Shown: positions 1 to 64,000 of the stretch, in pieces
How the letters are laid out: each line of letters begins with the position of its first letter
How positions within the stretch are numbered: the stretch's first letter is position 1
Origin: Planctomycetota bacterium
GTDB taxonomy: Bacteria; Planctomycetota; B15-G4
Direction of reading: 5' to 3'
Length of the DNA stretch: 64,000 nucleotides
Assembly (NCBI GenBank): GCA_029259715.1
Contig: JAJDEP010000012.1
Span: forward strand, 62,001-126,000
The notes under the pieces: generated by a model
The model's input: only the letters and a program-made list of their open reading frames with translations
What the model was told of the DNA's origin: nothing
The model's database searches: none
Program-made: the position numbers and the translations under genes

Positions 1-2
1 TC

Positions 3-1001
3 GAGTCGTCGTTCCTCTGCAATGTGGACTGTCCACTGTGCGTCCGCCTGCCCGTCCGGCGGCAGGTCAAGGACCCGCCCCACCAACTGTCCATGGAGCT
101 GTTTACGCACGTCATCGACGACCTGGTGACCAGCGACATCAGCGTCCGGGAGATCTGGTTCAGCGGACGCGGGGAGCCGCTGATGAACCCGGACTTCGCC
201 TCCATGGTGAAGTACGGCAAGGACAGGCTGGGAGCGTTGGTCACCGCGCACACCAACGGCAACTTCAGCTTCCGCGACGAACTGGTGACATGCGGACTCG
301 ACGAGATCGAGATCGCCTTCGACGGTGTCGACCAGGAGACCTACGGCAAGTACCGGCGCGGCGGAAAGCTCGAGCGGGTCGCGCAGTTCGCCAAGGACTA
401 CTCCGAGGCCAAGCGACGACTGAAGACGGCCACCCCCGAGCTCGTCTGGAAGATGGTCCTGTTCGAGTGGAACAGCAGTGACCAGGAGATCTCAAGGGCC
501 ATCGCGTGGGCCGACGAGTTGGGCCTCGATCGCGTCCTGCTCATGAACACCGACACGCCGGGCGGCATGTCCTATCGCGATGCGGGCCGGCGGCTCCGAG
601 AGATCGAGCCACTGGTGGAGCGGCTCGACGCCGAATTCCCGGGCATCCGCGTCGAGATCCACGGCTATCACTCGACGTACAGCGCGACGCCGGAGGTCGA
701 CTGCCAGCTGCGGGTCGAGCAGTCGGATGCCACGTCCACGCTTATCGCCGGACGCCTCTTCAATCACCTGCTCGAGACGCGGAGCGTCGACGTCCAGGTC
801 CGACTGCAGAGCGAGCGGGGCGACGCGGACGTCACGCTCGTCACCGCGTCGTACGACCTCCCCGAGCGCGCCGAGCACGTGAACACCTTCCCCATCGACC
901 ACGTCGGTCGCGAGAACGGGGACTACCGCCTGTGGGTCTCGGTGGCCGATCCCGTCAGCGGCGAGCTGATCACCGAAGCGGCCTGCGACTTCAGCATCTG
1001 A
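3..1001 (+). CDS. Radical SAM protein, 5' end missing
   Basis: The reading frame is open from the left edge, so the true start lies outside the window. The first visible residues carry a complete CxxxCxxC motif (Cys codons at 18, 30 and 39) that binds the [4Fe-4S] cluster of radical SAM enzymes. About 45 residues on, the segment WFSGRGEPLMNP is the GGEP-like SAM-binding motif. A partial TIM-barrel core follows to about residue 215. The last 90 residues look like a small beta-rich domain and carry no SPASM-type cysteine cluster. An in-frame GTG at 24 would start inside the cluster motif and is not credible. The substrate cannot be deduced. The gene is followed closely by a tRNA on the other strand. 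Confidence 0.85.
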   Translation, partial: ESSFLCNVDCPLCVRLPVRRQVKDPPHQLSMELFTHVIDDLVTSDISVREIWFSGRGEPLMNPDFASMVKYGKDRLGALVTAHTNGNFSFRDELVTCGLDEIEIAFDGVDQETYGKYRRGGKLERVAQFAKDYSEAKRRLKTATPELVWKMVLFEWNSSDQEISRAIAWADELGLDRVLLMNTDTPGGMSYRDAGRRLREIEPLVERLDAEFPGIRVEIHGYHSTYSATPEVDCQLRVEQSDATSTLIAGRLFNHLLETRSVDVQVRLQSERGDADVTLVTASYDLPERAEHVNTFPIDHVGRENGDYRLWVSVADPVSGELITEAACDFSI

Positions 1002-1016
1002 CGCGACCGGCGCGAG

Positions 1017-1090
1017 TGGGCCCTCCAGGACTCGAACCTGGGACCGACGGATTATGAGTCCGCTGCTCTAACCGACTGAGCTAAGGGCCC
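1017..1090 (-). tRNA. tRNA with CAU anticodon, probably tRNA-Ile2 (lysidine type)
   Basis: The minus strand folds into a 74-nt cloverleaf: acceptor GGGCCC pairing with GGGCCC, D-arm TAGCTCAGTCGGTTAGAGC, anticodon loop CTCATAA (CAU), T-arm with GGTTCGAGTCC. The 3' CCA is not encoded (the minus strand reads CTC after the discriminator A). The G/C acceptor stem and the context around GACTCATAATCC resemble bacterial tRNA-Ile2, in which C34 is converted to lysidine, more than elongator tRNA-Met, but the two are hard to separate by eye. Confidence 0.85.
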
Positions 1091-1152
1091 GCATGCTGCC
1101 CGGCCCACAGGCCGGCGGTCACAGGTTACCGGGTCGGGCTCACGCATACCGG

Positions 1153-1170
1153 GTCGGGCGCCCGCCCGAC
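1153..1170 (-). terminator. Candidate hairpin terminator of the antiporter gene
   Basis: A perfect inverted repeat, GTCGGGCG-cc-CGCCCGAC, lies 4 bp beyond the stop codon of the antiporter gene. A second hairpin (CCGGCC-caca-GGCCGG, 1100-1115) lies between it and the tRNA. Neither has a U-tract. A 13-bp direct repeat (TACCGGGTCGGGC at 1127 and 1147) overlaps the first stem. Confidence 0.4.
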
Positions 1171-1174
1171 GCCG

Positions 1175-2194
1175 TCATGCACCGGAAGACGCCATGATGC
1201 GCCACAACCCGTAGGCCACCCAGCCGAGGAGCAGCGCCGCGCCCTCCCAGCGCACGAGGCGACGCCCATGGGTCACGGCGAGGGGCAGCAGCGCCACGGT
1301 GATCAGCGTCACCGCCGCCAGGTCCCACACGCCGCCGGCGGGCACCGGCACGGGGGCCACCGCGGCCGTGGTGCCCAGGATGAAGAGCAGGTTGAACAGG
1401 TTGGAGCCCACCACGTTGCCCACCGCCAGGTCGGTCTCGCCCCGGGACGCCGCGATGACGGAGGCCACCAGCTCGGGCAGGCTCGTACCCACCGCCACGA
1501 TGGTCAGCCCGATGACCGCCTCGGTGACGCCCAGCGCGCGGGCGATGGACGTGGCCGAGTCGACGGTCAGGTCGCCGCCGAAGAACAGGCCCGCGAGACC
1601 GGCGACGATCAGCACCACGTTGCGGCCCACCCGTTCGCCCTTGGGGATGGGCAGCAGCGGGGGCGCGCCCGCCGCCCGCACCAGGGCGTCGTCGGCCCGC
1701 CCGCGCAACACGTCGCCCACCGCCATGTACAGAAACAGGGCGAACAGCAGCAGCAGCATCACGCCGTCGGCGCGGTCGAAGACGGCGGGCGCGTCGCGCA
1801 GCCACGGGTCGAGAGCCAGCACCACCGCCGCCACCGTGGCCAGCAGCATCAACGGGATCTCGCGCACCAGGATGCCGCTGCCGATGACGAGCGGCCGCAC
1901 GAGCGCGCCGATGCCGAGGATCAGGCCGATGTTGGCGAGGTTGCTGCCGAAGACGTTGCCGAAGGCGATGCCGCCGCGACCCGCCAGGGCGGCGTCGAGG
2001 CTGACGGCCAGCTCGGGGGCGCTCGTGCCGAACGCCACCACGGTGAGCCCGATCAGCAGCGGCGAGACGCCCAGGCGTCGCGCCAGGGCCGAGGCGCCGG
2101 TGACGAGCGCGTGCCCGCCGCCGAGCAGCAGGCCCAAACCGAGCGCGAGGAGGCCGATGTCTGCGAGCACGCCTTCACGCATGACGCTGCTCAT
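1175..2194 (-). CDS. Calcium/sodium antiporter, CaCA family (YrbG-like)
   Basis: This 339-residue protein has about ten hydrophobic segments and the internal duplication typical of the CaCA superfamily. The two alpha repeats are visible as GTSAPELAVS (near residue 58) and GTSLPELVAS (near residue 230), each followed by a GN.xGSN segment (GNVFGSN and GNVVGSN). The acidic residues in these repeats bind the cation. The family exchanges Na+ or H+ for Ca2+ across the inner membrane. Length matches YrbG-type proteins (about 325 residues). The start overlaps the end of the upstream P-loop-like gene by 20 bp, so the two are probably co-transcribed. Confidence 0.92.
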   Translation of the reverse strand: MSSVMREGVLADIGLLALGLGLLLGGGHALVTGASALARRLGVSPLLIGLTVVAFGTSAPELAVSLDAALAGRGGIAFGNVFGSNLANIGLILGIGALVRPLVIGSGILVREIPLMLLATVAAVVLALDPWLRDAPAVFDRADGVMLLLLFALFLYMAVGDVLRGRADDALVRAAGAPPLLPIPKGERVGRNVVLIVAGLAGLFFGGDLTVDSATSIARALGVTEAVIGLTIVAVGTSLPELVASVIAASRGETDLAVGNVVGSNLFNLLFILGTTAAVAPVPVPAGGVWDLAAVTLITVALLPLAVTHGRRLVRWEGAALLLGWVAYGLWRIMASSGA

Positions 2195-2681
2195 CGATGC
2201 CGAGGACGCACTCGAGCACGGCGCGCACGTCGTCCGAGGATTGGCAGGTCATGAACCGGGGCACATCGAATCCCTCGATCGCGCGCATGGCCGGCCATTC
2301 CTCGGCGGCCCAGCGCCGGGTCTCGCGCAACGCAAGCCTCAGCCCGCCGGGGATTGGTGAGCCGGTCACCTTCCGCAGGAGCAGGCGCAGGTGACGCAAC
2401 CACGACGGCGTGCGGACCAACACCACGAGGTCTGCCGCGGCGACAGCCGGCGACACATCGGCGGCCCGTGTCGCCAGGACCACCCACTCGTGCAGCTCGA
2501 GGTCGCGCCGGCTACGGTCGGCCCGGGCGTCCGCGCCTTCCGGCCCGTCACCCTGGATGGCGATGCCGGTGAGCGCATGGATCCGCTCGGCCAGCCAGCC
2601 GCGGCCGCTGGCCGGAGGTCCGACGATCAGGATGCGATGACAGGCCACGGGACACTCCGCGGGCGCGATCGGCGCCCCCAT
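2175..2681 (-). CDS. Small P-loop-like protein of unknown function
   Basis: This 168-residue protein begins, after about 16 residues, with HRILIVGPPASGRGWLAERI. That resembles a Walker A strand-loop-helix, except that the invariant Lys is Arg (GPPASGRG). Weak similarity in layout to adenylate-kinase-like small kinases can be seen (hydrophobic beta strands, basic C-terminal half), but without the Lys nucleotide binding is uncertain. It overlaps the antiporter start and lies 20 bp from the divergent sensor kinase gene, so the promoters of both directions must overlap the coding sequences or sit in this short gap. I do not assign a function. Confidence 0.6.
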   Translation of the reverse strand: MGAPIAPAECPVACHRILIVGPPASGRGWLAERIHALTGIAIQGDGPEGADARADRSRRDLELHEWVVLATRAADVSPAVAAADLVVLVRTPSWLRHLRLLLRKVTGSPIPGGLRLALRETRRWAAEEWPAMRAIEGFDVPRFMTCQSSDDVRAVLECVLGIDEQRHA

Positions 2682-2701
2682 GAGCGCTATGCTACCGGCC
2701 G

Positions 2702-4747
2702 ATGTCCAAGCTCCGAATCATCGGTGTGCTCCTGGTCGTGGTCGGCCTGGCCTCCATCGAGTTGGTGACCGGATTCTCGCGACTCTCAGGATTGCGGGAC
2801 GGTCGCACCCACGACCTGCAGCAGGTCGTCACCCGCGGACACGACCAACTCGGCGAACGGCTGCGGGTGCGACTCGACGCCGTCCGACAGCAGGCCGCCT
2901 ACCTGGCGCTCTCGTCGGACATCGTCGACCGTCTCGCGGCGCCCGGGGAGCCGTCCGGGGATGCCGTCGCACCGGCGTCATTGCCCGCACCGGCGGCCCT
3001 GACCGCGTTCCTGTCGGCCTTCCCGGACGTGCGGAGGGTCGCGCTGCTCGATGCCTCCCGAACGGAGATCAGCTCTGCTGCGCGTGCACCGGACGGCGCG
3101 CCGGAAACGACAACACCGGCGCCCGACGTGGAGGCCGCCCGGTTGGTCGCGATCGAGCAGGGCCTGTACCTGCCGCCCCTCGATCCGGAGGGGGACGCCG
3201 AGCCGATTCTCCTCACGGCCCGCGTGGAGGCCCCACCCCTCCGAGAGCTGGTCGGATGGGTGGTGATCACCCTGTCGCCAGAACCGTTGCAGGAGGCCTT
3301 GGCGGGATTCGGCCCGGTCGATCACCTGCACACACGGCTCCTCCCCGACCGACCTCCGGTGTCTGCCCGTGACGGCGAGGGGCTGCTGCTCCGGACCCAC
3401 GTCACCGCCACGCCCGGATTCCTGCTCGAGACCGAGGTGCCCGACAGCGCCCTCGACGCGGCGATGGCCCCCCTGAGCCGTGAGTACTCCTGGATCGTCG
3501 GCTCCATGGTCGGCGTCACGGTGGCCCTGGTCCTGCTCGGCGCGCTCGTGTTGCGTCTCGGTCAACGCGCCTTCCGCCTGAACGAGACCGAACACTACCT
3601 GCGCTGGATCCGCCGCGTCACCGACCGCTATCGCGCGCTGATGGAGGGCGCCGCCGACATGATCCTGATCGTCGAGCCGGACGGACTGCTGCGTGAAGCC
3701 AATGCCGCGGCCCGCGCCGCACTCGCGCTGGCCGAGGAAGAGCCCCCCGAGCCCGACGCGAAGCCCCGGACGCCCGTCGTGCGCATCGTCGACCGCGTCG
3801 CGCCGGATGACCGGGCGCGGTTCATCGACGCGTTGGATGCCGCCGCCGACTCCGGCCGCCCCGTCGCCGCAGCCGCACTGCGCATCCCCGAGGCGGGCGG
3901 TGGCGAGCACATCGTCGACGGCCATTTCGCGCGCATCGACCTGGGCGACGAGCACGTGGTGGAGGTCTCGCTGCGCGACGTGACCCGTCAACGGGCCGTC
4001 GAGCGACAGCTCCAGATCGCCCAGCGGCTGAGCAGCCTGGGCCTGCTCACCGCCGGGGTCGCACACGAGATCAACAACCCCCTCGAGGGCATCGGCAATT
4101 ACCTGGCCCTGCTCGAGCGACCGGACACCGAGCCGACGCGGCGAGAGCACTACCTGAGCGAGATCCGGCGGGGCCTGTCGCGCATCCGCGACATCGTCCA
4201 GGACTTGCTCACTTTTGCCCGGCCCGACGTCGCGAGCGACCGCGCCGACCTCACCGCCGTGGTCGACAGCGCACTCGGCATCGTGCGCTACCTGCCGGCC
4301 TTCAAGTCGATCCGTGTGGAGCACGAAGGACTCGACGCCCCCTTGGAGGTCGCCGGCGACGCCGGCCGACTCGAACAGGTCGTGCTCAACCTGTTGCTCA
4401 ATGCCGCCCGGGCCATGGAGGGCGACGGGCGCATCCAACTCGCCGCCGAGCGCATCGATCCGGGTGACGGTGCGGCCCGCATCGCCTTGTCCGTGGCCGA
4501 CACGGGGCCCGGACTGCCTCCCGAGACCCACGACCGACTGTTCGACCCCTTCTACAGCGACAGTGGCGGAACCGGCCTGGGTCTGTCCGTATCGTTCGGG
4601 ATCGCCGAGGCCCACGGCGGCAGCCTGCGGGCGCGGAACCGCTCCGGGGGCGGGGCGGTCTTCACCCTCGAGATCCCGGTCCTGGACCACGGCGGGCCGC
4701 CGAGCCTCCCGGGGCGCGCAGACCACGCAGCGGAGAGCAGACAGTGA
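2702..4747 (+). CDS. Membrane sensor histidine kinase (pair 1)
   Basis: 681 residues. One transmembrane helix lies at about residues 5-22 and a second at about 262-287. They enclose a 235-residue periplasmic sensor region of unknown fold. A PAS-like domain follows (about 312-430), then a HisKA dimerisation helix with phospho-acceptor His455 in GVAHEINNPLEG. The HATPase_c domain shows the N-box (LNLLLNAARAME), DTGPGLP and the GGTGLGLS lid. The stop overlaps the next start (GTGA), so kinase and regulator are translationally coupled. It should phosphorylate the adjacent NtrC-type regulator and so control the sigma-54 promoter at 6283. The periplasmic signal cannot be read from the sequence. The start is an ATG at 2702. 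Confidence 0.93.
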   Translation: MSKLRIIGVLLVVVGLASIELVTGFSRLSGLRDGRTHDLQQVVTRGHDQLGERLRVRLDAVRQQAAYLALSSDIVDRLAAPGEPSGDAVAPASLPAPAALTAFLSAFPDVRRVALLDASRTEISSAARAPDGAPETTTPAPDVEAARLVAIEQGLYLPPLDPEGDAEPILLTARVEAPPLRELVGWVVITLSPEPLQEALAGFGPVDHLHTRLLPDRPPVSARDGEGLLLRTHVTATPGFLLETEVPDSALDAAMAPLSREYSWIVGSMVGVTVALVLLGALVLRLGQRAFRLNETEHYLRWIRRVTDRYRALMEGAADMILIVEPDGLLREANAAARAALALAEEEPPEPDAKPRTPVVRIVDRVAPDDRARFIDALDAAADSGRPVAAAALRIPEAGGGEHIVDGHFARIDLGDEHVVEVSLRDVTRQRAVERQLQIAQRLSSLGLLTAGVAHEINNPLEGIGNYLALLERPDTEPTRREHYLSEIRRGLSRIRDIVQDLLTFARPDVASDRADLTAVVDSALGIVRYLPAFKSIRVEHEGLDAPLEVAGDAGRLEQVVLNLLLNAARAMEGDGRIQLAAERIDPGDGAARIALSVADTGPGLPPETHDRLFDPFYSDSGGTGLGLSVSFGIAEAHGGSLRARNRSGGGAVFTLEIPVLDHGGPPSLPGRADHAAESRQ

Positions 4748-6126
4748 AGCCCGAGAGAACGGTGCTGGTGGTCGACGACGAGGAGTACGTGCGTCAGTCG
4801 CTGGCGGAGATGGTCGGAGGCGAGTCCGACCTGCGCGCCCTGGCCGCCGCCTCGACGGATGAGGCCATGGCGCTCCTGCAACGCGAGTCCGTCGACGTCG
4901 TGCTGGCCGACCTGCAGATGCCCTGCGGAGGCGCCCAGGCCCTGCTCGAACGCACCCGGCCCGACGGCGACGGCGCGGACGGCGGGCCGCCGGTGATCGT
5001 GATCACGGGCGTCGGAACCGTGCCACGGGCCGTCGAGGCGATGAAGGCCGGGGCCTTCGACTTCGTCTCCAAGCCCATCGAGCCCGATGCGCTGATCCTG
5101 CTCCTCCGACGCGCCCTCGAGCACCGTCGCCTGCTCGGTCAGGTGAACTTCCTGCGTGGTGCGCTCAGCGCCCGGCGGCACCGACTGGCGGGCGAAAGCC
5201 CACAGATGGCCCATGTGCGTGGCTTGATCGAGCAGGTCGCGCCCACGGACGCCACCGTGTTGATCACCGGCGAGAGCGGCACCGGCAAGGAACTCGTGGC
5301 GGAGGAGATCCACTTCCGCAGCACGCGCACCGCTGCCAACCTCGTCCGCGTCAATTGCGCGGCGGTGCCCGAGAGCCTGTTCGAGAGCGAGTTCTTCGGC
5401 CACCGGCGCGGTTCCTTCAGCGGCGCCATGGAGGACCGCTCGGGCCGCTTCGCCGAGGCCGAGGGGGGCACCCTGGTCCTCGACGAGATCGGCACCCTGC
5501 GCCCCGAGATGCAGGCCAAGCTGCTGCGGGTGCTCGAGAGCGGCGAATACCAGATCGTCGGCGAGCAGGGCACGCGCATCGCCGACGCCCGGGTCATCGC
5601 GATCTCCAACGAGCCCCTGGCCACCCGGGTCGAAGAAGGCACCTTCCGTGCCGACCTCTACTACCGGTTGGCGATCTTCCCCATCGAGCTGCCGCCCCTG
5701 CGCGAGCGACCCGAGGACGTGGTGCCCCTCGCCCGCCAGTTCCTCGCCCGGCTCCGCTCGCCGGGCGCCCCAGCGGCCGAACTCGAAGCGGCCGAGCTGG
5801 CACCGGGCGTCGACGACATCCTGCACGCCTACCATTGGCCGGGGAACGTGCGTGAGTTGCGCAACCTCATCGAGCGGGCCTCGATCCTCGCGGGCACCGA
5901 GGCTCCCGATGCGGCGCTCTTCGAATCGGTGCTCGAACCGGTGCTCCGCCAGCCCACCACGCACGGCAGTGAGGGTCAGCACCTGCGCACGCGCCTGGCC
6001 GAGACCGAGCGCGAGATCCTGCGCGAGGCCCTGGAGTCGAGCGGCGGACGCCGCAAGGAGGCGGCCGCGAGGCTCGGCATCGACCCCCGCAACCTGTCCT
6101 ACTACTTGCGCAAGCACGACCTGTAG
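4744..6126 (+). CDS. NtrC-family sigma-54 response regulator (pair 1)
   Basis: 460 residues in the classic three-domain order. The receiver (1-125) has phospho-acceptor Asp56 in VLADLQMP and a conserved Lys in SKPIEP. The AAA+ domain (about 150-385) has Walker A GESGTGKE (about 176-183), the sigma-54 contact loop as GSFSGA (about 223-228, in place of GAFTGA) and Walker B LVLDEIG. The C-terminal Fis-type helix-turn-helix is ILREALESSGGRRKEAAARL. It starts on a GTG that overlaps the kinase stop. The next thing downstream is a consensus sigma-54 promoter, with dyads suited to an enhancer between. The natural target is therefore the 6375-12057 operon. Confidence 0.95.
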   Translation: MKPERTVLVVDDEEYVRQSLAEMVGGESDLRALAAASTDEAMALLQRESVDVVLADLQMPCGGAQALLERTRPDGDGADGGPPVIVITGVGTVPRAVEAMKAGAFDFVSKPIEPDALILLLRRALEHRRLLGQVNFLRGALSARRHRLAGESPQMAHVRGLIEQVAPTDATVLITGESGTGKELVAEEIHFRSTRTAANLVRVNCAAVPESLFESEFFGHRRGSFSGAMEDRSGRFAEAEGGTLVLDEIGTLRPEMQAKLLRVLESGEYQIVGEQGTRIADARVIAISNEPLATRVEEGTFRADLYYRLAIFPIELPPLRERPEDVVPLARQFLARLRSPGAPAAELEAAELAPGVDDILHAYHWPGNVRELRNLIERASILAGTEAPDAALFESVLEPVLRQPTTHGSEGQHLRTRLAETEREILREALESSGGRRKEAAARLGIDPRNLSYYLRKHDL

Positions 6127-6195
6127 GCGCCTGCGCCCACGGGCCACGCTCCTCGGATCGGGCTCGTGACCCGAGACCGCGCCGAACGTGGCGGG

Positions 6196-6231
6196 ACATA
6201 GGAATCCCGGGATCTGACGTCGGTCCTATGT
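6196..6231. promoter_or_regulatory. Inverted repeat, candidate enhancer for NtrC-type regulator 1
   Basis: ACATAGGA (6196-6203) is repeated in inverted orientation as TCCTATGT (6224-6231), separated by 20 bp and each flanked outside by CG at the same distance. It lies about 55-90 bp upstream of the -24 element, where an activator of sigma-54 would bind. Assignment to regulator 1 is inference from position. Confidence 0.45.
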
Positions 6232-6247
6232 GGCGAGCGCAACGGAT

Positions 6248-6269
6248 CGCCCTGAAAGCGCTCAGGGCG
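6248..6269. promoter_or_regulatory. Perfect 8-bp dyad upstream of sigma-54 promoter 1
   Basis: CGCCCTGA-aagcgc-TCAGGGCG is a perfect inverted repeat ending 13 bp before the -24 element. It could be a second activator site, an IHF-independent spacer element, or a weak terminator for the regulator gene. There is no T-run after it. Confidence 0.4.
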
Positions 6270-6282
6270 GGGATTCGAAGAT

Positions 6283-6298
6283 TGGCACAGCCCTTGCT
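6283..6298 (+). promoter_or_regulatory. Sigma-54 (-24/-12) promoter of module A
   Basis: TGGCACAGCCCTTGCT matches the sigma-54 consensus TGGCACNNNNNTTGCW at every defined position. The GG (6284-6285) and GC (6296-6297) are 10 bp apart, as required. Transcription should begin near 6309, giving a leader of about 65 nt before the ATG at 6375. The leader contains an 11-bp tandem repeat (GCCCACCCGCC, from 6312). Confidence 0.88.
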
Positions 6299-6374
6299 GA
6301 CCGGATGGGTTGCCCACCCGCCGCCCACCCGCCGCCCACCGCGGCGCCCTCTCGTCAGCCCGGAGTTGCCCACG

Positions 6375-6956
6375 ATGGAATCCACCACCTGCGCCCCCAG
6401 CGGCTGGCGCCGCTTCCTGCAGCGCATCAACAATGAGTGGCACGAGCCCGCCATGCAGTTGTTCATGGTCATCGTGCTGGCGCACTGGGCCGAGCACCTC
6501 GCACAGGCCACCCAGATCTACATCCTGGGTTGGGACCTGCCCGACGCGCGCGGGATCCTCGGCCTGTGGTTCCCCTGGCTGGTCAAGTCCGAGCTGCTCC
6601 ACTACGGCTACGCCCTGGTGATGCTGGTCGTCATCTGGGCACTGCGGACGGGCTTCAAGGGGCGCTCGCACACGTGGTGGATGCTGGCGCTCTGGATCCA
6701 GTTCTGGCACCACGTCGAGCACGCGATCCTGCAAGGGCAGGCGCTCGTCGGCACGAACCTGTTCGGCAACCCGGTGCCGACCAGCCTCGTCCAGCTGTGG
6801 GTACCCCGCGTCGAACTCCACCTGTTCTACAACAGCGTGGTGTTCCTCCCGATGGTCGTGGCGATGTACTACCACATGTTCCCGTCGGCAGCGGATGAGG
6901 CCCAGCACGGCTGCAGTTGCGCCTTCAAGGCACGGCCGGCCACGGCCTCGTCGTGA
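6375..6956 (+). CDS. His-rich integral membrane protein, first gene of module A
   Basis: 193 residues from the ATG at 6375, which has GGAG 9 bp upstream. The frame stays open further upstream, but that part holds the sigma-54 promoter and is not coding. There are about four transmembrane helices. Two HxxEH motifs stand out, HWAEH at 37-41 and HHVEH at 112-116. Further His occur at 23, 76, 99, 149 and 167, which is suggestive of haem or metal ligation inside the membrane. The C-terminal tail has CSC. I recognise no named family. Its stop overlaps the next start (GTGA). It is co-transcribed with FixH-, FixG-like and porin genes, so a role in a redox or metal-handling membrane complex is inferred. 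Confidence 0.8.
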   Translation: MESTTCAPSGWRRFLQRINNEWHEPAMQLFMVIVLAHWAEHLAQATQIYILGWDLPDARGILGLWFPWLVKSELLHYGYALVMLVVIWALRTGFKGRSHTWWMLALWIQFWHHVEHAILQGQALVGTNLFGNPVPTSLVQLWVPRVELHLFYNSVVFLPMVVAMYYHMFPSAADEAQHGCSCAFKARPATASS

Positions 6957-7360
6957 CCGGGGCAGCGAGAGCGATGCTGCTCTTCGCCTCCTGCGCCCTG
7001 GGGCTCGTCTGGTTGTCCAGCTGCGCACCGGAGGTCAACGGGAGCGACGGCCTCTCCGTCGTGTTCCACCTCGATCCCGACGTGCCGCGGGTCGGGCCGA
7101 CGACCCTCGAGGTGCGCTTGTACGACGGCGCGGGTCAGCCCGTCCGCGGCGGGACCCTGGTCGTCGAGGGCAACATGAGCCATGCGGGCATGCGGCCCAG
7201 CTTCGCCGACCTGGTCGAGTCCGCTGAACAGCCGGGGCTCTACCGGGGCGAGCTCGAATTCACCATGGGCGGGGACTGGTTCCTCCTGCTGGAAGCGCGT
7301 TGGCCTGACGGACGCCTCGTCGAGAGACAGCTCGACGTGCCCGGCGTCCGCGCGCCATGA
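6953..7360 (+). CDS. YtkA/FixH-like lipoprotein
   Basis: 135 residues from the GTG at 6953, which overlaps the preceding stop as GTGA. An ATG at 6974 is the alternative start. A signal peptide ends in the lipobox LSSC, so the mature protein is a periplasm-facing lipoprotein. The remainder is one immunoglobulin-like beta domain of about 100 residues of the YtkA/FixH type, with a Met/His cluster NMSHAGM that resembles the copper-binding loop of that family. It ends in an ATGA overlap with the polyferredoxin gene. FixH and YtkA-like proteins are associated with copper delivery or oxidase assembly. That role here is inferred. Confidence 0.75.
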   Translation: MTGAARAMLLFASCALGLVWLSSCAPEVNGSDGLSVVFHLDPDVPRVGPTTLEVRLYDGAGQPVRGGTLVVEGNMSHAGMRPSFADLVESAEQPGLYRGELEFTMGGDWFLLLEARWPDGRLVERQLDVPGVRAP

Positions 7361-8784
7361 CGACGAGCGAAGCCATCGGGCGCGACCCTGGTCCCGATCT
7401 GCTGGCCTGGCCCCTGCTCGGCTCGCTCCTGTTGCGGCGTCGCCTGTGGCAGGGGCTGATGCTGGCCGTGTCGATCGTCCTCATCGTGCACGGCTTCCTG
7501 GGCCCGCAGCTCGCGCCGAAGAACCTGTCGACGCTGGTGGTGTGGGTCCACTATCGCGGACTGCTCATCGCGACGCTGCTGCTGGCCGGCAACATCTTCT
7601 GCATGGCCTGCCCCTTCATGCTCCCGCGCGACCTCGTGCGCCGCTTCACCCGTCCGGTCCGCGCCTGGCCGCGGGCCCTGCGCGGCAAGGTCCCGGGCGT
7701 CGTGTTGTTCGTGTTCGTGCTCTACACCTACGAGCTGTTCGACCTGTGGGCCTCTCCGTGGGCCACGTCGCTCGTGATCGTGCTGTACTTCGCGCTGGCC
7801 GCCGCCGTCGATGCCTGCTTCTCGGGGGCCCCGTTCTGCAAGTCGGTCTGCCCCATCGGCCAGTTCAACTTCGTCGCGAGCACGGTGTCCCCGCTCGAGG
7901 TGCGCGCCCGCGATTCCGGCACCTGCGCGACCTGCAGCGGACACGAGTGCCTGACCGGGAACACCGAGCGCGAGGCCCGCGGCTGCGAGACCGGCCTGTT
8001 CCTGCCGGAGAAGGTCGGCAACATGGACTGCACCTTCTGCCTCGACTGCGCGCGGGCGTGTCCCCACGACAACGTCATGCTGACCACGCGGCTGCCCGGC
8101 GAGGAGTTGATGGACGACCGGTCGGGATCCGGCGTGGGACGTCGTTCCAACCGGGGCGACCTCGCGCTGCTGGCGCTGGTCTTCACATTCGGCGCCCTGC
8201 TCAACGCCTTCGGCATGGTCAGCCCCGTCTATGCCTTCCAACAGGGCCTCGCCGCGGCCCTCGGCACGACCAGCGAGGCTGCCGTGCTCGGCGTCCTGTT
8301 CGGCATCGTCCTCTGCCTCGAGCCGGCGCTGTTGCTCGGCGGCGCCGCGGCCCTTTCGCGACGAGCGCTCCCCGCGCGCCTCGGACTGTGGACCGTCGTC
8401 GTGCGCTTCGCCCACGGGTTGGTGCCCTTGGGCGTGGGCGTGTGGGCGGCCCACTACGGATTCCACCTGCTCACCGGACTCTGGACCTTCGTGCCCGTCG
8501 CCCAGAAAGCCGCCGCCGATGCCGGCCTGCCCCTCCTCGGCGTCCCCCGCTGGGGCGTGGGCGGCCTGCGCGAGGGCATCGTGCAACCCATCGAGATGGG
8601 ACTGCTGGGGCTCGGCACGGTGGTGTCCCTCGTGGTGCTCTGGAGCATCGCGCGGCGCGAGGCGCCCCGGCGGACATTGGCCGCCTACCTGCCCTGGGCC
8701 ATCGTCGCCCTCGCACTCTGCGCCTCCGCGGTCTGGCTGCTCTCCCAGCCCATGGAGATGCGCGGAACGTTCCTGGAGTCGTGA
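7357..8784 (+). CDS. FixG/NosR-like membrane polyferredoxin
   Basis: 475 residues. The N-terminal half has four transmembrane helices with CMACPFMLPRDL on a membrane face and CFSGAPFCKSVCPIGQF, the hallmark of the CcoG/FixG and NosR/NapH group. Two further cysteine clusters follow (CATCSGHEC and CTFCLDCARACPHDN), giving ligands for about two [4Fe-4S] clusters. The C-terminal half has five or six more helices instead of the immunoglobulin-like tail of CcoG, so it is not a simple CcoG orthologue. Proteins of this group move electrons across the inner membrane, for example to reduce Cu(II) for oxidase assembly or to feed N2O reductase. It overlaps the FixH-like gene (ATGA), which strengthens the FixG-FixH analogy. 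Confidence 0.85.
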   Translation: MTTSEAIGRDPGPDLLAWPLLGSLLLRRRLWQGLMLAVSIVLIVHGFLGPQLAPKNLSTLVVWVHYRGLLIATLLLAGNIFCMACPFMLPRDLVRRFTRPVRAWPRALRGKVPGVVLFVFVLYTYELFDLWASPWATSLVIVLYFALAAAVDACFSGAPFCKSVCPIGQFNFVASTVSPLEVRARDSGTCATCSGHECLTGNTEREARGCETGLFLPEKVGNMDCTFCLDCARACPHDNVMLTTRLPGEELMDDRSGSGVGRRSNRGDLALLALVFTFGALLNAFGMVSPVYAFQQGLAAALGTTSEAAVLGVLFGIVLCLEPALLLGGAAALSRRALPARLGLWTVVVRFAHGLVPLGVGVWAAHYGFHLLTGLWTFVPVAQKAAADAGLPLLGVPRWGVGGLREGIVQPIEMGLLGLGTVVSLVVLWSIARREAPRRTLAAYLPWAIVALALCASAVWLLSQPMEMRGTFLES

Positions 8785-8785
8785 G

Positions 8786-9370
8786 GTGAGGCTCGCATGG
8801 CATGGCCTGCTCGGGGTGTCGCTGCTGCTCGCGTGGGCCGGGCCGCTCGCCGGCACGCTGCACGCCCACGAGGGCCCGCCGTTCCCGATCCTGGTGGATG
8901 AGGTCGACGGGCCCTGGTCGATCTCCGTCTGGGCCGACCCGGACGTCGGCACGGGCACGTTCTGGATCCAGATCGAGGCCACTCCCGGAGTCGACCTGCC
9001 GGACGACACCCGAGCCAGCGTGCACGTCAGGCCTGCGGACGGACGACTCGACGAGACCACGTGGCCGGCCGAGCCCGAGGCGTGGGACCGCGGGCAACAG
9101 CACGTCGCCAAGGTCGAGTTCCCCACCCGCGAATTCTGGCAGGTGCGGATCGTGCTCGAGAGCGAGTCCGCGGCGCAGACGACCGAGCGCACCCTGCGCG
9201 TCGAGGTCACGCCCCCCGGATACGGCCCCCTCGACCTGTTGCTCTACCTGTGGCCATTCCTCGCGCTCGCCGCACTGTGGATCAAGGCGATCGGCAAGCG
9301 GCGCGCAGCGATCCGCGCTTGCGCCCCGGCCGGGCTCGAGTGCGGGTCCGAGCCCGGGTCCGATGCCTGA
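8786..9370 (+). CDS. Exported, C-terminally anchored periplasmic protein of module A
   Basis: 194 residues from a GTG at 8786, 1 bp after the previous stop. A signal peptide ends near AGTLHAHEG. The mature part is a beta-rich domain of about 140 residues (ISVWADPDVGTGTFW, then alternating strands). A transmembrane helix at about 150-170 (LLLYLWPFLALAALW) and a short basic tail with two Cys end the protein. The N-terminal HAHEG of the mature protein could bind a metal. No named family is recognised. Context suggests a partner of the polyferredoxin. The frame is open upstream through the polyferredoxin gene, but that part is a shadow. Confidence 0.75.
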   Translation: MRLAWHGLLGVSLLLAWAGPLAGTLHAHEGPPFPILVDEVDGPWSISVWADPDVGTGTFWIQIEATPGVDLPDDTRASVHVRPADGRLDETTWPAEPEAWDRGQQHVAKVEFPTREFWQVRIVLESESAAQTTERTLRVEVTPPGYGPLDLLLYLWPFLALAALWIKAIGKRRAAIRACAPAGLECGSEPGSDA

Positions 9371-9410
9371 CTCTCTCTGCTCCTGTGACTTCCCCTTGTG
9401 AGGCCCCTCC

Positions 9411-9614
9411 GTGGTGCTCAAGTCCCTGATCCTCGGCGTCTCGGTGGTGCTCATGGCCGTCGTCGCCCTCTTGTCCGTCGCCGGCATCCGCTGGGGCCTG
9501 GAGGCGCAGTGGCCTCCCCTGTCCGGCGGCCCTGTCGTGCTCGCCGTCTCCGGCCTCGCCGCCCTGATCTGCCTCTGGCGCCTGTGGGCGACGCGTCATG
9601 ATCACCTCCGCTGA
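9411..9614 (+). CDS. Small two-helix membrane protein
   Basis: 67 residues starting at GTG 9411 (a second GTG follows at 9414). Two hydrophobic helices (about 5-27 and 42-60) are joined by a short loop with WGLEAQWPPLSGG. The 3' end overlaps the start of the porin gene by 17 bp, which supports translation. No family is recognised. It could be a small subunit of the FixG-like complex. Confidence 0.6.
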   Translation: MVLKSLILGVSVVLMAVVALLSVAGIRWGLEAQWPPLSGGPVVLAVSGLAALICLWRLWATRHDHLR

Positions 9615-11010
9615 TCAGCGCGGTCTCCGCACCGGCCTGCTGTTGCTCGCCTCGGCCTGCGCCCTGGCGGCAGCCCCGGCCGCGCCGGACGACTCCGGAT
9701 GGGATTCGCGGGTGCCCCCACCCTTCCCGCTCATCGAGGCCGAGTCCAAGACGGAAGGGGAAGACACCGATGACGCCGGGCCCACAGTGCTCGGCGCGGG
9801 CTGGACCGTCGACGTGGGCGGCCAATTCCGCTACCGCCTCATGCACGAGAACAACAAGTCTCTCACCGGGGCAAGCCCGCGACGCAACGACTTCCACCTG
9901 TGGCGCACCCGCATCCACGGAGACTTCCGCAACGACAACGGCATGCGCGTCTTCGTCGAGGCGGTCGACGCACGCATCAACGGTGAAGAGCGCAGCCCTC
10001 TGCCCATCGATCGCAATGACTTCGACCTGCTCAACGCCTACGTCGAGTACGACGCCGGCGTGCCCGCGTTCCGCCTGGGACGCATGGAGTTGCAAGAGGG
10101 GGCCCAGCGCCTGGTGTCCCCGCTCGAGTGGGGCAACACCCGACGCACCTTCGAGGGCGGCATGGTGCGCCTCGACCACGCCGACGGCGGGCGCACCGAC
10201 CTGTTCGTGGCGCACCCGGTGATGGTGGACGTGCACGACTCCGACAAGCGCGACAAGGGGCGCTGGTTTTCGGGCCTGTATCACAGCGGGAAGTCCGAAG
10301 AGGGCCAGTCCAACTGGGACCTGTTCGCCCTCGCACTGAACGAAGTCGACGACGTCCTTGTGGCCGACGACGGCTCGCCCGGCGACATGGACCTCTACAC
10401 CGTGGGCGGCCGTTGGGCCGACAGGTGCGGTCCGTTCGACTACGAATTCTGGGGGGCGCGCCAGTTCGGCCACCGGGCCGGCGACATGATCAGGGCCCAT
10501 GCCTGGTCGGCGCGCTTCGGTTGGACCTTCGCGGACATCGCCGGGGCGCCACGGCTCGGTCTCGATGTCGACTCCGCCAGCGGTGACTCGAGGCCCGGCG
10601 ACGGAAAGGTCGAGACCTTCAACCAACTCTACCCGCTTGGCCATGCCTACTTCGGATTCCTCGACATGGTCGGGCGGCAGAACATCTTCGCCGTATCGCC
10701 CAACCTTACCGTGAAGCTGGACGAGCGCACGACCTTCCGTACAGCGTGGCACTCCTTCCGGCTCGCCGAGGCCGCCGATGCCCTCTACAACGCCGGTGGA
10801 GCCGCCCTCTTCGTCGATCCGACCGGCGCGGCTGGGCGTGAGTTGGGCAACGAACTCGACCTGACCCTGAAGCACAAGCCCACCTGGTGGGACGGGCGTT
10901 CGACCATCCTGCTGGGCTGGTCGAAGTTCTTCGCCGGCGAACGCATGGACGATCTGGGCGGCCGGGGCGACGCACGCCTGTTCTACCTGCAGGTGTTGCT
11001 GGACTTCTGA
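9598..11010 (+). CDS. Alginate-export-type outer-membrane porin
   Basis: 470 residues. A signal peptide of about 25 residues (GLLLLASACALAAAPAAP) is followed by a long beta-rich region with alternating aromatic residues and charged loops: FRYRLMHENN, the RNDFHLWRTRIHGDFR segment and YVEYDAGVPAFRLGRMELQEGAQR. This is the pattern of the alginate_exp (AlgE-like) family. The last residue is Phe (VLLDF), the usual beta-barrel C-terminus. Relatives form 18-stranded anion-selective barrels. In this setting it may pass anions such as nitrate or nitrite rather than alginate, since no alginate genes are present. That is inference from context. Confidence 0.82.
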   Translation: MITSADQRGLRTGLLLLASACALAAAPAAPDDSGWDSRVPPPFPLIEAESKTEGEDTDDAGPTVLGAGWTVDVGGQFRYRLMHENNKSLTGASPRRNDFHLWRTRIHGDFRNDNGMRVFVEAVDARINGEERSPLPIDRNDFDLLNAYVEYDAGVPAFRLGRMELQEGAQRLVSPLEWGNTRRTFEGGMVRLDHADGGRTDLFVAHPVMVDVHDSDKRDKGRWFSGLYHSGKSEEGQSNWDLFALALNEVDDVLVADDGSPGDMDLYTVGGRWADRCGPFDYEFWGARQFGHRAGDMIRAHAWSARFGWTFADIAGAPRLGLDVDSASGDSRPGDGKVETFNQLYPLGHAYFGFLDMVGRQNIFAVSPNLTVKLDERTTFRTAWHSFRLAEAADALYNAGGAALFVDPTGAAGRELGNELDLTLKHKPTWWDGRSTILLGWSKFFAGERMDDLGGRGDARLFYLQVLLDF

Positions 11011-11131
11011 TCCGCGAGCCGGCCTTGCGGGGCCCATGCCGGAGGGTCAAGCTGGGAACGATCTCCAGCGGTTGCCCACGAGTCCGCGGATGCTCGTGAC
11101 GCACCCCCTCACTCGACTCGGAGGAATGCGC

Positions 11132-11584
11132 ATGTCGACACGCTTCACGCACCTCGTGCTGCTCGCCCTGGCGGCCCTGGCCGCGAGCGGGTGCGCCGTC
11201 ACGCAGGAGCAGAACCGCCGCCTGCTCAACGCCATGGACGCCTCGCTCACGCCGTGCTGCGACGGTGGACGCTGGGCCCTCGCCCCGGTCGCCCTGCCCC
11301 TGGGCCTGGTGGCGGGCGTGCTCGACGCGGTGGTCGTGCATCCCGCCACGGCCGTCGACGACGCCTGGGGCGACACGGTCGAGTTGCTCTGGACGCCCGA
11401 GGGCGAGTCGCGCCTGCGCCGCGCGGTGCTGACGCCGTTCATGGCCGCCTTCACCGCCCCGGTGTTCGTGGGCAGCTGGCTCGGACGTTGCTTGCTGCCC
11501 ATCAGCCCCCGCGACGAACGCGCGACCGCCCCGCCGGAGCGAACGCCTCTCCCCCGCAAGGCCGAAGTGAGGGTCGCATCGTGA
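11132..11584 (+). CDS. Lipoprotein, first of a paralogous pair
   Basis: 150 residues. GGAGGA at 11120-11125 abuts the ATG at 11126 but is correctly spaced (6 bp) for the ATG at 11132, so the latter is chosen. A signal peptide ends in the lipobox LAASGC. The mature part contains a hydrophobic stretch (ALPLGLVAGVLDAVVVHPATAVDDAW) and a second one near the C-terminus. The next gene encodes the same layout (leader, NAM, LP..VLD..VHP..VDDA), so the two arose by duplication. Function unknown. The LP-x-x-x-D pattern is faintly reminiscent of YceK-type lipoproteins. Confidence 0.75.
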   Translation: MSTRFTHLVLLALAALAASGCAVTQEQNRRLLNAMDASLTPCCDGGRWALAPVALPLGLVAGVLDAVVVHPATAVDDAWGDTVELLWTPEGESRLRRAVLTPFMAAFTAPVFVGSWLGRCLLPISPRDERATAPPERTPLPRKAEVRVAS

Positions 11585-12057
11585 CCACCCGCACACTCAC
11601 GCCCACGCTCATCCGCACGACTGCCCTGCTGCTGGCGCTCCTCGTCGCCACCACGGGCTGCGCGTGGACCAACCGCGACAACCGCCCCGTGTGGAACGCC
11701 ATGGAGGAGCACCTGGTGCCCGAGGGCGACGTGGCCTTCGTGGCCGCCCTGCCGCTCACCATCCCCGGCGGCATCGTCGCCTTCGTCCTCGACACCTTCA
11801 TCGTGCACCCGGCCATGGTCGTCGACGACGCCGCCGCCGACGCCGGCGACCTGTGGGAGGACATCGAGTGGGCCGAGCACTACTACACCGAGCTGGCCAG
11901 CGTGCCCTTCCGGGCGGCGTTCACGCCGCTCGTGTTCGTCGTCACCTTCCTCGGCCGCAGCGCCTTCGACATCCCGCCCCACGACGACGAGCCGCCGCGG
12001 CGCAAGCCGATCCCCGCAGCACCCCCACCCGACGCGCCCCGCCCCGACGAAGAATAG
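11581..12057 (+). CDS. Lipoprotein, second of a paralogous pair
   Basis: 158 residues from the GTG at 11581, which overlaps the previous stop (GTGA). The lipobox is VATTGC. It shares with its neighbour the blocks WNAMEEHL, ALPLTIPGGIVAFVLDTFIVHPAMVVDDA and a second hydrophobic segment (FTPLVFVVTFLG), and ends in a Pro/Asp-rich tail. It is the last gene before a 20-bp palindrome and the second kinase-regulator pair, and so probably ends the module A transcript. A 121-bp gap separates this pair from the porin gene, so a separate promoter is possible. Confidence 0.75.
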   Translation: MTTRTLTPTLIRTTALLLALLVATTGCAWTNRDNRPVWNAMEEHLVPEGDVAFVAALPLTIPGGIVAFVLDTFIVHPAMVVDDAAADAGDLWEDIEWAEHYYTELASVPFRAAFTPLVFVVTFLGRSAFDIPPHDDEPPRRKPIPAAPPPDAPRPDEE

Positions 12058-12058
12058 T

Positions 12059-12078
12059 CCTACGCTCTAGAGCGTAGG
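12059..12078. terminator. 20-bp perfect palindrome between module A and sensor kinase 2
   Basis: CCTACGCTCTAGAGCGTAGG reads the same on both strands and begins 1 bp after the lipoprotein stop codon. As RNA it would form an 8-bp stem with a CUAG loop. No T-run follows. It may terminate module A, or be an operator for the kinase gene that starts 40 bp downstream. Confidence 0.5.
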
Positions 12079-12118
12079 CGCGACCCATCGCGCGCGCCGC
12101 GCGGCCTATCATGGGCCC

Positions 12119-14535
12119 ATGCGTGATCCGCTCGCCCGCATCTCGGTTCGCTCCAAGCTGGCCATCATGTTCGTGGGGCTGTCGCTCATCGCCTACGGGC
12201 TCGGCGGCTTCCTGGTCTCGCGGTCGGCCGAGCGGGCGCTCGAAGACGAGATCCTCTCGCGCCTCGAGTACCAGTGTCACGAATTCGCGACGGCCCTCGA
12301 CGGTTCGCTGCGCCTGCTCGCGCGGCGGGCCGAAGACTTCGCGTCCGACGGTCTGATCCGCAGCTCCGCCGCCCGCCTGCAGGCCGCGCGCTCGCAGGCG
12401 AATGACCCGGCAGGCGCAGGCGCAGGCGCAGGCGCAGGCGCAGACGCAGGCGCAGACGACGACGCTGACGCACGCGGCGCGGCGGCTGCCGGCGACCGCA
12501 CCGACCTTGACGCGCTGGCCGCGGAACTGCGGCGCCACCTGCGCGAGAACAAGCTGCCCCTCGAACCGGCCTTCGCCAACCTCGCGGTGACGGACGCCGA
12601 CGGCGCCGTGCTCGTCGCCGTGCACGCCGACGACGCCCGGCGCCTCGACACCCGCGCCGACGACCTGGCCGCGGCGACGTCGTTGGCCGGCGAACGCACG
12701 CGGGTGAGCGGCATCCTGCCCCCCGTCGGCGAACTCGGTCGCCCGGGCCTGCTCCTGGCCACGCCCCTGCGCGCCCTCGACGGCTCGCGCGACGTCGGCC
12801 GCCTGCTCGTGCTCGTGCGGGCCGAGGACTGGGTGCGCGGCGCCGTGTCCGCCCTCGACGCCGGCCACGACGAGGGCGAGGTGACCCTGATCCTGCGCGA
12901 CCGGTCGCGGCGTCAGTTGGTGGCGTCGCTGGGCGACGGTGGTCAGCCCGGCCCCCTGCGGGTGGAGCCGAGCGACGCGCCGGCGGAGACCGGCCGGGTC
13001 CGCTACGCACCGGTGCGGGGCACCTTCGCCCAGTCGTTCCCCGTGCCCAGCAGCGGCTGGATCGTGGAGGTGACCCTCGACGTGCGCGACGCCCTGCTGC
13101 CCGTGTCGGGCCTGCGCAGCCGCTTCATCGGCGTGGGCGTGGTGCTGGCGCTGCTCTCGATGGCGTTGCTGTACTTCCCCATGCGCTTCGTCGCCCGGCC
13201 GCTGGCGCGCATGACCCGGGCCGCCGAACAGCTCAGCCGCGGCGCACTGGAGACGCGGGTGACGGTCGAGTCGAACGACGAGATCGGCGAACTCGGCGCG
13301 GCCTTCAACGGCATGGCCCAGGCCATCCAGGAGCGCACGCACCGCCTCGAGGTGGTGGCCGCCGAGCTGCGCGACCGTCAGGCGGAGTTGCGCACGGGCC
13401 ACGACCGCATGCAGACGGTCATCTCCTCCATGCACGACGGCCTGTTGGTACTCGATGCCGAGGGCAAGGTGCTCATGTCCAACGGCGCGGCGCGCCCCCT
13501 GCTCGGACTCATTGAGAAGGGCGTGATCGGACGCAGCCACCACGTGTGCCACGACGGTCTCGGCACGGGACCCGATGACGCCGCCGGCATCGACGGCCCG
13601 CCCACCGAGTCGAGTTGCTTCGGCTGCCTGCTCGACGTCCACGGGCCGCCGCGCTCGTGCATGGTCGACGCCGACGCCCGCACCTTCGAGATCCACACCA
13701 CGCCCCTGCCCCTCGACGGCGTGCGCAGCGGCGGGCGGGTGCTCGTGTGCCGCGACGTCACCGACCGCATCCACAGCGACGAGCGGGAGATCCACAACGA
13801 GCGGCTGGCGGTGCTGGGCGAGGTTGCCGCCGTGGTGGCCCACGAGCTCAACAACCCGCTAGCCTCGATCAGCATGTTCAACCAGATGCTCGCGGCCGAC
13901 CTGCCCACCGAGTCGCCGCTGCGCGAGAACACCGACGTCATCGGCCGCAACACCGACGCGGCCAAGCGCACCATCCGCGAGCTGCTCGACTATGCCACCG
14001 GCGCGACGCCCGAGGTGGGACCGATGGACGTCCACGCCACCCTCGAGGACGTGGCCCGCTTCCTGCGCCCGCTCAGCGAGCGGGCCGGCGTCGCCGTGCG
14101 CCTCGACCTGGGCGCGCGCGCCTCCGAGGTCACCGGCGACGAGGTGCAGCTGCGTCAGATGTTCGTGAACCTGGTCATGAACGGCATCCAGGCCGTGGCG
14201 CGGGGCCCGGACGCGGCGGGCGGCGCGGTGACCTGCACGACCCGCGACGATGGCGACCGCCTCGTCGTCGACGTGTCCGACACCGGCTCGGGCATCGCAC
14301 CCGAGGACCGCGAACGCATCTTCCGGCCGTTCTTCACGACCAAGTCCCGCGGCGAGGGCACCGGGCTGGGCCTGTCGACCACCCGCCGCCTGGCCGAGAT
14401 GCACGGCGGCAGCCTCGCGTTGGTGGGGTCGTCGCAGGCAGGAACCGTGTTCCGGGTGCGACTGCGCCCACGCGCTGCGGCGCCGGTCGTCGAGAATCCG
14501 GTCGTCGAGAATCCGGCCGTCGACGGAGCGGTCTC

Positions 14536-14539
<4 letters not shown>
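12119..14539 (+). CDS. Membrane sensor histidine kinase (pair 2)
   Basis: 806 residues. The first transmembrane helix lies at about 14-32 and the second at about 337-360, around a 300-residue periplasmic region. A HAMP domain (about 361-412) leads into a PAS-type domain (about 434-550). That domain is unusual in holding several Cys and His: HHVCHDG near 475, SCFGC near 499-503 and a Cys at about 512. HisKA has His near 574 in VVAHELNNPLAS, and HATPase_c shows VNLVMNGIQA, DTGSGI and GTGLGLS. A Gly-Ala-Asp stretch encoded by a hexanucleotide repeat sits in the periplasmic part. The stop overlaps the regulator start (ATGA). The pair is followed by the second sigma-54 promoter, so it should control the nitrate respiration operon. 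Confidence 0.93.
12411..12458 (+). repeat. Hexanucleotide tandem repeat inside sensor kinase 2
   Basis: Eight units of CAGGCG (units 6 and 8 are CAGACG) run in frame with the kinase gene and encode alternating Ala and Gly/Asp in the periplasmic domain, about residues 98-113. Gain or loss of units would change linker length by two residues without breaking the frame. Confidence 0.85.
14483..14512 (+). repeat. 15-bp tandem duplication at the kinase 2 C-terminus
   Basis: CCGGTCGTCGAGAAT occurs twice in direct succession, followed by a partial third copy. It encodes PVVEN-PVVEN-PAVDG in the tail of the kinase, beyond the ATPase domain. Confidence 0.8.
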
Positions 14540-16032
<1,493 letters not shown>

Positions 16033-16069
16033 CCGCTTCCTGCCGGAGGCAGCGCTGACAACGGCTGTT

Positions 16070-16106
16070 GGCACCTCGTGCCGCGACAAGCGCATCGATG
16101 GATGCG
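16070..16106. promoter_or_regulatory. Two dyads, candidate enhancer sites for regulator 2
   Basis: GGCAC-ctc-GTGCC (16070-16082) and CGCATC-gatg-GATGCG (16091-16106) are perfect inverted repeats about 165-200 bp upstream of the second sigma-54 promoter, a normal distance for NtrC-type enhancers. The first resembles known NtrC boxes in its TGGCAC...GTGCC form. The remaining bases from 16107 to 16268 show nothing else convincing. Confidence 0.4.
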
Positions 16107-16268
16107 TGGCGCGCCGAACGGGTGCCGCGCCGCGAGCACTGTGGCTGAGGCCCTCGCTCGCCTGCGCCTGGGAAACAAGGCCTTCCGCGCGACCAGCCGG
16201 CCTTGATCGGCGCGGTCACGCGACGCCCACCGCGCCCTCCCCCGAGCGGCCGCCTTCGGCACGGCCAT

Positions 16269-16284
16269 TGGCACGGCCCTTGCA
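16269..16284 (+). promoter_or_regulatory. Sigma-54 (-24/-12) promoter of the nitrate respiration operon
   Basis: TGGCACGGCCCTTGCA is a full match to the sigma-54 consensus TGGCACGNNNNTTGCW. GG is at 16270-16271 and GC at 16282-16283, 10 bp apart. Transcription should start near 16295, about 27 nt before the ATG of the cytochrome c gene. It differs from the module A promoter at only two positions. Confidence 0.9.
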
Positions 16285-16321
16285 CTAGGTGCTGGTCGAG
16301 CACTCCGAACGGGGCGAGGCC

Positions 16322-17215
16322 ATGGGCAAGACGACGGGCAGGTGGACACTGGCGTTGGCCGCGGGCCTGCTGCTCGGCGGCACCGCCGCCGCCCAGGGCG
16401 CCAGCGACGAGGCCTACGAATACTTCGCGCGCAACTGTGTGAGCTGCCACACCATCGGCGGCGGCCCCCTCGCCGGCCCCGACCTGGCCGGCCTGCTCGA
16501 CCGCCGCGACCGCGACTGGCTGAGCGCCTTCCTGCTCGACCCGGCCGGCGTCATCGACAGCGGTGACGTCTATGCCCAGGCGCTGCTGCGCGACGCCCGG
16601 GGCGTCTACATGCCGACCCCGCCCGGCATCACGGCCGACCTCGCCGACAAGCTCCTCACCGTCATCGCGGTGGAAGACGGCCTCGACAAGAGCCGCTTCG
16701 CCGGCCTGCAGCTCTCCGACCGGCCGCTCACCCCCGTCGACATCGCCCTCGGACGCCAGCTCTTCAATGGCACGACCGCCTTCGCGAGCGGCTCGCCGGC
16801 CTGCTTCGCGTGCCACACCGTCGAAGGCGCCGCCGGCTTCGGGGGCGGACGGCTCGGCCTCGACCTGACCACCGTCTACGCGCGCATGGAGGGCCGCAAG
16901 GCGCTCGGCGCCTGGCTGGGCGCGCCGCCATCGCCGGTGATGGCGCCCCTGTTCCAGGACGCGCCCCTCGACGCCGACGAGATCCTGGCGTTGACGGCCT
17001 ACCTCAAGCACACGTCGGAGAGCGGCGTGGAGCAGGCGAGTTCGGGCGTGCTCGCCTTCCTGCTCACGGGACTCGGCCTCGCCGCCGTGCTGCTCGTGCT
17101 GTTCGACGTCGCCTGGAAGGACCGCTACCGCTCCACGCGGCGCACGCTCGTCGAGGGTCGACGCAGCCCGCGCCTCGCTTCCCGAGCGGTCGAAGGAATG
17201 GAGGGCACACCGTGA
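16322..17215 (+). CDS. Membrane-anchored diheme cytochrome c
   Basis: 297 residues from the ATG at 16322. A cleavable or anchoring signal peptide ends near TAAAQGAS. Two haem-binding motifs are present, CVSCH (39-43) and CFACH (161-165), each in a separate class I-like domain, with Met ligands likely downstream. A transmembrane helix near 247-270 ([17 protein letters not shown]) anchors the protein with a basic cytoplasmic tail. It is the first gene after the sigma-54 promoter and overlaps narG (GTGA). A leading cytochrome c is unusual for respiratory narGHJI. It fits either an electron acceptor for alternative complex III or a partner of the NarGHI-type enzyme, as in some nitrite-oxidiser clusters. 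Confidence 0.9.
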
Positions 17216-20200
17216 CCGATCCGCTCACCACCGACCGCAGCGTCGGCAACAACCCCGACATCCCCACGGGACCGGTCGGACCCGGCAACCCCTGGATCCA
17301 GGACAGCGTCGACCCCAAGACCCGCTCGTGGGAGGAGTTCTACCGCAACCGCTGGCAGCACGACAAAGTCGTGCGCAGCACCCACGGCGTCAACTGCACG
17401 GGCTCGTGCTCGTGGAACATCCACGTCAAGGACGGCATCGTCGCGTGGGAGATGCAGGCGCTGGACTACCCGCGCCTCGAGAGCGGCATCCCTGCCTACG
17501 AGCCGCGCGGGTGCCAGCGCGGCATCAGCTACTCGTGGTACCTCTACAGCCCGCTGCGGGTGAAGTACCCCTACGTGCGCGGCGCCCTGCTCGACCTGTG
17601 GCGCGAGGCGCGCAACGTGCACGACGACCCGGTCGACGCCTGGAAGTGGCTGCAGTCGGATCCCGAGAAGCGCGCGCGCTACCAACGCGCCCGCGGCAAG
17701 GGCGGCCTGCGCCGGTGCAGTTGGGACACCGCGCTCGAGATCATCTCCGCCTCGACGGTGCACACCGTCAAGGAGCACGGCCCCGACCGCGTGGCCGGCT
17801 TCTCGCCCATCCCCGCCATGTCGATGGTCAGCTACGCCGCCGGCTCGCGCATGTTGCAGCTGCTGGGCGGCGTGTCGCTCTCCTTCTACGACTGGTACTG
17901 CGACCTGCCCAATGCCTCTCCCGAGACCTGGGGTGAGCAGACCGACGTGAACGAGTCGGCCGATTGGTACCACTCCAAGTTCCTGGCCGTCATGGGCAGC
18001 AACCTGAACATGACGCGCACGCCCGACGTGCCCTTCGCCAGCCAGGCCCGCACCAACGGCACGAAGATGGTGGTGTTCTCGCCGGACTTCAACCAGGTGG
18101 CGAAGTACGCCGACGAGTGGATCGCGCTCAACGCCGGCCAGGACGGCGCGTGGTGGATGGCGGTGAACCACGTGATCCTGAAGGAGTTCCACCACGAGCA
18201 GCAGGAGCCGTTCTTCCTCGACTACGTGGCCCGGTTCACCGACTCGCCCTACCTGGTCGAGATCAGCCCCAAGGGCGGCGCCTACGAATCGGGCCGCATG
18301 CTGCGCGCCGGGCGCCTCACGACCTACGCCGACGAGCAGCACGGCGAGTGGAAGTTCCTGCAGTGGGACCGCAACGACGACCGCCCCAAGATGCCCATGG
18401 GCAGCTCGGGCCACCGCTGGCAGGACCAGAAGGGCCAGTGGAACATGAAGCCCGAGGACGGCAAGGACGGCAGCCCCATCGACGCCGAGCTGACCTTCCT
18501 CTCGAAGAACGACGAGGTCGTGCAGGTGCGCTTCGACGACTTCGCCGGCGGTGGCTCGACCCACCGCGGCGTGCCCGTGCGCACGCTGCAGACCGACGAC
18601 GGCCCCGTGAAGGTGGCCACGGTCTACGACCTGCTCATGGCCCAGTACGGCGTGCCCCGCGGGCTGCCGGGCGACTACCCCGAGAGCTACGACGACGACG
18701 CCGTCTACACGCCGGCCTGGGCCGAGCGCTACACAGGCATCGACCGGGCGACCATCACGCGCTTCGCCCGCGAGTGGGCCTCCACCGCCAAGCACACCGG
18801 TGGCAAGTGCACGGTCATCATCGGCGCCGGCATCAACCACTGGTACCACGCCAACCTGATGTACCGCGCCGCCATGCACGCGCTCATGTTCTGCGGGTGC
18901 GTGGGTACAAATGGTGGAGGGCTCGCCCACTACGTCGGCCAGGAAAAGCTGGCGCCCATGGAGTCGTGGTCGTCCATCGCCATGGCCAAGGACTGGTATC
19001 CGCCGTCACGCCTGCAGAACGCGCCGAGCTGGCACTACGTGCACACCGACCAGTGGCGCTACGAGCGCAGCTTCTGCGACTACCACACCGTCCCCGAGGA
19101 CCAGGCCGAGGGCAGCCTGGCCGAGGGCCACACGATAGACGCGAACGTGCGCGCGGTGCGCAACGGCTGGCTGCCCTTCTACCCGCAGTTCGACAAGAGC
19201 CCGCTGGAGGTCTGCCGCGACGCGCAGGCTGCCGGCGCCGACAGCAACGCCGAGATCGTCGACTACGTGCGGGACAAGCTCGCCAAGCGCGACCTGACCT
19301 TCTCCATCGAACGGCCCGACGCCGAGGAGAACTGGCCGCGGGTCTGGTTCATCTGGCGCGGCAATGCCCTCATGTCGTCGGCGAAGGGGCACGAGTACTT
19401 CCTCAAGCACTACCTGGGCACGCACGAGAACACGATCTCGCAGGACCTCGCCGAGGGTCACGTGAAAGAGGTCGAGTGGTTGGAGCACGCGCCCACCGGG
19501 AAGATGGACCTCGTCGTCGACCTCAACTTCCGCATGGACACGTCGGCGCTCTACTCCGACATCATCCTGCCCGCGGCCACCTGGTACGAGAAGGCCGACC
19601 TCAACAGCACCGACATGCACAGCTTCATCCACCCGCTGGCCAAGGCCGTGCCGCCGTGCTGGGAGAGCCGCTCCGACTGGGACATCTTCAAGGCCATCGC
19701 CAAGGGTGTGAGCGACCTGGCGCCCAAGCACCTGCCGGGCAAGCACAAGGACGTGATCACGCTCCCGCTGGCCCACGACTCGCCGGCAGAGATCGCGCAG
19801 CCCGAGATCAAGGACTGGGCGCGAGGCGAGTGCGAGGCCATCCCGGGCAAGACCATGCCGGGCCTGAAGGTCATCGAGCGCGACTACGAGAACCTCCACA
19901 ACCAGTTCATCTCCTACGGACCGCTGGTGAGGGAGGCCGGCCTCGGCGCGCATGGCACCCACTACGCCGTCGACGACGTCTACGACGACGCGCTCGAGCA
20001 CGGCCCGACGCAGTCGTGGGGCGGCGGCAAGTACCCGTCGCTGAAGCAGGACACCGAGGTCTGCGACGTGGTCCTCAACTTCGCCACCGTCACCAACGGC
20101 GAGCTGGCCTGGCGTTCGTACAAGGACATGGAGACCAAGACCGGGCTCGAGCTGGCCGACCTCGCCGAGAAAAGCCGCTCGGTGCGCACCAACTACCAGG

Positions 20201-20907
20201 ACCTGCAGGCCCGACCGCGACGCCTGCTCAACAGCCCCATGTGGTCGGGGCTCACCGAGAACGGCCGGGCCTACGCGCCCTTCACCTACAACCGCGAGAA
20301 GCTCGTGCCCTGGCGCACGCTCACCGGTCGGCAGCACTTCTACCTCGACCATGAGGGGTACATCGCGTTCGGCGAGCACCTGCCCACCTACAAGCCCAAG
20401 CCGCGGCCGGACGCCTACGCCGACCTGGTCTTCAGCGAGGGGATAGGCAAGACGCTGCAGCTCAACTACCTCACGCCCCACGGCAAGTGGCACATCCACT
20501 CGACCTACGGCGACAACCACCGCATGTCGACGCTGTCACGGGGCTGCGAACCCTTCTGGATCAACGACAAGGACGCGGCCTCCATCGACATCGAGGACAA
20601 CGACTACGTCGAGGTGCACAACGACCACGGCGTGGTGGTCACGCGGGCGGCCGTCTCGGCGCGCATCCCGCGCGGCATCTGCATCATCTACCACTCGCCC
20701 GAGCGCACGCTCTCGGTGCCCAAGAGCCCGCTGCGCAACAAGCGCCGCGCCGGCGGCCACAACAGCCTCACGCGCACCCGGCTCAAGCCGAACCTGATGG
20801 TCGGCGGCTACGGCCAGTTCACCTACCACTTCAACTACTGGGGCCCGACGGGCTGTAACCGGGACACGCACATCCTCGTGCGTAAGTGCCCCGAGCTCAT
20901 CTGGTGA
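17212..20907 (+). CDS. narG: Respiratory nitrate reductase alpha subunit (NarG type)
   Basis: 1231 residues, close to the 1247 of E. coli NarG, from the GTG at 17212 overlapping the cytochrome stop. There is no twin-arginine signal, so the active site faces the cytoplasm. The FS0 cluster ligands are H58, C62, C66 and C101 (HGVNCTGSC ... GC). The molybdenum ligand is Asp231 in [13 protein letters not shown], followed by the NarG signature [15 protein letters not shown]. It binds Mo-bis-MGD and reduces nitrate to nitrite with electrons from NarH. Homologous cytoplasm-facing enzymes also work as nitrite oxidoreductases, and motif reading alone does not decide the direction. The open frame upstream of 17212 is a shadow of the cytochrome gene. 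Confidence 0.96.
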
Positions 20908-20928
20908 CCCGGCAACCGAGGAACTGAA

Positions 20929-22419
20929 ATGGACGTCCGCTCACAGATCGCGCTGATCTTCCACCTCGACAAGTGCATCGGTTGCCACACCTGCAGCGTC
21001 GCGTGCAAGAACATCTGGACCGACCGCAAGGGCACCGAATACATGTGGTGGAACAACGTCGAGACCAAGCCGGGCACCGGCTATCCGACGCGCTGGGAAG
21101 ACCAGGAGAACTACAAGGGCGGCTGGGAGCTCAAGGGCGGCAAGCTGCGCCTGAAGAGCACGGGGCGCGGCCGCATCATCCCCAACATCTTCCACAACCC
21201 GTCCATGCCCAGCATGGACGACTACTACGAGCCCTGGACCTACCGCTACGAGGACCTGTTCACCGCCCCCGAGGGCGATGACCAGCCCATCGCCCGCGCG
21301 GTGTCGATGGTGACGGGCGAGCCCATCGACGTGGAGGCCGGCCCCAACTGGGACGACGACCTCGGCGGCTCGCCGATCTACGCCGAGAACGACCCCAACC
21401 TCGAGGAGCTGACGCCCGAGGTGAAGCAGATGATGTTCGAGATCGAGCGCATGGCGTTCTTCTATCTCCCGCGCATCTGCAATCACTGCCTGAACCCGAG
21501 CTGCGTGGCCAGCTGCCCCTCGGGAGCGATGTACAAACGCGGTGAGGACGGCGTGGTGCTGCTCAACCAGGAACGCTGCCGCGCCTGGCGCAGTTGCGTC
21601 TCGGCCTGCCCCTACAAGAAGACCTACTACAACTGGTCCACGGGCAAGAGCGAGAAGTGCATCCTCTGCTTCCCGCGGCTCGAGTCGGGTCAGGCGCCGG
21701 CGTGCTTCCACTCCTGCGTCGGGCGCATCCGCTACCTCGGCAACATCCTCTACGACGCCGACAAGATCGTGGAGTGCGCGAGCCGCCCCGACAACGAGCT
21801 GGTGGACGCCCAGCGTGAGCTGATCCTCGACCCGAACGACCCCGAGGTCATCGCGGCCGCGCGCAAGAACGGCATCTCCGACGGCATCATCGACTCGGCC
21901 CAGAACTCGCCGGCCTACCGCTTCGCCAAGGAGTGGAAGCTGGCCCTGCCGCTGCACGTCGAGTTCCGCACCTTCCCCATGCTGTTCTACGTCCCGCCGC
22001 TGATGCCGGTCATCGCCAACCAGGACAGCGGCTCGGTGCGCAACGAGACCGAGGACCTCTTCGCCGACATCGAGAAGGCGCGGGTGCCCATCAAGTACCT
22101 GGCGCGGCTGTTCTCGGCCGGCAACGAGGGCAAGGTCCGCTACGCCCTGCGCAAGCAGCTCGCCGTGCGCCTGTGGCGCCGCCACAAGACCGTCGGCGAC
22201 ATCTCCGCTGAGCAGGCCGAGCGCGCGTTGCTCGAGGCCGAGTGCAGCCCCGAGGAAGCCGAGGCCATCTACCAGCTCACCGCCCTCGCCTCCATGGAGG
22301 ACCGCGTGGTCGTGCCGCCGGCGCAGCGCGAGATGGCCATCGAAGCCCTCGAGGACCCGCTCGAGTTCAAGCAGTCCACCGGCTTCGGGTTCCTCACCGG
22401 GCCGGCCCGGGGAGCCTGA
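20929..22419 (+). CDS. narH: Nitrate reductase beta subunit (iron-sulfur, NarH type)
   Basis: 496 residues. Four cysteine clusters are visible: C16-C19-C22-C26 (CIGCHTCSVACK), C184-x2-C187-x4-C192-x3-C196 (CNHCLNPSCVASC), C217-x2-W220-x2-C223-x3-C227 (CRAWRSCVSAC) and CILCF...CFHSC. The Trp in place of a Cys in the third set is the NarH signature for a [3Fe-4S] centre. The protein carries electrons from the NarI haems to NarG. It follows narG by 21 bp, with a short GAGGAACTGAA ribosome-binding region. Confidence 0.96.
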   Translation: MDVRSQIALIFHLDKCIGCHTCSVACKNIWTDRKGTEYMWWNNVETKPGTGYPTRWEDQENYKGGWELKGGKLRLKSTGRGRIIPNIFHNPSMPSMDDYYEPWTYRYEDLFTAPEGDDQPIARAVSMVTGEPIDVEAGPNWDDDLGGSPIYAENDPNLEELTPEVKQMMFEIERMAFFYLPRICNHCLNPSCVASCPSGAMYKRGEDGVVLLNQERCRAWRSCVSACPYKKTYYNWSTGKSEKCILCFPRLESGQAPACFHSCVGRIRYLGNILYDADKIVECASRPDNELVDAQRELILDPNDPEVIAAARKNGISDGIIDSAQNSPAYRFAKEWKLALPLHVEFRTFPMLFYVPPLMPVIANQDSGSVRNETEDLFADIEKARVPIKYLARLFSAGNEGKVRYALRKQLAVRLWRRHKTVGDISAEQAERALLEAECSPEEAEAIYQLTALASMEDRVVVPPAQREMAIEALEDPLEFKQSTGFGFLTGPARGA

Positions 22420-22421
22420 GC

Positions 22422-23003
22422 ATGAGACCGAACGCAGACGTCCACGACGCCCTGGCCCGGCTGGTCGAGTATCCCCGCGACGGTTGGTTCGAATCGATGC
22501 GGGAAGCCTCGCTGGTCATCGGCGCGAGTTGTCCCGAGGCGGCCGAGCTGTTGACCCCGTTCCTCACCTTCGCGGCGGACCGTCCGCTGTGGGAGCTCGA
22601 AGAGCACTTCACGCGCACCTTCGACAACTCCGACGAGCGCGCCCTCGACATGGGCTGGCACGCCTTCGGCGAGACCTACACCCGGGGCTCGTTCATGGCG
22701 GCCATGCGCGGGCGCCTGCGCGAGACCGGCGTCGAGGAGAACGGCGAGCTGCCCGACCACCTGAGCCACATGCTCGCCCTGGTCGGCCGCTGCCCCGAGG
22801 ACGAGGCCGCGGGACTGGCCGGCGACATCATGGCGCCGTCGGTGGCGAAGGTGCGCGAGGCGCTGGTGAAGCGGAGCGACCCCTGGGCCCACGTGCTCGC
22901 CACCGTCCTGGCGGTGCTCGCGCTGCACGAGCCGGACACGGCCCCCCACCAACCGGCGAGCGCCAACGCGCGCGACACCGGCGAGGACGACGCCCATGCA
23001 TGA
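22422..23003 (+). CDS. narJ: Nitrate reductase assembly chaperone (NarJ/TorD type)
   Basis: 193 residues from the ATG at 22422. It is an all-helical protein with the TorD-family pattern: LARLVEYPRDGW near the start, WELEEHFTRTFDNSD near residue 60 and PDHLSHMLALVGRCP in the middle. NarJ is a cytoplasmic chaperone needed for insertion of the Mo cofactor into NarG and is not part of the final enzyme. Its place between narH and narI and its 8-bp overlap with narI are the standard narGHJI order. Confidence 0.92.
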   Translation: MRPNADVHDALARLVEYPRDGWFESMREASLVIGASCPEAAELLTPFLTFAADRPLWELEEHFTRTFDNSDERALDMGWHAFGETYTRGSFMAAMRGRLRETGVEENGELPDHLSHMLALVGRCPEDEAAGLAGDIMAPSVAKVREALVKRSDPWAHVLATVLAVLALHEPDTAPHQPASANARDTGEDDAHA

Positions 23004-23685
23004 CGAGCTGCTCTTCGCGATCCTGCCCTACGTCGCCATGGGCGTGTTCCTGATCATGACCATCCAGCGCTATCGCCAGCGCACCTTCACCTACTCCAGC
23101 CTCAGCTCGCAGTTCCTCGAGAACCGGCACCACTTCTGGGGCTCGGTGCCGTTCCACTACGGCCTGCTGTTCGTGCTGTTCCTGCACCTGGCGGGGCTGT
23201 TCATCCCCGACGTGATCCTGGCCTGGAACGCCGCGCCCCTGCGGCTGTTCATCACCGAGGCCACCGGCCTGGCCATGGCCGTGATCACGCTCATCGGGCT
23301 GGGCAACATCGTGCTGCGACGCATGGGCGACACCAAGTCGCGCACCGTCACCTCCGTGAGCGACTGGATCGTCTACGCCCTCATCGGCGTGCAGGTGATC
23401 TCAGGCATCGCCGTCGCCGTATTCCACGGCTGGGGCAGCTCGTGGTTCGCCACCTCGCTCACGCCCTGGCTCTGGTCGCTCTTCAAGCTCCAGCCGGAGA
23501 TCGGCTACGTCACCGCCCTGCCCTGGATGGTGAAGCTCCACATCGTCAACGCCTGGGTGCTGATCGGGTTCTTCCCCTTCACGCGCCTGGTGCACGTGCT
23601 CGTGGTGCCCAACCCCTACCTGTGGCGCCGCACCCAGGTCGTGCTCTGGAACTACGACCGCCACAAGGTCCGGAGCAAGGACTGA
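22996..23685 (+). CDS. narI: Nitrate reductase gamma subunit, cytochrome b (NarI type)
   Basis: 229 residues with five transmembrane helices. The paired haem-ligand His are visible in HFWGSVPFHYGLLFVLFLHLAG (helix 2) and KLHIVNAWVLIGFF...LVH (helix 5), matching E. coli NarI closely (LHxxx...PFTRLVHVLVVP here). It anchors NarGH to the inner membrane and oxidises quinol on the periplasmic side, so turnover generates proton-motive force. The start ATG lies inside the last codons of narJ. Confidence 0.95.
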   Translation: MHDELLFAILPYVAMGVFLIMTIQRYRQRTFTYSSLSSQFLENRHHFWGSVPFHYGLLFVLFLHLAGLFIPDVILAWNAAPLRLFITEATGLAMAVITLIGLGNIVLRRMGDTKSRTVTSVSDWIVYALIGVQVISGIAVAVFHGWGSSWFATSLTPWLWSLFKLQPEIGYVTALPWMVKLHIVNAWVLIGFFPFTRLVHVLVVPNPYLWRRTQVVLWNYDRHKVRSKD

Positions 23686-23724
23686 CCCGGCCCGTTCCGG
23701 ATCACTTCTGCGGAAAGGAACCTG

Positions 23725-25383
23725 ATGACCGCCCACGACGCCCCTCCGGAACGCCTCCCCCGGCACACGCTGCCCGCATGGGATGTGGAGGACGAGGGCT
23801 TCTGGCAGAGCAAGGGCAAGCAGATCGCGAGCCGCAACCTGTGGATCTCGATCCCCAACCTGCTGTGCGGCTTCTCGGTGTGGCTGTACTGGGGCATGGT
23901 CGCGAAGTTCATCCAGCGCGCGCACTTCGCGGACGGGTCGCTGTTCGACTTCACCTTCATGAACGACGGGCAGACCTTCGGCGGCGACGCCTACCGCGGC
24001 CTGCTGTTCACCTTGCCGGCCGTGGCCGGCCTCGCCGGCGCGACGCTGCGCATCCCCAACTCGTTCATGATCGCCCTCTGCGGCGGGCGCAACGTCAAGT
24101 TCATGACGACCCTGCTGCTGTTGCTGCCCGCCCTCGGCGCCGGCATCGCCCTGCAGGACCCGCACACGCCATTCTCCACCTTCGTCGTGCTCGCCATGTT
24201 GTCGGGCGTGGGCGGCGGCGCCTTCGCGTCGTCGATGTCCAACATCAGCTTCTACTACCCGAAGCGCATGCAGGGACTCGCGCTGGGCCTCAACGCGGGC
24301 CTCGGCAACGCCGGCGTGTCGGTGATGCAGTTCCTGCTGCCCTGGATCATCACCTTCGGCGCCTTCGGTTCTCTCGGCGGCGAGCCCTACCAGGTTGGTG
24401 ACTCCCCGCTCTGGATCCAGAACGCCGCCCTGGTGTGGGTGCCGGTGCTCGCGTTCCTGGTGGTCCTCGCCTTCCTGTTCATGAACAACATGCCGCAGCA
24501 CAAGTGCGGCCCGACGACCGTCGCCGTGGCCCGCTACCTGTGGCTCACGGTGCTCGGCTTCATCGGCACCGGCGTGGCGGTGTGGCTGCTGATCACACCG
24601 TGGGGCAACTTCCCCGTCCTGCTCAAGACCTTCCTGATCCTCCTGATCGCCGTGGTCGTGACGCTCACGTGCATGAAGACGCTCACGCCCAAGGAGACCA
24701 AGGAAGGCCTCAACAAGCAGTTCGCCATCTTCAACAACAAGCACAACTGGGTCATGACCTGGCTGTACACGATGACGTTCGGTTCGTTCATCGGTTACGC
24801 CAACGCGTTCCCCAAGCTCATCGACGACGTCTTCGGCGTGATCCGCGTCGGTCCCGACGGCAGCCCGCTGGTCGAGGGCATCCTCAACCCGAACGCGCCG
24901 ATCTCGTCGAAGTACATCTGGATCGGCGCGGGCGTGGGCGCCCTGATCCGTCCCGTGGGCGGCTGGCTCAGCGACAAGCTCGGCGGCGCGCGCGTCACCC
25001 ACTGGGACACCATCGTCATGATCGGCGCCACCATCGGCGCGGGCTGGTTCGTCTCGCAGGCCAGCCAGTCGCCCGACCCGCAGCAGTTCTTCATGCCCTT
25101 CCTGCTGCTCTTCGTACTGCTCTTCGCCACCACCGGCATCGGCAACGGCTCCACCTTCCGGATGATCCCGATCATCTTCGAGAAGGAGCAGGCCGGACCG
25201 GTGCTGGGTTGGACGTCCGCCATCGCCGCCTACGGCGCCTACCTGATCCCCAAGATCTTCGCGACGCAGATCGAGGCCGGCACGCCCGAGTACGCGCTCT
25301 ACGGCTTCGCCGGTTACTACGCCAGCTGCCTGGTCGTGAACTGGTGGTTCTACGCGCGCAAGGGAGCTGAGATCCCGTGCTGA
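23725..25383 (+). CDS. narK: Nitrate/nitrite transporter, MFS (NarK/NarU type)
   Basis: 552 residues with about 12 transmembrane helices. A soluble N-terminus contains WDVEDEGFWQSKGKQIASRNL. The nitrate signature regions are SGVGGGAFASSMSNISFYYP and TTGIGNGSTFRMIP, with the substrate-binding Arg expected in helices 2 and 8. A long insertion (FAIFNNKHNWVMTWLYTMTFGSFIGYANAFP) begins the second half, as in NarK/NarU. It exchanges or co-transports nitrate and nitrite across the inner membrane for the cytoplasm-facing NarG. It shares 7 bp with the next gene. Confidence 0.94.
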   Translation: MTAHDAPPERLPRHTLPAWDVEDEGFWQSKGKQIASRNLWISIPNLLCGFSVWLYWGMVAKFIQRAHFADGSLFDFTFMNDGQTFGGDAYRGLLFTLPAVAGLAGATLRIPNSFMIALCGGRNVKFMTTLLLLLPALGAGIALQDPHTPFSTFVVLAMLSGVGGGAFASSMSNISFYYPKRMQGLALGLNAGLGNAGVSVMQFLLPWIITFGAFGSLGGEPYQVGDSPLWIQNAALVWVPVLAFLVVLAFLFMNNMPQHKCGPTTVAVARYLWLTVLGFIGTGVAVWLLITPWGNFPVLLKTFLILLIAVVVTLTCMKTLTPKETKEGLNKQFAIFNNKHNWVMTWLYTMTFGSFIGYANAFPKLIDDVFGVIRVGPDGSPLVEGILNPNAPISSKYIWIGAGVGALIRPVGGWLSDKLGGARVTHWDTIVMIGATIGAGWFVSQASQSPDPQQFFMPFLLLFVLLFATTGIGNGSTFRMIPIIFEKEQAGPVLGWTSAIAAYGAYLIPKIFATQIEAGTPEYALYGFAGYYASCLVVNWWFYARKGAEIPC

Positions 25384-26057
25384 AGTCGCTCTCCGTCAAC
25401 GCGCGCATCTTCCTCGTGGTGGCCGTCGGGTTCGGCGTCTTCGCCATCGCCGCCAGCGCCGACTTCCAGGCGCCCAACGTGCACCAGGGCTATGCGCCCG
25501 AGCAGCCCATCGCCTACAGCCACCGCACCCACGCGGGCGAGCTCGGCATCGACTGCCTCTACTGCCACTACGGCGCCCGCACGAGCCCGGTGGCCGGCAT
25601 CCCCGCCACCGGCCTGTGCATGAACTGCCACGCCACCGTGACGGCGGGTCTCGATGCGGTGGTGGCCGAGCGCGAGCAGGCCGAGGCGGAGAGCCGCCCG
25701 GCTGCGACCATCCTCTCGCCCGAGATCGCCAAACTCTGGGCGGCCCAGGGGCTCGACGTCAACGGCCAGCCGGCCGGTGAGCCCCACCCGATCCCCTGGG
25801 TGCGTGTGCACAACCTGCCCGACTTCGTGGCCTTCGACCACAGCGTGCACGTCAACCGCGGGCTGGCCTGCGCCACGTGTCACGGGCCGGTGCAGACCAT
25901 GGAGCGCGTGCGCCAGGAGAGCGACCTGAGCATGGGCTGGTGCCTCGACTGCCACCGCGGCAAGGCCGCCGACCCGACCCTCGTGCTCAACGCCGAACAC
26001 GGGCGCCTGCCCGCCGGCGAGCACGTCAGCACCGATTGCAGCGCCTGCCACTACTGA
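25377..26057 (+). CDS. actA: Alternative complex III subunit A, pentaheme cytochrome c
   Basis: 226 residues from a GTG at 25377 inside the narK stop region. A single N-terminal helix (IFLVVAVGFGVFAIAAS) acts as signal anchor. Five CxxCH motifs are present: CLYCH, CMNCH, CATCH, CLDCH and CSACH, exactly the number in ActA. Conserved His in YSHRTHAGELGIDC and FDHSVHVNRGLAC would be distal ligands, as in class III (c7-type) cytochromes. In the complex ActA sits in the periplasm on ActB and takes electrons from its iron-sulfur chain. It is the first of six act functions in uninterrupted order. Confidence 0.93.
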   Translation: MLKSLSVNARIFLVVAVGFGVFAIAASADFQAPNVHQGYAPEQPIAYSHRTHAGELGIDCLYCHYGARTSPVAGIPATGLCMNCHATVTAGLDAVVAEREQAEAESRPAATILSPEIAKLWAAQGLDVNGQPAGEPHPIPWVRVHNLPDFVAFDHSVHVNRGLACATCHGPVQTMERVRQESDLSMGWCLDCHRGKAADPTLVLNAEHGRLPAGEHVSTDCSACHY

Positions 26058-26066
26058 CGCCCCGCG

Positions 26067-29000
26067 ATGGACATCGAGCCAGGAACCCCGAACCGAGCCG
26101 ACATGACGACGCCGTCCGAGCAACATTGGTTCAAGGACCCCGACGCCCACCGCAGCGCCGTCGGCAGCCGTGCCGACGACCGCGCGGCGAGCCGCGAAGG
26201 ACACGCCGACGCGCGCGACACGCAGTTCGACCGGCGTTCCTTCCTGCGCCTGGTGGGTTTCAGCGTCGCCGCCGCGGGCGTGTCCGGCTGCTCCCCTGCG
26301 CCACCGCAGACGGTCATGGCCCTGTTCGAGCCGCCCGTCGAGATCGTCCCCGGGCGCGCCTACTGGATCGCCACCACGAGCTGGGCCGACGGCTCGGGCA
26401 GCGGCGTGCTGGTGCGTTGCCGTGACGGACGCCCGATCAAGGTGGAGGGCAACCCGAGCCACCCGGTCAACCAGGGCGGCCTCACCGCGGCGTGCCAGGC
26501 CTCCTTGCTCGCCCTCTACGACAGCCACCGCTTCGACGGCCCCCGTCGCGACGGCGCGGCTGCCACCTGGGACGAGGTCGACACGGCCGTGCGCGCGAAG
26601 CTCGATGAGGTCCGCAGCGCGGGCGGAACCGTGCGGCTGCTCACCTCGACGCTGACCGGGCCGTCGACCCTCGAACAGATCGACGCCCTGCTCGCCAGCG
26701 TGCCCGACGGACGGCACGTCATGTACGACGCCCTCTCGTGCTCGGCGCTGCTCGACGCCCAGCAGGCACTGCGCGGGGTGCGGGTCCTGCCGCGCTACGA
26801 CTTCTCGAGAGCCAAGGTGCTCGCGGCCTTCGACGCCGACGTGCTCGGCACCTGGATCTCCCCCGCCGGCTTCGCCGCCGACCGCCAGCAAGCCCGCGAC
26901 GTGCACGCCGAGCCGCCGCGCATGAGCCGGCACTGGCAGCTCGAGGCGCGGCTCTCGCTCACCGGCACCCGGGCCGACCGGCGCGTGCGCCTCGCCCCCT
27001 GGGAGACGACCGCCGCCCTGGCCGAGCTCGGCAGCGAGCTGGCCGGTTTCGCCGGCGTCACCGCGCCGGGCCCGCGTCCCGACGCGTCGGCCCTGCCGCA
27101 GGCCACGCGCACGGCCTTGCACGAACTCGCGCAGGAACTGTGGGCCCAGCGTACCGAGAGCCTCGTCGTGTGTGGCACCAACGCTCGCGACGCGCAGCTG
27201 CTCACCGCGTGGATCAACGCGCAGCTCGGCAGCGAAGGCACGACCTTCCACCTCGACACACCGTCGCTGCAACGTCAGGGCGACGACGCCGCCCTGCAAC
27301 GCCTGCGCGACGAATTGCTGACAGGCGCCGTCGACCTCCTGATCGTGGCCGGCGCGAATCCCGCCTACGATCTGCCGGACTTCGCCGAGGCCCTCGGCCA
27401 GGCCGGCACGCTGGTCAGCCTGGCGTCACTGCCAGACGAGACCTCGGCCCTCGCGACCATCGTCTGCCCTGAGCCCCACGAGCTCGAGCGCTGGGACGAC
27501 GCCGAACCGATCGCCGGGCTCTACAGCACCACCCAGCCGACGGTCCCCGCGCTGCGGGACACACGCACCCTGCGCGCCAGCCTGGCCCGCTGGCGCGGTG
27601 ACGCGCGCGACGACCGTGAGTTGCTCGTCGATCACTGGCGACGCGAGCTCGACAGCCGACGCCCGTCGCCGCGCACCGGCTTCGATGCCTGGTTCCATGC
27701 CGTGCTCGAGCGGGGCTGGACCGAGCTCCCGTCCGCGCAGCCCTTTCGGCCCGCGGCGTTCAGGCCGGCGCCGGTGGCCGCGGCGCTCACGCGCATCGCC
27801 GCCAACGCCGGGGCGCCCGCCGACGGCGCACTGGGCCTGGTGCTGCACCCGAAGGTCGGTCTGCTCGACGGACGTGGCGCCCACAACCCCTGGCTGCAGG
27901 AGCTGCCCGACCCGGTCACCAAGGTCGTGTGGGACAACCACGTCGACCTCTCGCCGGCGACGGCCGAGCGCCTGGGCCTGCGCACCGGCGACATCGTCAC
28001 CGTCAGCGCGACCGATGACGCACCCTCGGCAGACTTGACCCTTCCCGTGCTCGTCCAGCCCGGCCAGGACGATCGAGTGGCGGCCATCGCCCTGGGTTAC
28101 GGCCGCGCAGGGACGGACCGCTTCACCGCGGTGGGCCCGGAGTGGCTGCAGGGTCGCCGCACGGTGGAGCCCGGCGGGACGATCGGCGCCAACGTTGCCC
28201 CCTGGCTGCGCTGGCGTGCGGGCGCCCTCGATTACAGCGGCCGCACGGTGCGCCTCACCGCCACCGGTGGCCGGCACGAGCTGGCCATCACCCAGGACCA
28301 CCACAACCTCTCGGTGCCCGCCCACCTCGCACCGCCCGGCGGCGAGGTCCGCGACGCCGTGCGCCTGGTGACCTTCCCTCAGCTGCAGGCCGACCCCGAG
28401 CACGTCCTGGGCGGCGGCCACACGCCCGTCGGCGAACTCTGGGACGACGACCACATCCCCGCCGGCCACCACTGGGGCATGGCCATCGACCTCTCCGCCT
28501 GCACCGGCTGCTCGGCCTGCGTGGTGGGTTGCCAGGCCGAGAACAACATCCCCGTGGTGGGCCGCGACGAGGTGCGCCGCCACCGCGAGATGAGCTGGCT
28601 GCGCATCGACCGCTACTACGCCGACCAACCCGACGGCGGCGTCGACGTCGTGCACCAGCCGATGATGTGTCAGCACTGCGCCCACGCCCCCTGCGAGACG
28701 GTGTGCCCGGTGCTCGCGACCATGCACAGCAGCGAGGGCCTCAACACCCAGGTCTACAACCGCTGCGTGGGCACGCGCTACTGCGCCAACAACTGCCCCT
28801 ACAAGACGCGCCGCTTCAACTGGTTCGACTACGCCCACGACGACCAGCTGCTGAACATGGTGCTCAACCCGGAGGTCACCATCCGCAGCCGGGGCGTGAT
28901 GGAGAAGTGCTCGCTGTGCGTGCAGCGCATCCAGGGCGCCAAGGCCCTGGCCGGACGCGAGGGCCGCGAGCTCGCCGACGGCGACATCCAGACCGCCTGC

Positions 29001-29178
29001 CAGCAGAGCTGCCCGACCCGGGCCATCACCTTCGGCGACCTCAACGACCCGAACAGCGCCTTGTCGCGCCGCATCGCGACGGGTCGGTCCTACCGTGCGC
29101 TCGAGGAGCTCAACGTCCAGCCCGGCGTGCACTACCTGGCGGACGTCCGCAACGACGCCGGAAGCAAGGGAGGCGGGC

Positions 29179-29186
<8 letters not shown>
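26067..29186 (+). CDS. actB: Alternative complex III subunit B, molybdopterin-like/iron-sulfur fusion
   Basis: 1039 residues. An N-terminal twin-arginine signal (FDRRSFLRLVGF, near residues 53-64) leads to a lipobox-like GVSGC. ActB is therefore exported folded and probably lipid-anchored. Residues of about 90-760 form the molybdopterin-oxidoreductase-like domain, in which this family carries no Mo. The last 250 residues are a NrfC/PsrB-like ferredoxin domain with CTGCSACVVGC, CQHCAHAPCETVC, CVGTRYCANNC and CSLC...CQQSC, for four clusters. An alternative start is ATG 26103 (MTTPSEQHWF), which has family-like N-terminal sequence. It lies 9 bp after actA and overlaps the next gene by 8 bp. Confidence 0.93.
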
Positions 29187-31157
<1,971 letters not shown>

Positions 31158-31164
<7 letters not shown>

Positions 31165-31736
31165 GCACGCGCCTGTCATTCCTGATCGTGGCTGTGGTTG
31201 TGCTGGCCGTCCTGTTCGGCCTCGCGGCCCTGTCCCGCCCCGATCCGAGCCGACGCAACATCGAGGTGTTCACCGAGATGGCCTACAGCAAGGCCTACGA
31301 GACCCTCACCGCCAACCCGAACTTCGCGGACGGGCGCACGACCCAGGACCTCGTTCCCGGGGTGGTGCCGCGCGGGGCCTCGTTCTTCCCCTACGGCGCG
31401 GGCGCCGCCGAAGCCCGGCGCGCCGGCGACGCGTTGACCGACCCCCTGGGACCGGACAGCGCCGCCCTCCGGGCCGAGGGCGCCGAGCTCTACCGCATCT
31501 ACTGCGCGCTGTGCCACGACGCCCGCGGCGGCGGCGCCGGGCCCGTCGTGTTGCGCGGCATGCTCCCGCCCCCCTCGCTCCACGGCGACCGGGCCCTCGG
31601 CATGGCGGACGGCGAGATCTTCCACGTGCTCACCCGCGGTCAGGGGAACATGGCGGCCTACGCCGCCCAACTCGACACCCACGAACGCTGGCAGGTGATC
31701 CGCCACGTTCGGCGCCTGCAGGCGGAGGGACCGTGA
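31158..31736 (+). CDS. actE: Alternative complex III subunit E, monoheme cytochrome c
   Basis: 192 residues from the ATG at 31158, overlapping the stop of the fused actCD gene. An N-terminal anchor helix (FLIVAVVVLAVLFGLAAL) is followed by PDPSRRNIEVFTEMAYSKAYE, typical of ActE (M-x-x-S...A near the start). One haem motif, CALCH, is at 116-120, with the likely axial Met in GNMAAY (near residue 156). ActE is a class I cytochrome thought to pass electrons from ActA to a soluble or oxidase-bound acceptor. GTGATG links it to actF. Confidence 0.92.
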
Positions 31737-32920
31737 TGGACGCCTTACGACCCGGAGCCTCGCAACCCATGGGCCCGGGGCTGCGCACGAGCCTGCGCCT
31801 CGCCGCCGTGCTCGGCGGACTGGTCTTCCTCGTGGGCCTCTTCGCCGCGCCCGAGCGCGTGTGGGGCGGCTTCCTGATGGCCTTCGTCTACCTCGCGGGC
31901 CTGGCCCTGGCCGGCCCCGTGTTCCTGGCCTTCCTCAACCTCGTCGGCGCGCGCTGGTCGGTGGTCGTGCAGCGGGTCCCCGAGGCGATGGCCGCGGCCC
32001 TGCCCCTGGCGGGCCTGCTCGGCCTGGTGCTGCTCTTCGGCACCCACAACCTCTACGAGTGGTCACACGAAGCCGCCGTCGAGCACGACGCGCTGCTGCA
32101 GCAGAAGTCGGGCTGGCTGAACACCACCGGATTCGCCCTGCGGATGCTCGCGATCTTCGCCCTGTGGATCCTGTTCTCGCGCAAGGTCGTGAGCCTCTCG
32201 CGCCGGTTCGCCGCCTGCGGCGACGCCGAACTGGGACGCACGCGCGCACGCTGGTCGGCGGCCTTCATCGCGGTGGTGGCGATCACTTACTCCGTGGCCA
32301 GCATGGACTGGCTCATGTCCCTCGAGCCGCATTGGTTCTCCACCCTCTTCGCCCTGATGCACTTCTCCGGGATGGCCGCCGCCGGTTGTGCCGCCGCCCT
32401 GCTGATGGTGCTGCTGCTCGAGCGCCGCGGCGCGCTGCGGGGCGTGCTCAACGCCGAGCACCTGCACGACATGGGCAAGCTGCTGTTCGCCCTCACCCTG
32501 ATCTGGGCGTATTGCTGGTTCTGCCAGTACATGCTCATCTGGTACACGGACATCCCCGAAGAGACCACGCACTACCTGCTGCGCAAGCAGGGTCCGTGGT
32601 GGCTGCTCGTGCAGGCAACGCTGGTGCTGAAGTGGGGCGTGCCCTTCGTCGCGCTCATGGCGCGGCGGACCTGTCGCAACAGGAAGGTCCTCGCCCAGGC
32701 CGCCGGCGCCGTGCTGCTCGGCCACGCCCTCGACCTCTCCGTGCAGGTCGGGCCGCCGCTCATGGGCGCCGCTCCGGTGCTGGGGCTGTGGGAGATCGCG
32801 CCGGTGGTCGGCGCCGTCGCCCTCTTCTTCGAGCGCACCCTGTCCGCCCTGTCCCGCGTCCCCGCCGTCCCCGCGACGCACCCGCACCTGAGCGACAGCC
32901 TCACCTATCAGACGCCTTGA
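31736..32920 (+). CDS. actF: Alternative complex III subunit F, quinol-binding membrane protein
   Basis: 394 residues from the ATG at 31736 (GTG 31733 is also in frame). There are about ten transmembrane helices, a paralogue in fold of ActC/NrfD. Features include FGTHNLYEWSHEAAVEHDALLQQKSGW and MDWLMSLEPHWFSTLFALMHFSG, both characteristic ActF blocks with conserved His and Asp along a possible proton path. The ORF is open upstream, but that segment lies across actE. With ActA to ActE this completes the complex: quinol oxidation coupled to cytochrome c reduction, replacing the bc1 complex. Confidence 0.92.
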   Translation: MDALRPGASQPMGPGLRTSLRLAAVLGGLVFLVGLFAAPERVWGGFLMAFVYLAGLALAGPVFLAFLNLVGARWSVVVQRVPEAMAAALPLAGLLGLVLLFGTHNLYEWSHEAAVEHDALLQQKSGWLNTTGFALRMLAIFALWILFSRKVVSLSRRFAACGDAELGRTRARWSAAFIAVVAITYSVASMDWLMSLEPHWFSTLFALMHFSGMAAAGCAAALLMVLLLERRGALRGVLNAEHLHDMGKLLFALTLIWAYCWFCQYMLIWYTDIPEETTHYLLRKQGPWWLLVQATLVLKWGVPFVALMARRTCRNRKVLAQAAGAVLLGHALDLSVQVGPPLMGAAPVLGLWEIAPVVGAVALFFERTLSALSRVPAVPATHPHLSDSLTYQTP

Positions 32921-32965
32921 CCGACCCGACGCCCTGACCCGGAAGCGAGAGCGGACCCCACCCCC

Positions 32966-34768
32966 ATGGACGTGAAGAACAAGGCCACCAGCATCAGTCT
33001 CTTCAGCCTGAAGACGCGCCCCATGCGCGCCTTCCACATGAGCTGGTTCGCGTTCTTCCTGTGCTTCTTCGCCTGGTTCGGCATCGCGCCGCTGATGGCC
33101 GTCGTGCGCGACGAGCTGTCCCTCACCAAGGAGCAGATCGGCAACACGATCATCGCCTCGGTGGCCATCACCATCGTCGCGCGACTGTTCATCGGCTGGC
33201 TCTGCGACCGCATCGGCCCCCGGCTCAGCTACACCTTCCTGCTCATCTTCGGGTCGTTGCCGGTGATGGGCATCGGGCTCGCCACCGACTACATGAGCTT
33301 TCTGTTCTTCCGGCTCGGCATCGGCGTGATCGGCGCGTCCTTCGTGATCACCCAGTACCACACGTCGGTCATGTTCGCGCCCAACTGCGTGGGCACGGCC
33401 AACGCGACCTCGGCCGGCTGGGGCAACCTGGGCGGCGGCGTGACCCAGATGGTCATGCCGCTGGTCATGGCGGCCTTCCTCGCCTTCGGTTTCACCGACG
33501 AGTCGAGCTGGCGACTGTCGATGGTCGTGGCCGGCGCCGTCTGCTTCCTCGTCGGCGTGGCCTACTACTTCTTCACCACCGACCTGCCCGACGGCAACTT
33601 CAAGGACCTGCGCGCCCGGGGCGAGATGCCCTCGGTCGAGAAGACCAAGGGCGCCTTCCTGCTGGCCATGAAGGACAAGCGCGTCTGGGCCCTGTTCATG
33701 ATCTATGCCGCGTGCTTCGGCATCGAGCTGACCATCAACAACATCGCCGCGCTCTATTACATGGACTCCTTCGGCCTCGGCCTGACGACGGCGGGGCTGG
33801 TGGCGGGCCTGTTCGGATTGATGAACGTCTTCGCCCGCACCCTGGGCGGCTTCGTCAGCGACAAGTTCGTGCAAAAGCACGGCCTGAAGGGACGCGTCCG
33901 CTGGCTCTTCATCGCCCTGTTCATCGAGGGCGTCGCGCTGATCTTCTTCTCGCAGATGCGCGTCATCGCCCTGGCCATCCCGCTGATGATCGTGTTCAGC
34001 CTGTTCACGCAGATGTCCGAGGGCGCGACCTACTCCATCGTCCCGTTCATCAACAAGAAGGCCCTGGGGGCCGTGGCCGGCATCGTCGGCGCCGGCGGCA
34101 ACATGGGCGCCGTGGCCGCGGGCTTCCTGTTCCGCTCGCCGGACCTGACCTATCCACAGGCCCTGCTGATCCTGGGCGGAGCGGTCACGGTCCTCTCCTT
34201 CCTCGCCTGGGCGGTGACTTTCAGCCCCGAGACCGAGACGTCCGTCGCCAAGGAGCACGCCACGGCGATGGCGGCCCGTCGCAAGGCCATGGCCCATCGC
34301 AAGCCGCTGCGCGAACTCGTCCCGGGCCTCAAGCACATCCGGCCCATGGACGCGCTGCGCATCTACCTCGGCATCGCCCTGGTGCTCAAGGGCGTCTACT
34401 TCATCACGAACATGTCCGAGCTCGAGGGCACGCTGGGCGAAGGCATCGGGCAGGGACAGGCCATGATCGCCTGGTCGGTGGTGTTCGCCCACGTCATCGG
34501 TGGGGCCAGCCTGGCCCTGGGCTTCGTCACCCGCGTGGCGTCGGCGGCCAACGCCGTGATCCTGCTGGGTGCCGTCGTGGTCCACCTCACCGGGTCGTAC
34601 ACCGGAACGGTGGAAGGCAGCCTGCTGGGATCGAACACCGACTTCCAGCTGACCCTGTTCACCTTCTTCTCCCTCGCCCTGCTGGTCTGGCGCGGATCGG
34701 GCCCGCTCTCCCTCGATCACCTGCTGCGCCTCGACAGCGACAAGGAGCCCGACCTGTTCGCCGCCTGA
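32966..34768 (+). CDS. Second NarK-type transporter fused to a DoxX-like membrane domain
   Basis: 600 residues. Residues of about 20-445 are a 12-helix MFS nitrate/nitrite transporter of the NarK1 kind (SWFAFFLCFFAWFGIAPLM, the nitrate-signature-like GWGNLGGGVTQMVMPL and GAGGNMGAVAAGFLF). After a basic loop (MAARRKAMAHRKPLRELVPGL) comes a four-helix DoxX-like domain from about residue 460: RIYLGIALVLKGVYFI, HVIGGASLALGFVTRVASAANAVILLG and LTLFTFFSLALLVW. DoxX-family domains occur in quinone-linked and redox-stress membrane proteins. The fusion is the odd feature of this gene. The start has an 11-bp-spaced GGAAGCGAGAG region and lies 45 bp after actF. Confidence 0.87.
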   Translation: MDVKNKATSISLFSLKTRPMRAFHMSWFAFFLCFFAWFGIAPLMAVVRDELSLTKEQIGNTIIASVAITIVARLFIGWLCDRIGPRLSYTFLLIFGSLPVMGIGLATDYMSFLFFRLGIGVIGASFVITQYHTSVMFAPNCVGTANATSAGWGNLGGGVTQMVMPLVMAAFLAFGFTDESSWRLSMVVAGAVCFLVGVAYYFFTTDLPDGNFKDLRARGEMPSVEKTKGAFLLAMKDKRVWALFMIYAACFGIELTINNIAALYYMDSFGLGLTTAGLVAGLFGLMNVFARTLGGFVSDKFVQKHGLKGRVRWLFIALFIEGVALIFFSQMRVIALAIPLMIVFSLFTQMSEGATYSIVPFINKKALGAVAGIVGAGGNMGAVAAGFLFRSPDLTYPQALLILGGAVTVLSFLAWAVTFSPETETSVAKEHATAMAARRKAMAHRKPLRELVPGLKHIRPMDALRIYLGIALVLKGVYFITNMSELEGTLGEGIGQGQAMIAWSVVFAHVIGGASLALGFVTRVASAANAVILLGAVVVHLTGSYTGTVEGSLLGSNTDFQLTLFTFFSLALLVWRGSGPLSLDHLLRLDSDKEPDLFAA

Positions 34769-34887
34769 TCTCCCACCGCACGCGCGGCGCGCCCTCACCC
34801 ACAAACACGCCACACCCTCACACCATGCACCGTTCACGCCATACGCCCCGCACACCCCGCACGCCCCTCCGACTCCGGACCCCTCCC

Positions 34888-35430
34888 ATGACCCCCACCG
34901 ATTCGACCGCCCCGTCCTGCGCCCACGACCTCGATGCCTTTGGGATCCTGCGGCAATGCCACGACCACATCCTGTCGAAGCTCGAGGTGCTCGAGGCCGT
35001 GGCCGTCGACCTCGAGCGGCGCGCGGAGTTCTCCGACGCGGAACTGGCGCGGCTGTGCGACGTGATCACGATGCTCGACACCGCGATCCCCATCCACAGC
35101 GCGGACGAGGAGCAGACCCTGTTCCCCGCCCTGCGCGCGCGGCCGCCCTTCGAGGGCACCGAAGGCACGCCCATGGACTGCATGGAGCAGGAGCACGGGC
35201 TGCACAAGGCGCTCATGATCGCACTCAAGCGGGCCATCATGAAGCGCGACCCCGCGGCGACGGCGACGGCCGCGCGGCACATGGTGACCGAGTATCGGGG
35301 ACACATCGACAAGGAGAACTCGATCCTGTTCCCCATGGCCCAGCAGGTGCTGAGCGACCCCGCCGAGGTCCGCGCCCTGACCCTCGCCATGCAGGCGCGG
35401 CGCCGGGCTCTGGACGTCGACGCCTGCTAG
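34888..35430 (+). CDS. Hemerythrin-domain protein
   Basis: 180 residues from the ATG at 34888; an in-frame ATG at 34825 would add a basic Arg/Thr/Pro-rich stretch. The four-helix diiron fold is shown by HDHILSKLEVLE, HSADEEQTLFPAL, EQEHGLHKALMIALK and HIDKENSILFPMAQQ, which supply the His/Glu ligands. The pattern resembles the catalytic half of YtfE/RIC proteins that repair iron-sulfur clusters after nitric oxide damage, but the ScdA_N domain is absent. Position after the nitrate operon suggests NO sensing or protection. A 119-bp gap before it leaves open whether it shares the operon transcript. Confidence 0.88.
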   Translation: MTPTDSTAPSCAHDLDAFGILRQCHDHILSKLEVLEAVAVDLERRAEFSDAELARLCDVITMLDTAIPIHSADEEQTLFPALRARPPFEGTEGTPMDCMEQEHGLHKALMIALKRAIMKRDPAATATAARHMVTEYRGHIDKENSILFPMAQQVLSDPAEVRALTLAMQARRRALDVDAC

Positions 35431-35512
35431 ACCCCGCAGCCCCCCGCCCGACGGACCCTTGTGGAAGTCGGCACACGACGCGAGACTGCCTGCCTCCGTC
35501 TCGGTGTCGCCC

Positions 35513-37501
35513 ATGCCCTCCGCCCCCGACCATCCGACGCGCCGACCACGCCGCCACGCGCGGCGCGCGCATCGCTCGCGGCTCTCACCGTTCGCGCCGC
35601 TTGCGCGGCGGGCGGCCGTCAGCCTGTGCGCCGCGCTCGCCGGCCTGGTCGCGCTCCCCGCCTGCAGCACCGACGACGACGCCCCGCTCACCATCGTCCT
35701 GGTCACCCTCGACACGACCCGGGCCGACCACCTCGGCGCCTACGGCCACGCGTCCGCGCGCACGCCGCGCCTCGACGCGCTCGCGAAGCGCGGGCTCGTC
35801 TTCGATCGGGCCTACGCCACCGCACCACTGACGCTGCCCTCGCATGCCTCCATGCTCTCCGGCGTCCAGCCCGTGGCCCACGGACTGCGCGACAACACCG
35901 GCTTCGCCCTCTCGGACGACGGCCGCCTCGTCACCGAAGCCCTCGCCGAGCGAGGCTGGCGCACCGGCGCCTTCGTCGGCAGCTTCGTGCTCGATGCCCG
36001 CTTCGGCCTCGATCAGGGCTTCGAGGTCTACGACGGGCCGCGCCCCCTCAACGGCACCGCCCAGGCCGAGGAGGTGATGCGCTCGGCCGACGTCGTCGTC
36101 GGGGCGGCCAGCCGCTGGATCGCCAACCTTGATCCCCGCGACCAGGCCTTCCTGTGGGTGCACATGTACGACCCCCACCAGCCCTACGCGCCGCCGTCCC
36201 GCTTCGCGTCCCTGCATCCCTACGACGGCGAGATCGCGTTCTGCGACGAACAGCTCGGGGCCCTCACCGACGCCCTGCGCCGGGCCGGGCGCTCCGAACG
36301 CCTCGCGCTGGTGATCACCGCCGACCACGGCGAGTCCATGGGCCAGCACGGCGAGGCGACCCACGGCATCTTCCTCTACGACGGCGCGGCCCGCGTGCCG
36401 CTCATCATCGCGGCGCCCGGCGTGACGCCCGGACGCCGGGACGCGCCCGTGAGCGTCACCAGCATCGGCCCGACGCTGCTCGCACTCGCGGGCCTCGACG
36501 CCGACGCCATCGCCGCCGAGCTGCCGGCCTCCCTGGCGCCGTCGCTCCTCGACCCGCAACGCACCGCCGGCGAACCCGTGCTGATGGAGGCCCTGCTGCC
36601 CTTCTACGCCCACGGCTGGCACCCGCTGCGGAGCCTGGTGTGGAATGACCACAAGCTCATCGAGGGCCGCCGGACCGAGCTCTACGCCCTCGACGACACC
36701 GGCGAGAGCCGCGACCTGTCCGCGGAGCAGACGCAGCTGCGCGACGACATGCTCGGCGCCCTGCACGATCAACTCGCCCGGCGGCCGGCCCTCGGCTGGG
36801 CTGCCGACGCCGGTCTCGACACCGTCGACCGCGCCCGTCTCGCCGAGCTGGGCTACCTGAGCGTGGCCGGGGCCGACGACGATCTCTTCGGTCGCGACCT
36901 GCCCGACCCCGTGTCACGTATCGGCGACCTCGACCTGCGCGAGGAGGGCCTGACTCTCATGACCCAGGCCAAGGCCCTCGGTCCCGAAGCCGGCGCCGGC
37001 ATGATGCGCCAGGCCCGGGTCAAGTTCCTGCGTTGGAAGAACGCGGCCAAGCCGCCGAGCCCGCAGTCGCTGCAGCTGCTCTCGGAGGTCGAGATCGCTC
37101 TGGGCGACTATGCCGCCGCGGCGCGGCTGCTCGAGGAGCACGCCGAGCGCCGGCCGACCATCGCGCTCACGCGCTTCAACCTCGCCGTGTGCCGCTTCCA
37201 GCTCGGTGAGGTGGAGCGCGCCGCCGAGGAGATGATGAACGCCGTCGGTCTCGACCCGGCCTTCCCCGAACCCTACCGCTGGCTCATGACCACGCACCGC
37301 CAGCAGGGCGAGCTCGGTGCGGCTGCCTGGTGGTACCGCCAGCTCGACCGCAACTGGCACGGCCCGCCCGGCGAGCGCCAACAACTGCAGAGCGCCATCG
37401 CGATCCTCGAGCGGGACGCCGCGGCCCGCGGCCAGCCCGTCGAGCCCCCGCCAGGCGTCCCGGCGGCTTTGCTCACCCCCGACGCCGACGCATCACGCTG
37501 A
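35513..37501 (+). CDS. Sulfatase-fold lipoprotein with TPR tail, Thr at the nucleophile position
   Basis: 662 residues from the ATG at 35513 (a TTG at 35459 is also in frame). A basic N-terminus, hydrophobic stretch and LPAC lipobox indicate a lipoprotein. The alkaline-phosphatase-superfamily core begins at LVTLDTTRADHLGAYG (first metal Asp pair). Later metal ligands are in ITADHGESMGQHGE and HGIFLYDGAARVPLII. At the place of the C/S-x-P-x-R formylglycine motif the sequence is TLPSHASM, so Thr may act directly as nucleophile, as in phosphotransferases of this fold such as LtaS. The last 200 residues carry TPR-like helices. Substrate unknown. A related gene lies at 52592. Confidence 0.85.
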   Translation: MPSAPDHPTRRPRRHARRAHRSRLSPFAPLARRAAVSLCAALAGLVALPACSTDDDAPLTIVLVTLDTTRADHLGAYGHASARTPRLDALAKRGLVFDRAYATAPLTLPSHASMLSGVQPVAHGLRDNTGFALSDDGRLVTEALAERGWRTGAFVGSFVLDARFGLDQGFEVYDGPRPLNGTAQAEEVMRSADVVVGAASRWIANLDPRDQAFLWVHMYDPHQPYAPPSRFASLHPYDGEIAFCDEQLGALTDALRRAGRSERLALVITADHGESMGQHGEATHGIFLYDGAARVPLIIAAPGVTPGRRDAPVSVTSIGPTLLALAGLDADAIAAELPASLAPSLLDPQRTAGEPVLMEALLPFYAHGWHPLRSLVWNDHKLIEGRRTELYALDDTGESRDLSAEQTQLRDDMLGALHDQLARRPALGWAADAGLDTVDRARLAELGYLSVAGADDDLFGRDLPDPVSRIGDLDLREEGLTLMTQAKALGPEAGAGMMRQARVKFLRWKNAAKPPSPQSLQLLSEVEIALGDYAAAARLLEEHAERRPTIALTRFNLAVCRFQLGEVERAAEEMMNAVGLDPAFPEPYRWLMTTHRQQGELGAAAWWYRQLDRNWHGPPGERQQLQSAIAILERDAAARGQPVEPPPGVPAALLTPDADASR

Positions 37502-37541
37502 CTCCTGACGCCGCGCGTGACCGGCGGCGCGCCGGGTCCCG

Positions 37542-39212
37542 CTACATCTTCAGGCCCACGCCGAGCCGCCGCAGGTCCTCGCGGGCCGTATCGTCGCCGG
37601 CCTTGATGGCCATGCGATACCAGCGCACCGCTTCCATCTCGTCGCGTCGCACGCCGGTGCCATTCTCGTAGAGCCGGCCGATCGAGCGCATGGCCGGCGC
37701 GTGGTCGAGCTCGACGGCCCGCTTGTACCAGCGCAACGCCTCGCCGAAGTCGATGGCGACGCCCAGGCCTTGCTCGTAGCTGAGCCCCACGTTGCAAAGG
37801 GCCTGGAGGTCGCCCGCATCGGCCGCCCGCCGGAACCACGAGAGGGCCTCGATGTCGTTCTTGGCGACGCCGAGCCCCTGCGAGTAGCAGAAGCCCAGGT
37901 CGTTCTGGGCCTCGACGTAACCCTGCTCGGCGGCCAGGCGATACCAATGCACCGCCTCGACCCCGTTGGGTGGGACGCCCTCGCCCACCTGGTGCCACCA
38001 GCCCAGGGCCCGCTGGGCCTTCGCCAGACCTGCATCCGCCGCCCGGCGCATGAGGCCGTGGGCCGCGGACATGTCGTAGGGGACGCCGCGCCCCTCGGCG
38101 TGCATCTCGGCCAGGTTGAACAATCCCCAGCCGTCGCCCTGGTCGGCCGACCGCCGGAACCACCGCGCCGCCTCGGACGAGTCTGCCTGCACCGCCCAAC
38201 CGTTCTCGTAGAAGATGCCGACGTCGTTCTGTGCGACGGCAAAGCCCTGGTCGGCCGCCCGGCGGTACCAGCGCAGGGCCTCGCCCAGGTCTTCACGCAC
38301 ACCGCGGCCGGTCTGGAAGATGTAGCCGACCTCGCGGACGCTCTCGAGGTCCCCCAGGTCGGCGCCCCGGCGGTACCACTTCAGCGCTTCGTCGTGGTCG
38401 ATGCGCCCGAGGTCTCCGTCACGGTGGATGTTGCCGGCGTAACGCGCCCCCTCGCCGTCTCCGAGCTCGGCGGCGCGGACGTACCAGCGTCGGGCCTCGG
38501 ACAGGCCCGAATCGGGCGAGGTCGGCGTCCAGCCGTGCTCGTGGTACCAGCCCACCCACACGGCGGCGGCCCCGTGTCCCGCCTCGGCCGCCTCGAGGAA
38601 CGGAGTGTACGCCTCGCGCCGCTGGGCCCCCGACCCGTCGTCGGCGTTGTAGAGATCGAGGGCAGCCTGGAAGCGTCCCGCCTCCCAGCTCACCGGTTCG
38701 TACGACCCGTAGACCGCGCCGAGTAGTTCGTTCAAGTCCGAGCTGCCCAGGTCACCCGTGTCGCCGCCGCTCTCCGCGCTGCCCTCGCCGCCCGTGCCTC
38801 CGCCACCCGACGACCCACCCCCCGAGGAGCCGCCGCCGGACGCCCCGCCCCCGAGCTCGTCGGCGCGGCGCGGGGCGGCGCAGTCGATGGTCACGATGTG
38901 CCCGGGCGCCGGGCGCCCCGAGGCGCTCCCCGACAGCGAGGCCGCCACCCGCTCGACGCTCACCTCGGTGATGGTCCAGGTGCCGGCGATGGGGATCACG
39001 CCCTCGCCGGGCACCTCGAAGCCGAGGGTCAGCGCGTCGCCCACGTTGGGGAAGAGGTCGCCGTCGAGCGCGATGGTGATGTCGGTGCCATCCACCGAAC
39101 GCACGCTTCCCGCGAGGTCTTCGGCCGGCGCGGCGTAAACGGGAGCGGCAAGGACGGGGCCCGCCGACAAGAGCAGGGCGGCGAGAGCAAAGACGAGCAG
39201 GCGCTGATTCAT
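37542..39212 (-). CDS. Secreted Sel1-repeat protein
   Basis: 556 residues. A signal peptide ends near VLAAPVYAAPAED. A beta-rich domain (about 30-115) is followed by a Gly/Ser linker (GGGASGGGSSGGGSSGGGG). From about residue 200 to the end there are nine or ten Sel1-like repeats of 36 residues with the pattern A..WYRRAAD.G...A...G..Y..G.GV, which stack into a superhelix used for protein contacts. The start codon overlaps the stop of the giant upstream gene (ATGA), so the two are translationally coupled and probably act together at the envelope. The gene converges on the sulfatase gene, with a 40-bp gap. Confidence 0.9.
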   Translation of the reverse strand: MNQRLLVFALAALLLSAGPVLAAPVYAAPAEDLAGSVRSVDGTDITIALDGDLFPNVGDALTLGFEVPGEGVIPIAGTWTITEVSVERVAASLSGSASGRPAPGHIVTIDCAAPRRADELGGGASGGGSSGGGSSGGGGTGGEGSAESGGDTGDLGSSDLNELLGAVYGSYEPVSWEAGRFQAALDLYNADDGSGAQRREAYTPFLEAAEAGHGAAAVWVGWYHEHGWTPTSPDSGLSEARRWYVRAAELGDGEGARYAGNIHRDGDLGRIDHDEALKWYRRGADLGDLESVREVGYIFQTGRGVREDLGEALRWYRRAADQGFAVAQNDVGIFYENGWAVQADSSEAARWFRRSADQGDGWGLFNLAEMHAEGRGVPYDMSAAHGLMRRAADAGLAKAQRALGWWHQVGEGVPPNGVEAVHWYRLAAEQGYVEAQNDLGFCYSQGLGVAKNDIEALSWFRRAADAGDLQALCNVGLSYEQGLGVAIDFGEALRWYKRAVELDHAPAMRSIGRLYENGTGVRRDEMEAVRWYRMAIKAGDDTAREDLRRLGVGLKM

Positions 39213-42200
39213 GGTGATGGGTTTCCCTCGGCACGCGTTCCACCGAGCAGCAACGGTGACGAATGGTCGAACGGATTGAAGCGATGCAGCAGGTCAGCGT
39301 CGATGCGGTTGGGCGGCAACCACGGCGACGCGCACTCGGCCGCCGCGTCGATGGTCCGGCGCAGCAGAGGGTCGTCCCAATCGAGACGTTCGAGGACACC
39401 CACCAGCCCATCGAACACCGGCGCGAGCAGCGCCCGCGTGTCCGTTCGCCCTCGCACCCGGGCGGCGACTCGCGGGCCCCACATGTAGTAGGCGTCCACG
39501 AGCCGCGATCCGGCGGGGCTCTCCCGCAACACCTCGTCGCGGAAGCGGCGCAGGACCGTCAACTGCGGCGACTCGGCCCGCCCGTAGACCGCCGTCGCGA
39601 CGAAGCAATCCATCGCCTCGAGGACCTGCACGAAGAACTCGAAGGCCTGCGCCTTGGATTGCTCCGACCAACCCCGCTCCATGGGGCCGGCATGCACCTC
39701 GACCGACTCGTTCTCATTCTCCTTCTCCATCTTCTGGTGCATGCGCCCATCAGGATTGCGGAAGAAGAACACGGAGCTGGCCGGGTCGTTGAGTTCTTCC
39801 GCCTTGTCCGGGAAGGCCTGCTTGAGCGACGCCATGCTCGTGCCCTGGAACGTCACCTCCAGCAGCAGGCTGCCCGCCACCGCCACGGGCGCCCCCGACT
39901 CCGGATTGCTGCCGTTGAGGCGGATGGGGATGGCGATCTTGCTGCCGGGCGTGAACATGTCCGGCGGATAGATGGCCGTGGCCTCGCCCTCGATGCGGAG
40001 CAAGAGCGGTGAGGTCTCCGAGCGCTCCCACTTGACCGCCTGGTAGCCGAGTGCGCGGATCGCCGCCGACGGCTTGGTGCCCTCCGGCAACTCGTCCGGC
40101 AGGTCGTCTTCGTTGGGCAGCTCGGGCAACTGCAAGATGCCCCCGACGTAGAACGGCGCATGGGTCGGCGTGGTCTCGACGACCGGCGGCGGCGTCGGCG
40201 TCGGCGTCGGTGTCGGCGCGGGCGGGTCGGGGGCCGGCGGGTCCGGCTGCCACACGGGCTCGGGATCGGGCTCCCCCACCGGCGCGGGCGGCGTGACCGC
40301 CGGCGGCGGGTCGTCCACCTCCGGCGGGATGGCCGCGACCGTCGGTTCAAAGGCGCCGTAGAGCACCACCTCCACGACGCTGCCGGGCTCAACCTCCACG
40401 CTGGCGGCCGGCTGCTGGTCCTGCACGCGATAGGCGGCCTCGGCCCACGGCGCGGGATCGCCGCCGACGATGGTGGCCACGAGCCCCACGCCCTCGATGG
40501 CCGCGCGCGCATCGGACGCCGTCTGGAAGCTCACCAGCGGTACGCGGACGAGGGACGGCGCCGCGCCGAAGAGCGCGACGGTCACGCGGCTGTCGGGGTC
40601 GACCTCCGCGCCGGCCGCCGGGTCCTGCCATTGGACCGTGAAGGCCTGGCTCTCGTCGGCGGCCGGGTCGCCTCCGACCACGTCGAACTCGAGGCCGGCG
40701 CCCCCGAGGCGCTCGCGCACGCCCGAGAGGCTCTGGCCCGCCAGGTCGGGCACGCTGGTCACGGCGACGTAGTCGCCGTAGACCTTCAGCTCGAACGCGG
40801 CGCCGGCCTCCACCTCCGTCTCCGGCGCCGGCCACTGGTCCTGCACACGGAAGGCCAGGTCGGGCTCGGGCGCAGGGTCGCCGCCGACCGTGGACACGGC
40901 GAGCCCTTTCATCAGCGCGTCCTGCTTCGCGCGTCCCATACGTCGACCGCGGTAGTCGTCGAGGGGGTTGGGCGGCTGCGGGCCGTAGCGACCGGCGCAC
41001 TGCAACACCGGTCCGCCGATCTTCGACATGACATACTCGCCCAGCTTGCAGTGGTTCACCGAGTCGAGGTCGTCGCGCAACATCCAGACGTATTCGACCG
41101 ATGTCCAACCCGCGGAGGCGTCCGGCGGCCGGTTGGCGGTGATCACACCCCCGGGAACCGTTCCGACCATCACGCCCCACTCGGTGTAACGCAGGTTGGC
41201 GCCGATGGTCGCGTTGAGGGGCGGCTCGGCCACGCCGATCCACTCGCGGATGTAGCCCGAGATGTCGGGGTCGTTGGGGTTGATGGACGCCGGATCGAGA
41301 GTGCGGCCACCCGAGCCGTCGCCGTTGCCCGTGCCGTCGCCCCCCGCACCGGCCGTGTCACCACCGGCGCCGCCGCCCGCGCCCCCGCTGCCGTCACCGC
41401 CGGGTCCATCGGTGGGCGAGGGCCCGTCGTAGATGCCCGGCACGGCGCTGTAGATGCCGTAGCCGTACATCGGTTCGCCGATGAACTTCAGGTAGACGGG
41501 CACCACGAAGATGGTGTCGGGGTTGCGCAGGTGCCAGGCGAGCTCGAGCTTGGGCACACCCGTCTCGCCGTGGTCGGGGCGTCCCATCTGCATGCGGCCC
41601 GACGCGGTCACCGTCTGGAAGTTGCCCGATTCGGCCGCCGACGTGCCGTAGTAGTCGAGCCCGCCCGGCACGTCGAGGTTCTTGAAGCGCGAGAGCCAGG
41701 TGCCCTTGCTGGCCGTGGAGCGGGACGGGGGCCGGGTGCCCGACGGCATCATCGAATTGACGCCGGCGAGGAAGGCCACGCCGCCAGTCTCGTCCACGAT
41801 GCTCAGGTCGTAGGTGATCTGGCCCATCTCCTCGATGTCGAAGCCGGTGGTCAGCTCGAGTTCGGCGGGGAACTCCAGCGACAGGTTGCTCGCGGCGGTG
41901 CGGCGCTCGCCCGCCACCTCGACGAAGTCGCCTTGCGCGTCCTTCTCGTACTCGAGGTCGTTCCACATGGCGCGGCCGGTCCACGAAACGCTGGTGCCCT
42001 GGACCTGGGGCGCATCCGCGGTGAGCCGTGCGTTGAGCACGCCGCTCAACTCGACGGACGCGTTGCTCACCGACTCGGTCACGAAGCCGTTGAAGTGCAG
42101 TCGCGCCTCTTTCAACTCGACGGTGTGGCCGCTGTCCACCCAGGGGTAGGGCTCCTCGGGACCACCGAGCCCGAACAGGGCCGGCGGCGTCCAATGGTCG

Positions 42201-45200
42201 CGGGTCACGAAGCGGTAGATGCCCGACTCGGTGTCCTCGACGCTGAACTTCAGTGCGTACAGCCCCGGCGCACCCTCCCCCGCGGCGCTGGGGTTCGGTT
42301 CGGTGGGCGGGTTCTCGTCGTCGGGGGCGGGGAGGGCCAGGGGCGCACCGTAGGCCACGGTCTCGTCGGCATCGTCGAGCAACGCCCAGTCCCAATCCTG
42401 CCCCAGGGGGCGTTCGGGCGTGACGAACAACCACACCTCGTCGTAGGTGAACAGAGGCTCGGCGTCGAAGTCGACCCCGGTGTGTGCGTCGGTGGCGGTC
42501 AGCCCGCTCACACCGCTCTTCTCGGGCGCCACGGCGAAGGCCCCCTCCATGCTCTCGGGCTCCTCGAATTCGGCCGACTTCGAGAGGGTCCCGATGTCGA
42601 TGTCTTCGACGAAGCCGACTTCCTTGTCGTTGCTCGCGAAGACGGTGACCTTCTTGACCCGCAGCTCGACCCGGTCGGTCTCGCCCACTTCGGGCTCCTC
42701 GGGGATGTCGGCCCACTCCACCTCGATGCGATAGGGCCCCGGGAAGCCGATCTCCGGATCATCGTTGGCGACCACCGAGACGAGGAAGTCGATGATGACG
42801 TCCTTGTCGCCCGCGATGCCTGCCGCGGCGCCGCCTACGCCGTCGCCGCCCGCCCCGGCAGCACCCGCGCCAACAGCACCGGCCGAGGCCTCGCGCACCC
42901 GCGGACGCACGTGGATGCGCGGCGCCGGATCGGTGGGTGCGCGCGCCTTGATCGCCGCGTGGATCGCATTGGCCAGCAGCGGGTTGGGCGCCACCTTGCG
43001 CGCGTCCTCCATGGCCACGGCGGCCTGCCGTGACAGGTACTTCATGAACTTCTCCCACTGCATGGCGATCTCGAGCTTCATGCTCGACTCGAGCGAGCCG
43101 GGGGAGAGCAGCTTGCCCTTGGAATCGAACTCGGGGTCCGTGCCGCGGACGAGCTGCCACCCCAGGAAGAAGTCGCCGACCATGCGGCCGGCCAGGCTGT
43201 TGAGGAAGCGCTCGCGTTCGGCCACGCGGTCGGGCGGCGCCACGGTGTCGATCAACACCTCGTTCTCGGCGCCGATGCCGCGGTTGAAGAAGTCGCCCGT
43301 GCCGGTGATCCACATGTCCACGTAGGGACGGAAGAACTCGAGCAACAAACGCTGCGTGCCGTTGTGCCCCTCGAGCACCACCAGGTCGGCCATGGTGTAG
43401 CCGGCCATGCCCTTCGTCGCGAGGAACGCCGCGAACTTCGGCCAGTAGTGCAGGAACATGCTGTTGCGCTGGGCCTCGAAGCGGAAACGCAGGTTCTCGT
43501 CGCGGATCTCGTCGAGGGCCCGCGGGAGATGCTCGTCCCAGTCGGGGCCGCCCCCCAGCAGGCCGGCCTCGCGGGCGAAGGCCAGCTGCTCCGTCGACTC
43601 GACCAGCTCGAGATCCCAGGCCTCGTCGTCGCTGTAGGGGCCGGTGGCGAAGAACACCTGCGGGCCGCCGTCTTTCCGTTCCAGCACGTTGCCGTCGGGG
43701 CCCTTGCGGGTGTACGGGATGACGCGGATGTCGACGTTGTCGAGCAAGCTCACGCGCTTGCTGCCCTGGTCGCGACGGAACTGGTTCTCGGCGCCGAGGT
43801 AACCCTGGTAGATGTTGTCCTTGGTGTCGTCTTTCAGCGGATCGAGCAGCAGCTTGCCGGCGATGCGCACGGAGGTGTTGGCGATGTTCACCGCGATGAA
43901 CGCCTGACCGACGCCCGGGATGAACATGGCCGAGCCCATCATCACCGCGCCCTCGGGGCGTCCGTTGGCCACGAGGTCGTACAGCGCGTAGCCGGGCGCG
44001 ACGTAGGGGAAGTTCATGACGAACTCGCGGGCCGCCACCCAACCGATCGCCTTGTAGTCGTTCGGGTTGTCGATGGCCGCTTCGAGGATCAGCAGCGCCG
44101 AGTCGAGGTTGCCCGAACTGAGCACTCTCGACATGAGCGCCTTGCCGCTGAAGGCGGGCTTGCCAAACTCGATCTGAAGTGCGGGCAGCTTGAAGTCCGC
44201 GTTGGGCATGAGCAGATGGATCTTGCCCCTCAACCCGAGGGTGCCGAGCACCTCCGCGCCGACGCCGCCCAGGCGACCGGCCATGCCCTCCATGACCTTG
44301 CCGGCGACGACCTCCTGCGTGTAGCGGCCGGCCTTGTACTCGTCGTACACGGACTTCGCGTAGGTCTTGGTGTTCTCGAAGCGCGCCACGACGCCGTTGC
44401 GCACCTCGAACCACACCGCCTCGCGGAAGGTCTTCTCGAGGCCGATGCGCGGGTCGAGGGCGTACTTGGCCCGGGCGGCGTCGAGGACGGCGCGCTCGAG
44501 TTCGGCCCGCTGCCGCGGGTCGGTCACCTTCTCGAGCAGCCGGTCGACGATGTCCTTGCGGCGCGGCGCGTTGGGGTCGTCGGCCCCCACGAGCTGACGC
44601 ACGTGCTGGTCCGACAACAGGTCGTGCACGCCGTGGTAGAGCTGCAGCCACGCGGTGCGGCGCCAGATCTCGGGGTTCGCGTCGGGGTACTGCTGCTTGA
44701 TGCGCGCCCACTCGGGATCGGTGATTCCGCCCGTCACGACTTTGAGCGGATCGGTCACCGTGAGGATCATGTTCTCGATCATGATCTCGCGGCCCACGAG
44801 GTCCCAACGGGACTGCGCGCCTTGGATGTCGATGGTCTTGCGGTACTTGCCGTCCTGCGGGTGGTCGTAGTAACCCGGCGGCCGCTCGGGCAGATATTCC
44901 TTCCAGATGTCCTCGGCCGTGTAAGGCTTGCCGTCGCCCTTGGCCTCGCCCTTGTGCTTGAGCCGGAACTTCGCGGCGGCGTCGAACGCCATGCGGATCT
45001 TCTCGTGACTCAGCCCTTCGCCGCCCCCCGTCGAGCGGATGTGCTTGTAGATCTCGTCGATGTACTTGCGGCAGAGCTCGCGGTTCCCCCGCCCGTATTC
45101 GACGTCGTAGTCGAAGGCGACGATGCGCTTGTTCGGGTCGGAGTTGTGCACCGACGTGCGCTTCACACCGGTGCCCTCGGCGCCGCTGCGCAGCAGGTAC

Positions 45201-46447
45201 TTGGGCCGGTTGTGCGGGTGGTGCTCGTACATGATCCAGTTGTCGTAGGCGCCGTCGAACGAGAAGCGCTCGGCCATCTCGGGACGATTCGGCAGGACCT
45301 TGCCGCGCGGGTCGGCGTCGGTGCGCGCGGTCGCCCGGCCGTTCTTGTCGAGCCCCACCTCGGTCCACGGGCTGAGCCGCGCCTCGGCCTCGTAGTCGGC
45401 GCGCACCTTCTCGATCTCACCCTGCAGGCGATCGGCCCCGGCCTGATCGCCCTTGCCCCGCAGCACCTGCTGCTTGGTCATCAGCTCGGCCAGCTTGTTG
45501 TCGAACGCTTCGACGTTGCGGCCCCAGTCGTCCAACGAGTCCCAGCCGCGCCCCTCGGCCTGGCTCTTGAGCTGTCCCTCCGAGCGATAAGCCTCGGGGT
45601 TGAGCCGCTTCTCTCGCACGACGCGCCGGGCTTCGGACTCGTGCGACGACATGCGCGACTGGGCGCGCCAGTCGGGGAAGAAGTCCCAACCATTCATGCT
45701 CTCGATGCCGAGGCGCATGGGGTCCATGCCGTGGAGTCGGGTGAACTCCGCGTCGAACATCTTGATCACCTCTTCGACGGTGATCCCCAGCTTCTCGGCC
45801 AGGTCGCGCGGGAACACGAACACGGTCTGGTCGATATCGCTGGCGATGCCGCTGCCCTTGTTGCCCGAGTCGAGCATGCCAATCTTGACCGCGCCGTCGG
45901 GATCGATGGACTTGAGCTTCTCGCGCACCGCTTCCATGGCGTCGCGGCTCATCTGTCGCCGCGCCTCGGCCAGGATCTGCTTCATGTTGTCGGCGAGCCC
46001 GACCTCCTTGATCATGTGCTCGATCTGTTCGAACGAGTACTGCTCGAAGACCTTCTTGCAGGCGTCGACCTCTTCCTTGGAACGGGCGGCCCGGGCCTCG
46101 GCGCTGTCCCCGGCCTGCGTCTCGGGCGCGGAGATCTTCTCGACCTCCGCCTCCACGGCGGCCTTCATGTCCGCGGGCTTGAGCCCCCGCAGGTCGCCGC
46201 CCTCGACGGCGATGCGCTCGAGTCGCCAGGTCGGGACCTTGATGCGCTGATCGTCGTCGTCGTCCGCCGCCGCGATCTGGGGCGACGGCGCGGGCGCCGG
46301 CACGGGCGCCGCGGCGAGCGCCGCAGCGACCCCGGAGGGCGCAAGGAACAACACCGACAGGCCGATCAGCAACCCCAGGGGCACCGCCGCCATGAGCCCG
46401 CTCCGAACCATCCGCGCGTTTCGCGGGGTCTCGACACTCTCAGACAT
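39209..46447 (-). CDS. Giant exported protein with PASTA repeats and CFI-box C-terminus
   Basis: 2412 residues. An N-terminal transmembrane or signal segment lies at about 18-45. Charged, helical sequence follows to about 1200 with no recognised family, including a nucleotidyltransferase-like string SGNKGSGIASDIDQ at 194-207. Beta-sandwich-like sequence (about 1260-1750) is broken by Gly-rich linkers. About three PASTA-like repeats occupy roughly 1845-2035 (SVPDLAGQSLSGVRERLGGA is the clearest). A Pro/Thr linker PTPTPTPTPPP follows. Near residue 2281 a CFVATAVYG...LTVLRRFRDEVL...SPAGSRLVDAYY block is the CFI-box-CTERM signature. GAGGAGAG lies about 10 bp before the ATG. Likely a cell-surface protein; function unknown. 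Confidence 0.85.
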   Translation of the reverse strand: MSESVETPRNARMVRSGLMAAVPLGLLIGLSVLFLAPSGVAAALAAAPVPAPAPSPQIAAADDDDDQRIKVPTWRLERIAVEGGDLRGLKPADMKAAVEAEVEKISAPETQAGDSAEARAARSKEEVDACKKVFEQYSFEQIEHMIKEVGLADNMKQILAEARRQMSRDAMEAVREKLKSIDPDGAVKIGMLDSGNKGSGIASDIDQTVFVFPRDLAEKLGITVEEVIKMFDAEFTRLHGMDPMRLGIESMNGWDFFPDWRAQSRMSSHESEARRVVREKRLNPEAYRSEGQLKSQAEGRGWDSLDDWGRNVEAFDNKLAELMTKQQVLRGKGDQAGADRLQGEIEKVRADYEAEARLSPWTEVGLDKNGRATARTDADPRGKVLPNRPEMAERFSFDGAYDNWIMYEHHPHNRPKYLLRSGAEGTGVKRTSVHNSDPNKRIVAFDYDVEYGRGNRELCRKYIDEIYKHIRSTGGGEGLSHEKIRMAFDAAAKFRLKHKGEAKGDGKPYTAEDIWKEYLPERPPGYYDHPQDGKYRKTIDIQGAQSRWDLVGREIMIENMILTVTDPLKVVTGGITDPEWARIKQQYPDANPEIWRRTAWLQLYHGVHDLLSDQHVRQLVGADDPNAPRRKDIVDRLLEKVTDPRQRAELERAVLDAARAKYALDPRIGLEKTFREAVWFEVRNGVVARFENTKTYAKSVYDEYKAGRYTQEVVAGKVMEGMAGRLGGVGAEVLGTLGLRGKIHLLMPNADFKLPALQIEFGKPAFSGKALMSRVLSSGNLDSALLILEAAIDNPNDYKAIGWVAAREFVMNFPYVAPGYALYDLVANGRPEGAVMMGSAMFIPGVGQAFIAVNIANTSVRIAGKLLLDPLKDDTKDNIYQGYLGAENQFRRDQGSKRVSLLDNVDIRVIPYTRKGPDGNVLERKDGGPQVFFATGPYSDDEAWDLELVESTEQLAFAREAGLLGGGPDWDEHLPRALDEIRDENLRFRFEAQRNSMFLHYWPKFAAFLATKGMAGYTMADLVVLEGHNGTQRLLLEFFRPYVDMWITGTGDFFNRGIGAENEVLIDTVAPPDRVAERERFLNSLAGRMVGDFFLGWQLVRGTDPEFDSKGKLLSPGSLESSMKLEIAMQWEKFMKYLSRQAAVAMEDARKVAPNPLLANAIHAAIKARAPTDPAPRIHVRPRVREASAGAVGAGAAGAGGDGVGGAAAGIAGDKDVIIDFLVSVVANDDPEIGFPGPYRIEVEWADIPEEPEVGETDRVELRVKKVTVFASNDKEVGFVEDIDIGTLSKSAEFEEPESMEGAFAVAPEKSGVSGLTATDAHTGVDFDAEPLFTYDEVWLFVTPERPLGQDWDWALLDDADETVAYGAPLALPAPDDENPPTEPNPSAAGEGAPGLYALKFSVEDTESGIYRFVTRDHWTPPALFGLGGPEEPYPWVDSGHTVELKEARLHFNGFVTESVSNASVELSGVLNARLTADAPQVQGTSVSWTGRAMWNDLEYEKDAQGDFVEVAGERRTAASNLSLEFPAELELTTGFDIEEMGQITYDLSIVDETGGVAFLAGVNSMMPSGTRPPSRSTASKGTWLSRFKNLDVPGGLDYYGTSAAESGNFQTVTASGRMQMGRPDHGETGVPKLELAWHLRNPDTIFVVPVYLKFIGEPMYGYGIYSAVPGIYDGPSPTDGPGGDGSGGAGGGAGGDTAGAGGDGTGNGDGSGGRTLDPASINPNDPDISGYIREWIGVAEPPLNATIGANLRYTEWGVMVGTVPGGVITANRPPDASAGWTSVEYVWMLRDDLDSVNHCKLGEYVMSKIGGPVLQCAGRYGPQPPNPLDDYRGRRMGRAKQDALMKGLAVSTVGGDPAPEPDLAFRVQDQWPAPETEVEAGAAFELKVYGDYVAVTSVPDLAGQSLSGVRERLGGAGLEFDVVGGDPAADESQAFTVQWQDPAAGAEVDPDSRVTVALFGAAPSLVRVPLVSFQTASDARAAIEGVGLVATIVGGDPAPWAEAAYRVQDQQPAASVEVEPGSVVEVVLYGAFEPTVAAIPPEVDDPPPAVTPPAPVGEPDPEPVWQPDPPAPDPPAPTPTPTPTPPPVVETTPTHAPFYVGGILQLPELPNEDDLPDELPEGTKPSAAIRALGYQAVKWERSETSPLLLRIEGEATAIYPPDMFTPGSKIAIPIRLNGSNPESGAPVAVAGSLLLEVTFQGTSMASLKQAFPDKAEELNDPASSVFFFRNPDGRMHQKMEKENENESVEVHAGPMERGWSEQSKAQAFEFFVQVLEAMDCFVATAVYGRAESPQLTVLRRFRDEVLRESPAGSRLVDAYYMWGPRVAARVRGRTDTRALLAPVFDGLVGVLERLDWDDPLLRRTIDAAAECASPWLPPNRIDADLLHRFNPFDHSSPLLLGGTRAEGNPSP

Positions 46448-46497
46448 CTTCTGGCTCTCTCCTCGACCGGCGAACGCGCAAGCTCACGGGAGGACCC

Positions 46498-46569
46498 TGC
46501 GCTGAGGGGGGGAATCCATGGTAGACGGGTCCCTCAGCGCATCAGGCGCCAAGCCGCCACGGATTCCCC
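46498..46569 (-). promoter_or_regulatory. Two interlocked inverted repeats in the leader of the giant gene
   Basis: TGCGCTGAGGG (46498-46508) pairs with CCCTCAGCGCA (46531-46541), a perfect 11-bp stem. GGGGAATCCATGG (46509-46521) pairs with CCACGGATTCCCC (46557-46569), 12 of 13 matches. The second pair begins inside the loop of the first and ends outside it, so the two stems form a pseudoknot or compete. They lie between the dehydrogenase stop (46650) and the giant gene start (46447): terminator of the former or leader control of the latter. Nothing else stands out in this 200-bp gap. Confidence 0.55.
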
Positions 46570-46649
46570 GGTCGAATCCCAAAATGCCCCGCGAGCGCCC
46601 TGATCCGGACACCCGGGAGGCCGCCCGGGGCGCGCGACAGGGGGGCCGC

Positions 46650-48050
46650 TCAGGCCCCGATGATCGTCCCGCCCGAGCCGTCTGAGCCGTCCGCCCGCAG
46701 GGATCGCAGGGCCCCGCGGGTGTCGACCACCAGGCGGGCCACTCGGGCAACGCGCGCCAGGTCGTAGGCCGAGTGGTCGGTGGCCAGGATCACGGCGTCG
46801 TAGGCGGCCAGCACCTCGTCGTCGGTCATGGCCGCGTCGATGCTGTGCAGCACGGCGTGTCCGGGCAGCCATTCGGGCCGGGTCTGCGCCACGAGCGGGT
46901 CGTGATAGTCGGCCTGGGCCCCGGCCGCCCACAGCTTGGTGAGCAGCGCGAAGCTCGGGCTGCCGCGGACGTCGTCGATGTCCGGCTTGTAGGCCAGGCC
47001 CAGCACGAGCACCCGCGCCGCCGCGAGCTCGACGCCCCGGTCGGCCAGCGCGCCCCGGGTGCGCTCGACGACCCAGTCCGGCATGGCGTGGTTGATCTCG
47101 CCGGCGAGGGCCACCAGACGCGCCGGGTGCCCGACCTGTTCGGCCTTCCACGCCAGGTAGAAGGGATCGACGGGGATGCAGTGACCGCCGAGCCCCGGGC
47201 CCGGCGCGAAGGACTGGAAGCCGTAGGGCTTGGTCGCCGCGGCGTCCACCACCTCCCAGGGGTCGATGTCCATGGCGGTGAGCATCGTCTTGAACTCGTT
47301 GACGAGGGCGATGTTCACCGCCCGGTAGACGTTCTCGAGCAGCTTGGCCGCCTCGGCCACGTCGCTCGACGAGACCGTCACGACTTCGTCGACGGCCACG
47401 CGGTACAGGCGCGACGCCGCCTCCCCCGAGGCCGCGTCGACGCCGCCCACCAGTCGCGTCGTGTTGCGCGTGTCGTGGTCGCGCCGGCCCGGGTCGACCC
47501 GCTCGGGCGAGAAGGCCAGGAACACGTCGCGCCCGCAGCGCAGCCCCGTGGCCTCCAACCGCGGCTGGAGCACCTCGCGGGTCGTCCCCGGCCAGGTCGT
47601 GCTCTCGAGGACGACGAGGCGGCCCGGGCTCAACGTCGCGGCGACGGCGTCGGCGGCGGCCGTGACCGCCGAGAGATCGGGCTCGCGGCCCGGCCCCAGG
47701 GGCGTGGGCACGCAGATCAGCACCGCGTCCGTCTCGGCCAGACGTTCGAGATCCGTGGTGGCGATGAAACGGCCCCGCGCCATGAGCCCCGCGAAGAGCT
47801 CGGGGCCGAGGCGGGCCGGTTCCGTCTCGCCCCGATTGAGACGCATCACGCGGTCGGCGTCGAGATCGAAGCCCAGCACCCGGAAGCCCGCGGCCTCCAT
47901 GGCCGCCGCCATGGGCAACCCGACCCACCCGAGGCCCACCACGCCCACCACCGCGCTGCGGTCGTCGATGCGACGCAGCAGGTTGGTCAGCGGACCGGCA
48001 GCGGGCGAGGCCCCGCCGGGCTCAGGCGATGAGGAGTGTTCAGCGGACAT
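46650..48050 (-). CDS. UDP-N-acetyl-hexosamine 6-dehydrogenase-like nucleotide-sugar dehydrogenase
   Basis: 466 residues. The Rossmann motif GVVGLGWVGLPMA is at about 37-49. The substrate region includes LESTTWPGTTRE. The catalytic Cys lies in GGHCIPVDPFYLAWKA (near residue 270), with the Lys/Asn of ENVYRAVNIALVNEF upstream. The PDPFYLAWKA form is that of the WbpA/WbpO/WecC group, which oxidises C6 of UDP-GlcNAc, UDP-GalNAc or UDP-ManNAc, rather than UDP-glucose dehydrogenase. It overlaps the MATE gene by 11 bp. The product would feed surface polysaccharide synthesis, in line with the glycosyltransferases nearby. Confidence 0.9.
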   Translation of the reverse strand: MSAEHSSSPEPGGASPAAGPLTNLLRRIDDRSAVVGVVGLGWVGLPMAAAMEAAGFRVLGFDLDADRVMRLNRGETEPARLGPELFAGLMARGRFIATTDLERLAETDAVLICVPTPLGPGREPDLSAVTAAADAVAATLSPGRLVVLESTTWPGTTREVLQPRLEATGLRCGRDVFLAFSPERVDPGRRDHDTRNTTRLVGGVDAASGEAASRLYRVAVDEVVTVSSSDVAEAAKLLENVYRAVNIALVNEFKTMLTAMDIDPWEVVDAAATKPYGFQSFAPGPGLGGHCIPVDPFYLAWKAEQVGHPARLVALAGEINHAMPDWVVERTRGALADRGVELAAARVLVLGLAYKPDIDDVRGSPSFALLTKLWAAGAQADYHDPLVAQTRPEWLPGHAVLHSIDAAMTDDEVLAAYDAVILATDHSAYDLARVARVARLVVDTRGALRSLRADGSDGSGGTIIGA

Positions 48051-49431
48051 CGAGGGCTTGCCGTCCCACCAACATGGCCTTCTCCCATTTCCTCGAGAAG
48101 AACAGCGCGGCCACCCCGAGACCCTTCAGGCACGCGGACGTGAGCACGGCATACCACACGCCGACGAGCCCCCACCCGAGACCGACGGCGAACAGCCAGG
48201 CCAGCGGCAGACGCAGCACGTTGCCGGGGATCGTGATGATCGCCGTCCGCAGCGACGAACCGGCGCCGGCCATGGCCTCGGCGTAGATCATCTCCAGGGC
48301 CTGGGGGATCTGGCAGAACGCCATGGTCGTCACGTAGGTGACCGTCACGGCGATGATGCCCGGGTCGTCGGTGTAGAAGCCCGCGAGGCGCTCCGGGATG
48401 GTCAGCATGAGGATCGTCGTCACGCTCATGGCCGCCGCGCCCAGACCCACGCCGACGTGTCCGGCACGCCGGGCGCGCTCGAATCGGCCGGCGCCCACCG
48501 AGTGGGCGCAGACGGTGCCCGTGGCCACGCCGATGCCGAGCACCAGCATGAAGGAGACGCTCTCGATGCCGCGGAAGCCGATGCCGAAGGCGCCGTAGGC
48601 GTCCTGCCCGAAACGGCCGATGAGCTGGTTCAGCGTCATGGCCACGAGGCCGAACAGCAGCGTCGACGAGCCGGCCGGCACACCCACGCGCACGATCTCC
48701 TTCGCCAGCCGCGCATCGTGTCGATAGTTGCTCAGTGCCAGCAGCGGCTCGAAGCGATAGCGACGCACGAGCAGCAGCAGCCCGAGCGCCGGCGCCACGG
48801 TGCGCGACACCCCGGTGGCGAGCGCCGCGCCGACCACGCCCATCCCCGCCCCGGAGATGACCACGCCGAACACCTCGATGGAGTCGAGCACGAGCAGTCC
48901 GTTGAGCACCAGGTTGATGACGACGGCCACGCAGCCCAGGCGGAACGGCGTCACGGCGTTGCCGAGCCCTTGGAAGGCGAAGTCGACCATCGTCGCCGCG
49001 AACAGCATGGGCATGAACAGGATCAGCGTGCGCAGGTAGGCCACCCCCGCCGCCGCCACCTCGCCGCGACCGCCCATGAGCCGCACGAGGTCGGGAGCGA
49101 AGATCCACTCGATGACGGCCAGGGGCACGGCCACCTTTGCCGCGAGGGCCAGGCCGTGGGCGAGGGCCCGGGCCGAGGCCTCGCGATTGCCGGCGCCGAG
49201 GTTGCGCGCCATCAGCGACTGCGTGCCGCGGGCGAGCGCCAGGATGAAGCCGAAGTTGGCGATCGACACCATCATGAACAGGCCCATGGCGTTGACCGAC
49301 ACGGGGCTGTGCCGCCCGAGGAACCAGGCGTCGTTCAGGTGGTAGGCGTTCTGCAGCAGGAAGGTGAGACAGGCCGGGCCGGCCAGGCGCAGGATCGCGC
49401 CCAGGATGGGATCGTCGACGGTGTTGCGCAC
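48040..49431 (-). CDS. MATE-family exporter
   Basis: 463 residues with 12 predicted transmembrane helices in two homologous halves. N-terminal PILGAILRLAGPACLTFLLQNAYHLNDAWFLG and the mid-protein LAKEIVRVGVPAGSSTLLFGLVAMTLNQLIGRFG are typical MATE half-repeats. The family exports cationic drugs or metabolites using Na+ or H+ gradients. The gene sits 7 bp after the small exported protein gene and overlaps the dehydrogenase gene, forming a three-gene minus-strand operon. Confidence 0.92.
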   Translation of the reverse strand: MRNTVDDPILGAILRLAGPACLTFLLQNAYHLNDAWFLGRHSPVSVNAMGLFMMVSIANFGFILALARGTQSLMARNLGAGNREASARALAHGLALAAKVAVPLAVIEWIFAPDLVRLMGGRGEVAAAGVAYLRTLILFMPMLFAATMVDFAFQGLGNAVTPFRLGCVAVVINLVLNGLLVLDSIEVFGVVISGAGMGVVGAALATGVSRTVAPALGLLLLVRRYRFEPLLALSNYRHDARLAKEIVRVGVPAGSSTLLFGLVAMTLNQLIGRFGQDAYGAFGIGFRGIESVSFMLVLGIGVATGTVCAHSVGAGRFERARRAGHVGVGLGAAAMSVTTILMLTIPERLAGFYTDDPGIIAVTVTYVTTMAFCQIPQALEMIYAEAMAGAGSSLRTAIITIPGNVLRLPLAWLFAVGLGWGLVGVWYAVLTSACLKGLGVAALFFSRKWEKAMLVGRQALDVR

Positions 49432-49438
49432 CCGGCCC

Positions 49439-49975
49439 CTAGCGTGGTCCGAGGCCCAACCGCAACCGGATCCGCCCGGCCTTCTCGCCCAGGTGCCAGA
49501 GCAGATGGACCTCGTCCTTCCCGATGTGCAGCAATTGGAGGGTCAGGTGCGCCGCCGCCCAACTCACCTCCACGGGCTCGCTGGGCACATCGAGGGCGTC
49601 GGTGCCTTCCACCACGAAGAAGCGCAGCGTGCCCCCCGGATCGACGGTGAAGCCGAAGGGGTGGCGCCCGCCCCGGATGCGGTGCTCGCCGAAGCGCAGG
49701 TCGGCCTTGCAGCGGATCTGGCCGCCGAGCGCCAGCAGGGTCTGCACGCGCAGGCGGTGCAATCCGGCCTCGTCGAGGCCCATCGGCTCGGTCCACTTGG
49801 ACAGGTCGGTGCCGATCTGCCGCCAGGCGACCTCGACCTCCAGGGTCGTGGCCGGCAGGGACAGGGTGGTCGTCGCGGAGGCGGGAGGCTCGTCGCCGGC
49901 CCCGAGCAGGAACGTCGTCAGAGGCGTCGTCAGGGACAGGGAGATCAGGGTGAACAGCGGGATGAGGAGCTTCAC
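49439..49975 (-). CDS. Exported protein of unknown function
   Basis: 178 residues. A hydrophobic N-terminus (MKLLIPLFTLISLSLTTPLTTFLLGAG) reads as a signal peptide. The rest is a compact beta-rich domain with LRFGEHRIRGGRHPFGFTVDPGGTLRFFVVEG, a layout of alternating strands of about 120 residues. No named family is recognised. It is the first gene of the minus-strand run with MATE and dehydrogenase, and is divergent from the FAD protein gene with a 53-bp gap that must hold both promoters. Confidence 0.7.
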   Translation of the reverse strand: MKLLIPLFTLISLSLTTPLTTFLLGAGDEPPASATTTLSLPATTLEVEVAWRQIGTDLSKWTEPMGLDEAGLHRLRVQTLLALGGQIRCKADLRFGEHRIRGGRHPFGFTVDPGGTLRFFVVEGTDALDVPSEPVEVSWAAAHLTLQLLHIGKDEVHLLWHLGEKAGRIRLRLGLGPR

Positions 49976-50028
49976 GATCGTCGGCCTCCGGTTCAGCAGG
50001 ATTGTAGACGTGTGCCGGGCCGTGAAGA

Positions 50029-51411
50029 ATGACGACCATGTCCGCTCGCATCGCCATCGCCGGAGGAGGCCCCACAGGCCTCATGCTGGCCCGCCTGCTC
50101 CACGGAGACGGCCACGAGGTGACGGTCTTCGAGGCCGATCACGAGATCGGCGGCCTGTGCCGGTCCCGGGACGTCGATGGTTACGCCTTCGATCTGGCCG
50201 GCGGCCACATCATGTACACCCGCGATCCCCGGGTGGACGCCTTCTGGACCAGCCTCTTCACCGACGACCCGCTCACCAGCATCAAGCGCGACACGCGCAT
50301 CCTCCACGATCCTGACCATTGGGTGAGCTACCCCTTCGAGAACGGCCTGGGCGAGCTGCCCCTCGACCACAACCTCGAGTGCACCGAGGGGGTCATCCGC
50401 GCGCACCTCGCCCGTTCGACGGCGCCCCAGCCTGAAGACTTCCGCGGCTGGATCGATTGGAAGATGGGCGCCGGCGTCGCCAAGCACTTCATGGCCCCCT
50501 ACAACGAGAAGATCTGGAAGGCGGACCTCGCCGAGATGGGCACGACGTGGATCGCCGACCGCGTGCCCGACGCCCCGCTCGAGGACGTGTTGCGCTCGTC
50601 GCTCGGCGAGACCACCGAGGGATACACGCACCAGATCAACTTCCGTTACCCGACCCACGGCGGGTTCGCCGACATCCACGAGCGCATCGCGGCGCCGGTG
50701 CGCGACCGCATCCGGCTCAATCATCGCGTCGAGCAGATCGAGCAGGCGGGTGAGGAGTGGATCGTCGACGGCGAGCGCTTCGACCTCGTCATCTCGACGC
50801 TCGCGCTGCACGACCTGCCGAAGATTCTCAAGGGCATGGACCCGACGGCCGCCGACGCGGCGCGCCAACTGCGTTTCCGCGGCGTGGCCTGTTACCTGCT
50901 GGGCGTCGAGGAGGAGTGGGTCAAGCCGTACTGCTGGGTGTACCTGCCGCACGCGAAGCAGGGGCCCGCCAACCGCATCACCTACCTCTCCAACTACAGC
51001 CCCAACAACGCGCCCACGGGCAAGGGCTCGATCCTGGCCGAGGTCACCTACGACCCCGATCTGCCGGTGCCCGATGTCACGCAGCAGGGGCGACGTGAGC
51101 TCGCCCGCGCGCTGCAGACCGCCGGCGTCATGGACGCCGATCGCGTGACCGTCACAGACGCGCACCTCAACCGCGTCTCGTACATCCTCTACGACCTGGA
51201 TTTCGAGGCGAAACGCAACGCGACGCTGGCCTATCTCGACGGGCTCGAGGGCTTCGAGGCCATCGGCCGCTTCGGCCGCTACGAGTACCACAACTCCGAC
51301 CAGTGCCTGGCGCGGGCCTTCGAGCTGCACGAGCGGCTCGCGCCCTCGCTGGCCCGGGGCGGCGGCGACCGCCGGGGCGCGACACTCGACGGAGGGTCGC
51401 CGCTTGCCTGA
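50029..51411 (+). CDS. FAD-dependent amine-oxidase-like protein (UDP-galactopyranose mutase / protoporphyrinogen oxidase-like)
   Basis: 460 residues. The FAD dinucleotide motif is RIAIAGGGPTGLMLARLLHGDGHEVTVFEADHEIGG near the N-terminus. It is followed by the GG..F/DLAGGHIMY motif and APYNEKIWK, shared by UDP-galactopyranose-mutase-like and related flavoproteins found in polysaccharide clusters. ATG 50029 and ATG 50038 are both possible starts. The stop overlaps a glycosyltransferase gene by 8 bp, which supports a role in sugar-nucleotide or glycan modification rather than haem synthesis. Confidence 0.82.
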   Translation: MTTMSARIAIAGGGPTGLMLARLLHGDGHEVTVFEADHEIGGLCRSRDVDGYAFDLAGGHIMYTRDPRVDAFWTSLFTDDPLTSIKRDTRILHDPDHWVSYPFENGLGELPLDHNLECTEGVIRAHLARSTAPQPEDFRGWIDWKMGAGVAKHFMAPYNEKIWKADLAEMGTTWIADRVPDAPLEDVLRSSLGETTEGYTHQINFRYPTHGGFADIHERIAAPVRDRIRLNHRVEQIEQAGEEWIVDGERFDLVISTLALHDLPKILKGMDPTAADAARQLRFRGVACYLLGVEEEWVKPYCWVYLPHAKQGPANRITYLSNYSPNNAPTGKGSILAEVTYDPDLPVPDVTQQGRRELARALQTAGVMDADRVTVTDAHLNRVSYILYDLDFEAKRNATLAYLDGLEGFEAIGRFGRYEYHNSDQCLARAFELHERLAPSLARGGGDRRGATLDGGSPLA

Positions 51412-52372
51412 CTCCCCCTTCGAGGGCCGGGTCTCGCTGGTGATCCCCACGCTCAACGGCGGTGAACGCTTCGAGCGCGCGCTGCAGGTCTGGCGCGATC
51501 AGGCGGGCGTGGGGAAGCTCGACATCGTCTGCCCCGACTCGGGCAGCCAGGACGGCACCATCGACGTGATCCGTCGCGCCGGCGCCAAGACCCAGCCCAT
51601 CGCCCCGGCCCACTTCAATCACGGCGAGACGCGCAACCGCGCCGTCGCGACGACGACCACCGACTACGTGATCCTTTCGGTGCAGGACGCCGTGCCGCTC
51701 TCGACGGACGTGGCCCGGTCGTTGCTCGAGCCCCTCGAGGACGACAAGACCGTCGCCGCCACCTATGGACGGCAGGTGCCCATGCCCGGTTGCCATCCCG
51801 TGCTGGCCGAGCGCATCGACTCGTGGGCGGGCGGCACCGAGCCCGTCGTGCAGGCGCTCGGCGCATCCGACTGGAACGAAATGGCGCCGATGGAGCGGCT
51901 CGGCGTGATCCGCTACGACCACGTCATCGCCTGCATGCGCCGTTCGATGTGGGAGCGCCAGCGCTTCGAGCACCTCGCCTTCGGCGAAGACGTGGCCTGG
52001 GCCGCCCGCATCATCCGCGGCGGCTGGCGCATCACCTTCGTGCCGGACGCCGTCGTCGAGCACAGCCACGACCGCAGCGCCTGGGATGAGGCCCGCCGCA
52101 TCTACTGCGACCACAGCAACCTGCGGCGCCTGGTCGAGCTGATGACCGTGCCGAGCCGCAAGCACATCGAGGGCAACATCGAGGCGGCCCGGGCCCACTA
52201 CGCCCACCTGGTGGACGCCAAGACCGACGTGGACGCCACGACCCGGGCCCTGTGGCACGAGTGGGCCGAGAAGCTCGCGCAGTACGAGAACTGGGCCCAG
52301 TACCTGGGCGCGCACTATTCGCACCGCTGGTGGTTCGGCCCCTTCGACCGCTGGCTACGCAAGGGCATCTGA
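51404..52372 (+). CDS. GT2-family glycosyltransferase
   Basis: 322 residues from a TTG at 51404 that has GGAGGG 7 bp upstream; no ATG or GTG nearby fits. The GT-A fold start is VSLVIPTLNGGERFERALQ. The nucleotide-sugar Asp lies in CPDSGSQDGTIDVI, and GEDVAWAARIIRGGWRITFVPDAVVEHSHDRS carries the ED..L-like catalytic region with the following His-rich strand. It resembles rhamnosyltransferase-type GT2 enzymes. It is co-translated with the FAD protein. Confidence 0.9.
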   Translation: MPDSPFEGRVSLVIPTLNGGERFERALQVWRDQAGVGKLDIVCPDSGSQDGTIDVIRRAGAKTQPIAPAHFNHGETRNRAVATTTTDYVILSVQDAVPLSTDVARSLLEPLEDDKTVAATYGRQVPMPGCHPVLAERIDSWAGGTEPVVQALGASDWNEMAPMERLGVIRYDHVIACMRRSMWERQRFEHLAFGEDVAWAARIIRGGWRITFVPDAVVEHSHDRSAWDEARRIYCDHSNLRRLVELMTVPSRKHIEGNIEAARAHYAHLVDAKTDVDATTRALWHEWAEKLAQYENWAQYLGAHYSHRWWFGPFDRWLRKGI

Positions 52373-52591
52373 GGGGCGATCCACGCTTCCCGGGTCGACC
52401 GACACGGGCCTTCAGGCAGCCGCGGCGTCAGGTCGATGGGAACTTGGCGAGCCCTCCGCGGTTTGCCAGGGGCTCGCGGCGCCCCGGCCCGCCGTGACCG
52501 CGACACGCTCCCCTCGCCGGCCCCCTTCGCCTCACCGGTCACGAGCGCCACTCTTGCCCCGGGCGGACCCGACCGAGACCATGACAGCCCC

Positions 52592-54553
52592 ATGAGCCCT
52601 CCCGCCCCCCGCATCGGTCCTCTCGCCGTGATGGCCCTGCTCGGGCTCGGCCTGCTCCTCGGCGGCTGCGGTGGCGAGAGCGGTGGCGGAAGGGGTGCCG
52701 TCACCGGGCAGGCCGCGCCGAACGCCGTCGACTTCACCGGCCCCCGCACCGTCGTCCTGATCAGTCTCGACACCCTGAGGCCCGATCGACTGGGGGTCTA
52801 CGGCGGGCCCGCAGGCGTCTCCCCGGTCCTCGACGGACTCGCAACGGAGTCCCTGGTCTTCGACGACGCCCTAGCCCCGGCGCCCTGGACCCTGCCGTCG
52901 CACATGTCGATGCTCACCGGCCTCGACCCCATCGCGCACGGCGTCAAGCGCGGCAATGTGCGCCTGGCCAACGACGTGACCACCCTGGCCGAGATCCTCG
53001 CCGCCGACGGCTTCCGCACCGCGGCCTTTACCGACGGCGGCTTCGTCAGCGCCCGCTTCGGCTTCGACCAGGGCTTCGAGACCTACGCGGACGAGCGCGA
53101 CAACGACGGCCCCAACGGCTTCGCCCGCCTGCTCCCCCCCGCCCTCGACTGGATGCGCGACCACGACGACGAGGACTTCTTCGTCTTCGTGCACACCTTC
53201 GACGTCCACGGGCCCTACGACGAGGGCGACCCCGAAGTCATCGAGCGCTTCCGGCAGCGGGAGGTCACGCCTCACGAGCACGATCAGCGCTTCGACCGCG
53301 CGCGCTACATCGAGCAGCAGAAGAAGATGCGCATCCCCCTCTACGGGCGGCTGGGCGAGTTCTTCAACGACTATGACGCCGGCGTCTTCGAGGCCGATCG
53401 CGGGGTCGGTCGGATCCTCGCCACCCTCGCGGAGGCCGGCCGGCTCGACGAGGCCCTGATCATCGTCACCTCCGACCACGGCGAGTCGGTCTTCGAACGC
53501 GGACTCCACGTGGGCCACGGCATCGCGCTCACCGACGACGAGGTCGGCATCCCGCTCATCGTGCGTCTGCCCGACAAGGCTCATGCCGGTGTACGCCTCG
53601 ACACGACGGTCGACCTGGTCGACATCGCGCCCACCGTCTGCGCGGCCATGGGCCTGGCGCCCGACGCGCACATGCAGGGCGAGGACCTCGTGCGCCTCGC
53701 GGAAGGGCGGCCGCGGCTGCGTCAGTATCTTCTCGGGCAGTCGGCCAACACGGAGAGCTACTCCCTCGTCAGCGACGGCTTCAAGTACATCTCGCCGCTC
53801 GGCCTGGAGAGTTTCGAGGTCACGAAACGGCATCTCGGATTCTCCTCGCCGCTCAACCCGAACCGCACTGATTGCATCGAGTACACCTTCGGCGGCGATG
53901 ACGGTGTCGACCTCTGTTACGACGTGGAAGGCGACCCCCTGGCCATCCATGATCACCTGCCCCACGCCGAACAGCTGTTCCGGCGCAGCACCGACCCCGG
54001 CGAGTCTCACGATCTGTCCCAGGAGATGCCGGAGACCACCGACTCCATGCGCGGGCAGCTGCTCAACGCCATGCAGCGCTCTCACGATGTCTACCTGAAG
54101 CTGTTCGACCCGGCGATGGACGATCCCGCGCCCTTCGATCCGCACCACGAGCAGCAGCTCGCACAGCTCGGCTACATGGACACCAAGTCCGACGACGGCG
54201 CCGTCAGCAAAGAGGACTTCCTCAAGATGGCGCGCTCGATGCGCGAGCAGATCAAGCACCCGCACCACCCGCCGGACATGGCGCCCGTCGAGGCGATCGA
54301 CGCCCGTGTGCATGAGGTGCGCCTGGCCCTGCGCGACGGTTCGGTGCCCGCCGATGCGAGCGCCGTCCTCGAGCAGGCGGTCTCCGACTACTCGACCTGG
54401 GCGTCGAAGCACGGCAGTGTCGACGACACGCGCTGGTGGCCGCGCATCCAGTGGCGAGTGTTCGAGGTGATGGAGCTCGCCGAAGCGGCCGGCATCGCCG
54501 TCGACCGGCGTGCGTGGCGTCGTCAGGCGCTGCAGCTGATCAAGGACGACTGA
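52592..54553 (+). CDS. Sulfatase-fold lipoprotein, Thr at the nucleophile position
   Basis: 653 residues from the ATG at 52592. The signal sequence ends in LLLGGC, a lipobox. The core starts with VLISLDTLRPDRLGVYG and has metal-ligand regions TFDVHGPYDEGD and IIVTSDHGESVFERGLHVGHG. The catalytic-site motif is WTLPSHMSMLTG, so, as in the gene at 35513, the Cys/Ser of the formylglycine signature is Thr and the Arg is His. The C-terminal 150 residues are helical and charged. The 219 bp before the start hold no visible gene. The substrate is unknown; a phosphodiesterase or phosphotransferase of envelope glycans is possible. Confidence 0.85.
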   Translation: MSPPAPRIGPLAVMALLGLGLLLGGCGGESGGGRGAVTGQAAPNAVDFTGPRTVVLISLDTLRPDRLGVYGGPAGVSPVLDGLATESLVFDDALAPAPWTLPSHMSMLTGLDPIAHGVKRGNVRLANDVTTLAEILAADGFRTAAFTDGGFVSARFGFDQGFETYADERDNDGPNGFARLLPPALDWMRDHDDEDFFVFVHTFDVHGPYDEGDPEVIERFRQREVTPHEHDQRFDRARYIEQQKKMRIPLYGRLGEFFNDYDAGVFEADRGVGRILATLAEAGRLDEALIIVTSDHGESVFERGLHVGHGIALTDDEVGIPLIVRLPDKAHAGVRLDTTVDLVDIAPTVCAAMGLAPDAHMQGEDLVRLAEGRPRLRQYLLGQSANTESYSLVSDGFKYISPLGLESFEVTKRHLGFSSPLNPNRTDCIEYTFGGDDGVDLCYDVEGDPLAIHDHLPHAEQLFRRSTDPGESHDLSQEMPETTDSMRGQLLNAMQRSHDVYLKLFDPAMDDPAPFDPHHEQQLAQLGYMDTKSDDGAVSKEDFLKMARSMREQIKHPHHPPDMAPVEAIDARVHEVRLALRDGSVPADASAVLEQAVSDYSTWASKHGSVDDTRWWPRIQWRVFEVMELAEAAGIAVDRRAWRRQALQLIKDD

Positions 54554-54603
54554 CGCTGGGCGTTCGAGAGCTTCCGCCGCCGAGGGGTCTCGCGGCCCGC
54601 GGC

Positions 54604-56178
54604 ATGCTCGCACTGCTGTTCGTCTCGATGGCCGCCGTTGCCGTCACGGCCGCAAGCCCGCGGCACACGGCCGCTCAGGAATCGGCCGCCCAGGCCATGG
54701 GCGCAAGAGTCGCGGCCGCTCAGCACCGGGCCGCCCAGAGCCCGGCGGGCGGACGCGATGTCGTCCTGCTCCTCGCATCCGAGACCCTCGGGGGGTCGGC
54801 ACGCGCGGCAACCCTGCTCCAGGGCATGTGCGACGGCACCGACGTCCTCGGCGCCGTGCGTTTCGAAGCGCGGTCGTTGCCCGGCGCGTGGCCTGCTGAC
54901 GGGGGCGCCGCCGTGGATGGCCGCACCGACCTGCGGACGGTCATCGCCATCGTGGGTGACGGCGCCCTGCTGCCCGGCGTCGACCCGAACGCGCCCCCGC
55001 GCCCGGCGGACGTCCTCATCAGCCGCGACATCGATGCAGACGCCCTGGCGCACTCGCTGGTCGACTTGCGACGATCGGTCGCGGCGACAGGCGCCGATCT
55101 CGTGCTGTGCTCGGCCCCGCTCGGGATGCAGGGCCGGGTCGAGATGCCCGAGTTGCTCGCGGCGCGAGCCGTGGTCCTGGCAGACAGCGCGAAAGGCTCA
55201 GGCAGCACGACTCTCGATCTCGGCGGCCACTTCGAGGGCCTCGAACGCTCGCCGATGTTTGCCGACGGCATCGACACCCTCGACGACTTCGGCCACGACG
55301 AACTGGCGCGAGTGCTGTGGCGCGCCATCCTCGCCGAGGACTCGCCCCTTGCACCTCGTGACGACTCCGAGCGCGCGGCCCGCGCGGAGGCGCGCGCCTT
55401 CCTCGCGCTGTACGACGGCGACCTCGACGCCTTCGAGGAGCAGGGGCGGGCGTTGATGAGCGTCGAGGGACCCACGCGTGGCTCGAACATGCGGCGTGCC
55501 ATCTTCGGCACGGCCCTCGACAAGCGCCGATCCGAGACGGCGCACAGTTCTCACGGAGAGCCGACCGGGACCAAGGGGGACGACCGCTGGTACGAGCTCA
55601 TCGGCCGCTACGACCTCAAGAGCCTCGAGCGCCCGCCCGAGGTACGGACCGCAGGTGTCCGGCTCGCGGCCTTCATCGCAACGGCCTGGGACGATCAGCT
55701 GTCACCGACCGGCGGGATCGAACCCGAGATCATTCGCGTGCTGGCCGGAACCCACTTGTACGACGACGTAGGGGGAGCCCGCGACCGCGCCGAGGCCCTC
55801 GTCGACGAGCACCCTCACCGCATCGAGGCCTGGGCGGCGCTGCAGTTCGCGTGGGCCTTCCACCCGCCCCTGCGCGACCGGAGGGCCGAAGCGCTCGGCC
55901 ACCTCGAACAGTTCACCCGCGGCGCCGCGAACATCCGGGCCGCGCGCAAGGTCTTCGACGCCTGGCCGATGCGCATGCGCTGGCTCCCGGCGCTGATCGC
56001 CGCCAGCCATCCCTATGCGGAGATGACGCCCACCGGTCCGTTGCTCGACAACGCCCGCCGGCGATCAGCCGCAGCGGGCCTGTTTCCCGCGCCGGGCCGG
56101 GTCCTCCGCGAGCAGCTCGCAAAGGGACGCTTTCCGCGGGCGTGGCATCGCGAAGCCGAGCGCTTGTCTCAGCACTGA
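54604..56178 (+). CDS. Exported protein of unknown function, possibly SGNH-like
   Basis: 524 residues from the ATG at 54604. A signal peptide (MLALLFVSMAAVAVTAAS) is followed by an Ala/Gln-rich segment. Residues of about 40-240 have alternating strands and the phrases GADLVLCSAPLGMQGR and FADGIDTLDDFGHDELARVLWRAIL. The latter recalls the Asp/His end of SGNH hydrolases (D..H...G...A..L), although the expected His is missing. The remainder is helical. It follows the sulfatase-fold gene by 50 bp and is probably co-transcribed with it. I do not name a function. Confidence 0.65.
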   Translation: MLALLFVSMAAVAVTAASPRHTAAQESAAQAMGARVAAAQHRAAQSPAGGRDVVLLLASETLGGSARAATLLQGMCDGTDVLGAVRFEARSLPGAWPADGGAAVDGRTDLRTVIAIVGDGALLPGVDPNAPPRPADVLISRDIDADALAHSLVDLRRSVAATGADLVLCSAPLGMQGRVEMPELLAARAVVLADSAKGSGSTTLDLGGHFEGLERSPMFADGIDTLDDFGHDELARVLWRAILAEDSPLAPRDDSERAARAEARAFLALYDGDLDAFEEQGRALMSVEGPTRGSNMRRAIFGTALDKRRSETAHSSHGEPTGTKGDDRWYELIGRYDLKSLERPPEVRTAGVRLAAFIATAWDDQLSPTGGIEPEIIRVLAGTHLYDDVGGARDRAEALVDEHPHRIEAWAALQFAWAFHPPLRDRRAEALGHLEQFTRGAANIRAARKVFDAWPMRMRWLPALIAASHPYAEMTPTGPLLDNARRRSAAAGLFPAPGRVLREQLAKGRFPRAWHREAERLSQH

Positions 56179-56235
56179 GCGGCCTCGTCGCGGCGTCGGC
56201 CCGATCCGCGGCCGCTATCGGCGCCGCGTCGGCGG

Positions 56236-57192
56236 TCAGCCGCCCACCTGGTTCATCTGCACGTAGCCGTAGCCTTCGTGCACCACAGGCTTGATGCGCC
56301 GCAAGTGTTCGAGCGCGTCGACCAGCCCCTGCTCGACGCCGACGCCCGAGCGCACGAGGTCGCGCACGGACAGCTCACCACCCTCGAACAGGCACGAGCG
56401 CATGGTGCCGACTGCCGTGAGGCGCAGGCGGTTGCACGTCTCGCAAAAAGGCAGGGAGATGGCGGCGATGATGCCGACCCGCGCCCCCGTGTTCTTGCGG
56501 ATGAACCGATCCGCCGGGCCGCTCCCGCGCTCACACGGTTCGAGCGGGCCGTGGGCCTCGATGCGGCGGCGGATCTCGCTGAGGGGGACGCGCTGCGCCG
56601 CGAGACCGTGATCGTTGCTGGCCATGGGCATGAACTCGATGAAGCGCTGCTCGATGTCCCGCGCGGCGGCGTAGTCGAGCAGGTCGGGGATCTCGTCGTC
56701 ATTGATCCCTCCCATGACCACCGTGTTGATCTTGGTGCCCGTGAAACCGGCGTCGCGCGCCGCATCGACGCCGGCCAGAACGTCCGGCAGCCCGGGACGA
56801 CGGGAGATGCGTTCGAAGCGGTCGGGCCGGAGCGTGTCGATGCTCAGGTTGAGGCGATCGAGACCCGCGTCCTTCAGCGCCTTTGCTTGTCGCGCGAGCA
56901 GGGAACCGTTGGTGGTCATGACGACCTGCGGCTCGCCGGGGATGGCCTTGAGCATGGCCACCAGCTTGTGCACGTCCCGCCGCACGAGGGGTTCGCCACC
57001 GGTGAGGCGGATCTTGCGCACGCCGTGATCGACGAGCACCGTCGCCACCGACCGGATCTCCTCGAAGGTCAGCACGTCGCTGCGATCGAAGAAGGTCTGG
57101 TCCTCCGGCATGCAATACTGGCAACGGAGGTTGCAACGGTCGGTGACCGAGACGCGCAGATAGGTGATCGTCCGTGGCGCGCCGACCTCCAT
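56236..57192 (-). CDS. moaA: GTP 3',8-cyclase, molybdenum cofactor synthesis
   Basis: 318 residues from the ATG at 57192, which has GAGG about 8 bp upstream; a TTG at 57252 would add 20 residues. The radical SAM motif is C20-x3-C24-x2-C27 (CNLRCQYC), with LTGGEPLVRRD following. The second cluster is CETCNRLRLTAVGTMRSC near the C-terminus, and the protein ends in the conserved Gly-Gly tail (QVGG) needed for GTP binding. It converts GTP to the precursor of cyclic pyranopterin monophosphate. It is isolated here from other moa genes but is needed for the NarG cofactor. Confidence 0.95.
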   Translation of the reverse strand: MEVGAPRTITYLRVSVTDRCNLRCQYCMPEDQTFFDRSDVLTFEEIRSVATVLVDHGVRKIRLTGGEPLVRRDVHKLVAMLKAIPGEPQVVMTTNGSLLARQAKALKDAGLDRLNLSIDTLRPDRFERISRRPGLPDVLAGVDAARDAGFTGTKINTVVMGGINDDEIPDLLDYAAARDIEQRFIEFMPMASNDHGLAAQRVPLSEIRRRIEAHGPLEPCERGSGPADRFIRKNTGARVGIIAAISLPFCETCNRLRLTAVGTMRSCLFEGGELSVRDLVRSGVGVEQGLVDALEHLRRIKPVVHEGYGYVQMNQVGG

Positions 57193-57283
57193 GGCCGGAC
57201 CCTCACCGGACGAACCGGGAAGGGGCGCGAAGTGGATCGAGCTGCTGGCCAAGGTGCGGCCTCGAGGGGGAAGGCCTTCCAGT

Positions 57284-58573
57284 CTAGAGGAAGTCCTTGA
57301 GGTCCTCCAGGAGCGCCGGCTTCGAGAGCTTGTCGAGCGCCTTCACCTGCATCTGGCGGATGCGCTCGCGCGACACCGACATCGACTCGCCGATCTGGTC
57401 GAGCGTGCGCGGCTTGCTCCCGTTCAGTCCGTAGCGTTGCGCGATGATGACCTGCTCCTGCTCGGTCAGGTGTTCCTTGAGGGCGTCGTCGATGCGGCGA
57501 CCGAGCGCCTCGTGCTCGATGCCGGGCATGCCACGTTCCACCTCCTCGGCGGCCAGCGAGGCGGCGAGCGAGCCCTCCTCGTCGTCCCGGAATGAGACGT
57601 CGAGGGAGTAGCTGGCGCGGTCCGTCTCCATCAGCCGGAAGGCGGCTTCGATGCTCGTGTCGAAGTGCTTCGACACGTCGCGGGCATCCATGTCCTTGTG
57701 GTTGCGGGGCAGCTTGCCCTCGCGCCGGAGGCGCCGCATCTTCTGTTGCACGTAGTTGGGCACGCGGACCATGGTGCGATTTGCCGTGATCATGCGCTCG
57801 ACGGCCTGCCGCACCCAGAAGGCGCCGTAGGTCTGGAAGCGCACGTCCTTGCGCCAGTCGTACTTCTCGACGGCACGGATCAGTGCACCGTTGCCCTCCT
57901 GGATCAGGTCCATCATCGGCACGCCGTACGTGCGATAGGCCGACGACATGCCGATCACCAGGTAGAGGTTGCGGCGGACGAAGTGATCGCGCAGACGGTT
58001 GTACTCGGCGCCCGACTCGAGCACCTCGTCAGTGAAGTCCCTGTAGGGCAGCGAGGTGGTGCGCTCACGGGCGGCATCGACCGGGTCGCACTGCACGCCA
58101 CGCGAGAGGACGGTCTGCCGCGTGTCCTCATCGAGTCCGAGGTTGGCCGCGTCGAGGGCCACGCGAAGCCGTTCACGGGCAAACTCGAGGCGGCGGGCCA
58201 TGACGTGTTCCTGGGTTCGGTCGAGGCGCGGCAGGCGCCGCACCTGGTCGGCATAGCGGTTGAACAGGTCCGACTCGGCCCCGCCGGTGGGGCCGAGGTC
58301 GAACTCTTCACGCCAGGCGAGCATGTCGTCCGGGCGTTCGGAGGCCGTGATCTCCACGCCGCTGAGTGAGCGCAGCAGGCCGCGCATCTTGGTCGACGTG
58401 ACGGCCGACTCGATCAGCAGGCGATCGAGCTTGTCGTACGAGAGGACCCCGGCCTCACGGGCTTCCCTGAGGGTGGTGCGCCGCTCAGAGGGGCTGAAGG
58501 CGAGGACGGGGTCGGACTTCACCGGCGGGGCCTGCCGGTGGGTGGATGACGATCGGGGGTTGCGTCGCTTCAT
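57284..58573 (-). CDS. Sigma-70-family RNA polymerase sigma factor
   Basis: 429 residues from the ATG at 58573; the frame is open further upstream to 58681. Residues of about 30-75 resemble a short region 1.1 (VLSYDKLDRLLIE). Region 1.2 is near RYADQVRRLPRLDRTQEHVMARRLE. Region 2 includes LIQEGNGALIRAVEKYDWRKDVRFQTYGAFWVRQAVERMI, region 3 KMRRLRREGKLPRN and region 4 RTLDQIGESMSVSRERIRQMQVKALDKL. The region 2-4 order is complete, with an insert of about 60 residues between 1.2 and 2. It looks like a group 2 (alternative, RpoD-related) factor rather than the housekeeping one, but this is a judgment by eye. Confidence 0.9.
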   Translation of the reverse strand: MKRRNPRSSSTHRQAPPVKSDPVLAFSPSERRTTLREAREAGVLSYDKLDRLLIESAVTSTKMRGLLRSLSGVEITASERPDDMLAWREEFDLGPTGGAESDLFNRYADQVRRLPRLDRTQEHVMARRLEFARERLRVALDAANLGLDEDTRQTVLSRGVQCDPVDAARERTTSLPYRDFTDEVLESGAEYNRLRDHFVRRNLYLVIGMSSAYRTYGVPMMDLIQEGNGALIRAVEKYDWRKDVRFQTYGAFWVRQAVERMITANRTMVRVPNYVQQKMRRLRREGKLPRNHKDMDARDVSKHFDTSIEAAFRLMETDRASYSLDVSFRDDEEGSLAASLAAEEVERGMPGIEHEALGRRIDDALKEHLTEQEQVIIAQRYGLNGSKPRTLDQIGESMSVSRERIRQMQVKALDKLSKPALLEDLKDFL

Positions 58574-58897
58574 GGGTCTTGCACTGGGGATGCCGGCCGC
58601 TCTCTCAAAGGGCCGAGGGAATCTTCGGTTTCGCAGGATCTCCGGAAGTCTTGGGGATCTGGCCGGGGGGATTGCGGCCATTCATGGGACGAACGGGATC
58701 AGGTTTTCTTTTCGAATCCTCGGGGGGATTGGATTCGCTGGGTCCCTGATCGAGCTTCGGCTCCACTTCCGGATGCCCTACGAAACGCACCCGTGACGCC
58801 TCAGGTGTGGTTTTTCTTGTGTCCTGCCCGTGTCCGGCCGTTCAGGTCACGGGGGCGGCGCCCGGGTCAGGAGCGCGCCGGTGGGCCGGGAGGCCCG
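58574..58897. other. Gap without a convincing gene, upstream of the sigma factor
   Basis: This 324-bp stretch lies between two minus-strand genes. It has short T-runs (GGTTTTCTTTTCG near 58700 and GTTTTTCTTG near 58810), unlike the surrounding DNA. A 61-codon minus-strand frame (58605-58790) is Pro/Lys-rich with no signal or domain, and I do not call it. A small stem (GGGCC-tccc-GGCCC on the minus strand, near 58885) follows the DUF5658 stop and may help termination. The sigma factor promoter and leader probably lie here. Confidence 0.5.
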
Positions 58898-59356
58898 TCA
58901 GAGGGCCATGATCTGGAGGACCAGGTGATACAGGCCCAGCAGGGTGTAGAACGTGAATCCCACCCCGATCGCGATGCGCGCCGGCTTGAAGTTCTTGTGC
59001 AGCATCACGAAGACCAGACACAAGCCCGAAAGCACGCCCTTCCAGGTCACGAAGAAGAGGCTGCCCTGATCGATCATCCATTGGGCGATGGGATTGAGTT
59101 CCTGTCCGCCCTTGCCCAGATAGACGAGTGTCGAAACCGAGTCGACAACGGTCAGCGTGAAGAAGACCAGCAACAGCACGACGAGCAGAGGGCTGTAGAC
59201 ATCGACGAAGATGTTCTCCGTCTCGCCCACGCGGCGACCGGCCTTGCGACGGCCGCCGAAGAAGGTGAAACGCGACAGCATGGGCGTCGGCCGCTGGCGG
59301 CGGTCGGGCCCCGGCAGTCGGCGCTCCGTCGTGGCGTCGTTCCCCGGATTCTCCAT
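58898..59356 (-). CDS. DUF5658-type membrane protein
   Basis: 152 residues from the ATG at 59356. A basic cytoplasmic N-terminus (RRLPGPDRRQRP, GGRRKAGRR) is followed by three transmembrane helices: PLLVVLLLVFFTLTVVDSVSTLVYL, FFVTWKGVLSGLCLVFVML and IGVGFTFYTLLGLYHLVLQI. TVVDSVSTLVYLGKGGQELNPIAQWMI matches the DUF5658 pattern (DxxST...ELNP). The family has no known function. The gene is divergent from the GT-C protein gene. Confidence 0.8.
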   Translation of the reverse strand: MENPGNDATTERRLPGPDRRQRPTPMLSRFTFFGGRRKAGRRVGETENIFVDVYSPLLVVLLLVFFTLTVVDSVSTLVYLGKGGQELNPIAQWMIDQGSLFFVTWKGVLSGLCLVFVMLHKNFKPARIAIGVGFTFYTLLGLYHLVLQIMAL

Positions 59357-59457
59357 CAAGGGGGTTATCGTCTGAGCACGGCGCGAACTTGTGCCGCGAC
59401 CGGGGTCGAGAGCGCGAAAAGAGCGCCGATGACCCGCTGCGGACCCGAGAACTGACT

Positions 59458-61080
59458 TTGACGTCGTCTGCCCGCTCGATTCTCTCCCGGGCCTTGCCGG
59501 CCCTGTTGATCATCGTCGCCGCCCTCGTGGCCATGGGTCCGGCCGCGGACGGCGACTTCGTCTACGACGACGAGTACTACGTCCTCGGCAACGAGGCCGT
59601 GACCGGGGACCTCGACCCGTGGACCTCGTCGCTCGGGGTCGAGAGCCAGGGTCTCTACCGGCCGCTGACCGTGGCGACCTGGCGCTGGCAGTGGCCCGAC
59701 GACGTCACCGGCAGCCCCCCGGATGCCGGTCCGTTCCGCCGCTTCAACCTGCTGCTGCACGTGGCCGTCGCTCTCGCCGTGTGGTTGCTGGGACGCCGAC
59801 TCGCGCTCGGCGCGTCGGCCAGCCTCCTCGCCGGCGTGCTCTTCGCCGTCCATCCCGTGCACGCCGAGGCCGTGAGTTGGGTCACGGGCCGAGCCGAACT
59901 GCTGGCGGCGCTGTTCGTGCTCGGCGCGTGGATCGCCCACCTCTCTGATCGCCGCGGCTCCGCCCTCTTCGCCGCCCTCTTCATCGCGCTCGCGGGCCTC
60001 AGCAAGGAGAACGCCCTCGCGGCCCCGGCGCTGTTCGTGCTGGCCGACCTGGGACGACGGCGGGTGCCGCGCCCCTGGTCGCGCTGGGCTCTCCTGGCCG
60101 TCGCGGTCGGTGCCGTCGCGGCCGCGCGCGCCGCCGTGCTGCCCCAATGGTTGCCCGGCGACAGCCCGTTCGGCCACCTCCCGCTGGTGGACCGCCTCGG
60201 GGTGGCCGCCGGCATCACCGGCACGGCCCTGCGCCTGATGCTCTGGCCCCACCCGCTGCGCATCCACTACCACCGGGACGAGTTCGCCACCCTCGACCCC
60301 CTCGCGCTCGGATGCGTGGTGGCAGCGCTGATCGTGGTCGGCCTCACCTGGCGACGGCAGCGGACAGCGGCCCTCCTGCTCGCCCTGGTCCCCGTCGCGC
60401 TCCTGCCCGTCCTGAACCTCGTCCCCATCGGCGAGACCTTCGCGGAGCGCTTCCTCTATCTGCCGTCCGCCCTGCTGTGCCTGTGCGCCGGCGCCGGGCT
60501 CGCCGCTCTCGGTCGGCGCGAGACCGCCAGGGGCAGGGGACTGGGTCTGAGCGTGATCGTCGTCACCGCTGTCATCGTGCTCTCGATCCCCACGGCCCGG
60601 TCCGCCGCGTCCACCTTCGAGAACGACCTGGTTCTGTGGTCACACGCCGCGGCCGTCACCCCCGACAACCCCCACGCCCGCTACAACCACGGGTACTACC
60701 TGATCGGCGCCGGTCGTATCGCGGACGAAGGCCCTGGGCGCCCCGGCGGCGCCGGCGAATTGGCCGCGTCGTTACGCCTCGAGCCCCACCACGTCTATGC
60801 GCCCTTCGCCCATCACATGCTGGGCAACATCGCCCTGGGCGCCGTGGGCGGCGGTCGCCCGGACGCCCGGCGCGCGGCCCACCACTACCGCGAAGCCCTC
60901 TGGACGCGGCCCGGCCTGCACGATGCGGCCATCAACTTCGCCGGTATCGCCCTCGATCACCCCGAGGTCGTCGACCCCGGCGAGGCCGAACGCACCCTCA
61001 CCACCGTGCTGTTCCAGGATGACTTGACGGACACCCAGCGAACCGCCGCCGAAGGACTACTCGCCCGCCTCATCGACTGA
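59458..61080 (+). CDS. TMTC-like GT-C glycosyltransferase
   Basis: 540 residues from a TTG at 59458; no ATG or GTG precedes the first helix in a sensible place. The first periplasmic loop has FVYDDEYYVLGNE, the acidic pair of GT-C enzymes. FNLLLHVAVALAVWLLGRRLALG, HPVHAEAVSWVTGRAELLA and GLSKENALAAPALFVL are the standard blocks of TMTC-type (DUF1736) O-mannosyltransferases. About ten helices are followed by TPR-like sequence from about residue 400 (HARYNHGYYLIGAGR). It probably transfers a sugar from a lipid carrier to exported proteins. It overlaps the convergent lipoprotein gene by 24 bp. Confidence 0.82.
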   Translation: MTSSARSILSRALPALLIIVAALVAMGPAADGDFVYDDEYYVLGNEAVTGDLDPWTSSLGVESQGLYRPLTVATWRWQWPDDVTGSPPDAGPFRRFNLLLHVAVALAVWLLGRRLALGASASLLAGVLFAVHPVHAEAVSWVTGRAELLAALFVLGAWIAHLSDRRGSALFAALFIALAGLSKENALAAPALFVLADLGRRRVPRPWSRWALLAVAVGAVAAARAAVLPQWLPGDSPFGHLPLVDRLGVAAGITGTALRLMLWPHPLRIHYHRDEFATLDPLALGCVVAALIVVGLTWRRQRTAALLLALVPVALLPVLNLVPIGETFAERFLYLPSALLCLCAGAGLAALGRRETARGRGLGLSVIVVTAVIVLSIPTARSAASTFENDLVLWSHAAAVTPDNPHARYNHGYYLIGAGRIADEGPGRPGGAGELAASLRLEPHHVYAPFAHHMLGNIALGAVGGGRPDARRAAHHYREALWTRPGLHDAAINFAGIALDHPEVVDPGEAERTLTTVLFQDDLTDTQRTAAEGLLARLID

Positions 61081-61782
61081 GTCGCGCTCGAATTCATCCT
61101 CGCTGTTCACCGCGCTCACCGGCGTGTCGTCCGACGACGGGTCGAATCCTACGAGCCCCGCGAGGAAGTCGAACACCTCGACCGGGCGGACCTCGGCATC
61201 CACGCCCACGGCGAGGAGATGCAGCGCGAACCCGACCGACCACCGCCAGCGATCCTCCTCACCGTTCCACGACACCGCGCCGGCGATGGGCCCGCGACGC
61301 ACGCCGGTCTCGCGCCGCTCTCGCGTGGAGAAGCCCGGCAGCGCGCCTTCGCGGTGGAACTCGGTCCAGAGCCCGCCCCAGCGACCGATGGTGCCGATGA
61401 CATAGCTGGGAATGCCGCGGGCCTCGGTGTTCCCGGTGCCAGACCCGCCGCTGGAGAATTCCCGCTCCAAAGCCCCTCGGCCCAGAGCGCCGATCTGCAG
61501 GGCCTGGGTCGGGCGCAGGATCAGGCCCAGGCCCGGTCCGAAGGACAGGCGCACACCCACGGTGTCCATCAGGTCGGCGCCACGGGCCTGCAGCCAGGAG
61601 GTCGGATCCCGCGGTCCCGACGGCGCGGCGCAGGCGAAGCAGACCAGCAGCGCGGCCAGCATCCCCGCGGTCGAAATCCGCCGGCAGCGCAACAGGGATC
61701 GGCGCTGCCGACCTGCGTGTGAACCGGTCCCCCGGTCCTGGTGACGTCCGAACCTGTGCCCCGTGACCCGCATCGGCCCCAT
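61057..61782 (-). CDS. Probable lipoprotein of unknown function
   Basis: Up to 241 residues; starts at 61782, 61773 or 61662 are possible. A long basic leader precedes MLAALLVCFAC, a plausible lipobox, so the start may lie close to 61662. The mature part is beta-rich with Gly repeats (VRLSFGPGLGLILRPTQALQIGALG, IPSYVIGTIGRWGGLWTEFHREG) and ends in an acidic tail. No family is recognised. The 3' end overlaps the convergent GT-C gene. Confidence 0.6.
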   Translation of the reverse strand: MGPMRVTGHRFGRHQDRGTGSHAGRQRRSLLRCRRISTAGMLAALLVCFACAAPSGPRDPTSWLQARGADLMDTVGVRLSFGPGLGLILRPTQALQIGALGRGALEREFSSGGSGTGNTEARGIPSYVIGTIGRWGGLWTEFHREGALPGFSTRERRETGVRRGPIAGAVSWNGEEDRWRWSVGFALHLLAVGVDAEVRPVEVFDFLAGLVGFDPSSDDTPVSAVNSEDEFERDSVDEAGE

Positions 61783-61834
61783 GGTCGCAGCTTTGCGGTG
61801 ATGAACAAGGTCCCGTCCCGACTAGACTCGCGGC

Positions 61835-62854
61835 ATGACCGACGTTTCGGTGGTCGTGGTGAACCACAACGGAGGCGCCTGGATCGGGCGCTGCCTCGCG
61901 TCGGTGCTGCAGCAGCAGCCACCGGCGCTCGAGGTGGTCGTGGTGGACAATGCCTCCACCGACGGCAGCGCCGCCGACCTGCCCGCCGGCGCGCGGCTGC
62001 TCGCCCGTCCGGACAACGACGGCTTCGGCCCCGCTGCCCAGGCCGGCGTCGACGCCACCACCGCGCCCTTCGTCTGCGTGCTCAACACCGACGTCGAGCT
62101 GCAACCAGGGTTCCTCGCCGCCGCGGTCGCCGTCCTCGACGCCGGGCCCGACCTCGGCTCGGTCGCGCCCCGGGTCCTGCGTGCCGACGACCCCCGACGG
62201 GTGGACGCGACCGGCCTCGGCCTCACCTCGAGCCTCGGCCAACTCAACCTCGATTCAGACGCCCCCGTCGACACCCTCCACGAGGTCTTCGGCGACGAGC
62301 CCCAGCCCGTGCTCGGCCCCCTCGGAGGCGTCTCACTGTGGCGCCGCGCGGCCCTCCAACGCGTCGGGGGCTTCCCCACCCGCTGGTTCCTCTACTGGGA
62401 GGACTTCGACCTGGCCCTGCGCCTGCTCCGCGCGGACCTCGGCTGCCGGACGGCGCCCGGTGCCGTCGCCCTCCATGCGCGCGGCGGCAGCGTGGGACGC
62501 ATGTCCGCCCGCAACGTCTTCTACATGATGCGCAACCACGCGCCGAGCCTGCTGGCCGCGCTGCCCGGGCCCGTGCTGCGAAGACTCTGGCCACTGCTCA
62601 TCGCGGCCCCCGGGCGCGCGCTGTTGCTCTACGCCGCGCGCGGCCGGCCCTTCGCCGCCCTCGCCGGACTGATCGCCTCGGTCCTGCTGATCCCGTCCGC
62701 CCTGCGCCAACGGCGCGAGGACGCCGGCCGGCTCGACGTGCCCGACCCCGCCGCCGCCGCCGCCCGCCTGCAGACCCTCATGGCCGCCGCCGACGAACGT
62801 CGAAAGGGCATGCAGGCGCGGGCCCGCGTCGATTCGGGAGCTTCGCCGGCGTGA
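61835..62854 (+). CDS. GT2-family glycosyltransferase
   Basis: 339 residues. The GT-A core begins VSVVVVNHNGGAWIGRCLASVL. Nucleotide-sugar binding residues are in VVDNASTDGSAADL and CVLNTDVELQPGF (NTDVEL takes the DxD place). The acceptor-side ED motif lies in GGFPTRWFLYWEDFDLALRLLRA. A hydrophobic C-terminal segment suggests membrane association. It resembles rhamnosyltransferases (WbbL-like) of O-antigen or cell-wall assembly. The stop overlaps the next start (GTGA). Confidence 0.92.
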   Translation: MTDVSVVVVNHNGGAWIGRCLASVLQQQPPALEVVVVDNASTDGSAADLPAGARLLARPDNDGFGPAAQAGVDATTAPFVCVLNTDVELQPGFLAAAVAVLDAGPDLGSVAPRVLRADDPRRVDATGLGLTSSLGQLNLDSDAPVDTLHEVFGDEPQPVLGPLGGVSLWRRAALQRVGGFPTRWFLYWEDFDLALRLLRADLGCRTAPGAVALHARGGSVGRMSARNVFYMMRNHAPSLLAALPGPVLRRLWPLLIAAPGRALLLYAARGRPFAALAGLIASVLLIPSALRQRREDAGRLDVPDPAAAAARLQTLMAAADERRKGMQARARVDSGASPA

Positions 62855-64000
62855 ACATCCTCGTCCTCGCCACCTTCACCCACCCCGACCATCACGGCGG
62901 TGCGGAGCGGGTGATCCACGACGTGTCCGTGCGGCTCGCGGCCCGCGGACACACCGTGACGCTGCTCACCTCAAATCCCGGCGACGCGCCGGCCCACGAG
63001 GAACGGGACGGCGTCAGCTGGCATCGGTACCCCGTCGACCGTCGCTCGTCGATGCGCTTCTACCGCTCGGTCTTCACGGGCGTGCGGGCGGCCCTCCGCG
63101 ACGGGGTCGGCGCCGACGCCGAGGTCATGTCGCTGCATCAGATCCTCTCCGCTGTCGCCGCCCTCGCTCCGGGCGGGGCCGACCTGCCGCCCGTGCTCAG
63201 CTTCTACGCGCCGTATCACGCGGAGTACCTGGCCCGCTTCCGTGAGGGGCACGAGGCCGGACACGTCCCCGCCCTGTCGCGCGCCGTGGCCCGCGTGCTG
63301 CGGGGAGCCGACCGTTACGTCCTGAAGCGCGCCGAAGAGGTGCTCGTGCTGTCGCGCTTCTCCGCCGGGCAGGTGGCCGAGCTGGGAGGACCGGTGCCCG
63401 TCGTGGCGCCGGCCGGCGTCGACCTGCAACGCTTCCGCCCCGCCGCCGACACTGCCGAGAAGTCGCGCCTGGCCGAACGCCTGGGACTGCCGGCGGGGCC
63501 GGGCCCCCTGGTGCTGAGCGTGCGGCGCCTCGTTCCCCGCATGGGCCTCACCGATCTCGTGGAGGCCGTCGCCCGCCTGGCCGACGACGAGCGCCCGGCC
63601 CGGCTCGCCATCGCGGGTGACGGACCCGAGCGGGACGCGCTGCAGCGGCTCATCGATGCGCGCGGCCTCGGCGACGCGGCGCGTCTGCTCGGTCGCGTCG
63701 CCGAGGACGACCTGCCCGACCTCTACCGCGCCGCGGACGTCTTCGTCCTGCCGACCCGCTCGCTCGAGGGGTTCGGCATGGCCACCGCGGAGGCCCTCGC
63801 CAGCGGACTGCCTCTCGTCGCCACCTCCGCGGGAGCCACTGCTGAGATGCTCGTCGACCTCCCGGGAGCGGCCGTGGTCCCGCCGTCCGACCCGGCGGCG
63901 CTGGCGCGGGCCCTGGCCCCCCTGGTGGACGACCCCGCCGCGCGAGAACGGGCCGGGAGCAACGCCCGCGCCCATGCCGAACGCCTGCTCGGCTGGGACG
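62851..64000 (+). CDS. GT4-family glycosyltransferase, 3' end missing
   Basis: The frame runs from a GTG at 62851 (overlapping the previous stop) to the right edge without a stop: 383 codons are visible. The N-terminal GT-B domain begins MNILVLATFTHPDHHGGAERVIHDVSVRLAARGH, the G-G-A-E-R start of GT4 enzymes. The C-terminal domain has VLSVRRLVPRMGLTDLVEA and AIAGDGPERDALQRL, and the retaining motif E-x7-E is EGFGMATAEALASGLPLVAT. It would transfer a sugar with retention from a nucleotide donor. It is coupled to the GT2 gene as part of a glycan cluster continuing beyond the window. Confidence 0.92.
   Translation, partial: MNILVLATFTHPDHHGGAERVIHDVSVRLAARGHTVTLLTSNPGDAPAHEERDGVSWHRYPVDRRSSMRFYRSVFTGVRAALRDGVGADAEVMSLHQILSAVAALAPGGADLPPVLSFYAPYHAEYLARFREGHEAGHVPALSRAVARVLRGADRYVLKRAEEVLVLSRFSAGQVAELGGPVPVVAPAGVDLQRFRPAADTAEKSRLAERLGLPAGPGPLVLSVRRLVPRMGLTDLVEAVARLADDERPARLAIAGDGPERDALQRLIDARGLGDAARLLGRVAEDDLPDLYRAADVFVLPTRSLEGFGMATAEALASGLPLVATSAGATAEMLVDLPGAAVVPPSDPAALARALAPLVDDPAARERAGSNARAHAERLLGWD

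What the first reader, a model, noticed from the sequence alone, without database searches (positions are those of the whole stretch)
16322..34768. NarGHJI, NarK and a complete alternative complex III in one apparent sigma-54 operon
Eleven genes follow one promoter with overlaps or short gaps: diheme cytochrome c, narG, narH, narJ, narI, narK, actA, actB, actCD, actE, actF, then a second NarK-type gene. ACIII normally clusters with oxidase genes. Here it is wired to a nitrate/nitrite enzyme. The set could form a branch in which ACIII feeds periplasmic acceptors (nitrite, NO or N2O reductases elsewhere) while NarGHI uses the same quinol, or a supercomplex.
Basis: partly seen in the sequence, partly recalled or inferred. 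Interest (0 to 1): 0.78.

Follow-up and report, generated by a model that had tools for sequence, protein, structure and literature searches.

The report
Nitrate reductase operon carrying alternative complex III
In this uncultured planctomycete the genes for nitrate respiration sit in one gene block with a complete electron-transfer machine (alternative complex III) that is otherwise known as a partner of oxygen-using enzymes, and the same block recurs in at least four bacterial phyla, so this machine seems to have a nitrate-dedicated branch that had been noticed once but not recognised.

Summary
Window 16322-34768 carries a diheme cytochrome c, narGHJI, narK, actA, actB, fused actCD, actE, actF and a second NarK (with a DoxX tail), with overlaps or gaps of at most 45 bp, behind a perfect sigma-54 -24/-12 match and an NtrC-like regulator. 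ActA, B, C, D and F best match solved alternative complex III (ACIII) chains; ActC keeps all four quinone-site residues. The nar-act junction is conserved: 37 distinct loci, from Planctomycetota, Acidobacteriota, Ignavibacteriota, Fidelibacterota and one MAG labelled Pseudomonadota. Forty-one other ACIII loci carry cox1; none of these carries nar. Most nar-linked ACIIIs form one clade (SH-aLRT 100), and NarGH and ActBC distances track each other (Mantel r 0.91). One genome has both kinds of ACIII. The 5' half matches the Thermus narCGHJIK type. Linkage was reported in 2023 (PMC10732223, 13 instances) but read as a possible NrfAH-like nitrite reductase. Best reading: an ACIII dedicated to nitrate respiration, oxidising quinol and passing electrons through the NarC-type cytochrome to periplasmic acceptors. 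The acceptor in this genome is unidentified. Co-transcription and electron route are inferred. The sigma-54 site is not general among relatives; some nar operons lack act.

The parts
12119..14539 (+). membrane histidine kinase (HAMP, PAS, HisKA, HATPase)
   Evidence: Pfam; homologues precede nar in L185 and L186
14536..16032 (+). NtrC-like sigma-54-dependent response regulator
   Evidence: Pfam Response_reg, Sigma54_activat, HTH_8; NCBIfam; homologue beside nar in L036, L185-L187 and L197
16269..16284 (+). sigma-54 -24/-12 site TGGCACGGCCCTTGCA, perfect consensus
   Evidence: perfect sites also before the operon in L036 and L186
16322..17215 (+). NarC-type cytochrome c: 2 CXXCH, N-terminal signal, C-terminal membrane helix
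   Evidence: same position as the cytochrome c of the Thermus nar operon, 41% identity over the aligned part
17212..20907 (+). narG, nitrate reductase alpha, no Tat signal seen
   Evidence: 1264 bits to E. coli NarG 1q16/3egw against 83 bits to Kuenenia NxrA 7b04; 62% identity to Thermus NarG
20929..22419 (+). narH, iron-sulfur beta subunit
   Evidence: Pfam Fer4_11 and Nitr_red_bet_C
22422..23003 (+). narJ chaperone
   Evidence: Pfam Nitrate_red_del
22996..23685 (+). narI, diheme b gamma subunit
   Evidence: Pfam; the four heme-ligand histidines of E. coli NarI align with His; Lys86 aligns with Arg
23725..25383 (+). narK1, nitrate/nitrite MFS transporter
   Evidence: TIGR00886
25377..26057 (+). 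actA, pentaheme cytochrome c
   Evidence: 5 CXXCH; best PDB hit 6btm_A
26067..29186 (+). actB, Tat/lipoprotein signal (RRSFLR...GC), MopB-like plus Fe-S domains
   Evidence: PDB hits 6btm_B, 8k9e_B, 6f0k_B; signal read
29179..31164 (+). actCD, fused NrfD-like quinol subunit and ActD
   Evidence: PDB 6btm_C 620 bits and 6lod_D; Pfam NrfD and ActD
31158..31736 (+). actE, monoheme cytochrome c with N-terminal membrane helix
31733..32920 (+). actF, second NrfD-like membrane subunit
   Evidence: PDB 6f0k_F, 6btm_F
32966..34768 (+). narK2, NarK-family transporter with C-terminal DoxX domain
   Evidence: long homologues (about 1.78 kb) in many nar-act loci
34888..35430 (+). hemerythrin-domain protein, 119 bp downstream, possibly same unit
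   Evidence: Pfam; hemerythrins also near nar-act in L056 and L188

Best explanation
A genuine alternative complex III that has become the dedicated quinol:cytochrome c oxidoreductase of a NarC-type nitrate respiration operon. NarGHI oxidises quinol and reduces nitrate in the cytoplasm, with two NarK proteins moving nitrate and nitrite. In parallel, ACIII oxidises quinol at ActC and passes electrons through the ActB Fe-S clusters and ActA/ActE hemes to periplasmic cytochrome c, most likely the NarC-type diheme cytochrome encoded first in the operon. From there they go to periplasmic acceptors that differ by lineage (NrfA-type nitrite reductase in about half of the carriers, a NosZ-like protein in one). 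It would do what cytochrome bc1 does in other nitrate-respiring chains. Shown: gene identity, order, conservation, shared phylogeny. Inferred: co-transcription, direction of electron flow, NarC as partner, and the acceptor, which is not identified in this genome.
For: Each tested Act subunit best-hits solved ACIII; ActC carries the quinone-site residues corresponding to R. marinus His139, Ser164, Asp169, Asp253 (alignment, residue list). Tight junctions. 37 distinct nar-linked loci, 41 cox1-linked loci, none with both (duplicates L056 and L066 removed). A 37-row ActBC clade with SH-aLRT 100 holds 31 nar-linked rows, 2 with NarK only, 4 whose contig ends upstream, and no cox-linked row. NarGH/ActBC Mantel r 0.91, 0 of 2000 permutations as high. 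G029 carries a nar-linked (L052) and a cox-linked (L051) ACIII in separate clades. The caa3-type oxidase locus of this genome has no act genes. In Thermus, NarC is a fourth nitrate reductase subunit that binds NarI and is proposed as the bridge to nitrite and NO reductases (PMC7694296). NrfA-family cytochrome directly downstream of actF in Ignavibacteria L059. Strong NrfA hits in 13 of 26 nar-act genomes against 86 of 366 others, Fisher p 0.005, not corrected for kinship.
Against: No nitrite reductase was confidently found in this genome: no NirS, weak multicopper match only for NirK, no NrfA, no full-length NosZ; the MAG is 92% complete. The genome has two Rieske/cytochrome b loci with multiheme cytochromes, so ACIII is not its only quinol:cytochrome route. 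Family f56 keeps the nar operon without act. A single clade of all nar-linked ACIIIs is rejected (AU p 0.0008), so linkage arose or was lost more than once. No expression or biochemical data.
Confidence: 0.6

Rival explanations
1. NarC-GHI and ACIII form one supercomplex, and ACIII electrons can enter the nitrate reductase itself through NarC and the NarI b hemes (or the reverse), adding ACIII energy conservation to nitrate reduction.
For: ACIII forms a supercomplex with the aa3 oxidase in F. johnsoniae (PMC8552683); Thermus NarC interacts with NarI in two-hybrid assays (PMC7694296); NarGH and ActBC distances track each other.
Against: NarI keeps its heme ligands, so it can take quinol by itself; family f56 and G205 have nar without linked act; no structural test was made.
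Confidence: 0.2
2. The enzyme runs as a nitrite oxidoreductase: electrons from nitrite pass NarG to NarI to NarC, and ACIII lifts some of them back to quinone or the caa3-type oxidase takes them.
For: Nitrobacter has a very similar gene cluster working as nitrite oxidoreductase (PMC7694296); PMC10732223 could not assign direction by sequence; the genome has a caa3-type oxidase.
Against: Nearest known enzyme found is the Thermus nitrate reductase, 62%; two NarK transporters; co-occurrence with NrfA in half of the carriers. Nitrobacter NxrA itself could not be put on the tree, and autotrophy genes were not searched.
Confidence: 0.07
3. ACIII is a general-purpose enzyme that also feeds the unlinked caa3-type oxidase; its place beside nar is regulatory convenience.
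For: It is the only ACIII found in this genome and the caa3-type oxidase has no ACIII of its own.
Against: Separate clade from cox-linked ACIIIs and repeated linkage across phyla; two Rieske/cytochrome b loci could serve the oxidase; G029 keeps both types.
Confidence: 0.1
4. [quoted passage not shown]
For: Proposed there from HHpred similarity and from linkage to nar.
Against: All tested subunits match solved ACIII subunits over most of their length; ActA is a pentaheme c7-type protein with no NrfA-family (PF02335) match.
Confidence: 0.02

Closest known systems
Thermus narCGHJIKT operon
   Same: Diheme membrane cytochrome c first, then narG, H, J, I and NarK-family transporters; NarG 62% identical.
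   Different: No act genes in the Thermus operon examined; different regulators. Here actA-F stand between narK and the second NarK.
Oxidase-linked ACIII of Rhodothermus marinus and Flavobacterium johnsoniae (6F0K, 6BTM)
   Same: Subunits ActA-F and ActC quinone-site residues.
   Different: Gene partner is NarGHI, not an aa3/caa3 oxidase; separate clade from the cox-linked ACIIIs in the tree; ActC and ActD fused.
Nar plus six-gene cluster of Oslofjord tunnel MAGs (PMC10732223)
   Same: Same arrangement, 13 instances; contigs with the OFTM isolate names of that study (OFTM49, OFTM5) carry the arrangement among the loci found here.
   Different: That paper proposed an NrfAH-like nitrite reductase or a respiratory-chain complex and did not identify it as ACIII, test its phylogeny or describe it outside its MAGs.
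Thermus Nrc complex (nrcDEFN) beside nar
   Same: Another membrane complex encoded next to nar, with proposed respirasome contacts through NarI (PMC7694296).
   Different: An NADH dehydrogenase, not a quinol:cytochrome c oxidoreductase.

Membership tests
Alternative complex III | ActA pentaheme cytochrome c | tested here: met
   5 CXXCH, best PDB hit 6btm_A
Alternative complex III | ActB: fused MopB-like and Fe-S domains with Tat/lipoprotein export | tested here: met
   Aligns to residues 52-1021 of 8k9e_B; RRSFLR and GC motif
Alternative complex III | ActB lacks the Mo-pterin and holds three 4Fe-4S and one 3Fe-4S cluster | not tested
   Cysteine motifs seen, ligand set not compared one by one
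Alternative complex III | ActC quinone-site residues His139, Ser164, Asp169, Asp253 (R. marinus numbering) | tested here: met
   All four identical in the alignment; list from PMC8076601
Alternative complex III | ActD, ActE (monoheme) and ActF present in one cluster | tested here: met
Alternative complex III | Quinol:cytochrome c oxidoreductase activity | not testable with these tools
   needs biochemistry
NarGHI respiratory nitrate reductase | NarG, NarH, NarJ, NarI set, NarG without export signal | tested here: met
   N-terminus read
NarGHI respiratory nitrate reductase | Direction nitrate reduction in vivo | not testable with these tools
   sequence does not separate it fully from Nitrobacter-type NXR
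Thermus-type narC operon | Membrane diheme cytochrome c as first gene before narG | tested here: met
Anammox/Nitrospira-type NXR | NxrA of the Kuenenia type | tested here: not met
   83 bits to 7b04 against 1264 bits to E. coli NarG
NrfAH nitrite reductase | NrfA-family catalytic cytochrome (PF02335) in the cluster | tested here: not met
   no PF02335 match for ActA; none in the genome
Sigma-54-controlled operon | -24/-12 site and NtrC-type activator | tested here: met
   sequence level only; activity not tested

The most novel reading that the evidence does not exclude
A distinct, horizontally shared branch of ACIII is dedicated to nitrate respiration and works as a physical supercomplex with a NarC-GHI nitrate reductase, which would make ACIII a respiratory hub without oxygen in several phyla and not only an aerobic enzyme.
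Probability: 0.25. Interest if true: 0.85.

Novelty: new variant of a known kind. Interest (0 to 1): 0.62.

Why it matters
[quoted passage not shown] A nar-linked ACIII clade spread over several phyla speaks against that premise. It also gives a chemically sensible identity to a recurrent cluster that had been read as a possible new nitrite reductase, and predicts how nitrate-respiring planctomycetes, acidobacteria and Marinimicrobia may feed periplasmic acceptors.

Tried and rejected
A sigma-54 pattern with the wrong spacing gave chance-level hits and was replaced. The TGGCACG-N4-TTGCW form was absent from all 137 loci held at that time; with the looser core TGGCAC-N5-TTGC, perfect sites appeared before the operon only in L036 and L186, so sigma-54 control as a general feature was dropped. 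A single clade of all nar-linked ACIIIs was tested and rejected. The NosZ scan with PF18764 was uninformative because no control rang. The NirK match was too weak to count. The chimeric NarG-ActC query scored only two candidates per genome, so its linkage count is a lower bound. No structure prediction was run, because single-chain models would not decide a supercomplex.

Full report
Observation. Window 16322-34768 encodes on the + strand a diheme cytochrome c, narG, narH, narJ, narI, narK, actA, actB, a fused actCD, actE, actF and a NarK-DoxX fusion. Gaps run from -8 to 45 bp, and narK1-actA overlaps by 7 bp. Upstream lie a membrane histidine kinase and an NtrC-like regulator, and a perfect sigma-54 site TGGCACGGCCCTTGCA at 16269-16284; the looser motif occurs 4 times in the window against 0.46 expected. 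No sigma-70-like site was found between 16000 and 35500, and terminator-like hits were at chance level. One operon is therefore likely but not proven.

Identity. The act genes are a real ACIII. ActA, ActB, ActC, ActD and ActF best match the chains of solved ACIIIs 6btm, 6f0k, 6lod and 8k9e. ActA has 5 hemes, ActE one, and ActB an RRSFLR...GC export motif. ActC keeps the residues equivalent to R. marinus His139, Ser164, Asp169 and Asp253 (list from PMC8076601). NarG scores 1264 bits against E. coli NarG and 83 against Kuenenia NxrA. NarI keeps its heme ligands.

Origin. The window lies in a 4.23 Mb, 92% complete genome whose close relatives include Planctomycetota MAGs. It has one ACIII, a caa3-type oxidase locus without act genes, a NOR-like heme-copper protein, and two Rieske/cytochrome b loci with multiheme cytochromes. 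The octaheme protein of one of these matches the HAO family.

Conservation. Among 58 relatives, the 9 genomes with this NarG all have act genes beside nar (one, G007, is split over two contigs, with narI on the act contig). In 392 genomes of the phylum, 26 have NarG and ActC on one contig about 8-14 kb apart, a lower bound because only two candidates per genome were scored (counted by hand, list). Family f56 carries HK-RR-cytc-narGHJI-narK without act, and its ACIII is oxidase-linked elsewhere. Of the loci classified, 39 are nar-linked (37 after removing two duplicates), 41 are cox1-linked, and none is both. The 37 span Planctomycetota, Acidobacteriota, Ignavibacteriota, Fidelibacterota and one MAG labelled Pseudomonadota. 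The locus set was chosen by similarity to the window's own proteins, so these counts are not an unbiased census.

Phylogeny. In the ActB+ActC tree a 37-row clade (SH-aLRT 100) contains the window and no cox-linked row; its four unlinked members (L042, L057, L060, L069) sit at contig ends. Five nar-linked loci (L052, L200-L203) fall outside it, and a single clade of all nar-linked loci is rejected (AU p 0.0008). NarG+NarH distances correlate with ActB+ActC distances (Mantel r 0.91, 0 of 2000 permutations). Part of that correlation may be shared descent of the genomes. However, groupings that cross phyla, such as L064 (Planctomycetota) with L072 (Acidobacteriota), appear in both trees, which suggests transfer as a unit. 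G029 holds one ACIII of each kind.

Mechanism. The 5' half equals the Thermus narCGHJIK type. There NarC is a diheme membrane cytochrome that binds NarI and is needed for NarG maturation. It is proposed to carry electrons to periplasmic nitrite and NO reductases while complex III is repressed (PMC7694296). Here ACIII is built into the same operon, between the two transporters. The simplest reading is that ACIII supplies NarC or another periplasmic cytochrome with quinol electrons during nitrate respiration, in parallel with NarGHI. Supporting hints are an NrfA-family cytochrome directly downstream of actF in L059, and NrfA in 13 of 26 nar-act genomes against 86 of 366 others (Fisher p 0.005, kinship not corrected). 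In this genome NirS, NrfA, a full-length NosZ and a confident NirK were not found, so the acceptor remains open; the octaheme cytochrome, the NOR-like protein and the caa3-type oxidase are candidates.

Prior art. PMC10732223 described nar upstream of a six-gene NrfD-type cluster 13 times in tunnel MAGs and suggested an NrfAH-like nitrite reductase or, alternatively, a respiratory-chain complex. Contigs bearing that study's OFTM isolate names are among the loci here. PMC10100899 states that ActB takes part exclusively in aerobic respiration. Literature searches of the open library found no paper naming a nar-linked ACIII clade; most subscription papers and all bioRxiv preprints were outside it.

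Verdict. Observation confirmed; interpretation partly supported; a new variant of a known kind, previously noticed but not identified. Tree methods were quick searches with approximate support.

Noticed in passing
window 32966-34768: NarK-family transporter fused to a C-terminal DoxX domain; long homologues of about 1.78 kb recur in many nar-act loci (L036, L039, L062, L065, L071, L194, L197).
   Followed up: partly
window 29179-31164: ActC and ActD are one ORF; ActC open frames are long (687-754 aa) in the three family-f1 genomes and mostly about 470-500 aa in other nar-act genomes.
   Followed up: partly
window 2702-11010: A second histidine kinase / NtrC-like pair with a perfect sigma-54-like site at 6283-6298, followed by an unassigned 242-aa ORF, a YtkA-like protein, a NapH-like protein (weak match) and a PF13372 porin; another PF13372 porin follows the NrfA-like gene in L059, and a NapH-like protein lies downstream of actF in L043.
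   Followed up: partly
window 56236-57192 (- strand): MoaA, molybdenum cofactor biosynthesis, about 21 kb from the operon.
   Followed up: no
L149:12869-14269 and the flanking Rieske/cytochrome b genes (G000 contig C20): HAO-like octaheme cytochrome beside a Rieske protein and cytochrome b; candidate nitrite-handling enzyme of this genome.
   Followed up: partly
L151:7992-14131 (G000 contig C8): Second Rieske/cytochrome b locus with a 1148-aa protein holding 8 CXXCH motifs and cytochrome c domains.
   Followed up: no
L210-L212, L217, L225 (family f24): ACIII loci with neither nar nor cox1 in the stretch, preceded or flanked by a NarC-like cytochrome c hit; they form the sister group of the nar-linked L200-L202.
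   Followed up: no
window 39209-46447 (- strand): Very long ORF (2412 aa) whose C-terminal part looks repetitive, function not examined.
   Followed up: no

Follow-up and report, generated by a model that had tools for sequence, protein, structure and literature searches.

A probable NarK1/NasA-type nitrate transporter fused to a DoxX-like domain accompanies respiratory nitrate reductase genes in Planctomycetota and four other phyla

DoxX proteins are widespread and, to our knowledge, mostly without a known function. The DoxX-related DoxD protein is a subunit of thiosulfate:quinone oxidoreductase. Quinol is handled both by NarI and by alternative complex III. NarK1 is a nitrate/proton symporter and NarK2 is an antiporter, and the Paracoccus NarK is a fusion of the two types (PMC5217062). 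The denitrification membrane complex of Pseudomonas aeruginosa includes NarK2, and NarK1 was not found there (PMC5658584). Planctomycetota genomes are known to carry nar genes with a six-gene cluster that was left unassigned and regarded as possibly NrfAH-like (PMC10732223).

The window, by which we mean the whole 64,000-nucleotide stretch of planctomycetal DNA that was analysed, contains narGHJI, narK2, the alternative complex III genes actABCDEF and, last in the operon, a gene in which a transporter and a DoxX-like domain are fused. The features are:

17200 to 20907, forward strand: narG (TIGR01580, 1495 bits, above the cut-off; start not fixed)
20929 to 22419, forward strand: narH (PF14711, PF13247)
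22422 to 23003, forward strand: narJ (PF02613)
22996 to 23685, forward strand: narI (PF02665)
23725 to 25383, forward strand: separate gene for a NarK2-type (E. coli NarK/NarU-like) nitrate/nitrite transporter (phmmer matches to 4u4t and 4iu8)
25377 to 26057, forward strand: actA, for the pentahaem cytochrome of alternative complex III (its translation contains five CxxCH)
26067 to 29186, forward strand: actB, molybdopterin-type plus FeS (QrcB/QrcC-like matches)
29173 to 31164, forward strand: actC and actD in one reading frame (NrfD-type match to DsrP, 2.4e-17)
31158 to 31736, forward strand: actE, cytochrome c (PF13442)
31733 to 32920, forward strand: actF, assigned from position and conservation (no Pfam match)
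32966 to 34768, forward strand: narK-doxX fusion gene, 600 amino acids, its full length kept in 45 other loci
32966 to 34225, forward strand: NarK1/NasA-type MFS transporter part, residues 1-420, with R73 (TM2), R291 (TM8) and two glycine-rich NarK motifs
34226 to 34342, forward strand: basic cytoplasmic linker, residues 421-459, variable among relatives (mean column conservation 0.55)
34343 to 34726, forward strand: four-helix DoxX-like domain, residues 460-587 (Pfam match at 463-539)

The content and order of the six genes at 25377-32920 are those of alternative complex III, as against the possibly NrfAH-like identity considered in PMC10732223. ActC (NrfD-like) and ActD share a single frame in the window and apparently also in loci L018, L019 and L054; in most relatives they are two pieces. 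A hemerythrin gene (HHE, PF01814, 2.9e-17) lies at 34885-35430, directly 3' of the fusion, and does not adjoin the fusion in relatives.

The fusion gene runs from an ATG at 32966 to the end of a stop codon at 34768, with 600 codons and no internal stop. Pfam searches of its product give MFS_1 at residues 27-302 (E=5.9e-37) and DoxX (PF07681) at residues 463-539 (E=1.0e-8, 36.1 bits, above the gathering score of 23.6), within the stretch 455-600 where an earlier reading of the sequence alone had expected it; the DoxX part searched by itself matches PF07681 at E=3.7e-10. Both domains are matched in all 37 members of the fusion alignment, DoxX at 0.01 or better. AlphaFold2, run with 37 fused sequences, predicts 12 helices for the transporter, one in the linker and then four more (460-481, 496-518, 522-543 and 558-576) with a mean pLDDT of 74.6, and the DoxX domain modelled alone again forms four helices (pLDDT 81.4). 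The linker carries nine K/R against four D/E and is basic; the outer loops are not. This charge pattern is consistent with an N-in/C-in topology. The frame, the Pfam matches and the predicted helices thus bear out the architecture proposed by the sequence-only reading, which had described a 12-helix MFS transporter, a basic loop and four helices of DoxX pattern in a single frame of 600 residues, and the topology prediction it had called for agrees with it.

A scan of one genome per species found the same fusion elsewhere, in 45 further full-length copies across five phyla. They are 64-82% identical, each a single uninterrupted frame of some 590-620 codons, and their hosts are mainly Planctomycetota, with others in Acidobacteriota, Bdellovibrionota, Myxococcota and Candidatus Krumholzibacteriota. 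The domain occurs at an identity of at least 47% in 15 of 392 Planctomycetota genomes, the window's own included, in frames of at least 600 codons bar one that is broken by a contig edge. Because one host, Bythopirellula polymerisocia Pla144, is a cultured isolate, metagenome binning is no explanation. An error of sequencing or assembly joining two genes is ruled out by the 45 independent full copies, that of the isolate among them. A same-frame match in Bythopirellula (L023) had raised a triple fusion NarK-DoxX-NarK2; this is ruled out by a stop between the two genes.

The first description of the transporter part as NarK can be refined. Its TIGR00886 (NarK) match in NCBIfam has E=1e-88 and, at 297.9 bits, falls slightly short of the curated cut-off of 311.7; the NarK2-type neighbour is likewise below it. 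That neighbour matches E. coli NarK (4u4t, 2.8e-75) and NarU (4iu8, 3.5e-66) in phmmer, unlike the fusion protein, which gave no match to E. coli NarK in a sequence search at 0.001. Both substrate arginines, R73 and R291, and both glycine-rich motifs, AGWGNLGGG and GIVGAGGNMGAV, are invariant in 37 sequences. The arginines were matched to those of the NarK2-type protein by spacing (R73-R86 to R109-R122, R291-D299 to R409-D417); when the profiles of the two transporter types were compared, only the region of the first glycine-rich motif aligned, so that the arginine match rests on motif spacing. The nearest unfused relatives are 61-72% identical over the transporter, and those sampled adjoin nirB and nasA or assimilatory-type molybdopterin reductases. 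Since these closest relatives adjoin assimilatory genes, the transporter part is of the NarK1/NasA type, by family most likely a nitrate/proton symporter. The E. coli NarK type belongs to the separate gene at 23725-25383. By family, both types would thus be present in one operon, the NarK1 type being joined to DoxX and not to NarK2.

The fused form is a companion of nitrate respiration. Where flanking DNA was examined, nar and/or act genes flank 41 of 47 DoxX-bearing loci. Of the other six, four come from short contigs or from the vicinity of a contig end. The remaining two, L056 and L058, do not, and the DNA examined around their fusions contains neither nar nor act genes. Only 4 of 33 relatives that have no DoxX domain were flagged for nar or act genes, and three of these flags are of little weight, as L066 ends inside the transporter and L079 and L097 have short, weak FeS matches. 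This leaves L065 as the only genuine respiratory exception. L065 has a respiratory operon and no DoxX domain, and its sister in the tree, L064 (Halobacteriovoraceae), encodes the same domain as a separate gene (4548-5006) directly downstream of narK in a nar operon. The fusion gene lies behind actF, as in the window, between narI and narK2, or before narG. Alternative complex III was considered as the constant partner and is ruled out, as nar genes occur without act genes in the examined DNA of 15 loci (including L020, L026, L044, L047, L050, L052 and L061). The constant partner of the fusion is Nar. L020 and L026 are Phycisphaerales genomes in which a highly similar fusion stands beside a divergent Nar.

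When the fused state is mapped on a tree built from the transporter part alone, as few as two changes explain it, whereas shuffles require 26.6. The association is thus strong and reflects few independent events, and the Fisher value for DoxX presence against a nar/act flank (p 8.6e-12) overstates it and is not readable as a probability. Because the root was placed at the midpoint, on a very long outgroup branch, the tree does not fix the direction of change, a single gain of the fusion or its loss in the assimilatory branch. That the fusion and its operon occur together in five phyla suggests that the whole unit was transferred. A link to respiration is supported, in that the fused form accompanies narGHJI.

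Mean column conservation over 46 fusions is 0.85 for the transporter, 0.55 for the linker and 0.70 for the DoxX part, and R465, K475, W503, R523, N529, Q561, W575 and D584 of the latter are invariant. Helices 13 and 14 each have a face on which the conserved positions gather (p 0.003 and 0.04, respectively); the same test found no significant conserved face on helices 15 and 16. A profile-profile comparison with 43 free-standing DoxX proteins from the same phylum as the window gave 99.4%. Fused and free forms have in common R465, R523, G519 and the GxG within the terminal motif, and in most also S582 and D584. They differ at four positions. At 475, H is present in 29/43 free DoxX proteins and K in the fused domain; at 479, K in 41/43 against F or Y in all fused sequences; at 509, E in 41/43 against H (or N) in all fused sequences; and at 561, E in 27/43 against Q. 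These replacements make the site more positive. A free-standing DoxX protein with intermediate residues (K, F, H, E; L117:1423-1923) is the closest free relative found and is not near nar genes. The fused domain is called DoxX-like, and is by its residues a diverged DoxX subgroup, because it has lost the near-universal lysine and glutamate of free DoxX and kept both arginines. It looks like an old DoxX scaffold whose in-membrane site has been re-tuned to be more positive.

These features suggest a possible role. A NarK1/NasA-type nitrate importer with a modified four-helix DoxX domain would serve respiratory nitrate reduction by NarGHJI. A division of labour is likely, in which the fusion would start nitrate uptake and the NarK2-type protein would then swap nitrate for nitrite. 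The DoxX part would act in cis as a respiration-specific accessory domain that adjusts or assists nitrate transport. R465, K475, H509, R523 and N529, which judging from the helix faces probably line one site, would form a candidate in-membrane site for a small respiratory ligand (nitrite, nitrate or quinol). A cis-acting accessory domain with such a putative site is the reading we tentatively favour, as quite possible and still short of probable. It builds on the observed fusion, its conservation, its company of genes and its residue pattern, and adds to them a predicted mode of transport, a putative ligand and a putative regulation. As a counterpoint, helix packing alone might account for the conserved polar residues. 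The more specific proposal of a ligand-sensing gate, whose positive in-membrane site would read nitrite, nitrate or quinol and set the rate of import, is unlikely on present sequence evidence.

Three other explanations bear on the same observations. The DoxX-like domain might dock the transporter, keeping it beside the respiratory nitrate reductase or beside the NarK2-type transporter, which would bring nitrate to its site of reduction; a contact with a complex was also among the ideas of the sequence-only reading. Such docking would account for Nar linkage in nearly all loci with long enough context, the separate doxX gene adjacent to narK in L064 fits a partner able to act in trans, and NarK2 has a place in the P. 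aeruginosa denitrification complex, although NarK1 was not found in it (PMC5658584). The Nar proteins of L020 and L026, however, are divergent (NarG about 46% and NarI about 30% identity) beside a fusion that is 76-78% identical, which argues against an interface closely fitted to NarI, and the invariant residues are polar and lie inside the helices, not on an obvious outer surface. We consider docking rather improbable. That the four extra helices merely aid folding, insertion or oligomerisation of the transporter, with no ligand, would agree with a domain that tolerates more change than the transporter (0.70 against 0.85), with DoxX-less relatives that work in assimilation and with the respiratory operon of L065. 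Packing alone, however, rarely demands charged and polar intrahelical residues that are invariant across several phyla, and a purely stabilising domain appears distinctly unlikely.

The remaining alternative takes up the proposal of the sequence-only reading that the DoxX domain is a quinone-reactive unit tying nitrate/nitrite traffic to the quinone pool. It could appeal to the role of DoxD in thiosulfate:quinone oxidoreductase and to an operon shared with NarI and alternative complex III as quinol-handling proteins. The domain, however, contains no cysteine and no haem motif, its match to DoxD (PF04173) is below the cut-off (17.3 against 22.7 bits, E 0.0047), it has lost the K479 and E509 that nearly all free DoxX proteins have, and searches with Foldseek against the PDB at E 0.001, phmmer and hmmsearch gave no solved structural relative. 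The proposal thus found no specific support, and we regard quinone coupling as very doubtful. Function should not be carried over to this domain from DoxX or DoxD.

Each half of the protein belongs to a known family. What appears to be undescribed is that the two are combined, that the combination is confined to the respiratory branch and that the residue set is altered. A literature search, with subscription papers and domain-architecture lists outside its range, found no paper that combines DoxX with a nitrate transporter or reports a NarK-DoxX fusion. A DoxX domain fixed to a transporter of predictable substrate, in the respiratory branch only, offers a handle on the function of DoxX domains, and its tail may mark respiratory against assimilatory NarK1/NasA transporters in genomes. 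The fusion also bears on how, in nitrate respiration, net nitrate uptake by symport begins and is then restrained once nitrate/nitrite exchange takes over. If the ligand-gate proposal were true, it would give an example of a DoxX domain with a regulatory role and of a nitrate transporter regulated in cis.

The closest described systems each share part of this arrangement. NarK1/NasA-type transporters of the nitrate/nitrite porter family (MFS) are alike in 12 helices, two substrate arginines and two glycine-rich motifs; the nearest are mostly beside nasA or nirB, whereas the fusion has a DoxX-like domain added at its C terminus and keeps company with respiratory narGHJI. The DoxX family (PF07681) shares the profile match, four helices, the arginine of the first helix, G-x-x-(T)R after the second helix and the terminal GxGxxSxD; in the fused domain H/K/E/E has become K/F/H/Q, and a transporter is attached. 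DoxD (PF04173) weakly resembles the C-terminal half of the domain at the level of profiles, but the match is below the cut-off and no sulfur genes were recognised around the fusion in the window operon. The nar genes with an alternative-complex-III-like cluster are the same type of operon as here, and several of our matches (the OFTM genomes) come from the study that described them (PMC10732223), whose text contains neither the word transporter nor the word DoxX; the window adds the NarK-DoxX fusion. The Paracoccus NarK likewise joins a NarK1-type symporter of nitrate respiration to a second membrane domain on a variable linker (PMC5217062), but here that second domain is DoxX-like and not a transporter, and the NarK2-type protein is encoded by a gene of its own.

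Follow-up and report, generated by a model that had tools for sequence, protein, structure and literature searches.

A giant planctomycete PASTA/CFI-box protein with an enzyme-like N-terminal region and an overlapping Sel1-repeat gene

In a 64,000-nucleotide stretch of a Planctomycetota genome (hereafter the window), we found that the gene for a giant exported protein overlaps, stop codon on start codon, the gene for a secreted Sel1-repeat protein, and that this pairing recurs elsewhere. Because distant bacteria keep the two genes adjacent or fused, the proteins probably cooperate in the cell envelope. Our tentative proposal, which we place a little short of an even chance, is that the pair forms a two-part envelope machine, with a wall-tethered, enzyme-like giant and a dedicated Sel1 adaptor or regulator. 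Both open reading frames lie where an earlier note on this DNA had placed them, and the stop/start overlap that it described reads as ATGA at the junction:

39209–46447, minus strand: giant exported protein, 2412 aa (open frame; full-length homologues in other genomes)
37542–39212, minus strand: secreted Sel1-repeat protein, 556 aa (Sel1, 235.8 bits, nine stretches)
39209–39212, minus strand: ATGA stop/start overlap of the giant and Sel1 genes (sequence)

The junction sequence is ...CCATCACCATGAATCAG, in which the giant's TGA stop shares bases with the ATG of the Sel1 gene, and GAGGGAA is located upstream of the Sel1 start. Homologues of the giant in other genomes are likewise full-length open frames, of 1.4–2.9 kaa. 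The gene pair is a real observation, and it is more than chance because every Sel1 match in the 4.2-Mb window genome falls in the partner gene alone and the genome's sole CFI-box is that of the giant. PASTA matches at E ≤ 1 number three in this genome, and the two above the cut-off are both in the giant. Consensus scans for promoters and terminators at both ends of the pair found nothing. On the giant's strand, a UDP-sugar dehydrogenase and a MATE transporter lie upstream, and the opposite flank holds a sulfatase-family protein; these flanking genes are ordinary, with no evident link to the pair. Elsewhere in the window, molybdopterin oxidoreductase and 4Fe-4S proteins (16810–20904 and 26067–29183) are grouped in what may be a respiratory cluster of the alternative complex III-like type.

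The giant combines recognizable C-terminal modules with a long N-terminal region of a new family:

46340–46396, minus strand: hydrophobic export or anchor segment, residues 18–36 (Kyte-Doolittle peak 2.44; equivalent N-terminal segment in most homologues)
42878–46267, minus strand: N-core, residues 61–1190, new family, predicted mostly helical with moderate confidence (13-member alignment; AF2 pLDDT 70, pTM 0.52; no Pfam or NCBIfam match)
45113–46099, minus strand: enzyme-like core, residues 117–445 (15-member alignment; AF2 pLDDT 82.6, pTM 0.79)
43889–43945, minus strand: conserved Gly/Pro-rich hydrophobic segment, residues 835–853 (hydropathy 1.64; peak of at least 1.4 at the equivalent site in most homologues)
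40958–42880, minus strand: middle region, residues 1190–1830, no known domain (residues 1521–1830 partly common to G117 and L022)
40769–40957, minus strand: degenerate PASTA-like repeat, residues 1831–1893 (PknB_PASTA model alignment; below the Pfam cut-off)
40577–40756, minus strand: PASTA repeat, residues 1898–1957 (38.3 bits, above cut-off)
40361–40549, minus strand: PASTA repeat, residues 1967–2029 (above cut-off together with the neighbouring repeat)
40118–40360, minus strand: proline-rich linker, residues 2030–2110 (35% Pro)
39608–40021, minus strand: pre-CFI domain, residues 2143–2280 (homologous to G309 and G735, E ~1e-9)
39410–39607, minus strand: CFI-box, residues 2281–2346 (NF041770, 60.7 bits, cut-off 40; also in G309 and G735)

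The PASTA assignment of the earlier note holds in a profile search, where PF03793 reaches 54 bits in two stretches against a Pfam cut-off of 23.2; a third, degenerate repeat precedes these two, as indicated by the PknB_PASTA alignment, which spans residues 1831–2029. Peptidoglycan binding is not universal among PASTA repeats. The same note had the protein end in a CFI-box: the box is there, well above its cut-off, yet it is not the extreme C-terminus, as 66 further residues follow residue 2346. Its description of the N-terminal half as unrecognized agrees with our searches, in which that half had no Pfam, NCBIfam or PDB sequence match and residues 1–1800 as a whole matched nothing in Pfam and NCBIfam. 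For the middle region we assume a beta-rich fold. Part of it, residues 1521–1830 (window 40958–41887), is common to G117 (E 1.2e-9), carries DEWL-/REWI-like and LGEY-like motifs and is perhaps a small unrecognized planctomycete domain. Export of both members of the pair was judged by eye and hydropathy, and from its N-terminal segment we infer that the giant is exported through a signal or anchor.

The Sel1 partner, like the giant, begins with a hydrophobic segment, and by eye its N-terminal MNQRLLVFALAALLLSAGPVLAAPVYA resembles a Sec signal. It has two parts:

38853–39140, minus strand: N-terminal domain, residues 25–120 (phmmer E 8.7e-6 against L022 and 7e-4 against L021; BLASTP 7e-5 against L021)
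37593–38570, minus strand: nine Sel1 repeats (Sel1 profile PF08238)

The tandem repeats score above the PF08238 cut-off. Outside them, the N-terminal domain is common to this partner and that of L022, a Gemmatimonadota MAG, with a weaker phmmer match to L021; a single BLASTP comparison of the window and L022 partners gave just 0.046.

That the giant has a dedicated Sel1 partner, as had been suggested, is borne out by the recurrence of the pairing: a Sel1 gene adjoins the giant in three genomes, spanning two sub-branches of the family, and is fused to it in a fourth. The outcome that would have overturned the note's reading, a failed PASTA profile search together with no conserved pairing, is the opposite of what we see. 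In G309, a distant planctomycete, a secreted protein with a PDZ domain and four Sel1 repeats (94 bits) begins with a signal peptide, and its gene starts 1 nt past the stop of a PASTA/CFI homologue. In L022, the gene that overlaps the giant's end encodes a secreted Sel1 protein (55 bits); its GTG start is uncertain. In Ca. Scalindua (L024), a tail of Sel1, TPR and PDZ domains is fused to the homologue itself, its Sel1 match (30.3 bits, E 5.6e-7) falling just below the 30.7 cut-off. Apart from these partners, the G309 genome contains no Sel1 gene, and that of L022 (G392) contains one.

One reading of these data, which we consider very improbable, is that the pairing is merely an inherited neighbourhood with no functional link. 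The window protein groups with the L022 homologue in the N-core tree (support 99/98), so the pairings in these two closest relatives may be one event, and most other homologues have no Sel1 gene beside them. However, the G309 N-core belongs to a sub-branch different from the window's, closest to G317, and there the pairing is present as well; it is fused in L024; and chance adjacency is improbable in genomes with just one or two Sel1 genes. The pairing is thus recurrent, not universal: in G735, G054, G117 and others, no Sel1 gene adjoins the giant.

Two loci were considered as further cases of pairing and rejected. In G117, the N-core gene shares an ATGA overlap (L040, 4892–4895) with the gene for a secreted protein of 320 aa, which matches neither Sel1 nor any other family. 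In G735, the neighbours of the PASTA/CFI homologue are secreted vWA-like proteins rather than Sel1 proteins: two mutually similar ones, one of them weakly vWA-like (L052, 351–3062, minus strand, and 3394–5499, plus strand), together with an ABC ATPase. We take these neighbours to resemble PpkA-type vWA proteins.

The N-terminal half of the giant is not unique; judged from sequence, it belongs to a sparse exported family that spans Planctomycetota and Gemmatimonadota and keeps certain charged residues invariant. A tblastn search with residues 61–1078 gave no match among 38 relatives, whereas across 392 Planctomycetota genomes it returned two close homologues (38–42% identity) and several distant ones. 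Profile searches place the N-core in 11 of the 392 (the window's genome included), in 3 of 298 genomes from the phylum to which the Gemmatimonadota MAG belongs and in 2 of 75 from the class of Candidatus Scalindua. The family is patchy, as it is missing from all 13 further genomes in the window's class; no homologue was found in plasmids, phages or viral contigs. The window protein's closest relative is L022 (MAG OFTM291), though it comes from another phylum, a grouping that suggests either inter-phylum transfer or a misbinned MAG.

The modules attached to the N-core vary. PASTA, CFI-box and Sel1 are optional, and several members have none of them. PASTA repeats occur also in L022, G317, G309 and G735 (in the last through homology to the window's PASTA stretch), and G309 and G735 also have both the pre-CFI domain and the CFI-box. 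Alternative tails include TPRs in G137 and vWA plus TPR in G533. Two proteins from the Gemmatimonadota phylum, L051 (G533; 2268–10040, plus strand) and L050 (G514), have an extra domain N-terminal to the N-core, in which the motif DNRSGHYQPSNA / DNSSGHYHPSNA is common to both.

Within the N-core, the enzyme-like core (residues 117–445) has nine positions (R163, D204, D206, P258, D259, Y287, K416, Y417 and R420) that stay invariant throughout an alignment of 15 members, 17–52% identical to the window protein. In close members, the motif runs DSGNxxSGIxSDxDQT...PDWR...KYxLR. These invariant residues suggest an active site. A different account of the giant, possible and on the unlikely side, makes it a structural adhesin or envelope scaffold whose N-core is a non-catalytic helical domain, with the Sel1 protein as an assembly factor; the large size, the mostly helical prediction for the N-core, the PASTA and CFI modules and the lack of a match to any recognized catalytic family all fit this account. 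However, that nine positions, most of them R, D, K or Y, stay unchanged at ~20% identity fits an active site better than a scaffold.

If the core is an enzyme, a nucleotidyltransferase-like fold is a weak lead, drawn from motif and predicted strand order. The AF2 core model runs helix, strand, short helix, strand starting at the DxD, helix, strand, which is the nucleotidyltransferase layout. The DxD and a third carboxylate (D204, D206 and D259) are invariant in all 15 members, and D259 would be the third ligand. The site of the hG[GS] motif before the DxD strand reads DSGN, NxG or NFS, and a strict GS is absent. The core alignment matched nothing in Pfam or among PDB sequences, and none of its 15 members had a Pfam nucleotidyltransferase hit. 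Foldseek searches of the 329-residue core against PDB and viral structures gave only matches with E > 0.05, and the 1,130-residue N-core model retrieved only unrelated helical proteins, again with E > 0.05. Profile–profile comparison with PF01909 proteins from related genomes set SDxD on SDxD, weakly, with a score that shuffled columns also reached in 1 of 60 and in 6 of 200 trials. An exported nucleotidyltransferase would also be unusual, because NTPs are scarce outside the cytoplasm. We regard as doubtful the fuller reading, that the N-core founds a new family of exported nucleotidyltransferase-like enzymes, thinly scattered over Planctomycetota and Gemmatimonadota and acting on the envelope from outside the cytoplasm under PASTA tethering and the control of a co-translated Sel1 adaptor.

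In the two-part machine that we favour, the giant would be exported by its N-terminal signal or anchor and held to peptidoglycan, or fragments of it, by the C-terminal PASTA repeats beside the proline-rich tether. The N-terminal ~1,100 residues would form an enzyme-like domain, with the invariant R, DxD, D, Y, K, Y and R as the predicted active site; our best guess is that the core adopts a transfer fold of the nucleotidyltransferase type, with an envelope polymer or protein as the substrate that it modifies. From the overlapping frame would come the Sel1 protein, to leave the cytoplasm by its own signal peptide and serve as the giant's dedicated solenoid adaptor or regulator, much as periplasmic Sel1 proteins work with other wall enzymes. 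The CFI-box is treated as a conserved tail. We infer surface or envelope location and peptidoglycan binding from the domains, and catalysis and complex formation are likewise inferred. Precedents exist for the parts: PknB PASTA domains bind muropeptides (PMC3145798), PA3978, a Sel1 protein in the periplasm, is a direct inhibitor of the lytic transglycosylase MltF (PMC10746161) and a survey classed both PASTA and Sel1 as peptidoglycan-associating domains (PMC7159879).

The same arrangement could also describe an antibacterial effector delivered at the surface, with the Gly/Pro hydrophobic segment crossing a membrane and the Sel1 protein protecting the producer as an immunity or chaperone partner. 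A patchy family, a conserved hydrophobic segment inside the N-core and a small gene overlapping the downstream end of a large exported one are all in keeping with such a system, but we think it improbable: in Ca. Scalindua and G137 the giant itself carries fused Sel1 or TPR domains, an uncommon arrangement for an immunity protein, Pfam and NCBIfam gave no match to a toxin or secretion family, and the enzyme-like domain is N-terminal rather than a swapped C-terminal tip.

Seen as a wall-tethered enzyme-like protein with a Sel1 partner, the giant invites comparison with several known systems. Like the PASTA-bearing Stk1/PknB Ser/Thr kinases, it has tandem PASTA repeats predicted to be extracytoplasmic, and these align to the kinase model NF033483; unlike them, it has no kinase domain, carries an unrelated exported N-core and continues past PASTA into a CFI-box. 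Identity as such a kinase was rejected, since the 42.9-bit match covers the PASTA part only and is far under the 450-bit cut-off. The partner resembles the periplasmic Sel1 proteins (PA3978, which works with MltF in Pseudomonas aeruginosa, and AlgK, ExoR and MotX) as a putatively exported Sel1 solenoid that would work with an envelope protein, and it weakly matches the MotX, ExoR and AlgK models. It differs in overlapping a giant PASTA gene and in its extra N-terminal domain, and all equivalog scores are under the cut-off.

With the nucleotidyltransferase (pol-beta-like) superfamily, for example PF01909, the core has in common the predicted order of elements, an SDxD strand and a later conserved Asp, but it has no strict Gly-Ser motif before the DxD and no significant profile or fold match, and it appears to be exported rather than cytosolic. 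The literal DxDxT string recalls motif I of HAD phosphatases, a reading that we disfavour from the AF2 model: in the HAD layout the DxD ends a hydrophobic strand, whereas in the giant it starts one, with the hydrophobic residues after it. If the core does transfer nucleotidyl or phosphoryl groups outside the cytoplasm, the chemistry would be unusual for that compartment. More broadly, the giant connects a large uncharacterized exported domain family, with its catalytic-looking residues, to likely cell-wall-binding modules and a dedicated Sel1 partner, and it does so in bacteria whose walls are poorly understood.

Finally, the giant joins the CFI-box-CTERM proteins (NF041770) through the CFVATAVYG box near its C-terminus, which scores above the curated cut-off. 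Among the papers searched, none used the term CFI-box. Here, unlike in those proteins, 66 residues follow the box, and it is combined with PASTA repeats, a pre-CFI domain and the N-core. The conserved pairing with Sel1 provides a defined, testable context for this curated domain.
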